A DNA stretch of 50,847 nt from Maritimibacter alkaliphilus HTCC2654 (GTDB lineage: Bacteria > Pseudomonadota > Alphaproteobacteria > Rhodobacterales > Rhodobacteraceae). Within the stretch, counting starts at the first letter, position 1, and every line of letters begins with the position of its first letter. Where the stretch lies: NCBI RefSeq assembly GCF_000152805.1, contig NZ_CH902580.1:1-50847 (forward strand). Direction: 5' to 3'. The notes below the pieces were generated by a model. That model searched no databases. It saw only the letters and a list, made by a program, of their open reading frames with translations, and had not been told where the DNA came from. Both the position numbers and the translations under genes were made by a program. Below are positions 1-50,847 of this stretch, one piece after another.

Positions 1-178
1 ACCGTCGGCGCTCTCCCGACAGCTCCCGGAGCCGCTCTCGCAATTCCTCGTCCTCCGGCCGCGTCGGGCGCCGCCGATACACACGCGGATCGATCCCGGC
101 CAGGGCGCAAGCCCGCCGCTGCGAGTAGCTCTTCTCTGTCATAGCCCAGTCCACGGCGCGTCTCCTCGAACCGGGCTT
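1..178 (-). CDS. IS3-family transposase OrfB, N-terminal part (window edge)
   Basis: Reading the minus strand from 178 in the -1 frame relative to orfA gives the usual OrfB start region, with MTEKSYSQRRACALAGID beginning at 142 and then a basic RRRPTRPEDEELRERLREL segment. This is the HTH/linker region that precedes the DDE integrase domain; the catalytic core is beyond the left edge. OrfB of this family is normally made as an OrfAB fusion by -1 frameshifting at the A6 run on the minus strand at 190-185. Family assignment is by recognised sequence. Confidence 0.75.
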
Positions 179-183
179 CAGAA

Positions 184-190
184 GTTTTTT
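184..190 (-). other. Programmed -1 frameshift signal (A6C) of the IS3 element
   Basis: On the minus strand the end of orfA reads GGGAAAAAACTTCTGA, with the six-A run at 190-185 just before the stop. The OrfB frame is -1 relative to orfA here. This is the arrangement by which IS3 elements make the OrfAB fusion transposase. Confidence 0.6.
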
Positions 191-247
191 CCCAACATCT
201 CCTTCAGCGTGGCGACGTCGAGCATATGCTCGGCCAGCGTTGTTCGG

Positions 248-274
248 GGAAAACGCCCCACTGGGGCCTTTTCC
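248..274. repeat. Terminator-like palindrome inserted in IS3 orfA
   Basis: GGAAAACGCCCCA (248-260) pairs with TGGGGCCTTTTCC (262-274) around a single C, with one mismatch. It sits exactly where the OrfA reading frame breaks and is absent from the expected OrfA sequence. It looks like a mobile palindrome or a displaced bidirectional terminator, with A-rich and T-rich flanks. Confidence 0.6.
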
Positions 275-553
275 GATCCCTCCAACTCTTCAGCTTGGCA
301 TTCTCTGCCTCCAGCGCCTTCAGCCGGCGGGCATCGGAAACCTCCATGCCGCCATACTTCGATCGCCACTTGTAGAATGTCGCGTCGCTGATCCCGTGCT
401 TACGGCACAGCGCCTTCGCGCCGAGCCCAGCCTGGTGCTCCTTCAGGATGCCAATGATCTGCTCTTCGCTGAAACGGCTTCTCTTCATCGTCTGTCTCCT
501 CGTCTGGAGAACAGGCTAACCTCAAAAGGAGGACTTTTCAGGGGAGCAGGTCA

Positions 554-751
554 GGACGAACAACCGCGCCGAGAATACACACCCGCCGTTCCGAAGGCTG
601 GAGCAGGCGATGCAGCGTATCCGGCAGATGCGAGGTCTGCAGGATTTACCTCCGTCCTCGCCTCGGTCCACAACCACTTCAACCTCACGATCCACCTATA
701 TGCAGAACCGTGCCGCCGCTCTCGCCGAGTGGCACGGCCTCTTCGCGGCAT
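554..751 (+). pseudogene. IS6-family transposase remnant, C-terminal end
   Basis: Three frames must be joined to recover the typical IS6 C-terminus: TNNRAENTHPPFRRLEQAMQ in one frame from about 555, FTSVLASVHNHFNLTIHLY in another, and NRAAALAEWHGLFAA ending at the TGA at 749-751. The NNRAEN...H segment carries the last acidic residue of the DDE triad, and the VHNHFN region is the usual tail. The fragment starts exactly at the IS3 end. At least two frameshifts make it dead. Confidence 0.75.
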
Positions 752-912
752 GACAGGTCAGCTTGCTTGTCCTTGCGGAGGTTGTGAACCGTTAGGCTGA
801 CAGTCCCCGAGATCCTGCTTGCGCATTGATTGGATCTGCGTAGAGTAACGCCATGGTAGTTGGATTTAGCTGCCGCCATCGGGAGGGGGGTCTCCCGAAT
901 CAGGGGTAATTA

Positions 913-1752
913 ATGTCGATCCAGAAGATGTCGCGGCTGCTGATGTGCGCAGCGGTGTTTTTAGCGGTTCCCTTCTCAGCTTCAGCCCAGTCAACGCAAT
1001 ATGGGAACGCAGGTCCCTGGTCGCTTTTTAGGGCAACTGATAATGGCCAGGTCGTCGAGTGCTACGCGACAATGCCCGGCAACAATGGCGCCTCGATGAT
1101 TTTCACACATCAGGCCAGTTCCACTGCATTCGGCCTGAAAACGCGACGCACCAACGATGAAGGCATCGGTGAGCAGGTTTTGATCTGGTTTGATAACAAC
1201 CGTGCCGAGGGGAACTACGTGCAGATGGGTTATTCGGGAGAATGGCTCGCATACACGACATCGAACTCCGAACCGAACGGCTTGCTTGATTTGTTTGCAA
1301 ACGCCAACACAATCAGTTTCGCACTTTCGTTGCCCGGGGGTGGCGTAGAGACGTCAACATTCTCCCTCAAAGGTTCGAACGCGATGACGAAGCAGACTTA
1401 CGACTGCTTCCAAAACCCAACGTCAATGCCCAGCAGCGTCGCCGCAATGTCTTCACCGCGCGGACAAGGTGCGGGTTGTCCTGCTGCGGGTAGCGTTCGT
1501 TCTGGAAACTCTGGTCAAACTGCCACCCTCCACATTGCCAACAGCAGCTTCCGTCCACTCAAGATCTTTTGGATCGATCAGAACGGTCAGCGGCAGTTTT
1601 ATCAGGATTTGGCACATGGTCAGGACTACCAGCAGCCAACCTACCTAACCCACAAATGGATCGCAGTTGATCAAAACGGCGATTGCGTGGATGGCGTTCT
1701 AGAGGCCTCGCAACCTGGCTATAACATGATGGAAATATTCGGTGACGGGTGA
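913..1752 (+). CDS. Secreted protein with C-terminal VHL-beta-like domain
   Basis: This 279 aa protein starts with a clear Sec signal peptide (residues 1-26, ending SASAQ). Residues 30-170 form a beta-rich domain of unknown function with the pattern GPWSLFRATDNGQVVECYA, and the same domain type appears in the gene at 2173. A Ser/Gly/Pro linker follows. Residues 193-262 resemble the von Hippel-Lindau beta domain: SVRSGNSGQTATLHIANSS, then LKIFWIDQNGQRQFYQDL and QQPTYLTHKWIAVDQNG. Bacterial proteins with this fold are usually exported and of unknown function. No operon partner is evident; base composition looks lower in GC than the island downstream. The VHL call rests on the WID...L..G..Y.Q.TYLTH pattern. 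Confidence 0.7.
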   Translation: MSIQKMSRLLMCAAVFLAVPFSASAQSTQYGNAGPWSLFRATDNGQVVECYATMPGNNGASMIFTHQASSTAFGLKTRRTNDEGIGEQVLIWFDNNRAEGNYVQMGYSGEWLAYTTSNSEPNGLLDLFANANTISFALSLPGGGVETSTFSLKGSNAMTKQTYDCFQNPTSMPSSVAAMSSPRGQGAGCPAAGSVRSGNSGQTATLHIANSSFRPLKIFWIDQNGQRQFYQDLAHGQDYQQPTYLTHKWIAVDQNGDCVDGVLEASQPGYNMMEIFGDG

Positions 1753-2172
1753 GACACGATCAGCGCAAGGGTAAGCCGATGATGCCCAGAGTTCACGCCT
1801 GCCTACTCTTGCTTTGCATCGCCGGTCTGGGGTCTTCGAGCGAAGCGGCTTAATCCGTCAAGTGGTCCGGTGATTGGCTTTGGGTCAGGTCTCTGACGCT
1901 TTTCGGAAAGCCCGTCGATACCAACGGGCCTCCGCTTCCCTATACTTTATGCATCATTTTTTTATTTGGGAGGAAGTACTTGAAATCGATGTCGCTGTCC
2001 CGGCTGGAAACCCAGTCTCTGAACAGGCGGAAAGGCTTCGAGGGCAGGCCTTCATTGCCTGGATAGGCATGGGTCAGCTCGAAACTTCAATATCTGAAAG
2101 CACGATCATCACTCAAGGTTATCCTTATTCCACGGCCATCAAGAAGCTGAGGCGTAAGCGTCAAGGAAGGGT
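1753..2172. other. Intergenic stretch with an orphan signal-peptide reading frame
   Basis: No convincing gene fills these 420 bases. At 1779-1853 a short frame encodes MMPRVHACLLLLCIAGLGSS-like residues ending in TAA, i.e. a signal peptide with nothing after it. The same frame reopens beyond the stop for about 70 codons without recognisable homology. This could be the wreck of a third secreted-protein gene. A 100-codon frame at 1874-2176 starting from TTG has no ribosome site and overlaps the next gene; I do not accept it. Confidence 0.35.
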
Positions 2173-3102
2173 ATGAATTTGCTCCGTTCGTTATGTCTGT
2201 TGTCGTGCGCAGTTGCAGCTTGCGTGCCTGTTTCAGCATTTGCCCAAGCGCCGGAAATAGGTGACGGGATAATCAATATTGTCGATGATCCTGAGGTGAC
2301 GCAGGGGGATTTTTATGCCGATGTGCGCGGCTGGAACGTCTTTTCGGGCAGCACGGACGAGGGTTTCGCTTTTTGTGCGGCAGAGATGGAAACGCCGGGC
2401 CTGACCTGGCGTTTCGGGTACGATAAATCCCCCCAATGGCAGATTGCCATCAAACATCGGTTCTCTGGCGAAACCCCTTATGGCTTGTTCGATGTAGATG
2501 GACGGCAATTGGGAATTAGCGGATGGGGTAGCGGTGACTGGGTTATTCTGTGGCCCCACAAAGGCGAGTATGACGCTATTGCCAGCGGCAATCGAATGGA
2601 AATCCGCGTGGGCGAGGTGTGGTACGAAATGCAATTGCAGGGCACTGCGGCAGCGGCGCTGAAAGTTCAAGAATGCGTAACGAACCGTGGCAATCCTGAC
2701 CTCGCTTCAGCGGGAACTACGCTTGCGCAGCCAGTCGGTTCTTCCAGCACTTCGATGGCCGGCGCGCCGCAAATGCCGGATCCGAACCGTCGCGGTGAGC
2801 AGTTCGTTGGCAATTGTCAAACCGACTATGCAAGTTACCGCTGTATGGCGGCGACACTTACGCCGACAATAGGCAATGGGCGGGCCGAGCTTGTGTACGA
2901 TCCGTCAGGCAGCGAATTTAGCTATATCATTCAAACCGACAAGAACGACCTGTCCCAGGTCTGGGTAGAATTCGGCGGGCAGCCCTATAGGTATATGGGC
3001 AGTTGGAATTCCGATGGTCGCTGCTACCGTCCGATGGCGGATCAGGATGCGCAGGTTGTTGTAAATCTAGGCCACGACGCTTGGTCGCTTTGTATTCAGT
3101 AG
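2173..3102 (+). CDS. Secreted protein of unknown function, paralogous N-domain to the gene at 913
   Basis: 309 aa with a Sec signal peptide (about 1-25, ending SAFAQ). Residues 45-165 (GWNVFSGSTDEGFAFCAAEM through EVWYEMQLQG and a Cys-containing end) share the W-x-[VL]-F...C-A pattern of the first domain of the upstream secreted protein, so the two are likely distant paralogues. The C-terminal part (about 205-309) has four further cysteines (NCQTDYASYRC, GRCYRP, LCIQ) suggesting disulfides in the periplasm or outside. The start ATG at 2173 has AAGGAAGG just upstream. No known family recognised beyond that. Confidence 0.65.
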   Translation: MNLLRSLCLLSCAVAACVPVSAFAQAPEIGDGIINIVDDPEVTQGDFYADVRGWNVFSGSTDEGFAFCAAEMETPGLTWRFGYDKSPQWQIAIKHRFSGETPYGLFDVDGRQLGISGWGSGDWVILWPHKGEYDAIASGNRMEIRVGEVWYEMQLQGTAAAALKVQECVTNRGNPDLASAGTTLAQPVGSSSTSMAGAPQMPDPNRRGEQFVGNCQTDYASYRCMAATLTPTIGNGRAELVYDPSGSEFSYIIQTDKNDLSQVWVEFGGQPYRYMGSWNSDGRCYRPMADQDAQVVVNLGHDAWSLCIQ

Positions 3103-3211
3103 GTTGAATGGAGGCGTCAGGGGAAACCGCTTTGGACTGAGGCGCGCCTAGATTTGTAGACGCTTTGCCTCCTAACTTTGAGCCTGTTGTATCTCGGCTT
3201 TGCTATTCTGA

Positions 3212-3247
3212 CCCCGTCAGGCGCCTTGGCAGAGGTTGCTGACGGGG
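3212..3247 (+). repeat. Perfect inverted repeat in the IS110 5' non-coding region
   Basis: CCCCGTCAG (3212-3220) and CTGACGGGG (3239-3247) form a perfect 9-bp stem with an 18-nt loop, about 125 nt before the IS110 transposase start. IS110-group elements carry a structured non-coding bridge RNA in this position, and the stem-loop with a sizeable internal loop is compatible with that. Element boundaries were not determined, so the RNA assignment is inference. Confidence 0.4.
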
Positions 3248-3371
3248 CGGTGTTTGGCATCTGAGCCTTGTGGGTTTGACCACGTTTCCTAGCGAGCCAG
3301 CACCGTCTCTCTTCATCGTCTCGATCGGTTGAATGCGGTCGCCGAGGACCGCGGAGCAGAAGGAAGAGAGC

Positions 3372-4262
3372 ATGAATACGGTATCACGGGACCGGATCAT
3401 TGGCATAGACGTCAGCCGCGATTGGTTGGATATCTACTGTCTATCAGAAAGCAAGCATGCGCGGCCGCCGAACAAGGTTGAAGGGCACGAGCAAGTCGCT
3501 CAACTCGCTCGTGAACCGGGCGCCCTGGTTTGCTTCGAGGCCACTGGTGGACAAGAATGGTGTCTGTAATCCGCCCTTGATACTGCTGGGACTGCGACCC
3601 GGCAATTGCCGCCCACCCAGATCAAGGCCTTCGCCGCGAGCCGAAGCACACGCGCCAAGACCGATCGGATCGACGCGGAACTCATTGCGCGCTTCATGGC
3701 CTTCCGGCCGGATGCGGGACGAGTGTTGCCACATGAAAAGATACGCCGTCTCAGGGCGTTGACATCAAAGCACGGACAGCTGGGGTCGCCGGATATGTTG
3801 GTTGCCATGGATGCCGAGTTGAAAGGCCTTCTCGATCGCCAGATTGCAGAGCTGAACGTTCGGATCGAGCAGACAATAGCCTCGGATAATGACCTGGCTG
3901 CGATTGCCGATGTCCTGCGTTCCGTTGCCGAGATCGGCCCCGGCGCCAGCACTATGCTGATCGCCGAGATGCCCGAACTCGGCCAGCTCTCCGGTGAGCA
4001 GGCCGCCGCGCTCGCGGGACTGGCCCCAATCGCACATGACAGCGGTTCCATGCGCGGCAAGCGCGCCATTGGAGGAGGACGGCGCAAGCTGCGACACGTC
4101 ATGTTCCACGCGGACCTCGTCGCCAGCCATCACAACCCGATCCTGAAAACCTTCGCTGACCGCCTGCGAGCCGCGGGAAAGCCACACAAGGTTGTCATCA
4201 CTGCCGTCGCACGCAAGCTCGTCACGATTGCGAACGGGCTCTGCAAACACCGTCAAAAATGA
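3372..4262 (+). pseudogene. IS110-family transposase with in-frame stop and internal deletion
   Basis: From ATG 3372 (after AAGGAAGAGAG) the protein begins MNTVSRDRIIGIDVSRDWLD, the RuvC-like DEDD domain; CFEATGG (about residues 55-61) and DRIDAELIARF give the other acidic positions. An in-frame TAA at 3567-3569 stops it after residue 65, but the same frame continues to 4262 with the C-terminal transposase_20 domain (ALAGLAPIAHDSGSMRGKR, then RRKLRHVMF). The stretch around KHGQLGSPDMLVAMDAELKG looks shorter than in typical relatives, suggesting an additional in-frame deletion. Downstream translation could restart at TTG 3606, but the product would lack the catalytic N-terminus. Confidence 0.85.
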
Positions 4263-4651
4263 GCCGATCAGGCCACCTGACAGATACAGTTGCTAGTAGA
4301 TAGGTAAGACAAGAGGTGCAACGATGCGAGGGCCGGGTCACGTCGTCTCGGCCCTCGTGTCTTCACGGCGTTGAGGTTGCACGAAGAGACTGCTCATCCC
4401 TAAACGGCGGGGCGCAAGAACGGGTCGACCGCGACACTCAAAGGCACTGGCCGATACGCTTGGGGTGACAATCGACGAGATCGTTTGGGGGGGGCTGCTG
4501 CACCTTGTCGGCGGAACGCTGTTGGGCTCTGGCAAGTCTTCACCACAATGGGTCGATCACAGCTGACGTGCTGTAGCATAGGCGACGTCATGGCCTACCG
4601 CGTCGAAAATGGGCGGCAGGCCAACCTGTGGGGTGCGTTTGTTGAGCCATT
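4263..4651. other. Gene-free stretch right of IS110, with a possible regulator remnant
   Basis: No complete gene is seen. GAGGGCCG/CGGCCCTC-type inverted sequences at about 4329-4361 may belong to the IS110 end. A start-less frame at about 4370-4560 reads RPRHSKALADTLGVTIDEIV, which resembles the end of a Cro/C1-type helix-turn-helix domain; it has no start codon and is at most a remnant. Frames such as 4485-4733 have no ribosome site and no homology I recognise. Confidence 0.3.
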
Positions 4652-5557
4652 TCACCCGGCGATTCCGGTACCTCGAAGGAAGTCCAGAAACGCCCGCGTA
4701 GCAAAGGTCAGAGAGCCGCGCCGGCGGCGGTAGATGTAGAGTTCCCGCTTCCACGCGAGTGCCGGGATGGTCAATTGCGAGATAAGCCCGAGTTCGACTT
4801 CGTGGCGCAAGAGCGATTCCGGCATGAGGGTTACGAGAGGAGACGCGAGTAGCGCGTTGACCGCGACGGTCAGCGAGCGCGTTTCGACTGCGATATCGGG
4901 CACAGTCATGGAGGTAGCGTGATAAGCTTCGCGAAGCTTAAAATGCGCGATGCTGTCTTCAGGAACCATCACCCAGCGGTAGCGAGCAAGATCGGAAAGG
5001 GCCGGGCGCGCCATGTCTTGAAGTGGGTGATCGCGCCGCACGTAAACCTGCCACCAGTCGCTGGTGACGTAGACCTGTTCCAGATCGAACTGGCTCGCCC
5101 CTGATACCGCTCCGGCCACCGCTAGGTCGATCCGACCGGCCAAAAGGTCGTCGATCAATCGATCCTCGATGGCGTCGGTGACGCGGAGCTGGATGTTGGG
5201 ATGTGCGTCAAGCATTTGTGACATCGCATGTCGTATCAGCGGATCGACCGCGCCCGCGACGCAACCGATGCGCAGGGTGCCGGTGGTCGCGCCGGAGATC
5301 GACCGCAGTTCTTCGAGCGCGGCTCCCCAATCAGCCAGAAGCAGTTCGGCTCGAGGCAAGAGCGCCTGTCCATGTGGGGTAAGGCTCATGCCCAACGGGT
5401 GCCGTTCGAAGAGTTGCGCACCAACAGTCTCTTCGAGATTGCGGATGATCCTAGACAAGGCGGGTTGCGTGATATGCAGCTGTTCGGCGGCCCGCCCGAG
5501 CGAGCGGGCCTGTGCGACGGTCACAAAGGCTGAGAGGTGGCGGTTGTTAAGACTCAT
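4652..5557 (-). CDS. LysR-family transcriptional regulator
   Basis: 301 aa, normal LysR length. Residues 1-60 form the winged HTH (HLSAFVTVAQARSLGRAAE, then HITQPALSRIIRNLEETVG), and residues about 90-295 the type 2 periplasmic-binding-like effector domain (TGTLRIGCVAGAVDPLI onward). It is divergent from the TRAP/indolepyruvate oxidoreductase operon starting at 5748 with a 190-bp shared promoter region, the classic LysR layout, so it most likely controls that operon in response to the imported acid or a derivative. The start ATG at 5557 is the first Met and fits the HTH boundary. Effector unknown. Confidence 0.92.
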   Translation of the reverse strand: MSLNNRHLSAFVTVAQARSLGRAAEQLHITQPALSRIIRNLEETVGAQLFERHPLGMSLTPHGQALLPRAELLLADWGAALEELRSISGATTGTLRIGCVAGAVDPLIRHAMSQMLDAHPNIQLRVTDAIEDRLIDDLLAGRIDLAVAGAVSGASQFDLEQVYVTSDWWQVYVRRDHPLQDMARPALSDLARYRWVMVPEDSIAHFKLREAYHATSMTVPDIAVETRSLTVAVNALLASPLVTLMPESLLRHEVELGLISQLTIPALAWKRELYIYRRRRGSLTFATRAFLDFLRGTGIAG

Positions 5558-5747
5558 AACGTTTTTGCATGGCTTTGGACATGATAAGCAGTTGCACGAT
5601 CAACGCGTCAGGGGAAGACTTGTTGACGCCCGGAGCCAAAACAACTGAAAAACCGGGTTACGAAGAAAGATCGCATGGTCTGCCTTGGTGCTCTGAAGGC
5701 CCTTGTCAGAAGAAAAAAGCATGGGTCTTGCATTTGGGAGGATAGAA

Positions 5748-6725
5748 ATGTTCAACAAACTCGCCCCGGCGGTTGCTGGAGCCATCCTTGTGGCGTCCGC
5801 TCAGGTCAGCTTCGCGGAAGTCACGACCCTTCGTGTTGTCACGGCCTTTCCACAAAACACGCCGCAAAACATTCCGCTGAATGGTTTCGTGGACCGGGTC
5901 AACGAAACCTGTACCGAAAGCGTTCAGCTCCAATTTGTCGGGGGGCCTGAGGCTGTGCCGACCTTCGAACTGGGCGAGGCGGTGCGGCGCGGCGTCGTGG
6001 ACGTGGGATATAGCTCGCAGTCCTTCTATGCCTCTATCGTGCCAGAAGCTGCAGCAATTAAGCTTTCGACCAACACCGTGGCTGAACAGCGCGAGAACGG
6101 CGGGCATGAGCTATTGAACCAGATCCATCAGGAGCGGATGAACGCAGTCTACCTTGCTCGGACGCACGAGGACGTTCCGTTCTATCTGTATCTGACCGAA
6201 GAGGCAGACCCTCTCGACCTTACTGGCAAGAGCCTGCGGATCGCCCCCGTCTATCGCGCTTTCTTCGATACACTCGGCGCGCAGCTCGTTCAGACGCCGC
6301 CGTCCGAGATGTACACTGCGGTCGAACGCGGCGTCGTGCAGGGCCTCGGTTGGACGAGTCTGGGCATCTTCGATTTCGGCCTTCAGGAACATCTGAAATA
6401 TCGGGTCGAGCCGGGTTTTTATCTGTCCGACGGCAACGTGCTGGTGAATCTGGACAAGTGGAACGATCTGTCTGAAGCCGCGCAATCCTGTCTGAACGAG
6501 GCGGCCGTCTGGATCGAAGGGCAGGGGCAGGAGATGTCAGATCTCTCGGTTCAGGACCTTGCCAGGCAAGCCGAAGCCGGGATCGAAGCGATTGAGCTGA
6601 CGGGCGAGGATCGCGAGGAATTCCTGCGCCGCGCCTCCGACGCCGGATGGGCAGAGATCGAAGAGCTTGCGCCCGAGAACGCAGCCAAGCTCAAGGAACT
6701 GCTGGCGCCCGACACTGCCGGGTAA
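5748..6725 (+). CDS. dctP: TRAP transporter substrate-binding protein (DctP family)
   Basis: 325 aa periplasmic binding protein of a tripartite ATP-independent transporter. ATG 5748 is preferred over upstream in-frame starts because GGGAGGA sits 6-7 nt upstream and the protein then begins with a proper signal peptide (MFNKLAPAVAGAILVASAQ...SFA). The central segment SLRIAPVYRAFFDTLGAQ followed by TPPSEMYTAVERGVVQGLG is the conserved DctP ligand-pocket region, including the Arg that normally salt-bridges a substrate carboxylate. First gene of a dctP-dctQ-dctM-iorA-iorB unit, so the ligand is probably a carboxylic (2-oxo or aromatic) acid oxidised by the last two products. Likely LysR-controlled. 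Confidence 0.93.
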   Translation: MFNKLAPAVAGAILVASAQVSFAEVTTLRVVTAFPQNTPQNIPLNGFVDRVNETCTESVQLQFVGGPEAVPTFELGEAVRRGVVDVGYSSQSFYASIVPEAAAIKLSTNTVAEQRENGGHELLNQIHQERMNAVYLARTHEDVPFYLYLTEEADPLDLTGKSLRIAPVYRAFFDTLGAQLVQTPPSEMYTAVERGVVQGLGWTSLGIFDFGLQEHLKYRVEPGFYLSDGNVLVNLDKWNDLSEAAQSCLNEAAVWIEGQGQEMSDLSVQDLARQAEAGIEAIELTGEDREEFLRRASDAGWAEIEELAPENAAKLKELLAPDTAG

Positions 6726-6729
6726 CGCC

Positions 6730-7227
6730 ATGTCCGGTCTGGTGCGCGGTTTCGATGCCGTCCTGAAATTCGCCGCAATGATCGGCGCAGCGCTTATCGC
6801 CCTCACCGTGGTGACCACGGTGGGGGACGTCGTTGCCCGGCAAGTCGGGTCGAAACTCTTCTACTGGCAGGTGGATTTTGTGGAACTTGCGCTCACGGCC
6901 TCGGCCTTCCTGATCGCGCCATGGCTACTAACTCGGGGCGCGCACGTGCGGGTCGACGTGGCCGTGGCGATGCTGCCGGCTAGAGCTTCGGCGGTGGTGC
7001 AACGCCTCGCCAACCTTTTCGGGACAGCGATTTGCACCATCCTCGCCGTCTATGCGTGGCAGGAAATGAGCGGATCCGCAGCACGGGGAAGCATCATGAT
7101 CCGCAGTTTCGTCATTCCCGAATGGTGGGTCCTGACGGTCGCGCCCTTTGCCTTCGTCACGCTCGCGATAGAGTTCGCGCTGCGTACGGCAGGGCTACGG
7201 GACCGGTCCGAAGTCGTGGGTCTGTAG
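6730..7227 (+). CDS. dctQ: TRAP transporter small membrane subunit (DctQ family)
   Basis: 165 aa with four predicted membrane spans (about 12-34, 48-68, 85-108 and 125-148), the size and topology of DctQ. The segment DVVARQVGSKLFYWQVDFVE has the R...F...W..E pattern typical between the first two spans. Starts 4 nt after the binding-protein stop and ends 2 nt before the large-subunit start, so translation is coupled. With the DctM protein it forms the inner-membrane permease that takes substrate from the binding protein. Confidence 0.9.
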   Translation: MSGLVRGFDAVLKFAAMIGAALIALTVVTTVGDVVARQVGSKLFYWQVDFVELALTASAFLIAPWLLTRGAHVRVDVAVAMLPARASAVVQRLANLFGTAICTILAVYAWQEMSGSAARGSIMIRSFVIPEWWVLTVAPFAFVTLAIEFALRTAGLRDRSEVVGL

Positions 7228-7229
7228 CG

Positions 7230-8546
7230 ATGGAATGGTACTGGGCGCTTTCCCTTCTCGTGGGGCTTGTCATTGGCCTTATGGTCATCGGTCTGCCCGT
7301 GGCTATTGTCTTTCTCGGCGTCAACGTCGTGGGGGCTTACCTGTTTCTCGGTGGGACGAACGGATTGGGTCAAGTGGTACGCAATGGCGTGCAATCACTT
7401 CAGAACTATTCGCTCGCTCCGATTCCGATGTTCATCCTGATGGGCGAGCTCATGCTGCACTCCGGCATGGCGGGTGCGGCGATCCACGCGGTTGAGAAGC
7501 TCATACGCCGAGTGCCGGGCCGGATGCCCATCGTGTCGGTCGTGGCGGGTACGCTCTTCGCGGCGCTCTCCGGGTCGTCGATGGCGAACACAGCGATGCT
7601 GGGAAGTTCCTTATTGCCCCAGATGCTGAAATCCGGCTACGCGCCGCGCCTTGCCATCGGGCCAATGGTGGCCGTCGGGGGCATCGCGATTCTGATCCCG
7701 CCTTCGGCGCTAGCCGTCCTGTTGGGCTCGCTCGCCAAAATCTCGATCTCGGCGCTGCTTGTTGCGGGGATCATCCCCGCACTCATCATGGCGGTGCTCT
7801 TCATCACCTATATTTTGATCCGCGCACTGGCCGGGGATGACGTGACCGAGACAATCGAGGATGACGGAAGCTTCTTCCAGCGTGCCCTGCCGTTCCTGCG
7901 CGACGTGCTGCCGCTATTCGTGATCTTCGTCGCCGTTGTCGGTAGCCTGCTGGCCGGGATCGCGACACCGACCGAAAGCGCGGCCATCGGGGTTGCCGCA
8001 ACCGTGATCGCCGGGCTTGCCTATGGCCGGCTGTCGCTGTCGGTCATCGGCAAGACCATGATGGAAACGGCCAAAATCTCGGCCATGATCCTGTTCATCA
8101 TCGTCGGCTCCATCACCTATTCTCAGATCCTCGCGTTCTCGGGCGCAGCATCGGGGCTCCTCAAGGTCATAACGGCGTTCGAGTTGTCCGAACTTCAGGT
8201 CATTCTGCTGGTTCTGGTTGTTCTGCTGCTTCTGGGCTGCTTCATCGACCAGGTGTCGATGATGATGATCACGCTGCCCTTCTTCCTACCGCTCGCAAAC
8301 TCGGTCGGCGTGGATCTGATCTGGCTCGGCCTCGTCTACCTCCTGAGCCTTGAGGTCGCGCTCATCACACCCCCCTTCGGGTTATTGCTTTTTGTGATGA
8401 AGGGCGTCGCGCCAAAGGACATTTCCTTCGGCACCATCACGCTTGCGACCCTGCCGTTCCTCGGCATTCAGATGGCTGTTCTTATGTTGATCGTCGTCTG
8501 GCCTGAAATCGCGTTGTGGCTGCCTCGGCTGCTGCTCGCAAACTGA
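7230..8546 (+). CDS. dctM: TRAP transporter large permease subunit (DctM family)
   Basis: 438 aa, the usual DctM length, hydrophobic throughout with about 12 spans. Hallmarks are PMFILMGELMLHSGM near residue 63, the hairpin region FAALSGSSMANTAMLGSSLLP (about 109-129), the ILIPPSALAVLLGSL segment, and GCFIDQVSMMMITLPFFLP with TPPFGLLLFVMKGVAP towards the end. The true start is ATG 7230, two bases after the DctQ stop; a longer upstream in-frame extension overlaps dctQ and is not real. It drives Na+-coupled uptake with the two preceding gene products. Confidence 0.93.
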   Translation: MEWYWALSLLVGLVIGLMVIGLPVAIVFLGVNVVGAYLFLGGTNGLGQVVRNGVQSLQNYSLAPIPMFILMGELMLHSGMAGAAIHAVEKLIRRVPGRMPIVSVVAGTLFAALSGSSMANTAMLGSSLLPQMLKSGYAPRLAIGPMVAVGGIAILIPPSALAVLLGSLAKISISALLVAGIIPALIMAVLFITYILIRALAGDDVTETIEDDGSFFQRALPFLRDVLPLFVIFVAVVGSLLAGIATPTESAAIGVAATVIAGLAYGRLSLSVIGKTMMETAKISAMILFIIVGSITYSQILAFSGAASGLLKVITAFELSELQVILLVLVVLLLLGCFIDQVSMMMITLPFFLPLANSVGVDLIWLGLVYLLSLEVALITPPFGLLLFVMKGVAPKDISFGTITLATLPFLGIQMAVLMLIVVWPEIALWLPRLLLAN

Positions 8547-8561
8547 CGAACAGAGAAAACC

Positions 8562-10712
8562 ATGGCTGAACGTTCCTTTGAAAAAGAAGTCCAGGACCTG
8601 CGCATCGGTGCGGGGGAGACCTTTCGCGGCGAGGGTATCCTCGGCATAACCAAGGCGCTTCTAGAGTCCGGTGTCGGATATGTGGGCGGGTATCAGGGCG
8701 CGCCGATCAGTCACCTGATGGACGTTCTGGCCGACGCGCAGGGTATTCTGGGCGAGCTTGGCGTGCGCTTCGAAGCGAACGCATCGGAAGCTGCCGCGAC
8801 CGCGATGCTTGCCGCGAGCGTTCATTACCCAATCCGAGGCGCGGTCGCCTTCAAGGGGCCGGTCGGGGTAAACGTCGCGTCGGACGCGCTTGCCAACCTT
8901 TCATCGGGCGGGGTCACAGGCGGCGCGATGCTGATCGTGGGCGAGGATTACGGCGAAGGCTCTGCCATCATGCAGGAGCGCACGCATGCTTTCGCGATGA
9001 AGTCTCAGGTCTGGCTACTCGACCCACGCCCCAATCTTGTCTCCATGACCAAGGCGGTGCGCGACGGGTTCGAGCTTTCGGAAGCGACCAATACGCCCGT
9101 CATTCTTGAGCTGCGCATCCGTGCTTGTCACGTGCATGGCACGTTCGAAGCGCGCGATAACGTGGCCCCTCCGCTCACCGTACGCGACGCTCTGTCCGCT
9201 CCGCGCCGTGATCCGAGCCGACTCGCGCTGCCGCCCTTCGCTTATGCGCATGAGCACGAGAAGATCGAAAGCCGTTGGCCCCGCGCCGTGAAGCACATCA
9301 TAGACAACAAGCTGAACGAGGTTTTGGGACCCGAGAATGCACGGATCGGCGTGGTGGTTCAGGGCGGGATTTACAACAACCTCAACCGTGCGCTCGAACG
9401 GCTCGGTCTGGCGGATGCCTATGGCAACTCGGATGTCGCGGTCTATTGCCTGAACGTGACCTATCCGCTGGCTGAGGAAGAATTTTTGTCCTTCTGCGAA
9501 GGCAAAGACGCGGTGCTGGTCGTTGAGGAGGGTCAGCCAAACTATATCGAACAGGCGCTCGGCGGTATGCTCCATCGCAGCGACCTGCCGACAAAGGCTT
9601 ACGGGAAGGGCTATCTTCCGATGGCTGGAGAATACCAGCCGACAGTCATGCTGGAAGGGTTGCGAGGTTTTCTCGCGGACCACGCGCCCGACATGCTGTC
9701 TGCTGTGCATCGTGCGCCGAACCGGGAAGAGCAGGAGGTTCCCGACCTTTCTGACGCGGTGCCTGCTCGTCCGCCGGGGTTCTGCACAGGGTGCCCGGAG
9801 CGTCCGATCTTCGCTGGATTGAAGCTTGTCGATGAGGAGATGGGACCGCACCAGATTGCTTGCGACATCGGGTGTCACCTGTTCTCGGTTCTGCCGCCTT
9901 TCGACCTTGGGGGGACGACGATGGGCTTCGGCCTCGGACCGGCCTCCAACGCAGCTTTCGATGGTGGCGGCGTGCGGCGCGCGATCTCGATCATGGGCGA
10001 CGGGGGCTTCTGGCACAATGGCATGGCGTCTTCCGTCGGCAATGCGGTATTCAATAAGTCGGACAATGTGATCGTCATCGTGGACAACTATTATGCCGCT
10101 GCGACTGGCGGGCAGGACATCCCCTCGTCACGCTCGAAAAACCCAACAAAGCAGACCGGGAATTCCATCGCGGAAGCGGTGCGCGGGGTCGGCGTGAAAT
10201 GGGTACGCACAATCGACCGGACCTACGACGTGTCGAAAGTGCGCGATACGCTGCGCGAGGCGCTGACGACCGACGCCGAAGGCCCGAAGGTCATCGTCGC
10301 CTCGTCCGAATGTATGCTAAACCGCCAGCGCCGGGAGCGGCCCGAAAAGGCTAAGGCGATCGCTGAGGGGCGCCGCGTGTCGCGCCCCAAATTCGGGGTT
10401 GACGAAGACGTTTGCACCGGCGACCACGCCTGCATGCGCCTGTCGGGCTGTCCGTCGCTTACCCTCAAGGAGCTGGACGATCCGCTGCGCGATGATCCCG
10501 TAGCTTCCATCGACGAAAGCTGTGTCGGTTGCGGCAATTGTGGCGAAGTCGCGGATGCCGCCGTGCTCTGTCCGTCGTTCTACGAAGCCGAGGTCATCGA
10601 TAATCCGCACCGTTGGGAGGCATGGCGTGATCGGACGACCCGAAAGATCATCGGCTGGCTACAGGCACGCCGCGCTTCGCGCCGTTTGATGGTGGAGGAG
10701 GTCGCGGCATGA
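8562..10712 (+). CDS. iorA: Indolepyruvate:ferredoxin oxidoreductase alpha-type subunit (TPP enzyme)
   Basis: 716 aa. N-terminal pyrimidine-binding TPP domain (about 15-180), a middle domain, then the pyrophosphate-binding TPP domain around 440-560 with IMGDGGFWHNG and VIVDNYYAAATGGQ (GDG...N motif). The C-terminal 100 residues hold a ferredoxin module: the second 4Fe-4S motif CVGCGNC...CP is complete, while the first (CTGDHACMRLSGCP) lacks the usual second Cys of CxxCxxC, so that cluster may be modified or absent. The family oxidatively decarboxylates aryl-pyruvates to aryl-acetyl-CoA. It sits 15 nt after dctM and overlaps iorB by ATGA, implying a single transcript. Substrate inferred from family only. 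Confidence 0.88.
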   Translation: MAERSFEKEVQDLRIGAGETFRGEGILGITKALLESGVGYVGGYQGAPISHLMDVLADAQGILGELGVRFEANASEAAATAMLAASVHYPIRGAVAFKGPVGVNVASDALANLSSGGVTGGAMLIVGEDYGEGSAIMQERTHAFAMKSQVWLLDPRPNLVSMTKAVRDGFELSEATNTPVILELRIRACHVHGTFEARDNVAPPLTVRDALSAPRRDPSRLALPPFAYAHEHEKIESRWPRAVKHIIDNKLNEVLGPENARIGVVVQGGIYNNLNRALERLGLADAYGNSDVAVYCLNVTYPLAEEEFLSFCEGKDAVLVVEEGQPNYIEQALGGMLHRSDLPTKAYGKGYLPMAGEYQPTVMLEGLRGFLADHAPDMLSAVHRAPNREEQEVPDLSDAVPARPPGFCTGCPERPIFAGLKLVDEEMGPHQIACDIGCHLFSVLPPFDLGGTTMGFGLGPASNAAFDGGGVRRAISIMGDGGFWHNGMASSVGNAVFNKSDNVIVIVDNYYAAATGGQDIPSSRSKNPTKQTGNSIAEAVRGVGVKWVRTIDRTYDVSKVRDTLREALTTDAEGPKVIVASSECMLNRQRRERPEKAKAIAEGRRVSRPKFGVDEDVCTGDHACMRLSGCPSLTLKELDDPLRDDPVASIDESCVGCGNCGEVADAAVLCPSFYEAEVIDNPHRWEAWRDRTTRKIIGWLQARRASRRLMVEEVAA

Positions 10713-12259
10713 CCGATCAATTCGTTCTGCCTGAGGGCAGCTTCAGCCGTTCCGACGACATGATAAAGCTATCTATCCATGCCGTGGGCGGGCAGGGTGG
10801 CGGGGTTCTGACTTCGTGGATCGTCGCACTGGCCGAGGCGAACGGGTATCACGCGCAGTCAACTTCAGTCCCCGGCCTGGCGCAACGCACTGGTACGACG
10901 ATCTATTATGTCGAGATGCTGCCGCAGACCGCTGCCGAACCCGTGCTGGCGCTGATGCCCGCGCCGGGAGACGTGGACGTGGTGATCGCCTCTGAAATGA
11001 TGGAGGCGGGGCGCGCGGTGGAGCGCGGCTTCGTCACGAAAGAACGCACGACGCTCATCACTTCGACCCACCGCGTGTTCGCCACCTCCGAGAAAATCAT
11101 TCCCGGAGATGGGCGTGCGAACCGCGATCAGGTGCTCGACCTTACACGCCAGGCGGCGAAACGGTCGGTGGCTTTTGACATGCATGACATGGCTAAACGG
11201 GCGAAAAGCCACGTCTCGGCAAGTTTGTTCGGCGCCCTGGCAGGTTCTGGTGCATTGCCGTTTTCGCTGGACAGCTATGTTGCCGTGATTGAAGCGTCGG
11301 GGCGCGGTGTCACCGCAAGTCTCGCGGCATTTCACGCGGCCCGTGCCGCGGCCGCCGAAGGGGCAGGGGACTCAATTCAAGCAGCGCCGGCAAAACGGCT
11401 CACTGTTACCGGCCCCTCAGCTCGTCGCCGCCGCTGGGATGCCCTCGTCGCGCGGGTCGATGCGCTTCCGCCTCCCGTAGCAGCTATGGCTGGAGCTGGG
11501 CTGCGCAAGGTCGTCAATTTCCAGAACGAGGCCTTGGGGGCAGACTACCTCGCCGCCGTCGAGCATGCCCTCGAAATGGACAAGGGTGCCGGGGGTGCGG
11601 CGAAGGGTTATGCCTACAGCGAGACGTTCTCTAAATACCTCGCCAACGCGCTGTGCTACGACGATCTTATCCGGGTAGCGGATCTCAAGACCCGGGCAGC
11701 ACGTTTCGCTCGTGTGCGCGACCATGCCGATCCCGCCAACGGGGCAGTGCTGCGCACGACCGAATACATGCATCCGCGCGCCGAAGAGGTTGTCGGTCTG
11801 TTTCCAGTGGGACTGGGTCGCCGGATCGAAGCTGCGCCGCGGCTTTTTGCCTGGATCGACCGGCGTGTGAATAAGGGGCGCCGGTATCGCAGCGACGGAT
11901 TATGGGCGTTTCTCGCCCTGTATGTGCTGGGCGGGCTAAAGCCTATCCGTCGTTTCACCCTGCGCGATCAGCAGGAGCGGGCGCATCGTGACGCCTGGCT
12001 CGCCCGGGCGAGTTCGGCCTTGCGACAGGACTACGACCTTGCCGTCGAGATTCTTGCCTGCCAGCGGCTCATCAAGGGGTACTCGGACACCCATGCGCGC
12101 GGCCAGTCGAAATTTGCGCTGGTGCTCGAGGGCGCGCGCAAGCTGGAGGGCCGTATGGACGCCGCCGACTGGGTGCGGCGCATGCGCGTCGCTGCGCTTT
12201 CGGACCCGTCTGATGGACCGCTGCGTGACACTCTGAAAACCATCGACAGTTTCTTATGA
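10709..12259 (+). CDS. iorB: Indolepyruvate oxidoreductase beta-type subunit, long form
   Basis: 516 aa, start ATG inside the iorA stop (ATGA). Residues 18-210 are the pyruvate ferredoxin oxidoreductase gamma/beta-type domain, with LSIHAVGGQGGGVLTSWIVA and the conserved SVPGLAQRTGTTIYYVEM motif. The C-terminal 300 residues are an added helical domain of the kind found in long beta subunits of aerobic bacteria, much larger than the roughly 200 aa archaeal IorB. Together with IorA it should convert an imported or transaminated 2-oxoacid to its CoA thioester. The operon ends here; no strong terminator is visible before the IS30 element, which may have removed it. Confidence 0.85.
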   Translation: MTDQFVLPEGSFSRSDDMIKLSIHAVGGQGGGVLTSWIVALAEANGYHAQSTSVPGLAQRTGTTIYYVEMLPQTAAEPVLALMPAPGDVDVVIASEMMEAGRAVERGFVTKERTTLITSTHRVFATSEKIIPGDGRANRDQVLDLTRQAAKRSVAFDMHDMAKRAKSHVSASLFGALAGSGALPFSLDSYVAVIEASGRGVTASLAAFHAARAAAAEGAGDSIQAAPAKRLTVTGPSARRRRWDALVARVDALPPPVAAMAGAGLRKVVNFQNEALGADYLAAVEHALEMDKGAGGAAKGYAYSETFSKYLANALCYDDLIRVADLKTRAARFARVRDHADPANGAVLRTTEYMHPRAEEVVGLFPVGLGRRIEAAPRLFAWIDRRVNKGRRYRSDGLWAFLALYVLGGLKPIRRFTLRDQQERAHRDAWLARASSALRQDYDLAVEILACQRLIKGYSDTHARGQSKFALVLEGARKLEGRMDAADWVRRMRVAALSDPSDGPLRDTLKTIDSFL

Positions 12260-12299
12260 ACAAACGAACGGTGGCATGTGCTTGGTGTGAACTCACGGT

Positions 12300-13383
12300 G
12301 AAGCGCAACTTCTGATATGTCGTTTTATTCCAGACGGTTCTGGATTTCCATCAGCTTGGCTTTGAAAACTTCCGCCGGTGTTCGGTAATCCAAACACTTG
12401 CGCGGCGTTGAATTGAGGCGGTGGCAAATCGACCTCAAATATCGATTTGTCAGCGCCGTCGGTTCGGTTGAGCGGGGCAGGTACTTACGCAGCCTGTTGT
12501 TCGTGTTTTCGACGGTGCCTTTCTGGTACGGCGCTTGTGGGTCACAGAACCACGCATCCGCACCGATCCCGGCCTTGAGATGCTTCCAGGCTGAGAACTC
12601 GGTGCCACGGTCAAAGGTGACGGATTGGCGCGCATCGGCGGGCAGGGGAGCGAGCCCTTTGATCAGCGCCTCCATGATCGGCTTGGATTGACGATCTTCA
12701 TTGCGCATCACAACTGCATAGCGGCTGACACGTTCGACGAGCGACGTCACGTTGACCTTTCCATGCTCCTTCCTGAACATCATTAGGTCGCACTCCCAGT
12801 GGCCGAACTCGGTGCGCTCTGAGATGCGATCGGGCCTGCGAGAGAGGCTTTGCACATCGAATATGTGGCTCCGGTTGTGCCTGCGGTAACCACGCGGCCG
12901 ACGGCGCCGGCGGTGCTCGGGCAGATGGCGATAGAACTGCTCATCGCGGCCGTCCTTGGAATAGGCGAACCGATAGATCGTCTCATGGCTCACGCGGATC
13001 GGATGGCGCTCCAGCCGCATCCGGCCGGCGATCTGTTCAGGTGACCAGCCAGCCTTCAGGCGATCTTCGATGGTGGCCTTCAGCTCCGGATGCACGACCA
13101 TCTTGCGATGGATCGCGCGGCGCTTCTCGTACATGTCCTGTGCATTCAAAGCGTAGTAGCCGTTCAGCTCGGGCAGTTCGGTATCCGTATACTGGTTCCG
13201 CTTGATATCTCGGTAGATCGTGGAAGGGTCGCGGCCCAATCGATCCGCAATCTCCGAAATAGGCATCTTGGCTTCCAGCCACTTTGCGAGTTTGCGCCGT
13301 TCATCCAGCTTCAGGTGAGAGTAGTGGGTTCCCATTCAACATCCTCCATGCAACTATCTGTATTCGTACAGAATTTGCACTTC
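12300..13383 (-). mobile_element. IS30-family insertion sequence, apparently intact
   Basis: The transposase gene is bracketed by inverted repeats: GAAGCGCAACTTCTG at 12300-12314 and its partner CAGAATTTGCACTTC at 13369-13383 (13 of 15 positions match when inverted). The resulting element of about 1.08 kb is the normal IS30 size. Exact ends and the short target duplication (expected 2-3 bp) were not resolved. It lies immediately 3' of iorB and next to IS6 debris. Confidence 0.8.
12325..13335 (-). CDS. IS30-family transposase
   Basis: 336 aa and full length. N-terminal HTH (residues 5-50: HLKLDERRKLAKWLEAKMPI, IADRLGRDPSTIYRDIKRN), then a second HTH-like part and the DDE core from about 170: D183 in GHWECDLMMF, D242 in VTFDRGTEF and E276 in KGTVENTNNRLRKYLP, followed by the conserved LNSTPRKCLDYRTPAEVF tail. 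All key residues are present and no frame damage is seen, so this copy may be active. It mobilises the surrounding 12300-13383 element. Confidence 0.95.
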   Translation of the reverse strand: MGTHYSHLKLDERRKLAKWLEAKMPISEIADRLGRDPSTIYRDIKRNQYTDTELPELNGYYALNAQDMYEKRRAIHRKMVVHPELKATIEDRLKAGWSPEQIAGRMRLERHPIRVSHETIYRFAYSKDGRDEQFYRHLPEHRRRRRPRGYRRHNRSHIFDVQSLSRRPDRISERTEFGHWECDLMMFRKEHGKVNVTSLVERVSRYAVVMRNEDRQSKPIMEALIKGLAPLPADARQSVTFDRGTEFSAWKHLKAGIGADAWFCDPQAPYQKGTVENTNNRLRKYLPRSTEPTALTNRYLRSICHRLNSTPRKCLDYRTPAEVFKAKLMEIQNRLE

Positions 13384-13540
13384 GTTTGTGAATCCACTTG
13401 GGCAAGCAAGTGCGGCGCATAATGAACATTATGTAACAAATGCCTTTGGATCTTTGTCCCGAAGCGGGCAGGGGCATTGTCAGGTTGATGAAAACCGCTT
13501 TGCCGTGTACCGCCGCCCCATTTTGAATCCTTGTGATCTG

Positions 13541-14035
13541 TCCCGTCTCAAGGGGTTTCGTTTTCCACGCTCGGTCATCGGCTACGCGGTCTGGGCGTAC
13601 ATCGTCTTGCCCTCAGCTTGTGCGACGTTGAGGATCTTCTTGCATCTCGAGAGATCACGGTTTCCCACGGAACAATCCGGGACTGGGTGGAGCGTTTCGG
13701 CGTTCAGTTCGCCGCCAAGGTCAGGCGTCATCGACCGCGCCCGGCGGAAGTGTCATGTCGACGAGGTCGTGGTGCCGATCAAGGGGTGAAAACATTGGCT
13801 GGAGTGCTGTCGATGCCAATGGTGATTTACTTGATATTCTGGTTCAATCCCGTCGGGACAAGACGGCTGCGAGACGCTTCTACAGGACGTAGTTCAAGAC
13901 TTGGGGGCAGCTGGGTGTGATCGGCACCGAAAAGCTACGGTCCTACGGTGCCGCGAAGGCAGTCTTGGAGCCAGCTATCGAGCATCGCCAGCACAAGGGG
14001 TTGGACAATAGAGCCGATGCCTCCCACCTTGCGAC
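13541..14035 (+). pseudogene. IS6-family transposase remnant, N-terminal and central part
   Basis: Successive frames give KGFRFPRSVIGYAVWAY, then CDVEDLLASREITVSHGTIR with DWVERFGVQFAAKVRRHRPR, then KCHVDEVVVPIKG (first DDE aspartate), then WSAVDANGDLLDILVQSRRD (second Asp region), then GTEKLRSYGAAKAVLEPAIE and LDNRADASHL. The family order is preserved but at least three frameshifts and a stop break it, and the normal C-terminus after NRA..SH is missing. The 3' side runs into unrelated sequence and a truncated SDR gene. Confidence 0.85.
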
Positions 14036-14109
14036 CGGCTATGCATGCGATCTGGCGGCCTGAACCTAGCACGCAACCGATTCTTGCGGGCAACAGTAAA
14101 CAGCCTGAC

Positions 14110-14805
14110 AATGCCGCCGATATCGACACCGCAGGCTGCGGCAAGACGGTGGACGAGATGACTGCCGGGGGCAAGGCGCATCTGGTCGCGCTTGACGTGA
14201 CCAGCGCTGAGACCTGCGCCGAAGTGGTGGCGCCGCTCGCTTTGACCTCGGGCAAGCTACATATCCTGATCAACACCGCCGGAATCATGATTGCGCAGCC
14301 AATCGCGACCTGCACGCTGGAGACCTACCAGAAGGAGCAGAAGATCAACTTGGAAAGCGTGTGGATCGGTTGCAAGACGGCGCTTGAATTGTCGACCGAA
14401 ACGGAGGCTGCGGACGGCACCACGTCGATCATCAATCTGTCCTCGACGCTTGGGGTCGTTGGTGAGCGCATGTTCTCGGCCTACACGGCGTCAAAGGGTG
14501 CGGTGCGGCTCATGTCCAAGGCGCTGGCGGTGGAACTTGGTCCGCGCCAGATCCGGGTCAACTCGGTCCATCCGACGCTTGTGAACACAGCGCTCGCCAT
14601 CGGCGCGACTCAGGACCTTGTGGACGGCGGCGTTCCCCTGCCCTACAAGAAAGCCATGATCGACGTGGTGAAAATGCAAGCGCCGCTCGGGCGCTATGCC
14701 GAGCCGCACGATATCGCCAACGCCATCGCGTTCCTCGCCTCGGACGAAAGCAGCTACATCACCAGCACGGAGCTGGTGGTCGATGGCGGGCCGACGGCGA
14801 CCTGA
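14110..14805 (+). pseudogene. Short-chain dehydrogenase lacking its nucleotide-binding N-terminus
   Basis: Homology begins around ADIDTAGCGKTVDEMTAGGK (about 14110) and runs to the family's normal end (SSYITSTELVVDGG). It retains LVALDVTS, NTAG (for NNAG), the catalytic Ser in INLSSTLGVVG and YTASK. The first 40 residues with the TGxxxGIG coenzyme loop are missing and replaced by IS6-derived sequence; the reading frame happens to stay open upstream to 13948, making a hybrid with transposase debris. Without the glycine loop the product should not bind NAD(P). I regard it as a gene decapitated by the IS6 event, although the hybrid frame could still be annotated as a protein. Confidence 0.75.
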
Positions 14806-14814
14806 CCCGAGTTG

Positions 14815-14841
14815 CCCCGGTGCGCCCTTTTCGCACCGGGG
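14815..14841 (+). terminator. Strong hairpin after the truncated SDR gene
   Basis: CCCCGGTGCG (14815-14824) and CGCACCGGGG (14832-14841) form a perfect 10-bp stem around CCCTTTT, 10 nt after the SDR stop. The following bases TCAATAG are not a U-run, so termination may be weak or factor-assisted. Confidence 0.6.
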
Positions 14842-15041
14842 TCAATAGAATCTGACCAGGTTGGGACATCCACCTCACTGATTGCAGCCCCGACATTGGC
14901 GAATGCGCAGGCTTGAACCCTCAGGCGCGTCGCACGGCAGGCGCACCAGCTTGTGGTCAGGGCTTCGCCGCAGACGCATCCGCATTGCAGTTTCAGCTAT
15001 ATCTCCTGCGTCTTGATCAAGTGTTTCTCTATCGTTGATCT

Positions 15042-15057
15042 AATGGTCAGTCCATTT
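15042..15057. promoter_or_regulatory. Putative GntR/FCD operator before the Rieske operon
   Basis: AATGGTCAGTCCATTT contains a TGGT-N3-TCCA core (one change from TGGT-N3-ACCA) with symmetric AATGG...CCATT arms, 15 nt before the first possible start codon. A half-site, CTACCAATG, overlaps that start codon at about 15065-15074. It belongs to the repeated operator set described for this island. Confidence 0.5.
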
Positions 15058-15071
15058 TATATTACCTACCA

Positions 15072-15503
15072 ATGAAGATGCGCGAGCGAGAGATGACGCG
15101 ACCACCACAACCCGTGCCGACGCAGGAAACGCAGCCCTTCTGGGACGCTGCTCGCGACGGTCGCGTGGTGCTCTGGCACTGTAACGCCTGCGGGCGAACC
15201 GCGGGGCCGCTGTCGCCGCGTTGCCCGGACTGCCTGTCCGGCAGCCTCAGCGCGCTGACCTATGAGGGGCGCGTTCTGCTCAAGGGGCGCACGGTTCTGA
15301 CGGTCCCGGCCTATGAGGGGCAGAGCGTTCCCGCCCCAGTCGCGGAATGTGTGATCGAGGACGAGCCGCGCGTGACCCTCATCGCCGCCGACCCCGACGA
15401 CCTGACCCGCGACCTCGCTCCCGGCACGCCCGTCACGCTGGGCTTCGCCGCGAATGGCGACGGGGTGCCGCTTGCCACGATCACCGGCGGGGGCCCGTCA
15501 TGA
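15072..15503 (+). CDS. DUF35 (Zn-ribbon plus OB-fold) acyl-CoA-binding partner protein
   Basis: 143 aa from ATG 15072, or 136 aa from ATG 15093, which has the purine-rich GCGAGAG upstream and fits the family start better. Rubredoxin-like zinc ribbon C37-N-A-C40...C51-P-D-C54, followed by an OB-fold (GRVLLKGRTVLTVPAYEG...). DUF35 proteins bind thiolase-fold proteins and acyl-CoA; established examples are ChsH2 with Ltp2 in steroid side-chain cleavage and IpfE with IpfD in ibuprofen catabolism. It overlaps the thiolase-like gene by ATGA, so the two are very probably made as a complex. First gene of the seven-gene operon. Confidence 0.85.
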   Translation: MKMREREMTRPPQPVPTQETQPFWDAARDGRVVLWHCNACGRTAGPLSPRCPDCLSGSLSALTYEGRVLLKGRTVLTVPAYEGQSVPAPVAECVIEDEPRVTLIAADPDDLTRDLAPGTPVTLGFAANGDGVPLATITGGGPS

Positions 15504-16612
15504 GTGTCGCCATTATCGGCTTTGGTGCGTCCGAACTCGTCAAGTCCAGTCCACGCGGTATCGCGGCCTTCGCGCTCGATGCGGCGGTTTCGGCTCTTGC
15601 GGACGCAAAGCTATCCCGCGACGACATCGACGGTTATGTCGGTGCGCCCTTTGCCACCAATGCAAGCTCACCCCATGCCGAAGGGGGTGACGAAATCTCG
15701 CTCAAGACCGTCGCCGGTCTGATGGGTCTGAAGCTGAGCTGGGGTGCCGACCTCTACCGCCGCTATCCGACAGACATGGTGGCCTCTGCCGCAAATGCCC
15801 TGATCGCCGGAAGCAGCCGTTTCGTTCTGGGCCTGCGCGCCATGTACGCGTTACCCGGCGGCGGGTACGGCACCGGCGCGGCGAACGATGCCTTCGGCGC
15901 GCAGCAGTTCACCCGCCCCTACGGCTTCGACACGCTCGGCGCGCGCTTTGCCAGCCGAAGCTGGGCCTATATGGCCCGCCACGGTCTGACGCGGGACGAC
16001 CTCTTTGCCATCGTCGACCTGTCGCGCCGCAACGCCGCCGACAACCCCGAGGCCCTGTGGCGCGACAAACCGCTCGAGCGCGACGCCTATATGGCCGCCC
16101 GCATGATCGCCGAGCCGCATTGCCTTTACGATTGCGACATGCCTGTCTGCGGCGCTCAGGCCTTTGTCATGTGCCGGGGCGAAGACGTGCCGTCAGGCGC
16201 CGCCCCCGCATGGGTCACGGGGTGGAGCGGCTTTGGCAAGCCCGAGGCGCTCTGGGACATGAGCGGGCGCAGCGCCACCGATCTGACTTCGGCCCAGCTT
16301 TACGACGGCTTCTCCTCGATGGTCTGGGAATGGCTCGACGGCTTCGGCATCACCGAACCCGGCAATGCCGCGGCCTTTATCCGCGACGGCCACGGCGCGC
16401 GCGACGGCAAGCTGCCGATCAACACCTTCGGCGGCGCCCTTGGCGAGGGCCGGATGCACGGCATGGGCCATCTACGCGAAGCCTACCTTCAGGCCACGGG
16501 CCGCGCCGGTGCACGTCAGGTGCGCCCCGGCCCCACCCTCGCCCATGTCGGGCCCTTCGACGATTCCTCATTCGTCCTGCTCGAACCCGACCGCCCGACG
16601 CGGGCGCAATGA
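15500..16612 (+). CDS. Thiolase-fold (SCP-x/lipid-transfer type) protein, non-canonical
   Basis: 370 aa from ATG 15500, which overlaps the DUF35 stop. It starts MSVAIIGFGASELVKSSPRG and has the thiolase-type helix LDAAVSALADAKLSRDDIDG and a C-terminal GGALGEGRMHGMGHLREAY with the His region. There is no Cys at the nucleophile position: the segment ADLYRRYPTDMVASAANALI stands where thiolases have the CA(T/S)G loop. This is expected of SCP-x-like lyases (aldolases or deacylases) rather than Claisen thiolases. With its DUF35 partner it probably cleaves a CoA ester carbon-carbon bond after oxygenation by the Rieske enzyme encoded downstream. Confidence 0.8.
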   Translation: MSVAIIGFGASELVKSSPRGIAAFALDAAVSALADAKLSRDDIDGYVGAPFATNASSPHAEGGDEISLKTVAGLMGLKLSWGADLYRRYPTDMVASAANALIAGSSRFVLGLRAMYALPGGGYGTGAANDAFGAQQFTRPYGFDTLGARFASRSWAYMARHGLTRDDLFAIVDLSRRNAADNPEALWRDKPLERDAYMAARMIAEPHCLYDCDMPVCGAQAFVMCRGEDVPSGAAPAWVTGWSGFGKPEALWDMSGRSATDLTSAQLYDGFSSMVWEWLDGFGITEPGNAAAFIRDGHGARDGKLPINTFGGALGEGRMHGMGHLREAYLQATGRAGARQVRPGPTLAHVGPFDDSSFVLLEPDRPTRAQ

Positions 16613-16625
16613 CAAAGGACTGACG

Positions 16626-16967
16626 ATGAAAGTGCGCGACTATCTGGCCATCCCCTACATCCTCGAAGCTCAGGCGATCGAGGTGAACGGCGAATGGACC
16701 CGCAGGCTTCGCTACCCGGAGCTCGGCGATTTCGAGGCCCGGCACGAAGACGTGGAACAGGCGCTGCTCGAAGTCGAACGCCTCCGCATCAAGGAAATCC
16801 TGCGCAAGCTGCGCGCGGGCGAGAAACCCCCCGTGCCCCGGCCGCCGCTTGAGACGACGGATCAGGGCTGGTGGGCCCGATTTCTGGGCATCGGCGATCT
16901 GGTCGAGGGCGTCATCGACAGCCCGGCCAGCGACCTTGCCGGAACCGAAAAGATTGGGCGCCACTGA
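16626..16967 (+). CDS. Small HicB-like protein of unknown function
   Basis: 113 aa, ATG at 16626, 13 nt after the previous stop with GGACTGACG upstream. Residues 8-70 follow the HicB-type beta-alpha pattern: YILEAQAIEVNGEWTRRLRY, PELGDFEARHEDVEQALLEV, a long helix, then GEKPPVPRPP. No HicA toxin partner is nearby, and the C-terminal 40 residues (QGWWARFLGIGDLVEGVID) are an extra, partly hydrophobic tail. Its place between the thiolase-like protein and the Rieske oxygenase in a coupled operon suggests an accessory subunit rather than an antitoxin. Fold similarity is my reading of the pattern, not a search result. Confidence 0.6.
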   Translation: MKVRDYLAIPYILEAQAIEVNGEWTRRLRYPELGDFEARHEDVEQALLEVERLRIKEILRKLRAGEKPPVPRPPLETTDQGWWARFLGIGDLVEGVIDSPASDLAGTEKIGRH

Positions 16968-17009
16968 GCGGCCCGCACAAGGACATGACTTTTTACAAGG
17001 AGACCCTAC

Positions 17010-18335
17010 ATGCTGTCGCACGAAGATAACGAGACGCTCGTCCGGGTTGGCCCGGGCACCACGATGGGCGACATGATGCGGCTTTACTGGCTGCCCTTCA
17101 TGGCCTCTTCCGACCTCGAAAAAGACGGCCAGCCGCAGACGGTAAAGCTGCTGGACGAAACGTTGATCGTGTTCCGCGACAGCGAGGGGCGCGTCGGCCT
17201 TGTCGATCACATCTGCCCGCACCGCGGTGCACCGCTGGTCTTTGGCCGCAACGAGGACTGCGGCCTGCGCTGCGTCTACCACGGCTGGAAATTCGACGTG
17301 GACGGCAACGTGGCCGACATGCCCGCCGAACCGCCGCGCTCGCGGCTCAAGGATCGGGTTAAGATCAAGTCCTACCCCTGCGTGGAACGGGGTGGCGTCG
17401 TCTGGACCTACATGGGCGACGAACCCGATGAAAGCCGCCCGGCGCTGCCGTCCTTTGAATGGAACATGGTTCCCGAAGAGAACGTCGTGGTGACCTTCCG
17501 CGTGCAGGAATGTAACTGGCTTCAGGCGCTCGAAGGCGAGATCGACTCGGCCCACGCGCCGATCCTGCATGGCCGGATCGACGATGGCGGCTCGATCAAC
17601 CAATGGGTCGCCAAGCGCGACCTGCGCCCCACCTTCGAATGCATGCGGCAGGATTTCGGCATGTCGATCGCGTCGCGCCGGGTGCTGGACGACGACACGC
17701 TCTACTGGCGCGTGAACCAGTTCGTCATGCCCTTCTTCAGCCTCGTCCCGCCGCAATCGAACGAGTTTTACGAGCTGTCGGGCCACGCCTGGGTGCCCAT
17801 CGACGACGAGAACACGCTCTGCATCATGTTCTCCTATCGCCCGGACGAACCGCTGCACCCGAAATCGCGCAAGGTCTTTCTCGATGGCCATAATGGCCGC
17901 GAGACCGGACATCCGAGCCGCGAGGGCTTTGACGATCAGGGCGCGCAGGTGCCGTTCGGCCGCTACGTGAGCAAGTATCGCCGCGAGACCGGATGGCTTT
18001 TCGACAACGAAGCGCAAAAGACAACGTGGTTCTCGGGCCTGCCGGGCCTGTGGGTGCAGGATGCCGCCTGCCAGTCGGGCGTGCTCCGGGTCTATGACCG
18101 CACGCGCGAACATCTGTGCACCTCGGACACGGGCATCGCCATGACCCGGCGGATGCTTCTGGAAACCGCGCATGCCTTCCGCGACAGCGGCAAGAAACCC
18201 GACCGTTTCGATGACCCCGACCTCTATCTCGTGCGCGCCGTGTCGCTGAAGCTGCCAAAGGATCTGCCTTGGGCCGAAGCGGGCAAAGCGCCGATGACCG
18301 CGAAAGTCGGCGAAGGGCTTGGCTACGAGCTATGA
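17010..18335 (+). CDS. Rieske non-haem iron oxygenase, phthalate-dioxygenase type
   Basis: 441 aa, start ATG 17010 after AAGGAGA. Rieske centre C69-P-H71-R-G and C88-V-Y-H91-G-W; catalytic iron site in EGEIDSAHAPILH with bridging D179 and ligands H182 and H187. The order and length (Rieske 25-125, catalytic domain 150-430) match the single-component alpha oxygenases of the phthalate 4,5-dioxygenase group, which work as alpha-only oligomers with an FMN/2Fe-2S reductase. No beta-subunit gene is present. The reductase at 20775 is its expected partner. Substrate unknown; it shares an operon with CoA-transferases, so a CoA thioester or the free acid is equally possible. Confidence 0.93.
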   Translation: MLSHEDNETLVRVGPGTTMGDMMRLYWLPFMASSDLEKDGQPQTVKLLDETLIVFRDSEGRVGLVDHICPHRGAPLVFGRNEDCGLRCVYHGWKFDVDGNVADMPAEPPRSRLKDRVKIKSYPCVERGGVVWTYMGDEPDESRPALPSFEWNMVPEENVVVTFRVQECNWLQALEGEIDSAHAPILHGRIDDGGSINQWVAKRDLRPTFECMRQDFGMSIASRRVLDDDTLYWRVNQFVMPFFSLVPPQSNEFYELSGHAWVPIDDENTLCIMFSYRPDEPLHPKSRKVFLDGHNGRETGHPSREGFDDQGAQVPFGRYVSKYRRETGWLFDNEAQKTTWFSGLPGLWVQDAACQSGVLRVYDRTREHLCTSDTGIAMTRRMLLETAHAFRDSGKKPDRFDDPDLYLVRAVSLKLPKDLPWAEAGKAPMTAKVGEGLGYEL

Positions 18336-19558
18336 CGGGGTCGAAACAAGCATTGAACGGCGTCCGCGTGCTGGAATTGTCCGCACTTGCGGGCGCCGTG
18401 GCGGGGCGCGTGCTCGCCGACCTGGGGGCCGAGGTGATCAAGGTCGAACCGGAGGGGGGCGAGCCCTTCCGCCGGTCCGTCCCGACGGTCCCGACCGCCT
18501 ATGGCGAGGAAAGCGGCGCGTGGCTTGCCTTTAACCACGGCAAGAAAAGCGTGACCCTCGATATCGACAGCGACGAGGGTCTCGCCACCTTTGCGCGCCT
18601 ATGCAAGACGGCCGACATCGTCGTGACTGACTGGGAGCGTCTGACGCTCGCGCAGATGGACCGGCTCGGGGCGGCCGCGCGGGACGCGAACCCAGCGCTG
18701 GTCTTTGCCGAGATCCTGCCCTTCGGGCGCGGTGCGCCCTATCAGGACTATGCCGCCACCGACACCACGCTTCAGGCATTGGGTGGGCACCTTTACCTCA
18801 ATGGCGACGTGGACCGCCCGCCGGTGCGCATCTCGCTCCCCGTGGGCCTGATCCAAGGCGGGGCCGAGGCCGCGTCGGCGGCGCTCATGGCCTATCACCA
18901 CAGCCTCAAGACCGGCGAGGGCCAGCGCGTCGATGTCTCGGTGCAGGAGTGTATCGTCTGGACCCTGCTCAATTCGACGATGGCGTGGCAGATCCTCGGC
19001 CTCAACGAAATGCGCGGCGGCGCGATCCGCAAGGAGCGGGCGAACCGCTTCTTCACGCGCCTCGTGTGGGAAACGAAGGATGGCTACATCTTCTTCGGCC
19101 CCGTCGGCGGCGGCGGCGGTGCGGCGCGCATCAAGTCCTATGAGGCCCTCGTCAAATGGATGAACGAAGACGGCTTCGACGATCCGATCCTGACCAAAAA
19201 CGACTGGAACGGCGACGGCCAGTTCTTCATCTCGCAAGAGGACTATGACGCGGTCACCGCCGTGATCATGTCGTTCATTAAGGCCAAGACGACCGAGGAG
19301 CTGATGGAGCGTGCCGTCCGCGAGCGTATCCTGCTTGCCCCGATCTCGTCGGTGGCTGGTGTATTCGAGAACCGCCAGTTCCGCGCCCGCGGGCTGTTTC
19401 GCAAACTGGACGACCCCGCGCGGGGCCTGTCGGTCGAATTGCCGTCGCATTGGGCGAACCTGTCCGAAACACCGCTGGCGGACCCGCGCCCGGCTCCGGC
19501 CCCCGGGGCCGATACCGACGCGATCTTCGCCAAGGAAACAGAAGGAAGCCTGACATGA
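18332..19558 (+). CDS. Class III CoA-transferase subunit lacking the catalytic Asp
   Basis: 408 aa CaiB/BaiF protein: LNGVRVLELSALAGAVAGRV, LADLGAEVIKVEPEGGEPF, and the interlocked C-terminal domain with TGEGQRVDVSVQE. In active family members the acceptor aspartate lies in a V(A)D(L) context after PxRxxxP; here the line reads PPVRISLPVGLIQGGAEAAS, so residue 173 is Leu and no Asp is available nearby. The next gene, overlapping by ATGA, encodes a second subunit with the Asp. A heteromeric enzyme with one catalytic and one structural subunit, comparable to BbsE/BbsF of benzylsuccinate metabolism, is the simplest reading. Start overlaps the oxygenase stop (ATGA). Confidence 0.85.
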   Translation: MTGSKQALNGVRVLELSALAGAVAGRVLADLGAEVIKVEPEGGEPFRRSVPTVPTAYGEESGAWLAFNHGKKSVTLDIDSDEGLATFARLCKTADIVVTDWERLTLAQMDRLGAAARDANPALVFAEILPFGRGAPYQDYAATDTTLQALGGHLYLNGDVDRPPVRISLPVGLIQGGAEAASAALMAYHHSLKTGEGQRVDVSVQECIVWTLLNSTMAWQILGLNEMRGGAIRKERANRFFTRLVWETKDGYIFFGPVGGGGGAARIKSYEALVKWMNEDGFDDPILTKNDWNGDGQFFISQEDYDAVTAVIMSFIKAKTTEELMERAVRERILLAPISSVAGVFENRQFRARGLFRKLDDPARGLSVELPSHWANLSETPLADPRPAPAPGADTDAIFAKETEGSLT

Positions 19559-20778
19559 GCCTCGACAGCGCATCCGCACTCGACTGCAAAACCGGGATCT
19601 TCGCAGGTCTCAAGGTGGCCGATTTCACATGGGCCGCCGCCGGTCCCATCGCGACCAAGCAGCTCTCCGACAACGGCGCGACGGTGGTCAAGATCGAAAG
19701 CTTCAAGCACCCGGACTCGATCCGCCTTGGCGGGCCGTTCATCGACGACAAACCGGGCATCAACCGCTCCGGCTTTTTCGCGGATTTCCATTCCTCCAAG
19801 CTCGGCATCGCCGTCGATATGAGCAACCCGGACGCGATCGAGATCATCCGCCCGCTCATCGAATGGGCCGATGTGGTCGCGGAAAGCTTCCGCCCCGGCG
19901 TGATGAAGAAATGGGGGCTGGATTACGAAAGCCTCAAGGCGATCAATCCCTCCATCGTCATGCTCTCCTCGTCGCTTTACGGCGCCGACGGCCCGTGGGC
20001 GCGCCATCCCGGCTACGGCGCACAGGGTCAGGCGCTCGCCGGCGTCCATGCCATGACCGGCTGGCCCGACCGGCCCCCCGCGATGCCCAAGGGCGCTTAT
20101 TCCGACAGCGTCTCGCCCCGCTATGCGCTGAGCGCCCTGCTCGCCGCGCTCATCCACCGCGAAAAGACCGGCGAGGGCCAGCATGTCGAACTGAGTCAGG
20201 TCGAGGCGACGACCCAGCTTCTGGCCCCGGAACTCCTGATCTATCAGGCCACCGGCGAGGAGATCACGCGACAGGGCAGCCGCAAGGCAGGCTCGATTCT
20301 CCACGGCATCTTTCCCTGCGAGGGCGAGGAACGCTGGATCGCGATCGAGGCCGTGACCGAAGCGCAGTGGACCGCGTTCACAGCCCTTCTGGGCGACACC
20401 GACGCGCTCGCCACCGCGCGCGACCAAGGCCCCGATGCGCTCGAGGCCGCCGTGGCCAATGCGACCGAGTCTTGGGATGCCTTCGCGCTCATGGCCGCCT
20501 GCCGCGATGCGGGTGTGCCGGCGGGCGTGGCCAACAAGGCGTCCGACCTTCTGGACGACGACGTCTTTGCCGCACGCGACCATTTCTGGCCGCTCCATCA
20601 CGAAGAGATGGGGACCCTGAAATACAACGGCCCCGCCTACCGCTTCGAACGCACGCCAAGCGACCTGCGCTTTGCTTCGCCCCGTTTGGGCGAACACACG
20701 GACGCAGTCATGTCCGGGATCCTGGGCTATGACGACGCCCAGATCGCCGCCTTCCGCGAAAGGGGACTTCTGGGATGA
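19555..20778 (+). CDS. Class III CoA-transferase, catalytic subunit
   Basis: 407 aa CaiB/BaiF protein: FAGLKVADFTWAAAGPIATK, NGATVVKIESFKHPD, VVAESFRPGVMKKWGLD, then GAYSDSVSPRYALSALLAAL with D184 as the expected acceptor aspartate, and TGEGQHVELSQVE. The enzyme moves CoA from a donor such as succinyl-CoA to a carboxylate via a glutaryl-type aspartyl-CoA intermediate. It overlaps both neighbours by ATGA, so it is made with the Asp-less partner upstream and the reductase downstream. Likely job: activate the acid handled by the Rieske oxygenase, or recycle CoA from its product. Confidence 0.88.
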   Translation: MSLDSASALDCKTGIFAGLKVADFTWAAAGPIATKQLSDNGATVVKIESFKHPDSIRLGGPFIDDKPGINRSGFFADFHSSKLGIAVDMSNPDAIEIIRPLIEWADVVAESFRPGVMKKWGLDYESLKAINPSIVMLSSSLYGADGPWARHPGYGAQGQALAGVHAMTGWPDRPPAMPKGAYSDSVSPRYALSALLAALIHREKTGEGQHVELSQVEATTQLLAPELLIYQATGEEITRQGSRKAGSILHGIFPCEGEERWIAIEAVTEAQWTAFTALLGDTDALATARDQGPDALEAAVANATESWDAFALMAACRDAGVPAGVANKASDLLDDDVFAARDHFWPLHHEEMGTLKYNGPAYRFERTPSDLRFASPRLGEHTDAVMSGILGYDDAQIAAFRERGLLG

Positions 20779-21743
20779 GCAAGGGAGCAGACATTCCGGT
20801 CCGCGTGCGCCAGATGCGTTACGAGGCAGACACGATCCTGTCCGTCGAGTTCGAAACGCTCGACGGTCGCGACCTGCCGGTGGCCGCGCCCGGCTCTCAC
20901 ATCGACGTGGCACTGGGCAAGGACTTTCGCCGGAGCTACAGCCTGACGCGCGAGATCACGGGCGGGCCCTCCTGCACCGTGGCGATCCACCGCGACCCAA
21001 AATCAAAGGGCGGCTCGGCCTACGTGCATGAGACGCTTCGCGTGGGCGACAAGACGGTCATCTCGCGGCCCAAGAACAACTTCCCCCTCGATGAGAACGC
21101 AGACCTGTCGGTGCTGATCGCTGGTGGGATCGGGGTCACGCCGGTCCTGTGCATGATCCGTCGTCTGGTGGCGACCGGCAAGGCGTGGAAACTGCACTAC
21201 GCCGCCCGCAGCCGCTCCGCCGCCGCCTTCCGCGACGAGCTTGACGCGCTGGAACAGGCGAGCGACGGCAAGGGCAAGTTGCACTACCACCTCGACGACG
21301 AACAGAACGGGGCGCTGGTGGATATCGGGGGCATCCTGACCGCGAATCCCACGGCGCACTTCTATTGCTGCGGGCCCGAGGCGATGCTGGCCGCCTATGA
21401 AAGGGCCGCCCGCGGCGTGCCGCGCGATCAGGTCCATGTCGAATATTTTTCGTCGAGCGAAGAAGTCGCCCGTGACGGCGGGTTCGAAGTGGTGCTCGAC
21501 CGCTCAGGCAAGACCATCGTGGTCGAACCCGGCCAGACCATCCTCGATGCGCTGATCGCGAATGGCGTCCATGTGCCGTTTTCCTGTGCCGAGGGCACCT
21601 GCGGGACCTGTGAAACCGATGTGATCGAAGGGCGACCCGATCACCGCGACATCATCCTGACGGACGAGGAACGCGCCGAAAGCAAGACGATGATGATCTG
21701 TTGCTCAGGCTCGAAAAGCGCGCGTCTGGTGCTGGACATCTAG
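20775..21743 (+). CDS. Phthalate-dioxygenase-type reductase (FMN, NADH, 2Fe-2S)
   Basis: 322 aa with domains in the order typical of class IA oxygenase reductases: FMN-binding barrel with RRSYSL (52-57), NAD(P)-binding domain with GGIGVTP (117-123) and CCGPEAML, and a C-terminal plant-type ferredoxin with C271, C276, C279 and C309. Passes electrons from NADH through FMN and 2Fe-2S to the Rieske centre of the oxygenase at 17010. ATGA overlap with the CoA-transferase. Last gene of the operon; a hairpin overlaps its stop. Confidence 0.93.
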   Translation: MSKGADIPVRVRQMRYEADTILSVEFETLDGRDLPVAAPGSHIDVALGKDFRRSYSLTREITGGPSCTVAIHRDPKSKGGSAYVHETLRVGDKTVISRPKNNFPLDENADLSVLIAGGIGVTPVLCMIRRLVATGKAWKLHYAARSRSAAAFRDELDALEQASDGKGKLHYHLDDEQNGALVDIGGILTANPTAHFYCCGPEAMLAAYERAARGVPRDQVHVEYFSSSEEVARDGGFEVVLDRSGKTIVVEPGQTILDALIANGVHVPFSCAEGTCGTCETDVIEGRPDHRDIILTDEERAESKTMMICCSGSKSARLVLDI

Positions 21744-21752
21744 CACCAGACG
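21723..21752. terminator. Hairpin overlapping the reductase stop, between convergent operons
   Basis: CGTCTGGTGCT (21723-21733) pairs perfectly with AGCACCAGACG (21742-21752), an 11-bp stem with an 8-nt loop that contains most of the stop region (TAG at 21741-21743). The convergent SDR gene ends 10 nt further on, so it could serve both strands. No U-run is present. Confidence 0.5.
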
Positions 21753-21761
21753 ACTCCGGCC

Positions 21762-22520
21762 TCAGCCGCCCCCGTGCAGGGACAGTATCGTGCCGTTGGT
21801 ATAGCCCGAGCGCGGCGAGGCGAGAAAGGCGACCGCATCGGCCACCTCCTGCGGATCGGCGGCCCGACCATAGGGCAGGCCTCGCGTCAGCTCGTCCGCG
21901 CGCCCCTCGTCGCCCAACTCCGCCGCCGCGCGGGATTTCAGGAAGACCTGCATCCGCTCGGTCGCGACCAGGCCGGGGTTCAGCCCCACGATCCGCCCGC
22001 CCATGCTGTTGAATTGCTTGGCATAGGCGCGGGTAAAGGCCATGAGCGCGGCATTGCCCACCGCACCGCAGATGTAATCCGCGCTCAAAGCCTCGCCCCC
22101 TGCGCCGATCACGTTGACGATCACCCCGCCGCGCTCCGCGATGCGCGGGGCAAGGGCGCGGGTCATGTTGATGTAGCCAAAGACCTTGAGGTCCCAGGCC
22201 GCACGCCAGCGGTCCTCGTCGATACTGGCAAGATCACCGGGGGGAATGGCCCCCGCGTTGTTCACGAGGATGTCGACGGGAGTCTCTCGCGCCGCCACCC
22301 GTTCGACACCCTCGCGGGTGGCAAGGTCGGCAGCCACCACATCGGGCCTGAGACCGGTGTCCCCTTCGATCTGCGCGGCCGCGTCGGCGAGCCTGTCGCA
22401 ATCCCGCGCGACGAGCGTGACCTGCACGCCCTCCTGCGCCAGCGTCCGGGCCGTGGCCAGCCCGATGCCCTTGCTCGCGCCGGTCACGAGCGCATTCAAT
22501 CCACTGAGGTTCAGGTCCAT
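21762..22520 (-). CDS. SDR-family protein with substituted catalytic residues
   Basis: 252 aa from ATG 22520, which follows AAAGGATCG; a longer start at 22553 is possible but less likely. TGASKGIG (13-20) and NNAG (87-90) are intact. At the active site the line reads VNVIGAGG instead of the usual Ser context, and Y149 is followed by ICGA, so the Lys of YxxxK is Ala (A153). I recall an SDR subgroup with YIxGxxGNAALMAFTRA that shares this feature, so it is probably not a random mutation. The reaction may not be an ordinary alcohol oxidation. Last gene of the minus-strand operon from 26662. Confidence 0.82.
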   Translation of the reverse strand: MDLNLSGLNALVTGASKGIGLATARTLAQEGVQVTLVARDCDRLADAAAQIEGDTGLRPDVVAADLATREGVERVAARETPVDILVNNAGAIPPGDLASIDEDRWRAAWDLKVFGYINMTRALAPRIAERGGVIVNVIGAGGEALSADYICGAVGNAALMAFTRAYAKQFNSMGGRIVGLNPGLVATERMQVFLKSRAAAELGDEGRADELTRGLPYGRAADPQEVADAVAFLASPRSGYTNGTILSLHGGG

Positions 22521-22572
22521 CGGCGATCCTTTCGGTGTCATGTCGCGGGTCAAGGTGCGCCCACCGCAGATC

Positions 22573-23580
22573 CTACGTGAGCGGCGGGTTCATCGACAGC
22601 ACCGTTTCCACCGGCAGGCGGGGCGAGGCGCAGACGGTCAGGTCATCGGGCAGCGTGCCAAAGCCCACCAGCACGATCACCGACTGCGCATCGTCCAGCC
22701 CAAGCGTCGCGCGCAGCCCCTTGTCGGTACCCACATCGACGGACCAGTTCAGCATGCAGGTGCCCAGCCCCTCGGCATGAAGCGCATGCACAAAACTCAT
22801 CGCGAATAGCCCGCCGTCGATCCAAGCCTGATAGCGTTCGCCGGGATGTTCCCAGTGCCGCAGGTCGCTGGTGATGACCGCGATCCCGCCCAGTTCATCT
22901 CCGAACGTGCGGTTCCCGGCCTGATGGACGCGCACCCGGTCGATCAGGTCACGCTCGGTCCAGACGCGCAGGTGACAGGTTTGGCGGTTGCAACTGGACG
23001 GCGCATGTTGCGCGGCACGCGCGGCGCGGCGGATCTTGTCCTCGGGCACCGGATCGGGGCCGAAGCGGCGCACCGAATGGCGCGATCCGGCAAAGGCGAG
23101 ATAGTCGAAATCCGTGGCCTTGGCGATCCCGGCCCGGTCCAGATGGCTGACGCCGGCAGCCTCAGACGCCCCCGGCGCGGCGCGGTCGGCAAGGTAACGC
23201 GCCACCTCCTCCGGCACCTCACCCGCGTTGAACGCGGCCCAGACGCGCAGAGTGCTGTCCCCGACCGCCCCGGCGTCGCTCACGTGCCCGGCGTCGCGCA
23301 GGTCCCGCGCCAGCCGCGTGGCCCGCGCAAAGCCGAAACCCGTCCGCGCCTCGCGCAGGGCCATGCCGTATTCCAAGAAATGCGCATCTGCCAGCATCCG
23401 CGCGTCCCGGTTTTCGCCGGACCGGGCGCGGTGCAGCCAGGCATGCCGCCGAAACCGCCATGCGTCGTAAAGGACACCGCGCCAGAACCGGGCCTCGACC
23501 TTCAGCGCCTCCCCGAGCCGCGCGACGGGGCTGGTGGTGGCGGAAACGGCCCGCCCGGCCTCGGGTTTCTGCACGGTCAT
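22573..23580 (-). CDS. Nitroreductase-family flavoprotein with N-terminal extension
   Basis: 335 aa. The nitroreductase core starts near residue 164 with SRHSVRRFGPDPVPEDKI, then AQHAPSSCNRQTCHLRVW (FMN phosphate region), GGLFAMSFVHALHAEGLGTC and the GFGTLPDD end. The first 160 residues are Arg/Ala rich and do not match the core fold; similar extensions are found in a subset of nitroreductase-like proteins. ATGA overlap with the CoA-transferase upstream puts it in the GntR-led operon. Possible roles are reduction of an enone, quinone or dehydro-CoA intermediate; the substrate cannot be told. Confidence 0.82.
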   Translation of the reverse strand: MTVQKPEAGRAVSATTSPVARLGEALKVEARFWRGVLYDAWRFRRHAWLHRARSGENRDARMLADAHFLEYGMALREARTGFGFARATRLARDLRDAGHVSDAGAVGDSTLRVWAAFNAGEVPEEVARYLADRAAPGASEAAGVSHLDRAGIAKATDFDYLAFAGSRHSVRRFGPDPVPEDKIRRAARAAQHAPSSCNRQTCHLRVWTERDLIDRVRVHQAGNRTFGDELGGIAVITSDLRHWEHPGERYQAWIDGGLFAMSFVHALHAEGLGTCMLNWSVDVGTDKGLRATLGLDDAQSVIVLVGFGTLPDDLTVCASPRLPVETVLSMNPPLT

Positions 23581-24713
23581 TCGCCCTCGTTCAGTTCTGC
23601 GCGAAGGGGGGCGAGAAATTCGGCGTCGCCCTCGCCCAGTTCTGGAATGTCCGGCCGCACCCGGGCATCGGTGTCGGACATGCGAAACGGCGGGTTCGGG
23701 ACCTGAAACGCGCCCGCCGCGTCCCGGACCGTGCCCATCACGCCGCGTTCCTGCGTTGCGGGATCGGCCATGACCTCGGCCACGTCGCGGTAGCGGGAAC
23801 AGGGCACCCCGGCGGCGAGCAGCAGACGCTCACAGGTCTCGGCGGGCTTGTCCTGCGCCCAGAGCTCGACATAGCCCATGAGATCGTCCCAGTTCGCCTC
23901 GCGCCCCGAGGCCGTGGCAAAACGAGGGTCCGCGCCCCAGTCCGGCCCACCAAAGAGCGCCAGCATGCCCGCGAAATTCTTGTCCGACAGCGGCACGACC
24001 ATGATGAACCCGTCCGCAGCCCGGACCGGCGTGTAGAGATGCCGGGCGCGGATTTGCGGGAACTGGGCCTCCTGACATTCATAGACCATCATCGACATCA
24101 GGCTGTCCAAAAGCGCGACATCGACCAACTGTCCCCGCCCGGTGTGTTCGCGGGCCAAAAGCGCGGTCTGGATCGCCCCCCAGGCATAAACGCCCGCCAG
24201 AATGTCGGCATAGAACATGCCTGTCGGCGCGGGCCGGTCAAGCTCGGGCTGATAGGACATGAGCGCCATGTCCAGCCCGCCGGTCGCGTGGATCATCGGC
24301 GCATAGGCCGGGCGCGACGCGGCAACGCCCTCCTGCCCGAACCCCGAGATCGCGCAATAGACGAGCCTTGGATTGCGCGCCGACAGCGTGTCCCAGTCGA
24401 GCCCCAGACGCGCCATCACGCCGGGGCGGAAGTTTTCGACCACAACATCGGCACCGTCGATGAGCCGCTTAGCATCCTGCCGCCCCGCCTCGGTGCGCAG
24501 GTCCAGAACCACGCTCCGCTTGCCCGCGTTCAGGGTGCCGAAATAGGTGGATTGTCCGTCACGCAGCGGGGGACGCCGTCGCATGGCGTCCCCCTCCGTT
24601 GGTTCGATCTTGATCACTTCGGCGCCGATATCGGCCATGAGGCGGGTGCAGAACGGCCCCGCCATCACCTGCGAGAAATCGACGACCCGGATCGGTTTCG
24701 GCCCGTCTGTCAT
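23577..24713 (-). CDS. Class III CoA-transferase (CaiB/BaiF family)
   Basis: 378 aa. Begins IRVVDFSQVMAGPFCTRLMA, IGAEVIKIEPTEGD, ENFRPGVMARLGLDW, then TGMFYADILAGVYAWGA with catalytic D170, and TGRGQLVDVALLDS. It is a clear paralogue of the product of the gene at 32663; both share FYADILA and the EAQFP segment about 45 residues later, which suggests related substrates. Start overlaps the dehydrogenase stop (TGATG) and its own stop overlaps the nitroreductase start. Expected to exchange CoA between the acid that the flanking acyl-CoA dehydrogenase acts on and a donor thioester. Confidence 0.92.
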   Translation of the reverse strand: MTDGPKPIRVVDFSQVMAGPFCTRLMADIGAEVIKIEPTEGDAMRRRPPLRDGQSTYFGTLNAGKRSVVLDLRTEAGRQDAKRLIDGADVVVENFRPGVMARLGLDWDTLSARNPRLVYCAISGFGQEGVAASRPAYAPMIHATGGLDMALMSYQPELDRPAPTGMFYADILAGVYAWGAIQTALLAREHTGRGQLVDVALLDSLMSMMVYECQEAQFPQIRARHLYTPVRAADGFIMVVPLSDKNFAGMLALFGGPDWGADPRFATASGREANWDDLMGYVELWAQDKPAETCERLLLAAGVPCSRYRDVAEVMADPATQERGVMGTVRDAAGAFQVPNPPFRMSDTDARVRPDIPELGEGDAEFLAPLRAELNEGE

Positions 24714-25870
24714 CAGCCCTTGAGCATCGCGCGCGCGATGATCAGGCGCTGGATCTGGTTCGTGCCTTCGTAGATCTGGCAGACCTTGGCGTCGCGCATG
24801 TAGCGCTCAACCGGGTGATCCTGCAGATAGCCCGCGCCGCCAAAGACCTGAACCGCGTCGGTCGTGACCTTCATCGCCATGTCCGAGGCAAAGGTCTTGA
24901 TCATCGACGAATACATCGGAACCTGCGGGTGGGTCGGGTCGCGGTCGATAAAGGCGGCAACCTTGTAAAGCAGCGCCCGCGCCGCCTCGATCTGGATCGC
25001 CATGTCGGCCAGCATCGCCTGCACGAGTTGGAAGTTGCCAATCGGCTGCCCGAACTGTTCGCGCTCCTTGGCATAGGCCATAGCGGCATCCAGCGCGCCC
25101 TGTGCGATCCCCACGGAAGCCGCGCCAACGGTCGGACGGTTCAGGTTGAGCACGCCCATCGCATTCTTGAACCCCTGCCCTTCTTCACCGACGAGGTTCT
25201 CGGCCGGCACGCGCACGTTTTCAAAGAACAGGTCGCAGTTCTTGATGCCGCGCAGACCCATCTTCTTGGGGCTCCCGCCGATCTTCACGCCGGGGCTGTC
25301 CATCGGAACGATGAAGGACGAGATACCGTCATGGCCCTTGCCCTCAGAGGTGCGGGCGAACAGCAGGATGTATTTCGCCTGATCCGCCTTGGTGATGAAC
25401 ACCTTCTGGCCGTTGATGACGTAATCGTCGCCGTCGCGTTTGGCGGTCGTCTTGATGCCGGAGACGTCGGACCCGGTCTGCGGCTCGGTCAGACCAATGC
25501 AGGTCAGCGTGCGCCCTTCGGCAATCTCGGGCAGATACTTCTGACGCTGCGCGTCGGTGCCGTAATGCGTGAGCGGCAGCGCCATCGCGATCGAGGTCGC
25601 TCCGACAAGGTGCGACACGGCGAACGAGGCCCGCGAGACCTCTTCCTTCGCAATACACGCCATGGTCAGCGTGCCGCCCGGCCCGCCGTATTCCTCGGGC
25701 ACCATGATCTGGATCAGCCCAAGGTCCCCGAAGATGGGGACGAGCGAGTGGGGCATGTCGTCTTCCTGATCGATCTTAGCCGCAATCGGCGCGACATCTT
25801 TCTCGACCATCCGGCGGATGGTGTCGCGAAACATGATCAGGTCTTCATCGTATTCGGTTGTGTCGAGCAT
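24713..25870 (-). CDS. Acyl-CoA dehydrogenase
   Basis: 385 aa from ATG 25870, which has GGAGGACC 5 nt upstream; a further upstream in-frame start would run through the operator region and is rejected. Normal homotetrameric family layout: helical N-domain, ITKADQ middle beta domain, C-domain. Signature LTEPQTGSDVSG (FAD/substrate loop, 127-138), catalytic E368 in IYEGTNQIQR, and AREREQFGQPIGNFQLVQ-type segment near 268-284. Oxidises an acyl-CoA to the 2-enoyl-CoA and hands electrons to ETF, whose alpha subunit is encoded at the right edge of the window. Preceded by GntR gene and an operator. Confidence 0.95.
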   Translation of the reverse strand: MLDTTEYDEDLIMFRDTIRRMVEKDVAPIAAKIDQEDDMPHSLVPIFGDLGLIQIMVPEEYGGPGGTLTMACIAKEEVSRASFAVSHLVGATSIAMALPLTHYGTDAQRQKYLPEIAEGRTLTCIGLTEPQTGSDVSGIKTTAKRDGDDYVINGQKVFITKADQAKYILLFARTSEGKGHDGISSFIVPMDSPGVKIGGSPKKMGLRGIKNCDLFFENVRVPAENLVGEEGQGFKNAMGVLNLNRPTVGAASVGIAQGALDAAMAYAKEREQFGQPIGNFQLVQAMLADMAIQIEAARALLYKVAAFIDRDPTHPQVPMYSSMIKTFASDMAMKVTTDAVQVFGGAGYLQDHPVERYMRDAKVCQIYEGTNQIQRLIIARAMLKG

Positions 25871-25903
25871 GGTAGGTCCTCCGTGACTTTTGCGGAAAGC
25901 TTT

Positions 25904-25918
25904 AAAGGTCCTACCATT
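25904..25918. promoter_or_regulatory. Putative GntR/FCD operator before the acyl-CoA dehydrogenase gene
   Basis: AAAGGTCCTACCATT has the [AT]GGT-N3-ACCA core. The 16-mer TTTAAAGGTCCTACCA (25901-25916) recurs identically at 31409-31424, 5.5 kb away, in front of the racemase gene. It lies between the GntR gene and the dehydrogenase it precedes. Confidence 0.6.
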
Positions 25919-25930
25919 AACTGTCAATCT

Positions 25931-26662
25931 TTAAGAGCGCTCCCACAAACCCGTGTGGACGCGATCCAGGTGAGCACGCAGTTCTTCCTTGGCCTCGTCG
26001 ACACGACCGGCGCGCAGATGTTCGACGAAATTCCGACGTGAATTCAACAGCACCTCCGGTGCCATGTCCCCAATTCGGAATTGCAGAAACGTCTGGGTCA
26101 GCTCGGTCTGCGCATCAGTCGTATAGACCAGCGCGGTGTTGCCCGTGAGTGCGGCGATCTGATGGTAAAAGTCGCGCGCGACGGCCACGCGGCGGGCCGA
26201 GTCGCGGGCCGTCACGGCCTCTTCCGTCTCGACCAGGTTTGCGTCGAGCGCCGTCAGGTCCGGGATCGTACCCCGCTTTTTGATCTGATCGAGGATCATT
26301 TCCAACAAGAGAGTCCTTGCTTCGAAGAGGTCCGAGAGCTTGATCGCGTTCAGCATGATGAGGTCGCTCAAGACCTGACTCATCTGCGTTGCCGTGCCTT
26401 CGGACACAAAGGCGCCGCCATAGGCACCCTTGCGGGTCACGACCAGACCGGCGTTCTCGAGGATGCGCAGCGCCTCGCGCACCACGTTCCGGCTGACGTC
26501 AAGCTGCTTGGCGAGTTCCCGTTCCGGCGGAAGCTTGTCACCGGGCTTTAGCTCGCCGCGCATCATCTTTTCGCGCACGACCTGCACCACCACCTCGAAG
26601 TTTCGGTTCTGTTTGACGGGCTCGAAAACGGGCGGTTCGGGTCGTTTGGCTGGCGCGGTCAT
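25931..26662 (-). CDS. GntR-family regulator, FCD (FadR) subfamily
   Basis: 243 aa from ATG 26662 (MTAPAKRPEPP). Winged HTH at about 20-85: EKMMRGELKPGDKLPPEREL, LAKQLDVSRNVVREALRILE, NAGLVVTRKGAYGGAFV. Residues 100-230 are the all-helical FCD ligand domain with the metal/ligand-binding Asp and His pattern (EARTLLLEMILDQI, DFYHQIAALTGNTAL, FVEHLRAGRVDEAKEEL..H). Heads the minus-strand operon and is divergent from the membrane-protein gene at 26758; a perfect ATTGGT-N3-ACCAAT palindrome lies in between. Likely a repressor released by an acid or acyl-CoA of the pathway. Confidence 0.93.
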   Translation of the reverse strand: MTAPAKRPEPPVFEPVKQNRNFEVVVQVVREKMMRGELKPGDKLPPERELAKQLDVSRNVVREALRILENAGLVVTRKGAYGGAFVSEGTATQMSQVLSDLIMLNAIKLSDLFEARTLLLEMILDQIKKRGTIPDLTALDANLVETEEAVTARDSARRVAVARDFYHQIAALTGNTALVYTTDAQTELTQTFLQFRIGDMAPEVLLNSRRNFVEHLRAGRVDEAKEELRAHLDRVHTGLWERS

Positions 26663-26741
26663 GGGGTCTTCCAATCTGGGTTCGATAGCGACGAGGGCGT
26701 TGCGCGCCTCCAAAAGGCATTGCATTCGCCTCGGTTCTTCT

Positions 26742-26756
26742 ATTGGTAATACCAAT
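26742..26756. promoter_or_regulatory. Perfect GntR/FCD operator between divergent genes
   Basis: ATTGGTAATACCAAT is fully symmetric (arms ATTGGT and ACCAAT, spacer AAT) and ends one base before the ATG of the membrane-protein gene at 26758. It is 80 bp upstream of the GntR start on the other strand. The core is the TGGT-N3-ACCA form known for FadR-type regulators. Confidence 0.7.
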
Positions 26757-26757
26757 C

Positions 26758-28188
26758 ATGGAAAACGAAAAGGCCTCAAGTTCCGCATCGCAGCGTCTGG
26801 ATGACGCGAGCACGACGGGTTCTGGCCGGGTCGCGGCGCAGGCGTGGGTGTTCATCCTCGCCACGCTTGCGACCCTTGCCGACCGTATTACCGGGGTCCA
26901 TGCCTATTCGCTTCTCAGCCTGTCTCTCATCTCGCTCAGTTTTGTCATTTCCTGGCGCGAGATTTCGCGGGTCACACTGGTCATCGCCGCCGTCGGGCTG
27001 ATCACCTCTATCGGCTTTCTCGCCACGGGCGGCGACATCGAGGCATTCATGCTGGCGGCGAGCCGGGCCCTGTTCCTGCCCGCACTCCTGACAGCAATGG
27101 CCGTCCTTCAGGCGGCGACGAAAAGCTCGGCCCCGGTCATGCGCGTCGCGGGATTTGTTGTCGACCAACCGCCCGGACGGCGGTTCGGGATGCTCGCCTT
27201 TGCCGGGCATCTGTTTGGCATACTGCTCAACATCGGCGGCTATCGCCTGCTACTCGGGCTGGCCATCGACCATTGTCACCGGATGACCCGCGACGCGCGT
27301 GTCAGGTTTATCCAGGAACGCCGCATTCTCGGGGCGATCATCGCAGGTTTCGGCGCCACGATCTTGTGGTCACCCATCGGCGTGGCCATCAACCTGATCG
27401 TTCCACTCATCGACGATTTCGACTGGTTCGATTACGCGCCCTATGGCCTTGCAGCGACCCTCGGTTTTGTCGGCATCCAATACTTTCTCGACCGGCTCGG
27501 TCCCCGCCCCAAGGGCCGCACCTACCCGATCAACTCGCCCGGTGTCTGGACCGACATCCTGCGGCTCATGGGTCTGCTAGTCGGGATCATGGGTCTGGCC
27601 ACGTTGATCGATCTCGTGACCGGTATCCCTCTTCAGGGCGCCCTGCTCATCGTTATTCCTACGGTGGCCATTCTTTGGCGTCTCGCAGAACGACCGGCGA
27701 AAGGCGACAGTATCGGATCGCTCTTGACCGACGCCTTCTGGTCGCTCGGCAAACCAGTGAATGAAATCTGCCTGATCCTCGCGACCGGCTTTCTCGGGCT
27801 GATCCTCGTCGAGGTGGTGCCGACCCAGTCTCTGGAAGCCCTTATCGAGACCCTCGCCCTGCCCGCGTTCGTTTACGGTATTTTCATAGTCGTTGTCATC
27901 TTTGGCCTGAGCATGGTCGCGATCAGCCCGATGATTACCGGCACATTGCTGGTCGGCGCCTTCGTCGAAGCGAATGTCGCAATCCCTGCTCCGATGTTGA
28001 TCCTCGCGACCCTGACGGGCTGGTCGGTCAGTATGCTCCTCTCGCCGGTCACCGCCACCGTCGCGATCACATCTGCTGAGATGAATCAGCCGGCGAGCGT
28101 GGTCGGCCTGAAGTGGAACGGTCGATTTATCGCATGCTTCATCGCGCTGATCTTTGCGATTTTCGTGGTCTGGAGCCTGCTGCTCTAG
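26758..28188 (+). CDS. Polytopic membrane protein, possible transporter of unknown family
   Basis: 476 aa with about 11-12 hydrophobic spans after a 25-residue polar N-terminus (MENEKASSSASQRLDDASTT). Segments such as GATILWSPIGVAINLIVPLI and ISPMITGTLLVGAFVEANV near the C-terminus, with Pro in mid-span, look like the paired half-repeats of secondary transporters (ArsB/DASS-like). I do not recognise a named family. ATG 26758 has no Shine-Dalgarno sequence and sits one base after a perfect operator, so the mRNA may be leaderless or have a very short leader. It is flanked by two GntR genes. Its stop shares CTAG with the convergent GntR stop. Confidence 0.7.
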   Translation: MENEKASSSASQRLDDASTTGSGRVAAQAWVFILATLATLADRITGVHAYSLLSLSLISLSFVISWREISRVTLVIAAVGLITSIGFLATGGDIEAFMLAASRALFLPALLTAMAVLQAATKSSAPVMRVAGFVVDQPPGRRFGMLAFAGHLFGILLNIGGYRLLLGLAIDHCHRMTRDARVRFIQERRILGAIIAGFGATILWSPIGVAINLIVPLIDDFDWFDYAPYGLAATLGFVGIQYFLDRLGPRPKGRTYPINSPGVWTDILRLMGLLVGIMGLATLIDLVTGIPLQGALLIVIPTVAILWRLAERPAKGDSIGSLLTDAFWSLGKPVNEICLILATGFLGLILVEVVPTQSLEALIETLALPAFVYGIFIVVVIFGLSMVAISPMITGTLLVGAFVEANVAIPAPMLILATLTGWSVSMLLSPVTATVAITSAEMNQPASVVGLKWNGRFIACFIALIFAIFVVWSLLL

Positions 28189-28952
28189 CCCCGATTGTTG
28201 GCCGCTTCCTGAGCCCGCTGCAGCATGTAGCTATGTAGCCGCTCCATGTGCGACATCATTTCCTTTTCCGCCTCGGGCGCGTTCCTGTCGCGCAAATGTG
28301 CCACGAAACGCTGGCGCGATTCAGCCACGTTCCAGCTCCGATCCACGCCGATCTGCTTGATGTAATAGCCCAGCGGCTCGGTCACTGCGGACATGAGTAT
28401 GGACATGGCCTGATTCTTGGTGGCGGCCGCCAGCAAGTGATAAAACTCGATGGTCAGCGCGGTCCGATCCTCGATCTGCGCAACGGTCGTCAGCTTTTCC
28501 GTTGCGTCGATGTTGGCTTCCAGCGCCTGGAAATCCGCCTCTTCGCCGCGCTCGCAGGCCAGCTTGATCACCTCGCGCTGAAGACAGACCCGCGCCTCCA
28601 TGTAGTCGGACAGCGACAGGCCCCCCAGCGACAGAAGATCGGAAATGGTCTGCGTGATCGGCCGGGCATCGCCCTGCATGACAACCGCCCCGCCGTTCAC
28701 GCCCTTGCGCAGCGACAGCACGCCCGCGATCTCCAATGTGCGAAAAGCCTCGCGCACCGTGGCGCGGCTGACGTCGAGTGACTCGGCCAGTTGCCGTTCA
28801 GCGGGCAGCTTGTCTCCCGCCTCCAAACGCCCTTCCAGGATCGCAAGCCGGATCTGGTCGCACACTTCCTCGAACGCGCGTTTCGTTTTGACTGGTTTGA
28901 AACGGATATTCTCGTCCACGCCGTTATGCCCTGTCTGTTGCTCCTGAATCAT
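28185..28952 (-). CDS. GntR-family regulator, FCD (FadR) subfamily, second copy
   Basis: 255 aa. Winged HTH at about 20-90 (FEEVCDQIRLAILEGRLEAG, AERQLAESLDVSRATVREAF, RTLEIAGVLSLRKGVNGGAV), then the FCD domain with MEARVCLQREVIKLACERG, EFYHLLAAATKNQAM and FVAHLRDRNAPEAEKEMMSH. Divergent from the TRAP binding-protein gene at 29085 with an imperfect operator between, so it probably controls uptake and its own synthesis. Its TAG stop overlaps the TAG of the convergent gene within the palindrome CTAG at 28185-28188. It is related to, but clearly distinct from, the regulator at 25931. Confidence 0.93.
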   Translation of the reverse strand: MIQEQQTGHNGVDENIRFKPVKTKRAFEEVCDQIRLAILEGRLEAGDKLPAERQLAESLDVSRATVREAFRTLEIAGVLSLRKGVNGGAVVMQGDARPITQTISDLLSLGGLSLSDYMEARVCLQREVIKLACERGEEADFQALEANIDATEKLTTVAQIEDRTALTIEFYHLLAAATKNQAMSILMSAVTEPLGYYIKQIGVDRSWNVAESRQRFVAHLRDRNAPEAEKEMMSHMERLHSYMLQRAQEAANNRG

Positions 28953-29000
28953 CCTGAACCCGAATGATATGGATAACCTCTAACACATGCTGCCTTGTGT

Positions 29001-29015
29001 ATTGGTCTGATCATT
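29001..29015. promoter_or_regulatory. Imperfect GntR/FCD operator before the TRAP binding-protein gene
   Basis: ATTGGTCTGATCATT has one good half (ATTGGT) and a changed second half (ATCA for ACCA). It lies between GntR (start 28952) and dctP (start 29085), the expected location for autoregulation plus control of uptake. Confidence 0.45.
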
Positions 29016-29084
29016 TAATGATTGTTAGACTATAGGAGAGATCGGGGCAAAACAAGCTACGATCATCCAAATCGGGAGGAAGAA

Positions 29085-30185
29085 ATGAGAATTATCAATG
29101 GTGTAGGCCTAATGGCAGCGCTCACGATCGGCGCTTCGGCACAGGCAGCGGACGTCAATGTGACCTACGCGGCCTATGGGCCGCCCACCTCGTCCAACGT
29201 GGAATTCGGGGTTATCCCGTTCCTCGAAACGGCCAAAGAGATGAGCGAAGGCACCATCGACTACACTCTGCACTCCGGCGGATCGCTCTTGGGCGCAAAG
29301 GCGATGCTGGGGGGCATGAAGGACGGCGTCATCGACGGCGGACAGGTGCTTGCGGTGTATTACCCGGCCGAACTGCCGGTCTCGAACCTCGCCATGGGGC
29401 TGGCGCCGATGCTGCGCTCAGGCGGACCCGCGCTCGCCGCGGCGATCACCGACTACATCCTGACCGAATGCCCCGGCTGCAAGTCCGAGATGGAAGCCAA
29501 CAACATGATGTTCCTGGGCGCCTATTCGACGACGTCCTACAGCCTGCTCTGCACCAAGCCGGTCGACACGCTGGAAAGCCTCGCCGGTTTGAAAGTGCGC
29601 GTGCCCGGTGACTTTGCGTTTCTCGCCTCCCACCTCGGCATGACGCCGGTGAACATGGGGATCGGCGAGACCTACGAAGGTCTTCAGCGTGGCGCACTGG
29701 ATTGCACGCTCGGGCCGGTCGGCTGGCTTCAGCAGTTCTCATTGGGTGAGGTCGCCAAGAACGTGCTCGATGTCAGCTATGGCGTGTCTTACGGCGGGCC
29801 GATCATCAGCCTGACGAAATCCATGTGGGACGGACTCGACGACACCCAGAAGACAGCGTTCCAGACTGGCGCTGCCGTCGGGATCTTCCGCGCGGCGAAC
29901 GGCTATATCGCGACCGACGAAGAAGTTCTCGCGGGTGCCGAAGAGGCCGGGTATTCGATCATCGAACCGGGTGATGCGCTGATTGCCAAACTCGAAGACT
30001 TCAACCCGTTCTTCAACGAGACGCTCATTACGCGCGCCAAAGAGAACGGCATCGAAGACGCCCAAGGCATCGTCAGCGGGTTCCGCGAAACACTCGACAT
30101 GTGGATCGCGGCGATGGAAGAGATCGGCGACGACGAAGAGGCATTCGTTCAAAAGATGATGGACGAGGTCTATTCGGACATGTGA
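29085..30185 (+). CDS. TRAP transporter substrate-binding protein (DctP-like), second system
   Basis: 366 aa; ATG 29085 follows GGGAGGAAGAA and begins a 21-residue signal peptide (MRIINGVGLMAALTIGASAQAA). The pocket region LAGLKVRVPGDFAFLASHLG then GETYEGLQRGALDCTLGPVG is typical of the family, with the conserved Arg in KVRVPG. A perfect rho-independent terminator follows 20 nt after the stop, so it is transcribed alone. The matching DctQ/DctM genes are probably those at 33875-35735, 4 kb away and on the other strand, an unusual split. Confidence 0.92.
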   Translation: MRIINGVGLMAALTIGASAQAADVNVTYAAYGPPTSSNVEFGVIPFLETAKEMSEGTIDYTLHSGGSLLGAKAMLGGMKDGVIDGGQVLAVYYPAELPVSNLAMGLAPMLRSGGPALAAAITDYILTECPGCKSEMEANNMMFLGAYSTTSYSLLCTKPVDTLESLAGLKVRVPGDFAFLASHLGMTPVNMGIGETYEGLQRGALDCTLGPVGWLQQFSLGEVAKNVLDVSYGVSYGGPIISLTKSMWDGLDDTQKTAFQTGAAVGIFRAANGYIATDEEVLAGAEEAGYSIIEPGDALIAKLEDFNPFFNETLITRAKENGIEDAQGIVSGFRETLDMWIAAMEEIGDDEEAFVQKMMDEVYSDM

Positions 30186-30205
30186 TCCACTAGCGTGACC
30201 GAAAG

Positions 30206-30241
30206 AAATGGCCGCCGGACACAACCGGCGGCCATTTTTTT
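30206..30241 (+). terminator. Rho-independent terminator after the TRAP binding-protein gene
   Basis: AAATGGCCGCCGG (30206-30218), loop ACACAA, CCGGCGGCCATTT (30225-30237), then more T to 30241. A 13-bp perfect stem with a seven-T tail: a textbook terminator. The A-rich 5' side would also serve the convergent LysR gene ending at 30282. Confidence 0.92.
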
Positions 30242-30281
30242 GTCTCAACCATCGTCCCAGAGCGGCGGCGCTCCGTGCAGC

Positions 30282-31316
30282 CTAGCTCGCCAGAAGGCTG
30301 GCCGGCATGCGGTTCTCGCTCACCGTCCAGAACCGCGACAGGTCATCGATGCCCTTCATGTAGTCGCTGACCGACTTGAGAAACTGGTCCATCGACGGTG
30401 TCAGCGCCTCCGGGTTCCATGCGAGCGAGAGGGTGCTGCTCTGCACATCGTCCGACAACGGCACATAGATCACGTTGGCCGTCTGGATGTTGACCAGCGA
30501 CGCCGGAACCAGTGATACGCCGATGCCGGACGCAACCAGGCCGAGCAAGGAATGCATGTCCGACGCTTCGCAAACGACATTCAGCTCATAGCCCTGTTCC
30601 ATGAGAGCGCTGAACATGTGGTCAGAGTATTCCCGGTTGGCCGAGCGATACACCTGCACCAGCGGCTCCCGTGCGATCTGCTCAAGCGACAAACGGTTCA
30701 TTCGCGCAAGCGGGCTGTTGCGGTTCACAGCGGCGACGAAGGGTTCGGTGAACAGGGGTTGGGTGGCAAATTCTGTCGTCGCCATAGGTTCGCGGACGAT
30801 GGCGATGTCGATTCGCTCCTCGTTCAGCGCGCGGAACTGTTCCTTCACCGTCATCTCCTGAAGGTGCACCCGCACCCCCGGATGCAGCGCCGCGAAAGGC
30901 GGCAGGATATGCGGCACCAGCGAATGGATCGCGGAACAGACCGAGCCAAGCGCGATTTGCCCGTTCTTGCCATTCGCGATCGAGCGGATCGATTCCGTGG
31001 CCAGCATGGTGGTGTTGATAATCCGCCGCGCATAAGCCTGAAGCTCGATGCCCTCAGCCGTCAGTTTGACCCGCCGACAGGACCTTATGAACAGTTTCGC
31101 GCCAAGCTGATGTTCAAGCGAAATGATCTGCTGGCTCAACGGCGGTTGCGCAATGCCCATCCGTTCGGCAGCGCGCGTGAAGTTCAGTTCTTCCGCCACG
31201 GCAAGAAAATAACGCAACTGGCGCAGTTCCACCTTGGGCAGATCCTCGAGAACGGGCATCCGAAGCGAGAGCACTTGGCTCGCCTCGACAGCAGCTAATG
31301 CGGTTCGGCTGGTCAT
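30282..31316 (-). CDS. LysR-family transcriptional regulator, second copy
   Basis: 344 aa from ATG 31316, chosen because GGGAGGAAG lies 6 nt upstream; longer in-frame starts overlap the operator region. An unusual 27-residue N-terminal extension precedes the HTH (VELRQLRYFLAVAEELNFTR, AERMGIAQPPLSQQIISLEH), then the effector domain. The HTH resembles the CatR/BenM branch (RQLRYF.AVAE, QPPLSRQI), whose members respond to aromatic ring-cleavage products. Divergent from the alpha-methylacyl-CoA racemase gene at 31499, which it probably controls with a GntR protein, since a GntR operator lies in the same 180-bp gap. Confidence 0.92.
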   Translation of the reverse strand: MTSRTALAAVEASQVLSLRMPVLEDLPKVELRQLRYFLAVAEELNFTRAAERMGIAQPPLSQQIISLEHQLGAKLFIRSCRRVKLTAEGIELQAYARRIINTTMLATESIRSIANGKNGQIALGSVCSAIHSLVPHILPPFAALHPGVRVHLQEMTVKEQFRALNEERIDIAIVREPMATTEFATQPLFTEPFVAAVNRNSPLARMNRLSLEQIAREPLVQVYRSANREYSDHMFSALMEQGYELNVVCEASDMHSLLGLVASGIGVSLVPASLVNIQTANVIYVPLSDDVQSSTLSLAWNPEALTPSMDQFLKSVSDYMKGIDDLSRFWTVSENRMPASLLAS

Positions 31317-31408
31317 AGTATCTTCCTCCCTGTTGCCCGCCTGCGATCCGATCGGAGAGGCTAAACATGAAAGGCAGGTTATATCTTTACATTGCTCCAA
31401 TCAAATAC

Positions 31409-31426
31409 TTTAAAGGTCCTACCAAT
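31409..31426. promoter_or_regulatory. Putative GntR/FCD operator before the racemase/CoA-transferase pair
   Basis: TTTAAAGGTCCTACCAAT shares its first 16 bases with the site at 25901-25916. It lies between the LysR gene (start 31316) and the racemase gene (start 31499). A GGTTATATCTTTAC segment at 31377-31390 nearby is partly repeated at 35868 and may be a LysR target. Confidence 0.6.
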
Positions 31427-31498
31427 GTAACCCGACTTTCTGCCGACAGGCTCGTCCCGTGAGGACTTGCCCGGCAGCAGCACCGCGAAAGGAACGTG

Positions 31499-32614
31499 AT
31501 GGGACCGCTCTCAGGATTGAAAATCGTCGAATTCGGCGCCATCGGCCCCGGGCCGTTCTGCGCGATGCTGATGGCCGATCTGGGCGCGACTGTCATTCGG
31601 CTGGAGCGCAAGCAGGATGCCGGCCTCGGCGTCAAACGGGACCTGCGCTTCGACCTTACGAAACGCAACCGCCCCATGATCGCCCTCGACCTCAAGTCGC
31701 CCGAAGACCGGGACTCTGCGCTCGAACTCGTCTCGGGGGCCGATGCCCTGATCGAAGGGTTCAGACCAGGCGCGATGGAGCGGCTGAGGCTGGGTCCCGA
31801 CGACTGTCTCGCGGCCAATCCGGCACTCATCTATGGCCGCATGACCGGCTGGGGCCAGACCGGGCCGCTGGCCCAGACCGTCGGGCATGACATCAATTAC
31901 CTCGCCCTGTCGGGAGCCCTCTCCATGATCGGCTCCAAGGCCCAGGGACCGGCGATTCCCCTGAACCTCGTCTCCGACCTCGGCGGCGGTGCGCTTTACC
32001 TCGCGTTCGGCATGCTTGCCGCCGTGATGCACGCTCGCGAGACCGGCGAGGGTCAGGTGGTGGATGCCGCCATCCTCGACGGGGTCGGATCGCTTCTGAC
32101 AACCTTCCACGGCTTTCGCGCCTCGGGCCTCTGGACCGACGATTACGAAAGCAATTTCATCGACGGCGGCGCACCGTGGTATGCCTGCTACAAGACGCTG
32201 GACGGAAAATACGTCTCGGTCGGCGCGGTGGAACGCAAGTTCTACGCCCAGTTGCTCGATGGCATGGGGCTCGATGCGTCCTACCTCGACCGGCAGATGG
32301 ACAAGGCAACCTGGCCCGAGCAAAAGCGGGTGTTCGCACAGATTTTCGCCCGCAAGACCCGCGACGACTGGGACGCCGTCTTTGCCGGGCGCGAGGCCTG
32401 TTATGCCCCGGTCCTCGACATGGACGAGGCGCTGACGCACCCGCAGGTGACCGAACGCGACGGCGTCGTCCACGTGGAGGGGATTGCACAAACCGCCCCT
32501 GCCCCGCGGTTCAGCAAGAGCCAGCCGGACACGCCCAGACCGCCAAGCGCACCCGACCCCGATCTGGCCACGCGCCTGCGTGCCCAGGGTTGGGCTGCCT
32601 TGGTGACATCCTGA
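31499..32614 (+). CDS. mcr: Alpha-methylacyl-CoA racemase
   Basis: 371 aa from ATG 31499 (GAAAGGAAC upstream; GTG 31496 is an alternative). CaiB/BaiF fold but with the racemase signature: GHDINYLALSG gives H130, LVSDLGGG gives D160 and GAVERKFYA gives E245, matching His126, Asp156 and Glu241 of the well-studied mycobacterial MCR with a constant offset of four. TGEGQVVDAAILDG also follows the racemase pattern. It interconverts 2R and 2S 2-methylacyl-CoA epimers so that stereospecific acyl-CoA dehydrogenases can act. Its presence implies an alpha-methyl-branched acyl-CoA intermediate in this island. Confidence 0.88.
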   Translation: MGPLSGLKIVEFGAIGPGPFCAMLMADLGATVIRLERKQDAGLGVKRDLRFDLTKRNRPMIALDLKSPEDRDSALELVSGADALIEGFRPGAMERLRLGPDDCLAANPALIYGRMTGWGQTGPLAQTVGHDINYLALSGALSMIGSKAQGPAIPLNLVSDLGGGALYLAFGMLAAVMHARETGEGQVVDAAILDGVGSLLTTFHGFRASGLWTDDYESNFIDGGAPWYACYKTLDGKYVSVGAVERKFYAQLLDGMGLDASYLDRQMDKATWPEQKRVFAQIFARKTRDDWDAVFAGREACYAPVLDMDEALTHPQVTERDGVVHVEGIAQTAPAPRFSKSQPDTPRPPSAPDPDLATRLRAQGWAALVTS

Positions 32615-32662
32615 CCATAGCCCCCCGGGGCCCAATAACCCGATACGTGAGAGGAGCGCGTT

Positions 32663-33784
32663 TTGACCCAACACACCCCCACCCGCCCGCTGGAAGGCCT
32701 GCGCGTCGTCGACTTCTCGACGCTCGTCGCTGGTCCCTATTGTAGCCGATACCTTTCGGATCTCGGCGCCGAGGTCATCAAGATCGAAAGCGCCGAGGGT
32801 GATTACATGCGCTCGCAGGCGCCCCTGCGCGATGGGATGAGCACGTACTTCGGGCAGGTCAACTGTGGTAAGAAAAGCGTCGTCGCGAACCTCAAGGACT
32901 CCGAAATGCTGGCCGATGTGAAGCGGCTCATCGACACCGCCGACATTGTGATCGAGAATTTCCGCCCCGGCGTCATGACCCGCTTCGGGCTGGATTTCGA
33001 AACCCTGTCGGACAGCAATCCGGGGCTGATCTATTGCGCGGTGTCGGGCTACGGCCAGACCGGTCCGGGGGCCGAGCGCCCCGCCTATGCGCAGAACGTC
33101 CATGCCTCGTCCGGCCACGATCTCACGCTCCTGCGTTATCAGGACGAACTGACCCGGCCCGCCAACAGCGTGCTGTTCTATGCCGACATCCTCGCCGCGA
33201 TCTACGCCCTCAGCGCCGTCAACACGGCCCTTTACAGCCGGGAAAAGACCGGGCGCGGGCAGCATATCGACGTGTCGCTGATGGAAAGCGTGGTCAACCT
33301 CATGCCCTATGACGTGCAGGAGGCGCAGTTCCCGGCCAAGATTTCGCGCCCGGTCTACAAGCCGTCGCGCACCACCGACGGCTTCGTCATCATCATGCCC
33401 AACACCCAGCGCAACTTTGAAATGCTGGCACGGGCGACGGGCCACGACGAATGGATCACGGATCCGCGCTTTGCCACGGTCGAGGCGCGTTACAACAACT
33501 TCCCCGAACTGCTCGCCACAATCGAGGGCTGGACGATCCAGCGCAGCTCCGAGGAGTGCGAGCGCATCCTCTCGGCGGCTTCGGTCCCCTGTGGCCGCTA
33601 CCGCACGGTCGCCGAAGCATTGGAGGACCCGCAACTCAAACACCGCGAAGCGTTCCAGACGGTCACCGACCGGGCGGGCGACTACCTCGTCACCAACCTG
33701 CCGTTCAAGATGTCGGGCGGCACCGTGTCCGCCGTGCCCACCGTGTCTGAACTGGGGGAGTATAAACTCTCGGATTTCCTCTGA
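32663..33784 (+). CDS. Class III CoA-transferase (CaiB/BaiF family)
   Basis: 373 aa. The start is TTG 32663 (MTQHTPTRPLEGLRVVDFST) behind GAGAGGAGCG; no nearer ATG fits. DLGAEVIKIESAEGDYM, ENFRPGVMTRFGLDF, then FYADILAAIYALSA with catalytic D175 and TGRGQHIDVSLME. Close paralogue of the enzyme at 23577. It follows the racemase gene by 48 nt, so the pair is co-transcribed and ends at the terminator at 33825. Acceptor acid unknown. Confidence 0.92.
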   Translation: MTQHTPTRPLEGLRVVDFSTLVAGPYCSRYLSDLGAEVIKIESAEGDYMRSQAPLRDGMSTYFGQVNCGKKSVVANLKDSEMLADVKRLIDTADIVIENFRPGVMTRFGLDFETLSDSNPGLIYCAVSGYGQTGPGAERPAYAQNVHASSGHDLTLLRYQDELTRPANSVLFYADILAAIYALSAVNTALYSREKTGRGQHIDVSLMESVVNLMPYDVQEAQFPAKISRPVYKPSRTTDGFVIIMPNTQRNFEMLARATGHDEWITDPRFATVEARYNNFPELLATIEGWTIQRSSEECERILSAASVPCGRYRTVAEALEDPQLKHREAFQTVTDRAGDYLVTNLPFKMSGGTVSAVPTVSELGEYKLSDFL

Positions 33785-33824
33785 GCCGAGCTCGCGGGCC
33801 CTGGCAGGGTCCCCGAGAAAATTT

Positions 33825-33855
33825 GGCCCGCGCCTTGATCCGGCGCGGGCCTTTT
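33825..33855. terminator. Bidirectional terminator between CoA-transferase and TRAP permease genes
   Basis: GGCCCGCGCC (33825-33834), loop TTGATCC, GGCGCGGGCC (33842-33851) then TTTT; the other side carries AAATTT. It separates the convergent genes ending at 33784 (+) and 33875 (-). Confidence 0.85.
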
Positions 33856-33874
33856 CGTGTCTGTTACTCTCGGT

Positions 33875-35185
33875 TCAGCGCATCAGGTTCGGCAGGAACA
33901 GCGTGACCTGCGGAAAGGCGATCAGGATCGCCATGACCACGACTTCAGCCAACAGGAACCACGTCACGCCCTTGAAGATCTGCACCAGTCGCACGTCGTC
34001 GCCGACGACCCCCTTCATGACAAAGACGTTCAACCCCACAGGGGGCGTCAGCATCCCGATCTCGATGAACTTCACGAGGATGATCCCCATCCAGACGATG
34101 TTCATGTCGGCCGAGGCGAAGACCGGCAAAAGCACCGGCAGAGTCAGAAGCAGCACACCCAGAGGGTCGAGGAAGCAGCCCAGCAGGATGTAGACAACCG
34201 CGATCGACAGGATGATCGAAAGCTGGCTCGCGCCGCCCGCCGCGATCAGGTCGGACAGGATGTTCGGAATGCCCGAAAACGCAAGGAACCGGGTGAAAAG
34301 CGCAGCCCCGACGGCGATTAGGATCAGGCTCGCGGTTGTCGTGGCGGCCTCTTTCAGGCTGCTCCAGAGCATCGAGAGCGAAAACGTGCGCTGGATCATC
34401 GCGACGATGATGGCCAGCACGACGCCTGCGGCACCGGATTCCGTTGCGGTCATGAACCCGCTGTAAATCCCGCCGATGACCCCCAGCACCAGCACCGGCA
34501 AGGGCCAGATGGGGGCGAGCAGCCGCATGTGTCCGGCAAAGCCGACCCGTTCGATGGACTGGCGCGGGGCGAGGGCCGGGTTCAGCTTGACCCGCAGCAC
34601 AATGAGCGTGGCATAGGCAAAGGCCGTCAGAAGCCCCGGAATGATCCCCGCGATCAGCACCTGACCGACGGGGGCCTGCGCGAAAATGGCAAAGAGCACG
34701 ACGATGATACTGGGCGGGATCACTGCGCCGAGCGTGCCCACCGCGCTCGCCACCCCGGTCGCGAGACCCGGGTTATACCCGCTCTTGAGCATTTCCGGCA
34801 CCGCGATCCGCCCCAGCGTTGCGGTCGTCGCCATGCTCGACCCGCTGGCCGCGGCAAAACCGGCACCCGCAAAGTTCGTGGCGACCGCCAGTCCGCCGGG
34901 CAGCCAGCCAAGCCAGACCCGCATCGCTGCATAAAGGCTTGTGGTCATGCCCGAATTCGCGACGATCGTGCCCATGAGCAGGAACATCGGGATCGCGGAC
35001 AGCGTCCAGTGTGCCGTGAAATCGTAAGGGATGCCCTTCAACGCGCCCATTGCGCCATTGAAACCCCGGATCATCCAGAGCCCGAGGAGCGACACGAGAG
35101 ATAGTGCGATGCCGACCGGCACACGGATGCCCAGAAGGACGATCAGGCTGACCATCCCGATGATGCCAATGGTTCCCGGTTCCAT
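33875..35185 (-). CDS. dctM: TRAP transporter large permease subunit (DctM family), second system
   Basis: 436 aa, about 12 spans. Typical motifs are IPMFLLMGTIVANSGMTTSL, FAAASGSSMATTATLGRIAVP, AVIPPSIIVVLFAIFAQAPV, GCFLDPLGVLLLTLPVLLPV and TPPVGLNVFVMKGVVGDD. Starts one base after the dctQ stop. The adjacent binding-protein gene is missing; the DctP-type protein at 29085 is the nearest candidate partner. Imports a carboxylate, probably under the same regulation as the racemase/CoA-transferase genes. Confidence 0.93.
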   Translation of the reverse strand: MEPGTIGIIGMVSLIVLLGIRVPVGIALSLVSLLGLWMIRGFNGAMGALKGIPYDFTAHWTLSAIPMFLLMGTIVANSGMTTSLYAAMRVWLGWLPGGLAVATNFAGAGFAAASGSSMATTATLGRIAVPEMLKSGYNPGLATGVASAVGTLGAVIPPSIIVVLFAIFAQAPVGQVLIAGIIPGLLTAFAYATLIVLRVKLNPALAPRQSIERVGFAGHMRLLAPIWPLPVLVLGVIGGIYSGFMTATESGAAGVVLAIIVAMIQRTFSLSMLWSSLKEAATTTASLILIAVGAALFTRFLAFSGIPNILSDLIAAGGASQLSIILSIAVVYILLGCFLDPLGVLLLTLPVLLPVFASADMNIVWMGIILVKFIEIGMLTPPVGLNVFVMKGVVGDDVRLVQIFKGVTWFLLAEVVVMAILIAFPQVTLFLPNLMR

Positions 35186-35186
35186 G

Positions 35187-35735
35187 TCAGACGCTCTCCC
35201 TGTTCTGGCCGATCAACTGGGCGACGCTCCGGTCCTCGCCCCGGGACAGCGCCACGAAGAGCCGCAGGATCTGCGCCAGCAGGACAAGGCAGAACACCAC
35301 GCCCGCCACCACGAGAATCCAGTTCGACGGCCAGGTCGCGAGGTTGAAGAACTGGGTCAGCGTATAGGCTCCGACCCGCGTCTTCTCGAGCGCGGATAGG
35401 GTCGAGGCCCAGGTGAACGCCACGCCGTAGAACAGCGTGATGATCAGGGCCACGCACTCCACGATCATGCGCACCCTTGAGCCGGCCCCGTGAACCAGGA
35501 TGTCGACCGACACATTGTGATCGCGCATCTGCGCGTAACCGAGCGCAAGGAACGAGGCGGCGACCATGTAGTAATAGGTGCCGAATTCCAGCGTTGCCGC
35601 GATCGGGGCGTTAAAGAACGAACGGCTGACGACATCGGCCGTGACGTGAAACGCCATCAGCAGCAAAAGCACCGCCGAGAGCCATAAGGTTAGTCGCGCA
35701 AGCGTGGATGCCATCGCGTCGATCAGGTCTATCAC
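35187..35735 (-). CDS. dctQ: TRAP transporter small membrane subunit (DctQ family), second system
   Basis: 182 aa, with GTG 35735 as start (MIDLIDAMASTLARLTLWLS) because GGGAGG lies 5 nt upstream; longer frames to 36041 overlap the divergent gene and are not real. Four spans, and the linking segment DVVSRSFFNAPIAATLEFGTYYY is the DctQ signature between spans 1 and 2. Ends one base before dctM. Shares a 234-bp promoter region with the HIBADH-like gene at 35970. Confidence 0.88.
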   Translation of the reverse strand: MIDLIDAMASTLARLTLWLSAVLLLLMAFHVTADVVSRSFFNAPIAATLEFGTYYYMVAASFLALGYAQMRDHNVSVDILVHGAGSRVRMIVECVALIITLFYGVAFTWASTLSALEKTRVGAYTLTQFFNLATWPSNWILVVAGVVFCLVLLAQILRLFVALSRGEDRSVAQLIGQNRESV

Positions 35736-35969
35736 GGAATCCTCCCTGTTCCTCGCAACCGTTCCCGGCGGCCCCGCAGGACCGCGCGAAAACGGAAGTG
35801 TTGACGATACCCTGCACGCACCCTTGGGGCCACGTCCAATACTCAACCCTATGGGTGCGAGACCAATGTTATATCCTTGGCTCGCGATATAGCGCGCAAC
35901 GTGAATAGTCTTGGTCGGCTCAAGGGGGACTCGCTTAGGTTTTTCGAAACTCGGGACGGAGGCAGCCAC

Positions 35970-36851
35970 ATGCGCGTCGGCTTTGCGGGACTTGGAAACA
36001 TCGGCGCGCTCATGGCGTGGCGGTTGCAGGAACGTGGCCACGATCTTGTCGTCTGGAACCGGTCACAGGCCAAAACCCAGTCGTTTCGAGACGCCGGGGT
36101 TCCGGTGGCACCTTCGCCCGCCGATCTGGCGCGACAGGTCGATGTGCTCTGTCTGTGTGTCACGGACGCCAAGGCGCTCGACGCCGTGCTGTTCGGGTCC
36201 GATGGCATCGTTGGCGCGGGAAGGGTGCCTGCCATGATCGTCGATCACTCCACCGTTCCGCCGGACGCGACCCGGCAGATCGCGGCCCGGGTCCGGGCGG
36301 AAGCCGGGGCCGCCTGGGTGGATGCACCGGTGTCCGGCGGTCTCGCGGGGGCCGCCGCTGGTCAGCTTGCCATTTTCGTCGGCGGCGAAGACGCTGATGT
36401 GACCCGCGCATGGCCCGTGTTGACGACGCTCGGCACGACCGTCACCCATCTTGGCCCCACCGGCAGCGGTCAGGTCGCAAAGGCCTGCAATCAGGTGATC
36501 GGCTTCCTGTCTTTTGCCGCGCTGGCCGAGGCGCTGGCACTCGCCGCCCGCTATGACATTGCGCCCCGGGATCTGGCCGTAGCCCTGACCGGCGGCTTTG
36601 CGGACACGCCCGTCTTGCGGGAATGGATGCGCGTGATCGACAGCGACGAACGCCTGATCGGCCCCGCTCTGCACACCGAAGCGATCCTCGGCCACCTCTC
36701 CGGCACACAGATGCCAGACTCTGACGGTCCGAGTCCCGCAAACCTCGCCAAGGACCTCGGGATCATCGCCGATCTCGCGCAGGCGGCGGACCTTCGGATG
36801 CCCCTCGTCCAGACGATGGGCGCGCTCATGGCAGAAATCCGGGCGCGCTGA
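35970..36851 (+). CDS. 3-hydroxyisobutyrate dehydrogenase-family oxidoreductase
   Basis: 293 aa, ATG 35970 after GGAGGCAGC. NAD(P)-binding GFAGLGNIG (4-12), substrate motif DAPVSGG (118-124) and catalytic K171 in GSGQVAKACNQVI, then the all-alpha C-domain. This beta-hydroxyacid dehydrogenase family includes 3-hydroxyisobutyrate and tartronate-semialdehyde enzymes; residues that would separate these are not decisive here. In a cluster with an alpha-methylacyl racemase and hydratases, oxidation of a 3-hydroxy-2-methyl acid is plausible. One base separates it from the hydratase gene. Confidence 0.88.
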   Translation: MRVGFAGLGNIGALMAWRLQERGHDLVVWNRSQAKTQSFRDAGVPVAPSPADLARQVDVLCLCVTDAKALDAVLFGSDGIVGAGRVPAMIVDHSTVPPDATRQIAARVRAEAGAAWVDAPVSGGLAGAAAGQLAIFVGGEDADVTRAWPVLTTLGTTVTHLGPTGSGQVAKACNQVIGFLSFAALAEALALAARYDIAPRDLAVALTGGFADTPVLREWMRVIDSDERLIGPALHTEAILGHLSGTQMPDSDGPSPANLAKDLGIIADLAQAADLRMPLVQTMGALMAEIRAR

Positions 36852-36852
36852 G

Positions 36853-37718
36853 ATGGGGTTCAACCGCGACAGGCTCCAAACTCTGGTCTTTCCCCCCGTT
36901 GTCCGCACGGTCACGCAGCAGGACGCGCTCCTCTATGCGGTGGCGCTTGGCCTTGGCCGCGACCCGACGGATACGGACGACCTGCCCTATGTCTACGAGG
37001 ACAGACAGGCGATCCTGCCGACGATTGCCGCCACGCTCTGCACCCCCGGCCACTGGGTCGCGGACCCCGACCTCGGGATCGACGCCGACAGCGTTCTACA
37101 CGGGGAACAGGCCATTCAGTTTCACCGCAGGATTCCACTGGACGAACCGCTGACCGGACACAGCCGCGTCGCGAACCTCTGGGACAAGGGGCCGGGCAAG
37201 GGCGCGCTGGTCGAGATCGAGTGCCGCGTGACCGACACGCAGGACCGCCCGGTCTGGACCGTGAACCGCACCGCCTATCTGCGCGGCGAGGGCGGCTTTG
37301 GCGGTCGGCGTCAGCCACCTGCCCCGGTCTGGGCGTTGCCCGACCGCGCCCCGGACCTCACACGCGACATGCCCACCGGGCCGCATCAGGCGCTGCTCTA
37401 CCGCCTGACCGGCGACATGAACCCGGTCCATGCCGATCCCGCCGTCGCCGCAGCCGTGGGTTTTGACCGGCCGATCCTGCACGGGCTTTGCACCTACGGC
37501 ATCGCCGGGCACGCGCTCCTGCACGGGGTCTGCGACGACGAACCCGCGCGCATGGGGGCGCTGTCGCTCAGGTTCTCCGCCCCAGCCTTTCCCGGCGACA
37601 CGATCCGCACCGAAATCTGGCGCACGGGATCCGGTGCCCTGTTTCGCTGCCGGGCGGTCGAACGCGACGTGCAGATCACCACGAACGGAACATTAACTTT
37701 TTCGAAAGGGCCCCTTCC

Positions 37719-37722
<4 letters not shown>
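36853..37722 (+). CDS. MaoC-type (R)-specific enoyl-CoA hydratase, double hot-dog
   Basis: 289 aa, the length of the two-hot-dog hydratase 2 proteins (peroxisomal MFE-2 type). The C-terminal half holds the hydratase motif YRLTGDMNPVHADP with D188, N190 and H193, followed by GFDRPILHGLCTYG. The N-terminal hot dog is degenerate and binds the acyl chain in family structures. Adds water to 2-enoyl-CoA to give (3R)-hydroxyacyl-CoA, suited to bulky or branched chains. Paralogue of the gene at 49023. Overlaps the next gene by ATGA. Confidence 0.92.
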
Positions 37723-38489
<767 letters not shown>

Positions 38490-38508
38490 GTTTTTCGGAC
38501 GGGACGTT

Positions 38509-38556
38509 CTTACCATTGACAGCACAGCTGAACAATTTCTAAATGGTAAGACCAAT
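38509..38556. promoter_or_regulatory. Putative GntR/FCD operator with distal half-site before the dehydrogenase operon
   Basis: AATGGTAAGACCAAT (38542-38556) has the full TGGT-N3-ACCA core. CTTACCATT at 38509-38517 is the exact inverse of AATGGTAAG at 38542-38550, 33 bp apart (about three helical turns), which would allow a regulator dimer pair to bind cooperatively. About 90 bp before the first gene of the 38644-43330 unit. Confidence 0.6.
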
Positions 38557-38643
38557 ATAATGATTACGCGCAGAGTCGCCTTTGTGCGCTTGGAGGATGT
38601 GACGTGACCGACATTCAGACCACTTGGCCCCGGAGTTCGTGAA

Positions 38644-39891
38644 GTGAGAGACCAAGGTGCACGCGACTTTCAGGACGAACGCGACCACATCGACTTTTTG
38701 CTGGACGATGAATTGCGCGCATTCCGCAGGGATGTGCGGGCCTTTCTGCGCGATGCCGTCCCGCAAGAGACACGCGACCGAATCGACCGGGGCTATGCTG
38801 CGACCAAGCCCGAGATCGTCGATTTCCTCGCAAAACTGTCGGCCAAGGGCTGGGTCGCCCCGGCCTGGCCCGCTGAATATGGGGGGCCCGGCTGGACCCA
38901 ACTCCAGCGTATGGTCTATTCGACTGAACTGGCGCGCAACGCAGCACCCAGTATCCCGCCTTTCGGCGTGTCGATGATCGGCCCGGTGCTCTACACCTTC
39001 GGGACGCAGGCGCAGAAGGACAAGTATCTGCCCGGCATCCTGTCGGGCGAGGATTTCTGGTGTCAGGGCTTTTCCGAACCCGGCTCCGGCTCGGACCTCG
39101 CAAGCCTTCGGACCAAGGCCGAGGACAAGGGCGACCATTACCTGCTCAACGGCCAGAAAATCTGGACGTCCAAGGCGCAATACGCCGACCGCATCTTTCT
39201 GCTCGCCCGCACCGACGAGGCCCCGCGCAAGCAGGGCGGCATCTCGATGTTCGTGCTCGACATGGACACGCCCGGCATCGTGGTCAAACCGATCATCTCG
39301 ATCGACATGAACCATTCGCTAAACGAGGTCTTTTTCGAGGACGTGAAAATCCCCGCCGACGGGCTGGTGGGTGAACGCGGCAAGGGCTGGGACTACGCCA
39401 AGTTCCTGCTCGGCAATGAACGCACCGGGATCACCAACGTGGGCCGCTGCCGCCGTCAGGTCGAACGCCTGAAACGTCTGGCCCGCGCCGACCTGATCCC
39501 CGGTGTCGATCTGTCCAAGGATGGCGCTTTCCTGCGCGACTTGGCCCGGGTCGAGGCCGACCTCACCGCGCTCGAAATCTCGGAAATCCGCATCCTGTCG
39601 CAGGGCAAGAACGGCCCCTCGGCGATGACCGGTCCCTCGGTCTTGAAACTCGCCAGCGCCCAGATTCAACAGACCCTCGCCGAGCTGATCGTCTCGACGC
39701 TGGGCCACTACGCTGCCGGGCGCGGCGCGGAGTTCATCGACGCTTTCGACGACCTCGGTGGGCTGCCACCCGACTTTGTGGACGGGGCACTCAACGAATA
39801 TCTCTTCGGTCGCGCAGTCTCGATCTACGGCGGCACCAACCAGATACAGCGCGACATTCTTGCCCGCGCTGCGCTGGAGACACGGCCATGA
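38644..39891 (+). CDS. Acyl-CoA dehydrogenase, alpha subunit of a probable heteromer
   Basis: 415 aa from GTG 38644; the first 20 residues are polar and the true start may differ slightly. FAD/substrate loop GFSEPGSGSDLAS, INGQKIWTSKAQYADRI-type middle domain and IYGGTNQIQRDILAR at the end. The canonical base of IYEGT is replaced by Gly (G396). In actinobacterial steroid catabolism the FadE/ChsE pairs form alpha2beta2 enzymes with the base elsewhere or on one subunit; the next gene, overlapping by ATGA, encodes a divergent second dehydrogenase subunit, which supports the same organisation here. Suited to large cyclic or branched acyl-CoA. Confidence 0.87.
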   Translation: MRDQGARDFQDERDHIDFLLDDELRAFRRDVRAFLRDAVPQETRDRIDRGYAATKPEIVDFLAKLSAKGWVAPAWPAEYGGPGWTQLQRMVYSTELARNAAPSIPPFGVSMIGPVLYTFGTQAQKDKYLPGILSGEDFWCQGFSEPGSGSDLASLRTKAEDKGDHYLLNGQKIWTSKAQYADRIFLLARTDEAPRKQGGISMFVLDMDTPGIVVKPIISIDMNHSLNEVFFEDVKIPADGLVGERGKGWDYAKFLLGNERTGITNVGRCRRQVERLKRLARADLIPGVDLSKDGAFLRDLARVEADLTALEISEIRILSQGKNGPSAMTGPSVLKLASAQIQQTLAELIVSTLGHYAAGRGAEFIDAFDDLGGLPPDFVDGALNEYLFGRAVSIYGGTNQIQRDILARAALETRP

Positions 39892-41006
39892 CTTTCCTCG
39901 AACATCTCACTCCTTCGGACGAAACCGGCATGATCCGCGAGTCGGCCGAGAAATGGACCGGCGGCATTTCGGACAGCGACGTGCGCGCGTCGAAGGGCTT
40001 TTCCTCGACCCGTTGGGCTGACATGGCCGAGATGGGCTGGCACGGGCTGTTGGCCGATCCCGACCACGGTGGTCTTGGGCTTGGCCCCGCCGCCCTGTCG
40101 CTTCTGTGTCAGGCCATCGGTCGTGCGCGCCTGCCCGAACCCTTTGTGGCCAGTTCCGTCGTCTGCGTCGGCACGCTCACTTCGATCGGTCAGGATGTGA
40201 CCGCGCTGGTCGACGGCTCGACCATCGCGGCGCCCGCGGGTTTCGGTCTGCCCTGTGACGGCGTCTCATCCACCATCACGGCCAGCGCCGGAGCGGGCGG
40301 TCATCACCTGACTGGCACGCTCGGCATCTGCGAGGCAGGCCCCGATACGACCGAATTCCTCGTCGCCACCAAGCGGGCCGAAGCGCTCTATCGACTGCCC
40401 CGAACGACCGAGGGTCTGACCGTGAGGCCCTATGGCGCCATCGACGGCCGCCCGCTCGCGCGGCTCGCCTTTGACTGCGTAGTGCCCGCCGAAGCCCTTA
40501 TCACCAGCGGCAATGCCGCCCGCGCGGCGATTCGGCGCGGTAATGCGCTGGCCGTCAGTGCGCTGACCGCCGATGCCACCGGCACAATCGAAAAGGCCAT
40601 CGACCTGACCACCGCCTATATCGACGAGCGCAACCAGTTCGGCCAGCCGCTAGCCGCCTTTCAGGCGCTGCGCCACATGGTCGCCGATCGGCTGGTCGAG
40701 CTCGAGGCCGCCCGCAGCATGACCGACCTCGCCGCCTTTGCGGCAGAGGATGCAGGCGACGCGGGCGACCCGAAACAACTGCACGACCGCGTGCGCGCCC
40801 GGATCTGCCGCGCGGCTCAGACCGTCGGGCAGACCGCCATTCAATTGCACGGAGGCATGGGCATGACCGACGAAATGGCCATCGGCCACTACTTCCGCCG
40901 ACTGATTTTCCTTCAGGCCATGATGGGACAAGAGGCGGGCGCACTGCGCGACCGCGCCGCCACGCTGGCCGCGGACATCGAGATGCAGCGCGAGGTGGTC
41001 CAATGA
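39888..41006 (+). CDS. Acyl-CoA dehydrogenase-like beta subunit
   Basis: 372 aa, ATGA overlap with the alpha subunit gene. Shorter and more divergent than canonical dehydrogenases: the N-domain has AEMGWHGLLADPDHGGLGLG, the middle domain is weakly conserved and lacks the TEPxxGSD loop, and the C-domain keeps YIDERNQFGQPLAAFQALRH and QLHGGMGMTDEMAIGHYFRR. That is the pattern of the FAD-poor partner subunit in heteromeric alpha2beta2 acyl-CoA dehydrogenases. No glutamate in an IYEGT-like motif is seen. Should assemble with the product of 38644 and deliver electrons to ETF. Confidence 0.85.
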   Translation: MTFLEHLTPSDETGMIRESAEKWTGGISDSDVRASKGFSSTRWADMAEMGWHGLLADPDHGGLGLGPAALSLLCQAIGRARLPEPFVASSVVCVGTLTSIGQDVTALVDGSTIAAPAGFGLPCDGVSSTITASAGAGGHHLTGTLGICEAGPDTTEFLVATKRAEALYRLPRTTEGLTVRPYGAIDGRPLARLAFDCVVPAEALITSGNAARAAIRRGNALAVSALTADATGTIEKAIDLTTAYIDERNQFGQPLAAFQALRHMVADRLVELEAARSMTDLAAFAAEDAGDAGDPKQLHDRVRARICRAAQTVGQTAIQLHGGMGMTDEMAIGHYFRRLIFLQAMMGQEAGALRDRAATLAADIEMQREVVQ

Positions 41007-42154
41007 GCGCCGCCTATATCATGGGGGCCTACGAGCACCCGACCCGCAAGGCCGAGGGTATCTCGGTCGCCCAGCTTCACATGCAAAGCGCCGCCGGTGC
41101 TCTGGCCGACGCGGGGCTCTCCTTCGACGATGTCGATGGCTATTTCTGCGCGGGCGATGCGCCGGGTCTCGGCCCGATGTCGATGCTCGAATACATGAAC
41201 CTCGACGTGCATCACTTCGACAGCACCGACAGCGGCGGCTCGGCCTATCTCGTCCATGTCGCCCATGCCGCACAGGCGATTGCGTCCGGCAAATGCAACG
41301 TGGCGCTTATCACCCTCGCCGGACGACCCCGCGCCGCCGGGATGAAATCGGCCAAGATGCCGCCCGCGCCGACCCCCGACACCCCGTTCGAAGCCCCCTA
41401 TTCCCCGTCCGTTGTCGAGATGTACGGCATGGTCGCGGCGCGCCACATGCATGAGTTTGGCACCACCAGAGAACAACTGGCATGGATCAAGGTCGCCGCC
41501 TCGCATCACGCCCAGCACAACGAACACGCCATGCTGCGCAAGGTGGTGACGGTCGAGGACGTGGTGAACTCGCCACTGGTTTCGGCCCCGCTCCACCGCC
41601 TCGATTGCTGCGTGGTCAGCGACGGCGGCGGGGCGCTGGTGATGACGAGTGAAAGCGTGGCCAAGTCGCTCGCCCGTCCGCTCGTGAAACTGCGCGGCGC
41701 AGGCGAAGCGGTCGGACATGCCAACGGGGGCCGCGTCGATCTGACGACCTCGGCCGCCAACGTCTCGGGCCCCCGCGCCTTTGCCGAGGCCGGGATCACG
41801 CCGGGGGACATCAAATACGCCTCGATCTACGACAGCTTCACGATCACCGTTCTGGTCGCCCTCGAAGACCTCGGGTTCTGCGAAAAGGGCAAAGGCGGCG
41901 CCTTCGTCGCGGACGGCAACCTGATCTCCGGACAGGGCAAGCTCCCCTTCAACACCGACGGCGGCGGGCTGTGCAACAACCACCCCTCCAATCGCGGCGG
42001 CATGACCAAGGTGATCGAGGCCGTTCGCCAATTGCGCGGCGAAGCCCACCCGGCGGTGCAGGTCCAGAACTGCGACCTCGCGCTCGCCCACGGCACCGGC
42101 GGCTCGCTCGCCACCCGGCACGGCAGCGCCACCGTCATTCTGGAAAGGCTCTGA
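41003..42154 (+). CDS. SCP-x-type thiolase-fold protein without the nucleophilic Cys
   Basis: 383 aa, ATGA overlap with the preceding gene. Lipid-transfer/SCP-x thiolase layout: LADAGLSFDDVDGYFCAGD, then HFDSTDSGGSAYLVHVAHAA where thiolases have the NNxCATGSSA loop. Thr75 stands at the Cys position and there is no Cys between residues 50 and 96. The end keeps GGGLCNNHPSNRGG (His region) and LAHGTGGSLATRHGSA. Such proteins (Ltp2, IpfD) act with a DUF35 partner as retro-aldolases or deacylases. The DUF35 gene follows after one base, so the pair most likely performs carbon-carbon bond cleavage of a 3-hydroxyacyl-CoA or similar. Confidence 0.88.
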   Translation: MSAAYIMGAYEHPTRKAEGISVAQLHMQSAAGALADAGLSFDDVDGYFCAGDAPGLGPMSMLEYMNLDVHHFDSTDSGGSAYLVHVAHAAQAIASGKCNVALITLAGRPRAAGMKSAKMPPAPTPDTPFEAPYSPSVVEMYGMVAARHMHEFGTTREQLAWIKVAASHHAQHNEHAMLRKVVTVEDVVNSPLVSAPLHRLDCCVVSDGGGALVMTSESVAKSLARPLVKLRGAGEAVGHANGGRVDLTTSAANVSGPRAFAEAGITPGDIKYASIYDSFTITVLVALEDLGFCEKGKGGAFVADGNLISGQGKLPFNTDGGGLCNNHPSNRGGMTKVIEAVRQLRGEAHPAVQVQNCDLALAHGTGGSLATRHGSATVILERL

Positions 42155-42155
42155 G

Positions 42156-42542
42156 ATGGACTTGTCTGATCTGGCACAGGCGAACTTCGACGCCCAGCCC
42201 TACTGGGATGCGACGGCCAAAGGTGAATTCGTCGTGGCCCGCTGCACAACCTGTGGCGAGGCCCATCATTACCCGCGCGCCGTCTGCCCGTTCTGCCGGG
42301 CCGAGACGGTCACGTTTGAACCGGCCTCGGGCAAGGGCGAAATCTACAGCCTCGCGATCACCCGGATGCCGGACAAGCCGCTGCGCGTCGTGGCCTACGT
42401 CACGCTGGCCGAGGGGCCGACCATGATGACCAAGATCATCGACGCCCCCGACGATGTCGCCATCGGCGACCCGGTGCGCGTCGACTTTCAGACCCATCCC
42501 GAGGGGCTGACCGTGCCGGTCTTTCGCCTCGACCGAAACTGA
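42156..42542 (+). CDS. DUF35 (Zn-ribbon plus OB-fold) partner of the SCP-x-like protein
   Basis: 128 aa. N-terminal helix QPYWDATAKGEFVVARC, zinc ribbon C30-T-T-C33...C44-P-F-C47, then the OB-fold (GKGEIYSLAITRMPD...VAYVTLAEGPTMMTKI). In the established Ltp2-ChsH2 complex the DUF35 protein supplies much of the CoA-binding surface. It is the second DUF35/thiolase-fold pair in the window; gene order is reversed relative to the pair at 15072/15500. Confidence 0.9.
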   Translation: MDLSDLAQANFDAQPYWDATAKGEFVVARCTTCGEAHHYPRAVCPFCRAETVTFEPASGKGEIYSLAITRMPDKPLRVVAYVTLAEGPTMMTKIIDAPDDVAIGDPVRVDFQTHPEGLTVPVFRLDRN

Positions 42543-42544
42543 AG

Positions 42545-43330
42545 ATGCAGGAGCTTAAATTGAACAACCTCGGAACACTCGAAGGCAAGGTCATCGTTGT
42601 CACCGGCGCGGGTCAGGGCATCGGCCGCGCGCTTGCGGGCATGATCTCTGACCTCGGCGGAACGCCCGTCGCCGTCGACCTGAACGGCGAGGCGCTGGAA
42701 GCACTGAAGGCCGACATTCCGCAGGCCGAAGTCTACACCGGGGACGTCTCCGACGCTGATTTCGCCGCCGCCACGGTCGAGGATATCGGGAAAAAGGGTC
42801 TCACCCTCACCGGCCTCGTCAACAACGCCGGGATCACCCGCCCCGCGATGATCAAGAAGATGACCCACAGCCAGTGGGACGACGTGATCCGCGTGCATCT
42901 GACCGGCGCCTATATCTGGACGCAGGCAGTGGGCCGCGCGATCCTCGAACGCGCGGTGGACGGGGAAAGCCGCAACATCGGCTCGATGGTCCATGTCTCG
43001 TCCATCGCGGGCCAGGGCGGTTCTATCGGCCAGATCAACTATGCCGCTGCCAAGGCCGGGATCTTCGGCATCTCGATGACGGCGGCCAAGGAATGGGCGC
43101 GCTACGGCATCCGGTCGAACTCCGTGAGCTTCGGCGTCGTGGAAACCCCGATGACCGAAACCGTTCGGGGCGAGAAATTCCGCGACAGCATCCTGGCCCG
43201 CATCCCGATGGGCTACTGGGCCGAGACGAGCGAAGTGGTGCGCCCGGTCGCATTCCTGCTGTCCGACAGCGCGTCCTACATCACCGGCCAGAACCTCGGC
43301 ATCGACGGGGGCATGAACATCAACGTGTAA
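42545..43330 (+). CDS. SDR-family dehydrogenase (3-hydroxyacyl-CoA or FabG-like)
   Basis: 261 aa classical SDR with all key elements: TGAGQGIG (20-27), NNAG (93-96), Ser in VHVSSIAG (152/153), Y166-AAA-K170, and the C-terminal SYITGQNLGIDGGM. D45 after the second strand (VAVDLNGE) favours NAD+ over NADP+. Two bases after the DUF35 gene. Probably oxidises the 3-hydroxyacyl-CoA formed by one of the hydratases or reduces the carbonyl released by the lyase. Last gene before the TAXI transporter unit. Confidence 0.92.
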   Translation: MQELKLNNLGTLEGKVIVVTGAGQGIGRALAGMISDLGGTPVAVDLNGEALEALKADIPQAEVYTGDVSDADFAAATVEDIGKKGLTLTGLVNNAGITRPAMIKKMTHSQWDDVIRVHLTGAYIWTQAVGRAILERAVDGESRNIGSMVHVSSIAGQGGSIGQINYAAAKAGIFGISMTAAKEWARYGIRSNSVSFGVVETPMTETVRGEKFRDSILARIPMGYWAETSEVVRPVAFLLSDSASYITGQNLGIDGGMNINV

Positions 43331-43345
43331 CCAAGACCAAGACAG

Positions 43346-43363
43346 CGGCCCTCACCGGGGCCG
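43346..43363 (+). other. Short hairpin before the TAXI binding-protein gene
   Basis: CGGCCC (43346-43351) and GGGCCG (43358-43363) form a 6-bp stem in the 57-nt gap between the SDR stop and the next start. No U-run; at most a weak processing or attenuation site. Confidence 0.35.
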
Positions 43364-43387
43364 TCACATTACCAGGGAGGAACTGAA

Positions 43388-44563
43388 ATGATGACAACGA
43401 AACTTCGCACCCTTGCGGGTGCCACGCTTGCCGCGACATTGACCTGCGGCGCACCGGCGGCTTTCGCACAGGATGCGGCCCTGCCGAATACGGTCGTCTG
43501 GACGACCTACGACACCGGCGGCGCGATGCACTCTGCCGCCGTGGCAATCAGCAGCGCCCTCAAGCAGAACGACAACTTGAATCTGCGGGTCATCAGCGCG
43601 GGCAACGGCGTTGCCCAGCAATCCACGCTCAAGGCCGGTCGCGCCGACTTTGTGCTTGCAGGCTTCGACGTCTACTTTGCACAGGAAGGCGCATTCCAGT
43701 TCGGGGCCGCCGACTGGGGTCCGCAGCCCGTCCGTCTCGTCATGACCAGCATGACCGACCAAGGCTTTGGCCTCGCCATCTCGCCCGAGGTGGCCGAAAA
43801 CGTCGCAGGCCCCGGCGACCTGCGCGGATTGCGCGTCGCCTATGTTCAAGGGTCGCCCTCGATTCAGGGCGCACTTCAGGCGCTCGTCATCGCCTGTGGC
43901 GACATGACATGGGACGACGTCGAAAAGGTCGAAGTCCCGGGCTTCGGCGCCTCGGTCGATGCCTATATCAACGATCAGGCCGACGTCTATTTCACCTCGA
44001 CGAACTCTGGCACCTCGGTCAAGGCCGATGCCTCGTCGCGCGGTCTGACATGGGTGCCGGTGCCCTTCGACAATGACGCCTGCTGGGAGGAAATCCGCGC
44101 CACCGATCCGCGCTGGATCAAGAAGGTCGTGACCGAAGGCGTGAACATCCCCGAAGGCGGGATCGAGATGGCCAGCTATCCCGACATGCTCCTGAACACC
44201 ACCGCCGACCGTGACGCGGATTACGTCAAGGCGATGCTGTCGACGGTCTACGGCAATTTCGACGACATCAACGGCGCGACGCCCACGACCTACGGGCTCG
44301 CGCTGGATCGTCAGATCCTCGACTACACCGTCCCGTTCCATGACGGCGCCATCGCCTATTTCAAAGAGACCGGCGTCTGGACCGATGAGATGCAGGAACA
44401 CAACGACATGCTCGTCGCCCGTCAGGATGCGCTCAAGGCGGCCTGGGACGAAGTGGTCGCGATGAACATCTCGGACGAGGCGGAATTCGCCACGGCCTGG
44501 AAAGCCAAGCGCATCGAGATGCTCGAGGCCGAAGGCTTCGACGTTCCGGTCCGCGACTGGTGA
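43388..44563 (+). CDS. TAXI-family TRAP substrate-binding protein
   Basis: 391 aa with a 27-residue signal peptide (MMTTKLRTLAGATLAATLTC...AFA), GGAGG 8 nt upstream. The mature part starts NTVVWTTYDTGGAMHSAAVA, the TAXI ligand region (TxxxGGxxYxxxxAI type), then RVISAGNGVAQQSTLKAGRA and LRGLRVAYVQGSPSIQGAL. TAXI proteins work with a single fused permease, encoded here just downstream. A strong hairpin follows the stop, consistent with higher expression of the binding protein than of the permease. Ligands known for the family are small carboxylates or amino acids; this one is unknown. Confidence 0.9.
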   Translation: MMTTKLRTLAGATLAATLTCGAPAAFAQDAALPNTVVWTTYDTGGAMHSAAVAISSALKQNDNLNLRVISAGNGVAQQSTLKAGRADFVLAGFDVYFAQEGAFQFGAADWGPQPVRLVMTSMTDQGFGLAISPEVAENVAGPGDLRGLRVAYVQGSPSIQGALQALVIACGDMTWDDVEKVEVPGFGASVDAYINDQADVYFTSTNSGTSVKADASSRGLTWVPVPFDNDACWEEIRATDPRWIKKVVTEGVNIPEGGIEMASYPDMLLNTTADRDADYVKAMLSTVYGNFDDINGATPTTYGLALDRQILDYTVPFHDGAIAYFKETGVWTDEMQEHNDMLVARQDALKAAWDEVVAMNISDEAEFATAWKAKRIEMLEAEGFDVPVRDW

Positions 44564-44570
44564 TCCATCC

Positions 44571-44600
44571 CACGTGTCCGGCCAGACGGCCGGGCACGTG
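44571..44600 (+). terminator. Strong intercistronic hairpin after the TAXI gene
   Basis: CACGTGTCCGGCC (44571-44583) pairs with GGCCGGGCACGTG (44588-44600): 13 bp with one G-U pair and a four-base loop. There is no U-run, so it probably acts as a 3'-end stabiliser or partial terminator that sets the binding-protein to permease ratio. Confidence 0.6.
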
Positions 44601-44648
44601 CCATCGCCGGTATGCCCGGTTCAGTCCCTCAAACGCTTCGGGGTCGCT

Positions 44649-46586
44649 ATGTCGCTTGCTCTCAAGAGATGGACCATTCTGCTGTTCTCCTTGGCGGGAC
44701 TGCTGCTGACCGTCAACCAGACGTTCCTCTTCAGCCGTGCTATCGGCGTGGTGATGAACGGCCAGACGTTCCTGTATGTCCTGACCCTCGTCTTTTTTCC
44801 GCTGATCTTCCTGATCGTGCCGTTCAAACGCGCCACCACGGCGGTGCCGGGCTGGATCGACTGGCTGCTCTTTGCCCTGTCCCTCGGCGGTTCGGCCTTT
44901 CTGGTCGCCTACGCGAAAGACATCGTCTTTTCCAGCTGGCAGTTCATCGCGCCCCTCGACGCGCAGATCGTCGCCGCGTTGCTCTGGGTTCTCATCCTCG
45001 AGGCCGCGCGCCGCACCAACGGGTGGCCGCTGACCATCGTCGTCCTGTTCGTGTCGCTTTACCCGATGTTTGCCGACAAGATGCCCGGACCGCTCAACAG
45101 CATGTCACTGCCCCCGGCCGAGGTCGCAGCCTATCACCTCTACAGTTTTGAAAGCGTCTTCGGCATCCCGATGCGGGCCTTTGCCGATCTCGTGGTGGGC
45201 TTCATCGTCTTCGGCCTCGCGCTTCAGTTCACCGGGGCCGCCAAGTTCTTCAACGACGTGGCCTTTGCCCTCATGGGCACCGTGCGCGGCGGGGCGGCCC
45301 ATGTCGCCGTCGTATCCAGCGGGCTTCAAGCCTCGATCAGCGGCAGCGTGATTTCCAATGTCATGACCTCAGGCTCCGTCTCGATCCCGGCGATGAAAAG
45401 GACAGGCTTCTCGGCCTCTTATGCAGGCGGGATCGAAGCCGTCGCCTCGACCGGCGGGGTTCTGACACCGCCCGTCATGGGCACGACGGCGTTCATCATG
45501 GCGACCTTCCTCGCCGTGCCTTACGTCGAGGTCGCGATGGCCGCGGCCATTCCGGCGGCACTCTTCTACTTCGGCCTCATGCTTCAGGTCGACGCCTACG
45601 CTGCCCGCAGGGGATTGCGCGGAGTCCCGCGTTCCCAGCTTCCCACGCTCATGTCTGCCCTCAAAGGCGGGTGGCACTACCTGATCGTTTTCGTGGTGCT
45701 TATCACCATGCTGGCGCAGGGCATGAACGAAAGCCGCGCAGCGTTCTACGCGACGGGTCTCCTGCTCGTGGTGAACCAGATTCGCCCGGAAAACCGCCTG
45801 TCCATTGCCGGAGTCCGCGACATGATCGCGGGCATCGGGTGCGGCCTGTCCGAGATCATCGCGGTCATCCTTGCCATTGGCATGATCGCGGGCGGTCTGG
45901 CGGCCACCGGCATTCTCAGCACCCTGTCCACGGAACTCGTGTTCCTTGCGGGCGACGCGCCGATCATGCTGCTCATCATGGGGGCGCTCACGTCCTTTGT
46001 GCTGGGCATGGGGATGACGGTGTCGGCTTGCTACATCTTCCTCGCGATCGTCATGGTCCCCGCGCTGGTCAAGGTCGGGTTCGAACCCATCGCGGTACAC
46101 CTCTTCGTCATGTACTGGGGCATGCTGTCCTTCATCACGCCCCCCGTGGCCATCGCCACTTATGCCGCCGCCGCCATCGCCAAGGTCTCGGCGATCAAGA
46201 TCGGGTTCCACGCGATGCGGCTGGCCAGCGTGATGTATTTCGTGCCCTTCTTCTTCGTCCTCAACCCGGCGCTCGTGTTGCAGGGAACGCCGCTTCAGAT
46301 CGGAGTCGCCGTGGCGACGGCGGCCTGTGGCGTCGCGGCCATTTCATGGTCGCTGCAAGGCTACATGCTGGGGTCCGGCGCGATCTCGGACACGATCTGG
46401 GGCGTCCTTCTGCGCGGCGGCCTGCTCTTTGCCGGCCTCGCTCTCGCCTCCCCGGGGATCAAGGCACTGGGCATCACCCAACTCGAATGTGCCGCCTTCG
46501 GCCTTGCCCTGATCGTTCTGTCCGGACTGGCGATCCGCTTCGTCCCGATCTTTCAGGCACCAGAAACGACAGCAGCGGGAGCATGA
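44649..46586 (+). CDS. TRAP permease, fused small and large subunits (TAXI type)
   Basis: 645 aa from ATG 44649; an upstream in-frame start at 44574 would put the strong hairpin inside the coding region and is less likely. An N-terminal DctQ-like block of four or more spans precedes the DctM-like domain, with FNDVAFALMGTVRGGAAHVA, SISGSVISNVMTSGSVSIPA, STGGVLTPPVMGTTAFIMAT and YWGMLSFITPPVAIATYAAA. This single-chain arrangement is normal for permeases that pair with TAXI binding proteins. The last 80 residues add further spans. Ends one base before the next gene. Confidence 0.93.
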   Translation: MSLALKRWTILLFSLAGLLLTVNQTFLFSRAIGVVMNGQTFLYVLTLVFFPLIFLIVPFKRATTAVPGWIDWLLFALSLGGSAFLVAYAKDIVFSSWQFIAPLDAQIVAALLWVLILEAARRTNGWPLTIVVLFVSLYPMFADKMPGPLNSMSLPPAEVAAYHLYSFESVFGIPMRAFADLVVGFIVFGLALQFTGAAKFFNDVAFALMGTVRGGAAHVAVVSSGLQASISGSVISNVMTSGSVSIPAMKRTGFSASYAGGIEAVASTGGVLTPPVMGTTAFIMATFLAVPYVEVAMAAAIPAALFYFGLMLQVDAYAARRGLRGVPRSQLPTLMSALKGGWHYLIVFVVLITMLAQGMNESRAAFYATGLLLVVNQIRPENRLSIAGVRDMIAGIGCGLSEIIAVILAIGMIAGGLAATGILSTLSTELVFLAGDAPIMLLIMGALTSFVLGMGMTVSACYIFLAIVMVPALVKVGFEPIAVHLFVMYWGMLSFITPPVAIATYAAAAIAKVSAIKIGFHAMRLASVMYFVPFFFVLNPALVLQGTPLQIGVAVATAACGVAAISWSLQGYMLGSGAISDTIWGVLLRGGLLFAGLALASPGIKALGITQLECAAFGLALIVLSGLAIRFVPIFQAPETTAAGA

Positions 46587-46587
46587 A

Positions 46588-47382
46588 GTGCCAGACCTTC
46601 TGATCGACCATATCGACGGCGTGGCCGTCCTGACGCTGAACCGGCCAGAGACGATGAACGCACTCTCGGGGGCGCTCGCCCGCGAACTGGATGCTGCCGT
46701 CACCGCCTGCATCAACGACGATGCGGTCCGCGCCATCCTGATCACCGGCAACGGGCGGGGATTCTGCGCCGGGGGCGACATGGCGGAAAAACTGCCGACC
46801 GATCCCGGCAAGTCCGTTCTGGAGACCTGGTATCATCCGATGGTGCGCAACCTGCGCAACTGCCCCCTGCCCATCGTGGCCGCCGTCAACGGCGTCGCGG
46901 CGGGTGCGGGGATGAGCCTCGCGCTTCTCGCCGATATCGTCACCTGCGCGCCCAACGCCTTTTTCCTGCAAGCCTTCTCCAAGGTCGGCCTTGTGGCGGA
47001 CTGCGGATCGAGCTGGCTCCTCGCCCGCCGCGTGGGCGAGGCGCGCGCGCGCGAACTCACGCTGCTGGCCGAACGCCTTCCCGCCGAGCAGGCGCTCGAC
47101 TGGGGCCTCGTGAACCGCATCTTCCCGGCGGACGACCTCTTCGAGGAAAGCCTGGGGCTGGCCAAGCAGCTCGCCCAAGGGCCGGTGAACGCCCTGTCTC
47201 GCATCAGGCAGCTCTACAACAGCGCGGCCGTGCTCGATTTCGAAAGCCAGCTTCTCGAAGAAGATCGCCTTCAGATCGCCTGTTCTTCCGGGCCCGAGTC
47301 GCAAGAAGGCCGTGACGCCTTTCGCAACAAAAGGGCTCCCGATTTCACCAGGATTCCCTTGGCGAGGACGGAGACCAAATGA
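46588..47382 (+). CDS. Enoyl-CoA isomerase/hydratase family, PaaG-like
   Basis: 264 aa from GTG 46588, one base after the permease stop. Crotonase fold with AVLTLNRPETMNALSGAL, FCAGGDMAE and GVAAGAGMSLALLADIV. The first hydratase glutamate is Met (M109), and the second site reads AFSKVGLVADCGSSW with D138, the pattern of PaaG (ring-1,2-epoxyphenylacetyl-CoA isomerase), where a single Asp does isomerisation. So an isomerase, for example for ring or double-bond migration, is more likely than a hydratase. Stop overlaps the synthetase start. Confidence 0.87.
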   Translation: MPDLLIDHIDGVAVLTLNRPETMNALSGALARELDAAVTACINDDAVRAILITGNGRGFCAGGDMAEKLPTDPGKSVLETWYHPMVRNLRNCPLPIVAAVNGVAAGAGMSLALLADIVTCAPNAFFLQAFSKVGLVADCGSSWLLARRVGEARARELTLLAERLPAEQALDWGLVNRIFPADDLFEESLGLAKQLAQGPVNALSRIRQLYNSAAVLDFESQLLEEDRLQIACSSGPESQEGRDAFRNKRAPDFTRIPLARTETK

Positions 47383-48953
47383 TGACTGAACTCAAGGAAA
47401 TACACATGCGCGACCCCGAAAACGACAGCCGCACGCCAGCCGCTGTCATCACCGGCGACCGCACGGTCAGCCACGAAGAGATGGAAGCCCGCATCGACAA
47501 GGTCGCCGGCGCGCTCTTGGCCAAGGGTCTCGGCGAGGGTCAGATCGTCGCCCAACTCATGCGCAACGACACGCCGATCATCGAGGTGAACGTGGGCGCG
47601 CGGCGCGTCGGCTGCTACTCGGTGCCGCTCAACTGGCACCTCGCCGCCCCGGAAATCCAGTTCCTGCTCGAAGACAGCGGGGCCGAGGTGCTCGTCGCGC
47701 ACGCCGACTTGCTGCGCCCGGTCCGCGATCTCGTGCCCGAGGGCTGCGAGGTCATCGTCGTGGAAACGCCGCCTTCGATCCGGGAAGCCTTCCGCCTCGA
47801 CCCGGCCGATTGCACGGTGCCCGCGGGCGAACGGAACTACGAGGACTGGATCGCCGCCGCCGAACCCCACGCGGGCGAGAACCCGGCGGATCGCGGCGTG
47901 ATCATCTACACCTCCGGCACGACCGGCAAACCCAAGGGCGTCATGCGCGACCCGATGACGCCCGAGGAAACCCGCCTCAACGCCCGCGTGTTTCGCGACA
48001 CCATCGGCATCGCCCCGGACATGCGCGGCCTGATCGCGACACCGCTCTACCACGCCTCGCCCAATGGCTTTGCGCGCTATGCCGCGACCCAGGGTGAGCT
48101 TCTCGTCATCACCCCGCGCTTTGACGCCGAGGAATTTCTGGCGCTCATCGAAAAGCACCGCATCAATGTGATCGTTGCCGTGCCGACGATCTTCGTCAAA
48201 CTGCTGAAGCTGCCAAAAGAGGTGCGCGAGAAATACGATGTCTCGTCCCTGCGCTTCATCAGCCACACCGCCAGCGCCTGCCCGGTCGAGGTGAAACGCG
48301 AACTCATGGAATGGGTCGGCCCCATCGTGCACGAGGTCTACGGCGGCACCGAGGTCGGCATCGCGCTCCACGCCTCGCCCGAGGATTGGTTGAAGAAACC
48401 CGGCACCGTGGGCCGCTGCGTCGAACACGCCGAGGTCCGCATCCTTGGCGAGAACGACGAAATCCTCGGCCCGAACGAACCGGGCGAGATTTACGTGAAG
48501 AACGGCACCTATTCGGACTTCACCTACATCAAAAACCCCGAGGCGCGGGCGGAATGTGAAAAGGACGGCTTCATCTCGATCGGTGACGTGGGTTACCTCG
48601 ACGAAGACGGCTTCCTCTTCATCAGCGACCGTAAGCGCGACATGATCATCTTTGCCGGGACCAACATCTATCCCGCCGAGATCGAAAGCGAACTGGTGCT
48701 CTGCCCCGAGGTCGCCGACTGCGCCGTCTTCGGCCTGCCCGACCCGGAATTCGGCGAAGTGGTCGCGGCCTACATCCAGCCCGCGCCGGGCACCACGCCC
48801 GATGCCGACAGCATCCGCGCCTTCCTCGAACCCCGGATCGCGAAATACAAGATCCCGCGCCGGATCGAGATCGTCCCCACCCTGCCCCGCGAGGAAAGCG
48901 GCAAGCTCATGAAGCGCAAACTGCGCGACGCGGTGATCGCAGGAACAGCGTAA
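47379..48953 (+). CDS. AMP-forming acyl-CoA synthetase
   Basis: 524 aa ANL-superfamily ligase. P-loop YTSGTTGKPKG (177-187), VYGGTEVG (A5 motif), GDVGYLDEDGFLFISDRKRD (A7/A8) and the C-terminal KIPRRIEI...REESGKLMKRKL with the adenylation lysine. Converts a carboxylate to its CoA ester using ATP. ATGA overlap with the isomerase gene places it in the TAXI-transporter operon, so imported acid would be activated directly, an alternative to the class III CoA-transferases elsewhere in the island. Chain specificity is not deducible. A terminator follows. Confidence 0.93.
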   Translation: MMTELKEIHMRDPENDSRTPAAVITGDRTVSHEEMEARIDKVAGALLAKGLGEGQIVAQLMRNDTPIIEVNVGARRVGCYSVPLNWHLAAPEIQFLLEDSGAEVLVAHADLLRPVRDLVPEGCEVIVVETPPSIREAFRLDPADCTVPAGERNYEDWIAAAEPHAGENPADRGVIIYTSGTTGKPKGVMRDPMTPEETRLNARVFRDTIGIAPDMRGLIATPLYHASPNGFARYAATQGELLVITPRFDAEEFLALIEKHRINVIVAVPTIFVKLLKLPKEVREKYDVSSLRFISHTASACPVEVKRELMEWVGPIVHEVYGGTEVGIALHASPEDWLKKPGTVGRCVEHAEVRILGENDEILGPNEPGEIYVKNGTYSDFTYIKNPEARAECEKDGFISIGDVGYLDEDGFLFISDRKRDMIIFAGTNIYPAEIESELVLCPEVADCAVFGLPDPEFGEVVAAYIQPAPGTTPDADSIRAFLEPRIAKYKIPRRIEIVPTLPREESGKLMKRKLRDAVIAGTA

Positions 48954-48970
48954 GGTCCTCAAAAGACACG

Positions 48971-49000
48971 AAAAGGCCCGGCAGATCGCCGGGCCTTTTT
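48971..49000. terminator. Bidirectional rho-independent terminator
   Basis: AAAAGGCCCGGC (48971-48982), loop AGATC, GCCGGGCCTTTTT (48988-49000). An 8-bp GC stem extended by A-T pairs, with T-runs on both strands, between the convergent synthetase (stop 48953) and MaoC (stop 49023) genes. Confidence 0.92.
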
Positions 49001-49022
49001 GTTTTCGCCTAAGCTCGCGCGA

Positions 49023-49865
49023 TCAACGCGCCGTCGCGCGCCCGCCGGTAAAGACCACGGTATCCGCGTCCGTCCGGGCCTCGAACAGGATGCCCGCGTC
49101 ATCCTTCCACAGGCTGACGCTCAGCGTATCGCTCGGATAGACGGGCCGCGTGAAGCGCCCTGAAATGGACTTGAGCGCGCCCGGATCGTCCGGGCTGAAC
49201 GCCTCAATCACAGCACGCCCCATCATCCCGAAGGTGCACAGCCCGTGCAAGATGGGCCGCGGAAAGCCCACCGCCTTGGCCCGCTCGGGATCGGCATGAA
49301 GCGGGTTCATGTCCCCGCTCAGCCGATAGATCAGCGCCGCCTGCGGCAACGTCGGCAGCACGATGTCCGCCTCCGGTGCCCGCTCGGGCCGGGTCCAGCC
49401 GTCGCGCGGCGGTGCCTCGCCGCCAAAGCCGCCGTCCCCGCGCAGCACATAGGTCGAGACCAGCCGCGAGACGACGGTGCCGTCGTCACTGGCGATCACC
49501 CGCTCGACATCCACGACCGCACCCTTGTCTGCGCCCTTGTCGTAAAGCCCCACGACCTTCGAACGCGAGACGAGCTGCGCGCCCAGCGGCACCGGGCGCT
49601 CCATCTGCAGGGTCTGCGATCCGTGGACGAGCTTGCGGAAATCGAGCCCCGCATCGGCGAACCAGAGCCCCGGCGATCCCAGAACCACCGGCATCGTCGG
49701 GAACACCACGAGATCCTGTTCATAGACATGGCGCAACTGTCGCGGGTCGAGCGGATCGGACCCGATCCCCAGCCCGAGGGCATAGAGCATCGCATCCTTT
49801 TCCGTGACCTCGAAGCGCGGCGAAGGAAAGGCGTAGTTGCGGACCCGGTCTTCGTTCAATGGCAT
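49023..49865 (-). CDS. MaoC-type (R)-specific enoyl-CoA hydratase, second copy
   Basis: 280 aa, double hot-dog type like the gene at 36853, with which it aligns over its length (FP..R.VT..DA.LYAL.LG.G.DP near the start, LRG.GGFGG in the middle). Hydratase motif YRLSGDMNPLHADP with D185, N187 and H190, then GFPRPILHGLC. Lies 10 bp downstream of etfA on the same strand, an arrangement that links beta-oxidation hydration with electron transfer. ATG 49865 is preceded by GAGGGTT. Confidence 0.93.
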   Translation of the reverse strand: MPLNEDRVRNYAFPSPRFEVTEKDAMLYALGLGIGSDPLDPRQLRHVYEQDLVVFPTMPVVLGSPGLWFADAGLDFRKLVHGSQTLQMERPVPLGAQLVSRSKVVGLYDKGADKGAVVDVERVIASDDGTVVSRLVSTYVLRGDGGFGGEAPPRDGWTRPERAPEADIVLPTLPQAALIYRLSGDMNPLHADPERAKAVGFPRPILHGLCTFGMMGRAVIEAFSPDDPGALKSISGRFTRPVYPSDTLSVSLWKDDAGILFEARTDADTVVFTGGRATAR

Positions 49866-49875
49866 GAGAACCCTC

Positions 49876-50798
49876 TCAAAGCTTTTCGATCAGTTCCGGG
49901 ACGACGGTGAACAGGTCGCCGACGAGGCCGTAGTCGGCGACCTGGAAGATCGGGGCCTCTTCGTCCTTATTGATCGCGACGATGACCTTGGAGTCCTTCA
50001 TGCCCGCGAGGTGCTGAATGGCGCCCGAGATGCCGACGGCGACGTAGAGTTCCGGTGCGACGACCTTGCCGGTCTGGCCCACCTGCCAGTCGTTCGGGGC
50101 GAAGCCCGAGTCGACCGCGGCGCGCGAGGCGCCGACGGCGGCGCCCAGCTTGTCGGCCAGCTTTTCGATCAGCGCGAAGTCCTCTTCCGAGCCGACGCCA
50201 CGGCCGCCCGACACGACGATGCCCGCCGAAGTCAGTTCCGGACGGTCGCTTTCGGCCACCTTGTCCTCGACCCACTCGGATTTGCCCGAGGCATCCGGCG
50301 CGCCGATGGTCTCGACACTCGCCGAACCGCCGTCACCGGCCGGGTCGAAGGTCGAGGTCCGGAAGGTGATAACCTTCTTTTCATCTTTCGACTTTACGGT
50401 CTGGATCGCGTTCCCGGCGTAGACCGGGCGTTCGAACGTATCGGCATCCACAACGGCGGAGGCATCCGAGATCACCATCACATCCAGAAGCGCGGCCACG
50501 CGCGGCATGATGTTCTTCGCGTCCGTCGTCGCGGGCGCGCAGATGTGCGAGTAATCCCCGGCGAGCGACACGATGAGGGTCCGCGGTCGCCTCGGCAAGG
50601 CGGTGGCCGAGGCTGTCGCCTTCCGCGACCAGCACTTTGGCCACACCGTCGATCTTGGACGCGGCCTCACCGGCGGCCGCGGCCGAGCGCCCGCGCAGAG
50701 CACGGTCACATCGCCAAGCGCCTTGGCGGCGGTGACGGCTTTCGCGGTGGCGTCCAGCGCGAGTTCGCCGGAGTTGACTTCAGCAGAGCAGACGTCAT
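49876..50798 (-). CDS. etfA: Electron transfer flavoprotein alpha subunit, frame-disrupted N-terminal part
   Basis: From about residue 90 on this is a normal ETF-alpha: [61 protein letters not shown], the FAD segment and [20 protein letters not shown], ending ELIEKL. The first third needs frame changes: [16 protein letters not shown]...VTVLCAG in one frame, [20 protein letters not shown] and [12 protein letters not shown] in another (about 50690-50590), then back. The net change is a multiple of three, so a continuous but partly wrong frame runs to 50829. Another offset lies near the ATG at 50798. Sequence error near a contig end is the likeliest cause. ETF takes electrons from the acyl-CoA dehydrogenases. 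Confidence 0.85.
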
Positions 50799-50847
50799 CA
50801 CACGACCCCTTCTCTTTGAGTTTCGACACGAGCTCATCGACGCTCTC
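50798..50847 (-). CDS. etfB: Electron transfer flavoprotein beta subunit, C-terminal end (window edge)
   Basis: The minus strand from the edge reads [14 protein letters not shown], the usual EtfB C-terminus, after which V-V-stop would be expected; one missing base shifts the frame so that the TGA at 50800-50798 is reached only in the next frame. The position directly before etfA is the standard etfBA order. Only about 15 codons are visible. Confidence 0.65.

Follow-up and report, generated by a model that had tools for sequence, protein, structure and literature searches.

What do seven tightly packed genes of Maritimibacter alkaliphilus HTCC2654 accomplish together, and do they belong together at all? 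In the window, i.e. the whole stretch of 50,847 nucleotides that was analysed, seven open reading frames between 15072 and 21743 are joined by four ATGA overlaps (at 15500, 18332, 19555 and 20775) and by gaps of 13 and 42 nt, just as a first-pass annotation of this DNA, which described seven genes linked by ATGA overlaps or gaps of at most 42 nt, had stated. The operon looks like a so far unstudied pathway in which an organic acid is joined to coenzyme A, its ring is oxidised and a side chain is cut off. Its features are the following:

15035..15063, + strand: match to a sigma-70-like promoter, directly before the operon; weak evidence (single match within 12200-22700, where 1.9 are expected by chance)
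15072..15503, + strand: DUF35/ChsH2-type small subunit with zinc-ribbon Cys 37, 40, 51 and 54, joined to the next gene by an ATGA overlap; the alternative start at 15093 may be the true one
15500..16612, + strand: thiolase-fold protein, predicted retro-aldolase and relative of Ltp2, with Y268 in a YDGF motif and R318 replacing Ltp2 Tyr344
16626..16967, + strand: HicB-like protein of 113 amino acids, directly upstream of the Rieske gene, with flanking gaps of 13 and 42 nt
17010..18335, + strand: alpha-only Rieske oxygenase of the phthalate family, with a LigXa_C domain; nearest solved chain 7fhr
18332..19558, + strand: class III CoA-transferase, first subunit, without the presumed catalytic Asp
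19555..20778, + strand: class III CoA-transferase, second subunit, with the presumed catalytic Asp184; best match 9fn0 chain B
20775..21743, + strand: reductase of the phthalate-dioxygenase-reductase type, flavin/NAD part plus C-terminal 2Fe-2S

The Rieske protein carries the Pfam domains Rieske (1e-21) and LigXa_C (3e-23), the latter named after a demethylase, and its C-x-H...C-x2-H and ExxxDxxHxxxxH (2-His-1-carboxylate) motifs are intact, which places it among the alpha-only oxygenases of the phthalate family. The reductase combines NAD_binding_1 with a C-terminal Fer2 domain (5e-16), and the earlier assignment of a phthalate-type, alpha-only oxygenase with its own reductase holds. Both CoA-transferase subunits match CoA_transf_3 (3e-74 and 1e-96) and are encoded side by side, in agreement with the two-subunit class III enzyme proposed before. 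The aspartate which we take to be catalytic is present in the second subunit in 9 of 9 aligned sequences and missing from the first, again in 9 of 9; adjacent class III subunits with this residue in only one of them constitute the pattern that we assume for heteromeric enzymes of the BbsEF type. The second subunit is well related to the succinyl-CoA:benzylsuccinate CoA-transferase BbsEF (9fn0 chain B, 4.5e-77), while the relation of the first is distant (4.6e-33, ranked behind 4ed9). Unlike the BbsEF context, the operon encodes an oxygenase that depends on O2, and a benzylsuccinate beta-oxidation set was not seen among its genes.

The thiolase-like protein (Thiolase_C_1, 4e-21) finds its best PDB match in TcLtp2 (6ok1_A, E 3e-31), and the DUF35 protein matches zf-ChsH2 (4e-6), its presumed OB-fold half being unmatched. 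The pair, previously likened to the SCP-x/DUF35 pair of ibuprofen catabolism, is predicted to cleave a beta-hydroxyacyl-CoA, and its thiolase-like member is nearest to the retro-aldolase Ltp2. With the steroid side-chain aldolase Ltp2-ChsH2(DUF35) it shares the thiolase fold (judged by sequence), the adjacent DUF35 gene and the catalytic Tyr of the YDxF motif; in contrast, the relation is distant at the E value given, and the operon has an oxygenase and no hydratase. The base tyrosine of Ltp2 (YDHF motif) is kept as Y268, which like the YDGF and GEGR motifs is invariant in 8 of 8 aligned sequences, whereas the second catalytic tyrosine (Ltp2 Tyr344) is replaced by Arg318, invariant in the same 8 of 8, and Gly stands at the position of Ltp2 His296. 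These two replacements mean that catalysis cannot match that of Ltp2 in detail. According to the available text of PMC12329534, CtSal is also without a Tyr344 equivalent and carries Gln.

The seven-gene operon is a conserved unit, beyond chance. Its full order, the co-occurrence for which the first-pass annotation had suggested a search, was found again in 5 of the 79 loci of the genome scan (L047, L048, L049, L050 and L099), which represent five further genomes, and six of the seven genes are present in L051 and L145. Among near relatives of the Rieske gene (at least 55% identity), 31 of the 47 fully flanked loci, i.e. those with 5 kb on both sides of the Rieske gene, have genes for a thiolase-like protein, DUF35 and a class III CoA-transferase (CaiB) no more than 8 kb away, compared to 0 of 26 for distant Rieske genes (35/56 and 0/38 regardless of flank). 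The Fisher test of near versus distant co-occurrence gives 6e-9, with loci that are not independent and with profiles built from the same loci that were later counted. Five duplicates among the 99 loci (L033, L035, L147, L148 and L149, taken as equal to L067, L075, L053, L069 and L092) were removed, and the window itself, L151-L154, L161 and L162 were excluded; dependent loci were retained, namely L104 and L113, which overlap on one contig, sets of loci that come from the same MAG or strain, and about 14 loci of the Bradyrhizobium type. The complete set is lacking in 16 of the 47 fully flanked near-relative loci, and in the marine Rhodospirillaceae MAG loci L036, L037, L075, L076 and L078 the Rieske gene is present and thiolase and DUF35 are absent. 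Whether the Rieske/reductase and DUF35/thiolase pairs occur independently, a point on which the original proposal hinged, is answered mostly, though not entirely, in favour of that proposal: linkage in the 31 loci, incomplete sets in the 16.

In a Rieske tree made by a quick method, with 8 of the 38 distant loci as outgroup and some long branches, the window-type genes form one clade (8 rows, support 99). A Bradyrhizobium clade (11 of 15 tree rows) and a Burkholderiales clade (19 of 24) cover these functions as well, using a single CoA-transferase and a different thiolase-like protein. The CoA-transferase type and the thiolase-like type each switch twice on the tree, L074 being a hybrid, and this exchange of CoA modules for non-orthologous ones beside the same Rieske clade indicates that the functions stay together. 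The seven-gene system is a conserved unit and at the same time one form of a wider cluster. The Bradyrhizobium and Burkholderiales clusters (e.g. Cupriavidus metallidurans CH34 and Variovorax paradoxus VAI-C), with the makeup Rieske-reductase-CoAT-thiolase-DUF35-(KstD, racemase), share with the window the functions and the Rieske clade (55-68% identity); they differ in the single CoA-transferase and, in L063, in a thiolase-like protein which keeps both Ltp2 tyrosines. The HicB-like gene is present in the Bradyrhizobium clusters and absent from the Burkholderiales ones. The literature searched yielded no description of these clusters and no system of the operon's exact composition, as had been claimed for the latter. 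With the own genome counted, some match to the Rieske protein occurs in 40 of 385 genomes of the class at 1e-60, against 2 of 198 of the family at 1e-120 and 4 of 398 of the phylum at 1e-145. In such even samples the near clade is thus rare and scattered, yet it recurs from marine Rhodobacterales to Bradyrhizobium and Burkholderiales.

Genes around the operon that bear on its substrate, or recur with it, are:

22573..23580, - strand: nitroreductase-family protein, convergent; also in L047, L048, L049 and L099
23577..24713, - strand: third CaiB-type CoA-transferase; recurs as a neighbour in L047, L048, L050 and L099
24713..25927, - strand: acyl-CoA dehydrogenase; 85% identity to the copies in L047, L048 and L099
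25931..26755, - strand: GntR/FCD regulator; recurs in L047-L051, L099 and L145
31496..32614, + strand: alpha-methylacyl-CoA racemase relative, ATG at 31499; 51% to the racemase flanking the operon in L047

Our guess is that the racemase relative, on the same contig and 13 kb from the Rieske gene, belongs to the system. Racemases at least 45% identical to the window copy accompany 15 of the 56 near loci and none of the 38 distant ones (Fisher 3e-4), this threshold replacing discarded profile counts, as the racemase profile cross-matches CoA-transferases. The racemase relatives match the enzyme deposited as 2-methylacyl-CoA racemase / 2-arylpropionyl-CoA epimerase. Within the fetched stretches, 11 of 56 near-relative loci contain BVMO genes (L036, L051, L069, L082 and L145, of which L036 and L082 are without thiolase or DUF35) or KstD-like genes (L060, L084, L087, L088, L089 and L094), the latter being found additionally in L151, L152, L154 and L162. 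Neither the window nor the remaining contig up to 104999 yielded a relative of KstD or BVMO, and the surroundings of the operon in L047-L050 and L099 likewise yielded none. The SDR gene at 21762-22553 was rejected as part of the system: with cut-offs of 1e-30 and half the length, L060 (38%) was the only one of the 99 related loci to match.

From gene content, family relationships, conservation and active-site residues we infer, with a probability of about one half, that the operon would be a module for taking a side chain off a ring compound, either an acetate chain or, with greater likelihood, one of the propionate type (alpha-methyl). The acyl-CoA would be formed by the heteromeric class III CoA-transferase, the alpha-methyl configuration would be set by the racemase encoded elsewhere on the contig, and the Rieske enzyme with its own reductase would hydroxylate the ring carbon in beta position to the thioester, a step that may precede or follow CoA transfer. 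The thiolase-fold/DUF35 pair may then split the tertiary beta-hydroxyacyl-CoA in a retro-aldol reaction, which would release propionyl-CoA (or acetyl-CoA) and leave a ring ketone (or phenol). In some relatives the ketone would pass to a further enzyme, a BVMO in some Alphaproteobacteria and a KstD-like dehydrogenase in Burkholderiales. The racemase, BVMO and KstD-like neighbours suggest that the acid carries an alpha-methyl group and that a ring ketone is formed. An alicyclic substrate then has at least the same likelihood as an aromatic one, which modifies the initial guess of an aromatic or cyclic acid.

The likeness to ibuprofen catabolism seen in the first-pass annotation (CoA thioester, Rieske oxygenation, cleavage by a thiolase-like/DUF35 pair) is supported. 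In ipf (ipfABDEFHI) a CoA thioester is likewise oxygenated by a Rieske enzyme before retro-aldol release of propionyl-CoA by such a pair, which is shared in kind, by family rather than by comparison with the IpfD/IpfE sequences. It is conceivable, if somewhat doubtful, that the likeness extends to the substrate, so that the Rieske enzyme would dihydroxylate the ring of an arylacetyl- or 2-arylpropionyl-CoA and the thiolase-like/DUF35 pair would free acetyl- or propionyl-CoA to leave a catechol, the chemical functions being the same as in ipf, where the retro-aldolase yields propionyl-CoA and 4-isobutylcatechol (available text of PMC9195938). The epimerase match of the racemase relatives agrees with this, as do the aromatic-ring FAD hydroxylases and FAH-like genes adjoining the Noviherbaspirillum and Pigmentiphaga relatives and the gentisate-dioxygenase-like gene beside those of Noviherbaspirillum, which points to an aromatic product. 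However, according to the available text of PMC11347016 the ipf oxygenase consists of alpha and beta subunits, and the pathway includes a separate ferredoxin as well as a CoA ligase; the operon differs in each respect: no beta-subunit gene lies between 15072 and 21743, a single PDR-type reductase is present and no separate ferredoxin, class III CoA-transferases take the place of the ligase, and the HicB-like protein is extra. An AMP-binding protein is encoded at 47379-48953, 26 kb from the operon. No catechol dioxygenase was found among the selection of window ORFs scanned with Pfam, and the KstD-like and BVMO neighbours of the relatives favour a ring ketone.

That the Rieske, reductase and HicB-like genes and the CoA genes serve separate reactions (e.g. 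O-demethylation or phthalate-like oxygenation) and are merely co-regulated is improbable: the near Rieske loci without thiolase/DUF35 and the name of the LigXa_C domain would fit, but both the co-occurrence (31/47 near, 0/26 distant) and the replacement of the CoA modules by non-orthologous ones beside one Rieske clade argue for a shared pathway. The side-chain reading itself is countered by the position of the racemase outside the operon, 13 kb away in the window, by the incomplete sets (16/47), the Rhodospirillaceae MAG loci and the lack of a KstD or BVMO gene in the window, and by the absence of the HicB-like gene from 31 of 56 near-relative loci, including all 24 Burkholderiales-clade tree rows. 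Auxin (indole-3-acetate) degradation of the iad type, in which isatinate would be the substrate of the indolepyruvate-oxidoreductase pair encoded upstream (8562-12259), is very unlikely and was dropped. The window reductase is close to 7ylr_A, which we take to be IadC, but the Rieske protein is not IadD-like, matching 7yls_B, which we take to be IadD, at 4e-7 only, and the beta subunit is absent. Moreover, no oxidoreductase homologue was found in the fetched stretches of related loci, and an IS30 element and a transposase-like remnant intervene, where the GC content steps from about 0.61 to 0.66. The upstream indolepyruvate-oxidoreductase and TRAP genes probably lie outside the system. It is true that iad loci contain indolepyruvate-oxidoreductase genes (available text of PMC9613470), and that the thiolase-like IadG of Variovorax is proposed to act after IadCDE (available text of PMC12633357). 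Isoflavone (ifc) degradation, prompted by the Bradyrhizobium and Variovorax hosts, offered no link, as the available text of PMC11069340 describes A-ring cleavage for ifc and does not mention 'Rieske'.

The HicB-like assignment is weakly founded: the protein of the window matches no Pfam family at 1e-3, and PF15919 matches 7 of 21 aligned sequences (the window protein and 20 of the 25 homologues found), weakly, with a best E of 0.016. Its predicted model (pLDDT 92.5) retrieved four HicB chains and TTHA0281 as the first five matches of a fold search, at E values of just 0.1 to 0.4; these include the HicB antitoxins 6g1n and 6u0i, ranked first, and 2dsy (E 0.1-0.3). Despite these matches, next to no weight can be given to a toxin-antitoxin antitoxin residing in the operon by chance: no hicA toxin gene is adjacent inside the operon, whose gaps of 13 and 42 nt are too small to hold one, the gene sits directly upstream of a window-kind Rieske gene in 7 of 7 sampled genomes carrying the protein, and the L063 protein reaches 15.3 bits with the HicB profile, below the cut-off of 27. 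The HicB-like protein had no matches among plasmid records. We guess that the protein is an accessory or regulatory partner of the oxygenase. A bolder version is speculative and rather unlikely, namely that a Rieske oxygenase has acquired a HicB-fold protein as its dedicated partner (e.g. holding the CoA substrate or docking to the retro-aldolase) in a new oxygenative route stripping alpha-methyl side chains from alicyclic (terpenoid-like) acids, with an aldolase that uses a Tyr/Arg active site.

If the side-chain model is true, one operon would couple oxygenation and retro-aldol cleavage for a class of acids. The structure 7fhr, whose deposited name goes no further than putative phthalate dioxygenase, would thereby receive a role, as would proteins that carry the annotation acetyl-CoA acetyltransferase, and the HicB-like protein would gain a testable job outside toxin-antitoxin systems.

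The seven genes that the first-pass annotation had placed at 15072-21743 were all found as stated, and their tight coupling is equally real, with an ATGA overlap at four junctions and gaps of 13 and 42 nt at the remaining two. Domain assignments were checked against Pfam and NCBIfam.

15072-15503 (start perhaps 15093), DUF35 protein
15500-16612, thiolase-like protein
16626-16967, HicB-like protein
17010-18335, Rieske oxygenase alpha subunit
18332-19558, CoA-transferase, first subunit
19555-20778, CoA-transferase, second subunit
20775-21743, reductase

The Rieske protein retains both its Rieske cluster motif and its 2-His-1-carboxylate motif. In DUF35 all four zinc-ribbon cysteines are in place, as are the 2Fe-2S cysteines in the reductase. 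The surroundings are as follows.

5703-8546, TRAP transporter
8562-12259, indolepyruvate oxidoreductase pair
12325-13335, minus strand, IS30-type transposase
about 13390-13850, frameshifted stretch that reads like the remnant of an IS6-type transposase
22573-26755, convergent to the operon, nitroreductase, CoA-transferase, acyl-CoA dehydrogenase and GntR genes

The transposase and the remnant stand between the TRAP and oxidoreductase genes and the operon, the GC content, about 0.61 before the transposase junction, is about 0.66 after it and again about 0.61 at 25-32 kb, and in related loci the stretches fetched showed no oxidoreductase homologue. The TRAP transporter and the oxidoreductase pair are thus probably outside the system. 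An SDR frame (13948-14805) matches its family profile only from position 26, its N-terminal part being unlike the family; it may be a gene that was damaged at this junction. The convergent set also adjoins the operon in three Rieske loci of other genomes (L047, L048 and L099; L-numbers denote such loci, each a fetched stretch), and partly in L049, L050, L051 and L145. Elsewhere in the window, a second CoA-based cluster (38644-50829) contains two adjacent acyl-CoA dehydrogenases, a thiolase-like protein with a YDSF motif accompanied by a DUF35 zinc ribbon (42204-42311), an SDR, an enoyl-CoA hydratase, an AMP-ligase, a MaoC hydratase, ETF alpha and a TRAP-type permease with an NMT1-like solute-binding protein. 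A 279-aa protein (913-1752) matches the VHL beta domain over the curated cut-off (1.5e-6), which we regard as unusual in a bacterium. Further relatives of the Rieske protein (28-30% identity) and reductase (44%) occur at about 10096-14000 of L126 (G000:C2:45000-64999), on the same 105,848-base contig; RepC has no match on that contig, while three other contigs match.

Searching named genomes for relatives of the Rieske protein yielded at least 79 loci (best 80 matches). Among the matches listed, the full seven-gene order recurs in five of those loci, in Rhodobacterales bacterium HKCCE2091, Chachezhania sediminis, Ciceribacter naphthalenivorans, Actibacterium naphthalenivorans and Pararhodobacter sp. 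CCB-MM2. Six of the seven genes are present in Nitratireductor alexandrii (L051) and in L145, a genome from the window's own family, the reductase having no match in either fetched stretch. On a quick tree the window-type Rieske genes form a single clade (8 rows, support 99). Most rows of the Bradyrhizobium clade (11 of 15) and of the Burkholderiales clade (19 of 24) differ in having only one CoA-transferase and a thiolase-like protein of another type, as a rule also with DUF35; annotated examples of this form come from a Delftia, a Burkholderia and a Variovorax plasmid. In SAR202 and other Chloroflexota (L102-L106), two to four Rieske relatives belonging to this family occur per fetched stretch, without the CoA genes.

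Linkage was assessed by counting the genes up to 8 kb from the Rieske gene in 94 loci, after removal of 5 duplicates from 99. The thiolase-like, DUF35 and class III CoA-transferase (CaiB) genes are all nearby in 35 of the 56 near loci (Rieske identity to the window protein at least 55%), whereas this is true of none of the 38 distant loci (below 55%). Where 5 kb or more was available to either side of the Rieske gene, the trio is linked in 31/47 near loci versus 0/26 distant ones. The contrast is clear, even though its Fisher value (6e-9) overstates the certainty, as these same loci supplied the profiles and Bradyrhizobium has more than its share of them. The possibility, raised in the first-pass annotation, that the Rieske/reductase and DUF35/thiolase pairs occur independently is thereby opposed in the main. 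The exceptions carry weight: in MAG loci of marine Rhodospirillaceae, among them L036, L075 and L076, none of the three genes lies near the Rieske gene, so that the linkage is strong but not strict. Among rows having one, the CoA-transferase type changes twice on the Rieske tree, as does the thiolase-like type. L074 is mixed, with the CoA-transferase pair of one form and the thiolase-like protein of the other. Non-identical proteins of equal function therefore accompany the same oxygenase, which argues for the oxygenase and CoA genes forming one pathway.

Benzylsuccinate CoA-transferase is related to both CoA-transferase subunits: its chain B to the second (4.5e-77) and its chain A to the first (4.6e-33, ranked behind 4ed9 at 1.6e-34). 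The presumed catalytic Asp, at a position we assume from the family, is present in the second subunit and missing from the first (9/9 aligned sequences each). The closest solved relative of the thiolase-like protein is the steroid side-chain aldolase TcLtp2 (3e-31), whose base Tyr294 aligns with Y268, His296 with Gly and Tyr344 with Arg318. The YDGF and GEGR[ML]HG motifs are unchanged in all eight aligned sequences, and in the other thiolase-like type (L063 sequence) both tyrosines are present, in YENF and ECYMHG. The only cysteines of the window protein are 208, 212, 217 and 225, none of which occupies what we take to be the thiolase nucleophile position. Given the TcLtp2 relation, these residues and the precedent of CtSal, in which the second Tyr is likewise replaced, the protein is predicted to be a retro-aldolase with an unusual acid, and not a thiolase; the catalytic roles of the Ltp2 residues and the CtSal replacement follow PMC12329534.

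The HicB-like protein is the strangest part of the operon. Its alignment (window protein plus 20 of 25 homologues found) holds 14 invariant columns, and its structure model, a confident one (pLDDT 92.5), has HicB antitoxins as top fold matches, yet at E 0.1 or worse. It occurs in 2 of 385 genomes of the class sample and 6 of 149 in the family of genome G361, together seven different genomes, and in each of these the next gene downstream is a near-relative Rieske gene. It is present in 25/56 near loci and in 3/38 distant ones, all Alicyclobacillus relatives (L096, L097, L100). In these three it follows the Rieske start at a distance of about 2.5 kb, and L097 has a gene for a zinc-type alcohol dehydrogenase in between. 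As it is missing from the whole Burkholderiales clade (0/24 rows), the chemistry of the oxygenase pathway can run without it. Our guess is that it assists the oxygenase as an accessory partner. Within the literature searched, most subscription journals being outside its coverage, no single paper combines HicB, Rieske, oxygenase and operon.

Neighbouring genes hint at the substrate. An alpha-methylacyl-CoA racemase gene flanks the operon in L047 (best PDB relative 1x74, 4e-96), L049, L050, L051 and L099, and the window holds a relative with 51% identity to the L047 copy:

31496-32614, racemase relative, with GHDINY and DLGGG, which we take to be racemase signatures

Racemases at least 45% identical to the window copy occur in 15/56 near loci and 0/38 distant ones, which suggests an alpha-methyl acid as substrate. 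Five of the 56 near loci (L036, L051, L069, L082, L145) have, in the stretch fetched, a BVMO relative that is 37-56% identical to the L051 copy, in L051 adjoining a hormone-sensitive-lipase-type esterase and in L036 and L082 without a thiolase-like gene. KstD-like dehydrogenases occur in six (L060, L084, L087, L088, L089, L094) and additionally in L151, L152, L154 and L162; they match, with scores below the curated cut-offs, NCBIfam PRK12843, relatives of 3-ketosteroid-delta-1-dehydrogenase and 4-oxocyclohex-2-ene-1-carboxylate dehydrogenase. Neither enzyme was found in the window, in the remainder of the contig to 104999, or next to the operons of L047-L050 and L099. Both enzyme types suggest a ring ketone as product, which fits, since retro-aldol cleavage would leave one. 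Evidence to the contrary comes from the two Noviherbaspirillum loci, whose gentisate-dioxygenase-like, FAH and aromatic FAD hydroxylase genes make an aromatic product a possibility.

Identity with the auxin degradation system (iad) was rejected, the best IadD-type match of the Rieske protein being 4e-7. The resemblance in logic to ibuprofen degradation (ipf) proposed earlier holds; the retro-aldolase step of ipf yields propionyl-CoA, according to PMC9195938. However, the oxygenase subunits and the CoA activation differ, so that the operon does not belong to ipf. In the literature searched, with the same limits of coverage, no description of this cluster was seen, in line with the first-pass annotation, which knew of no described system of this composition. 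This is a real, conserved catabolic operon, undescribed as far as searched, and its proposed mechanism is moderately supported; what is new is a variant of a known plan, oxygenation followed by retro-aldol deacylation.
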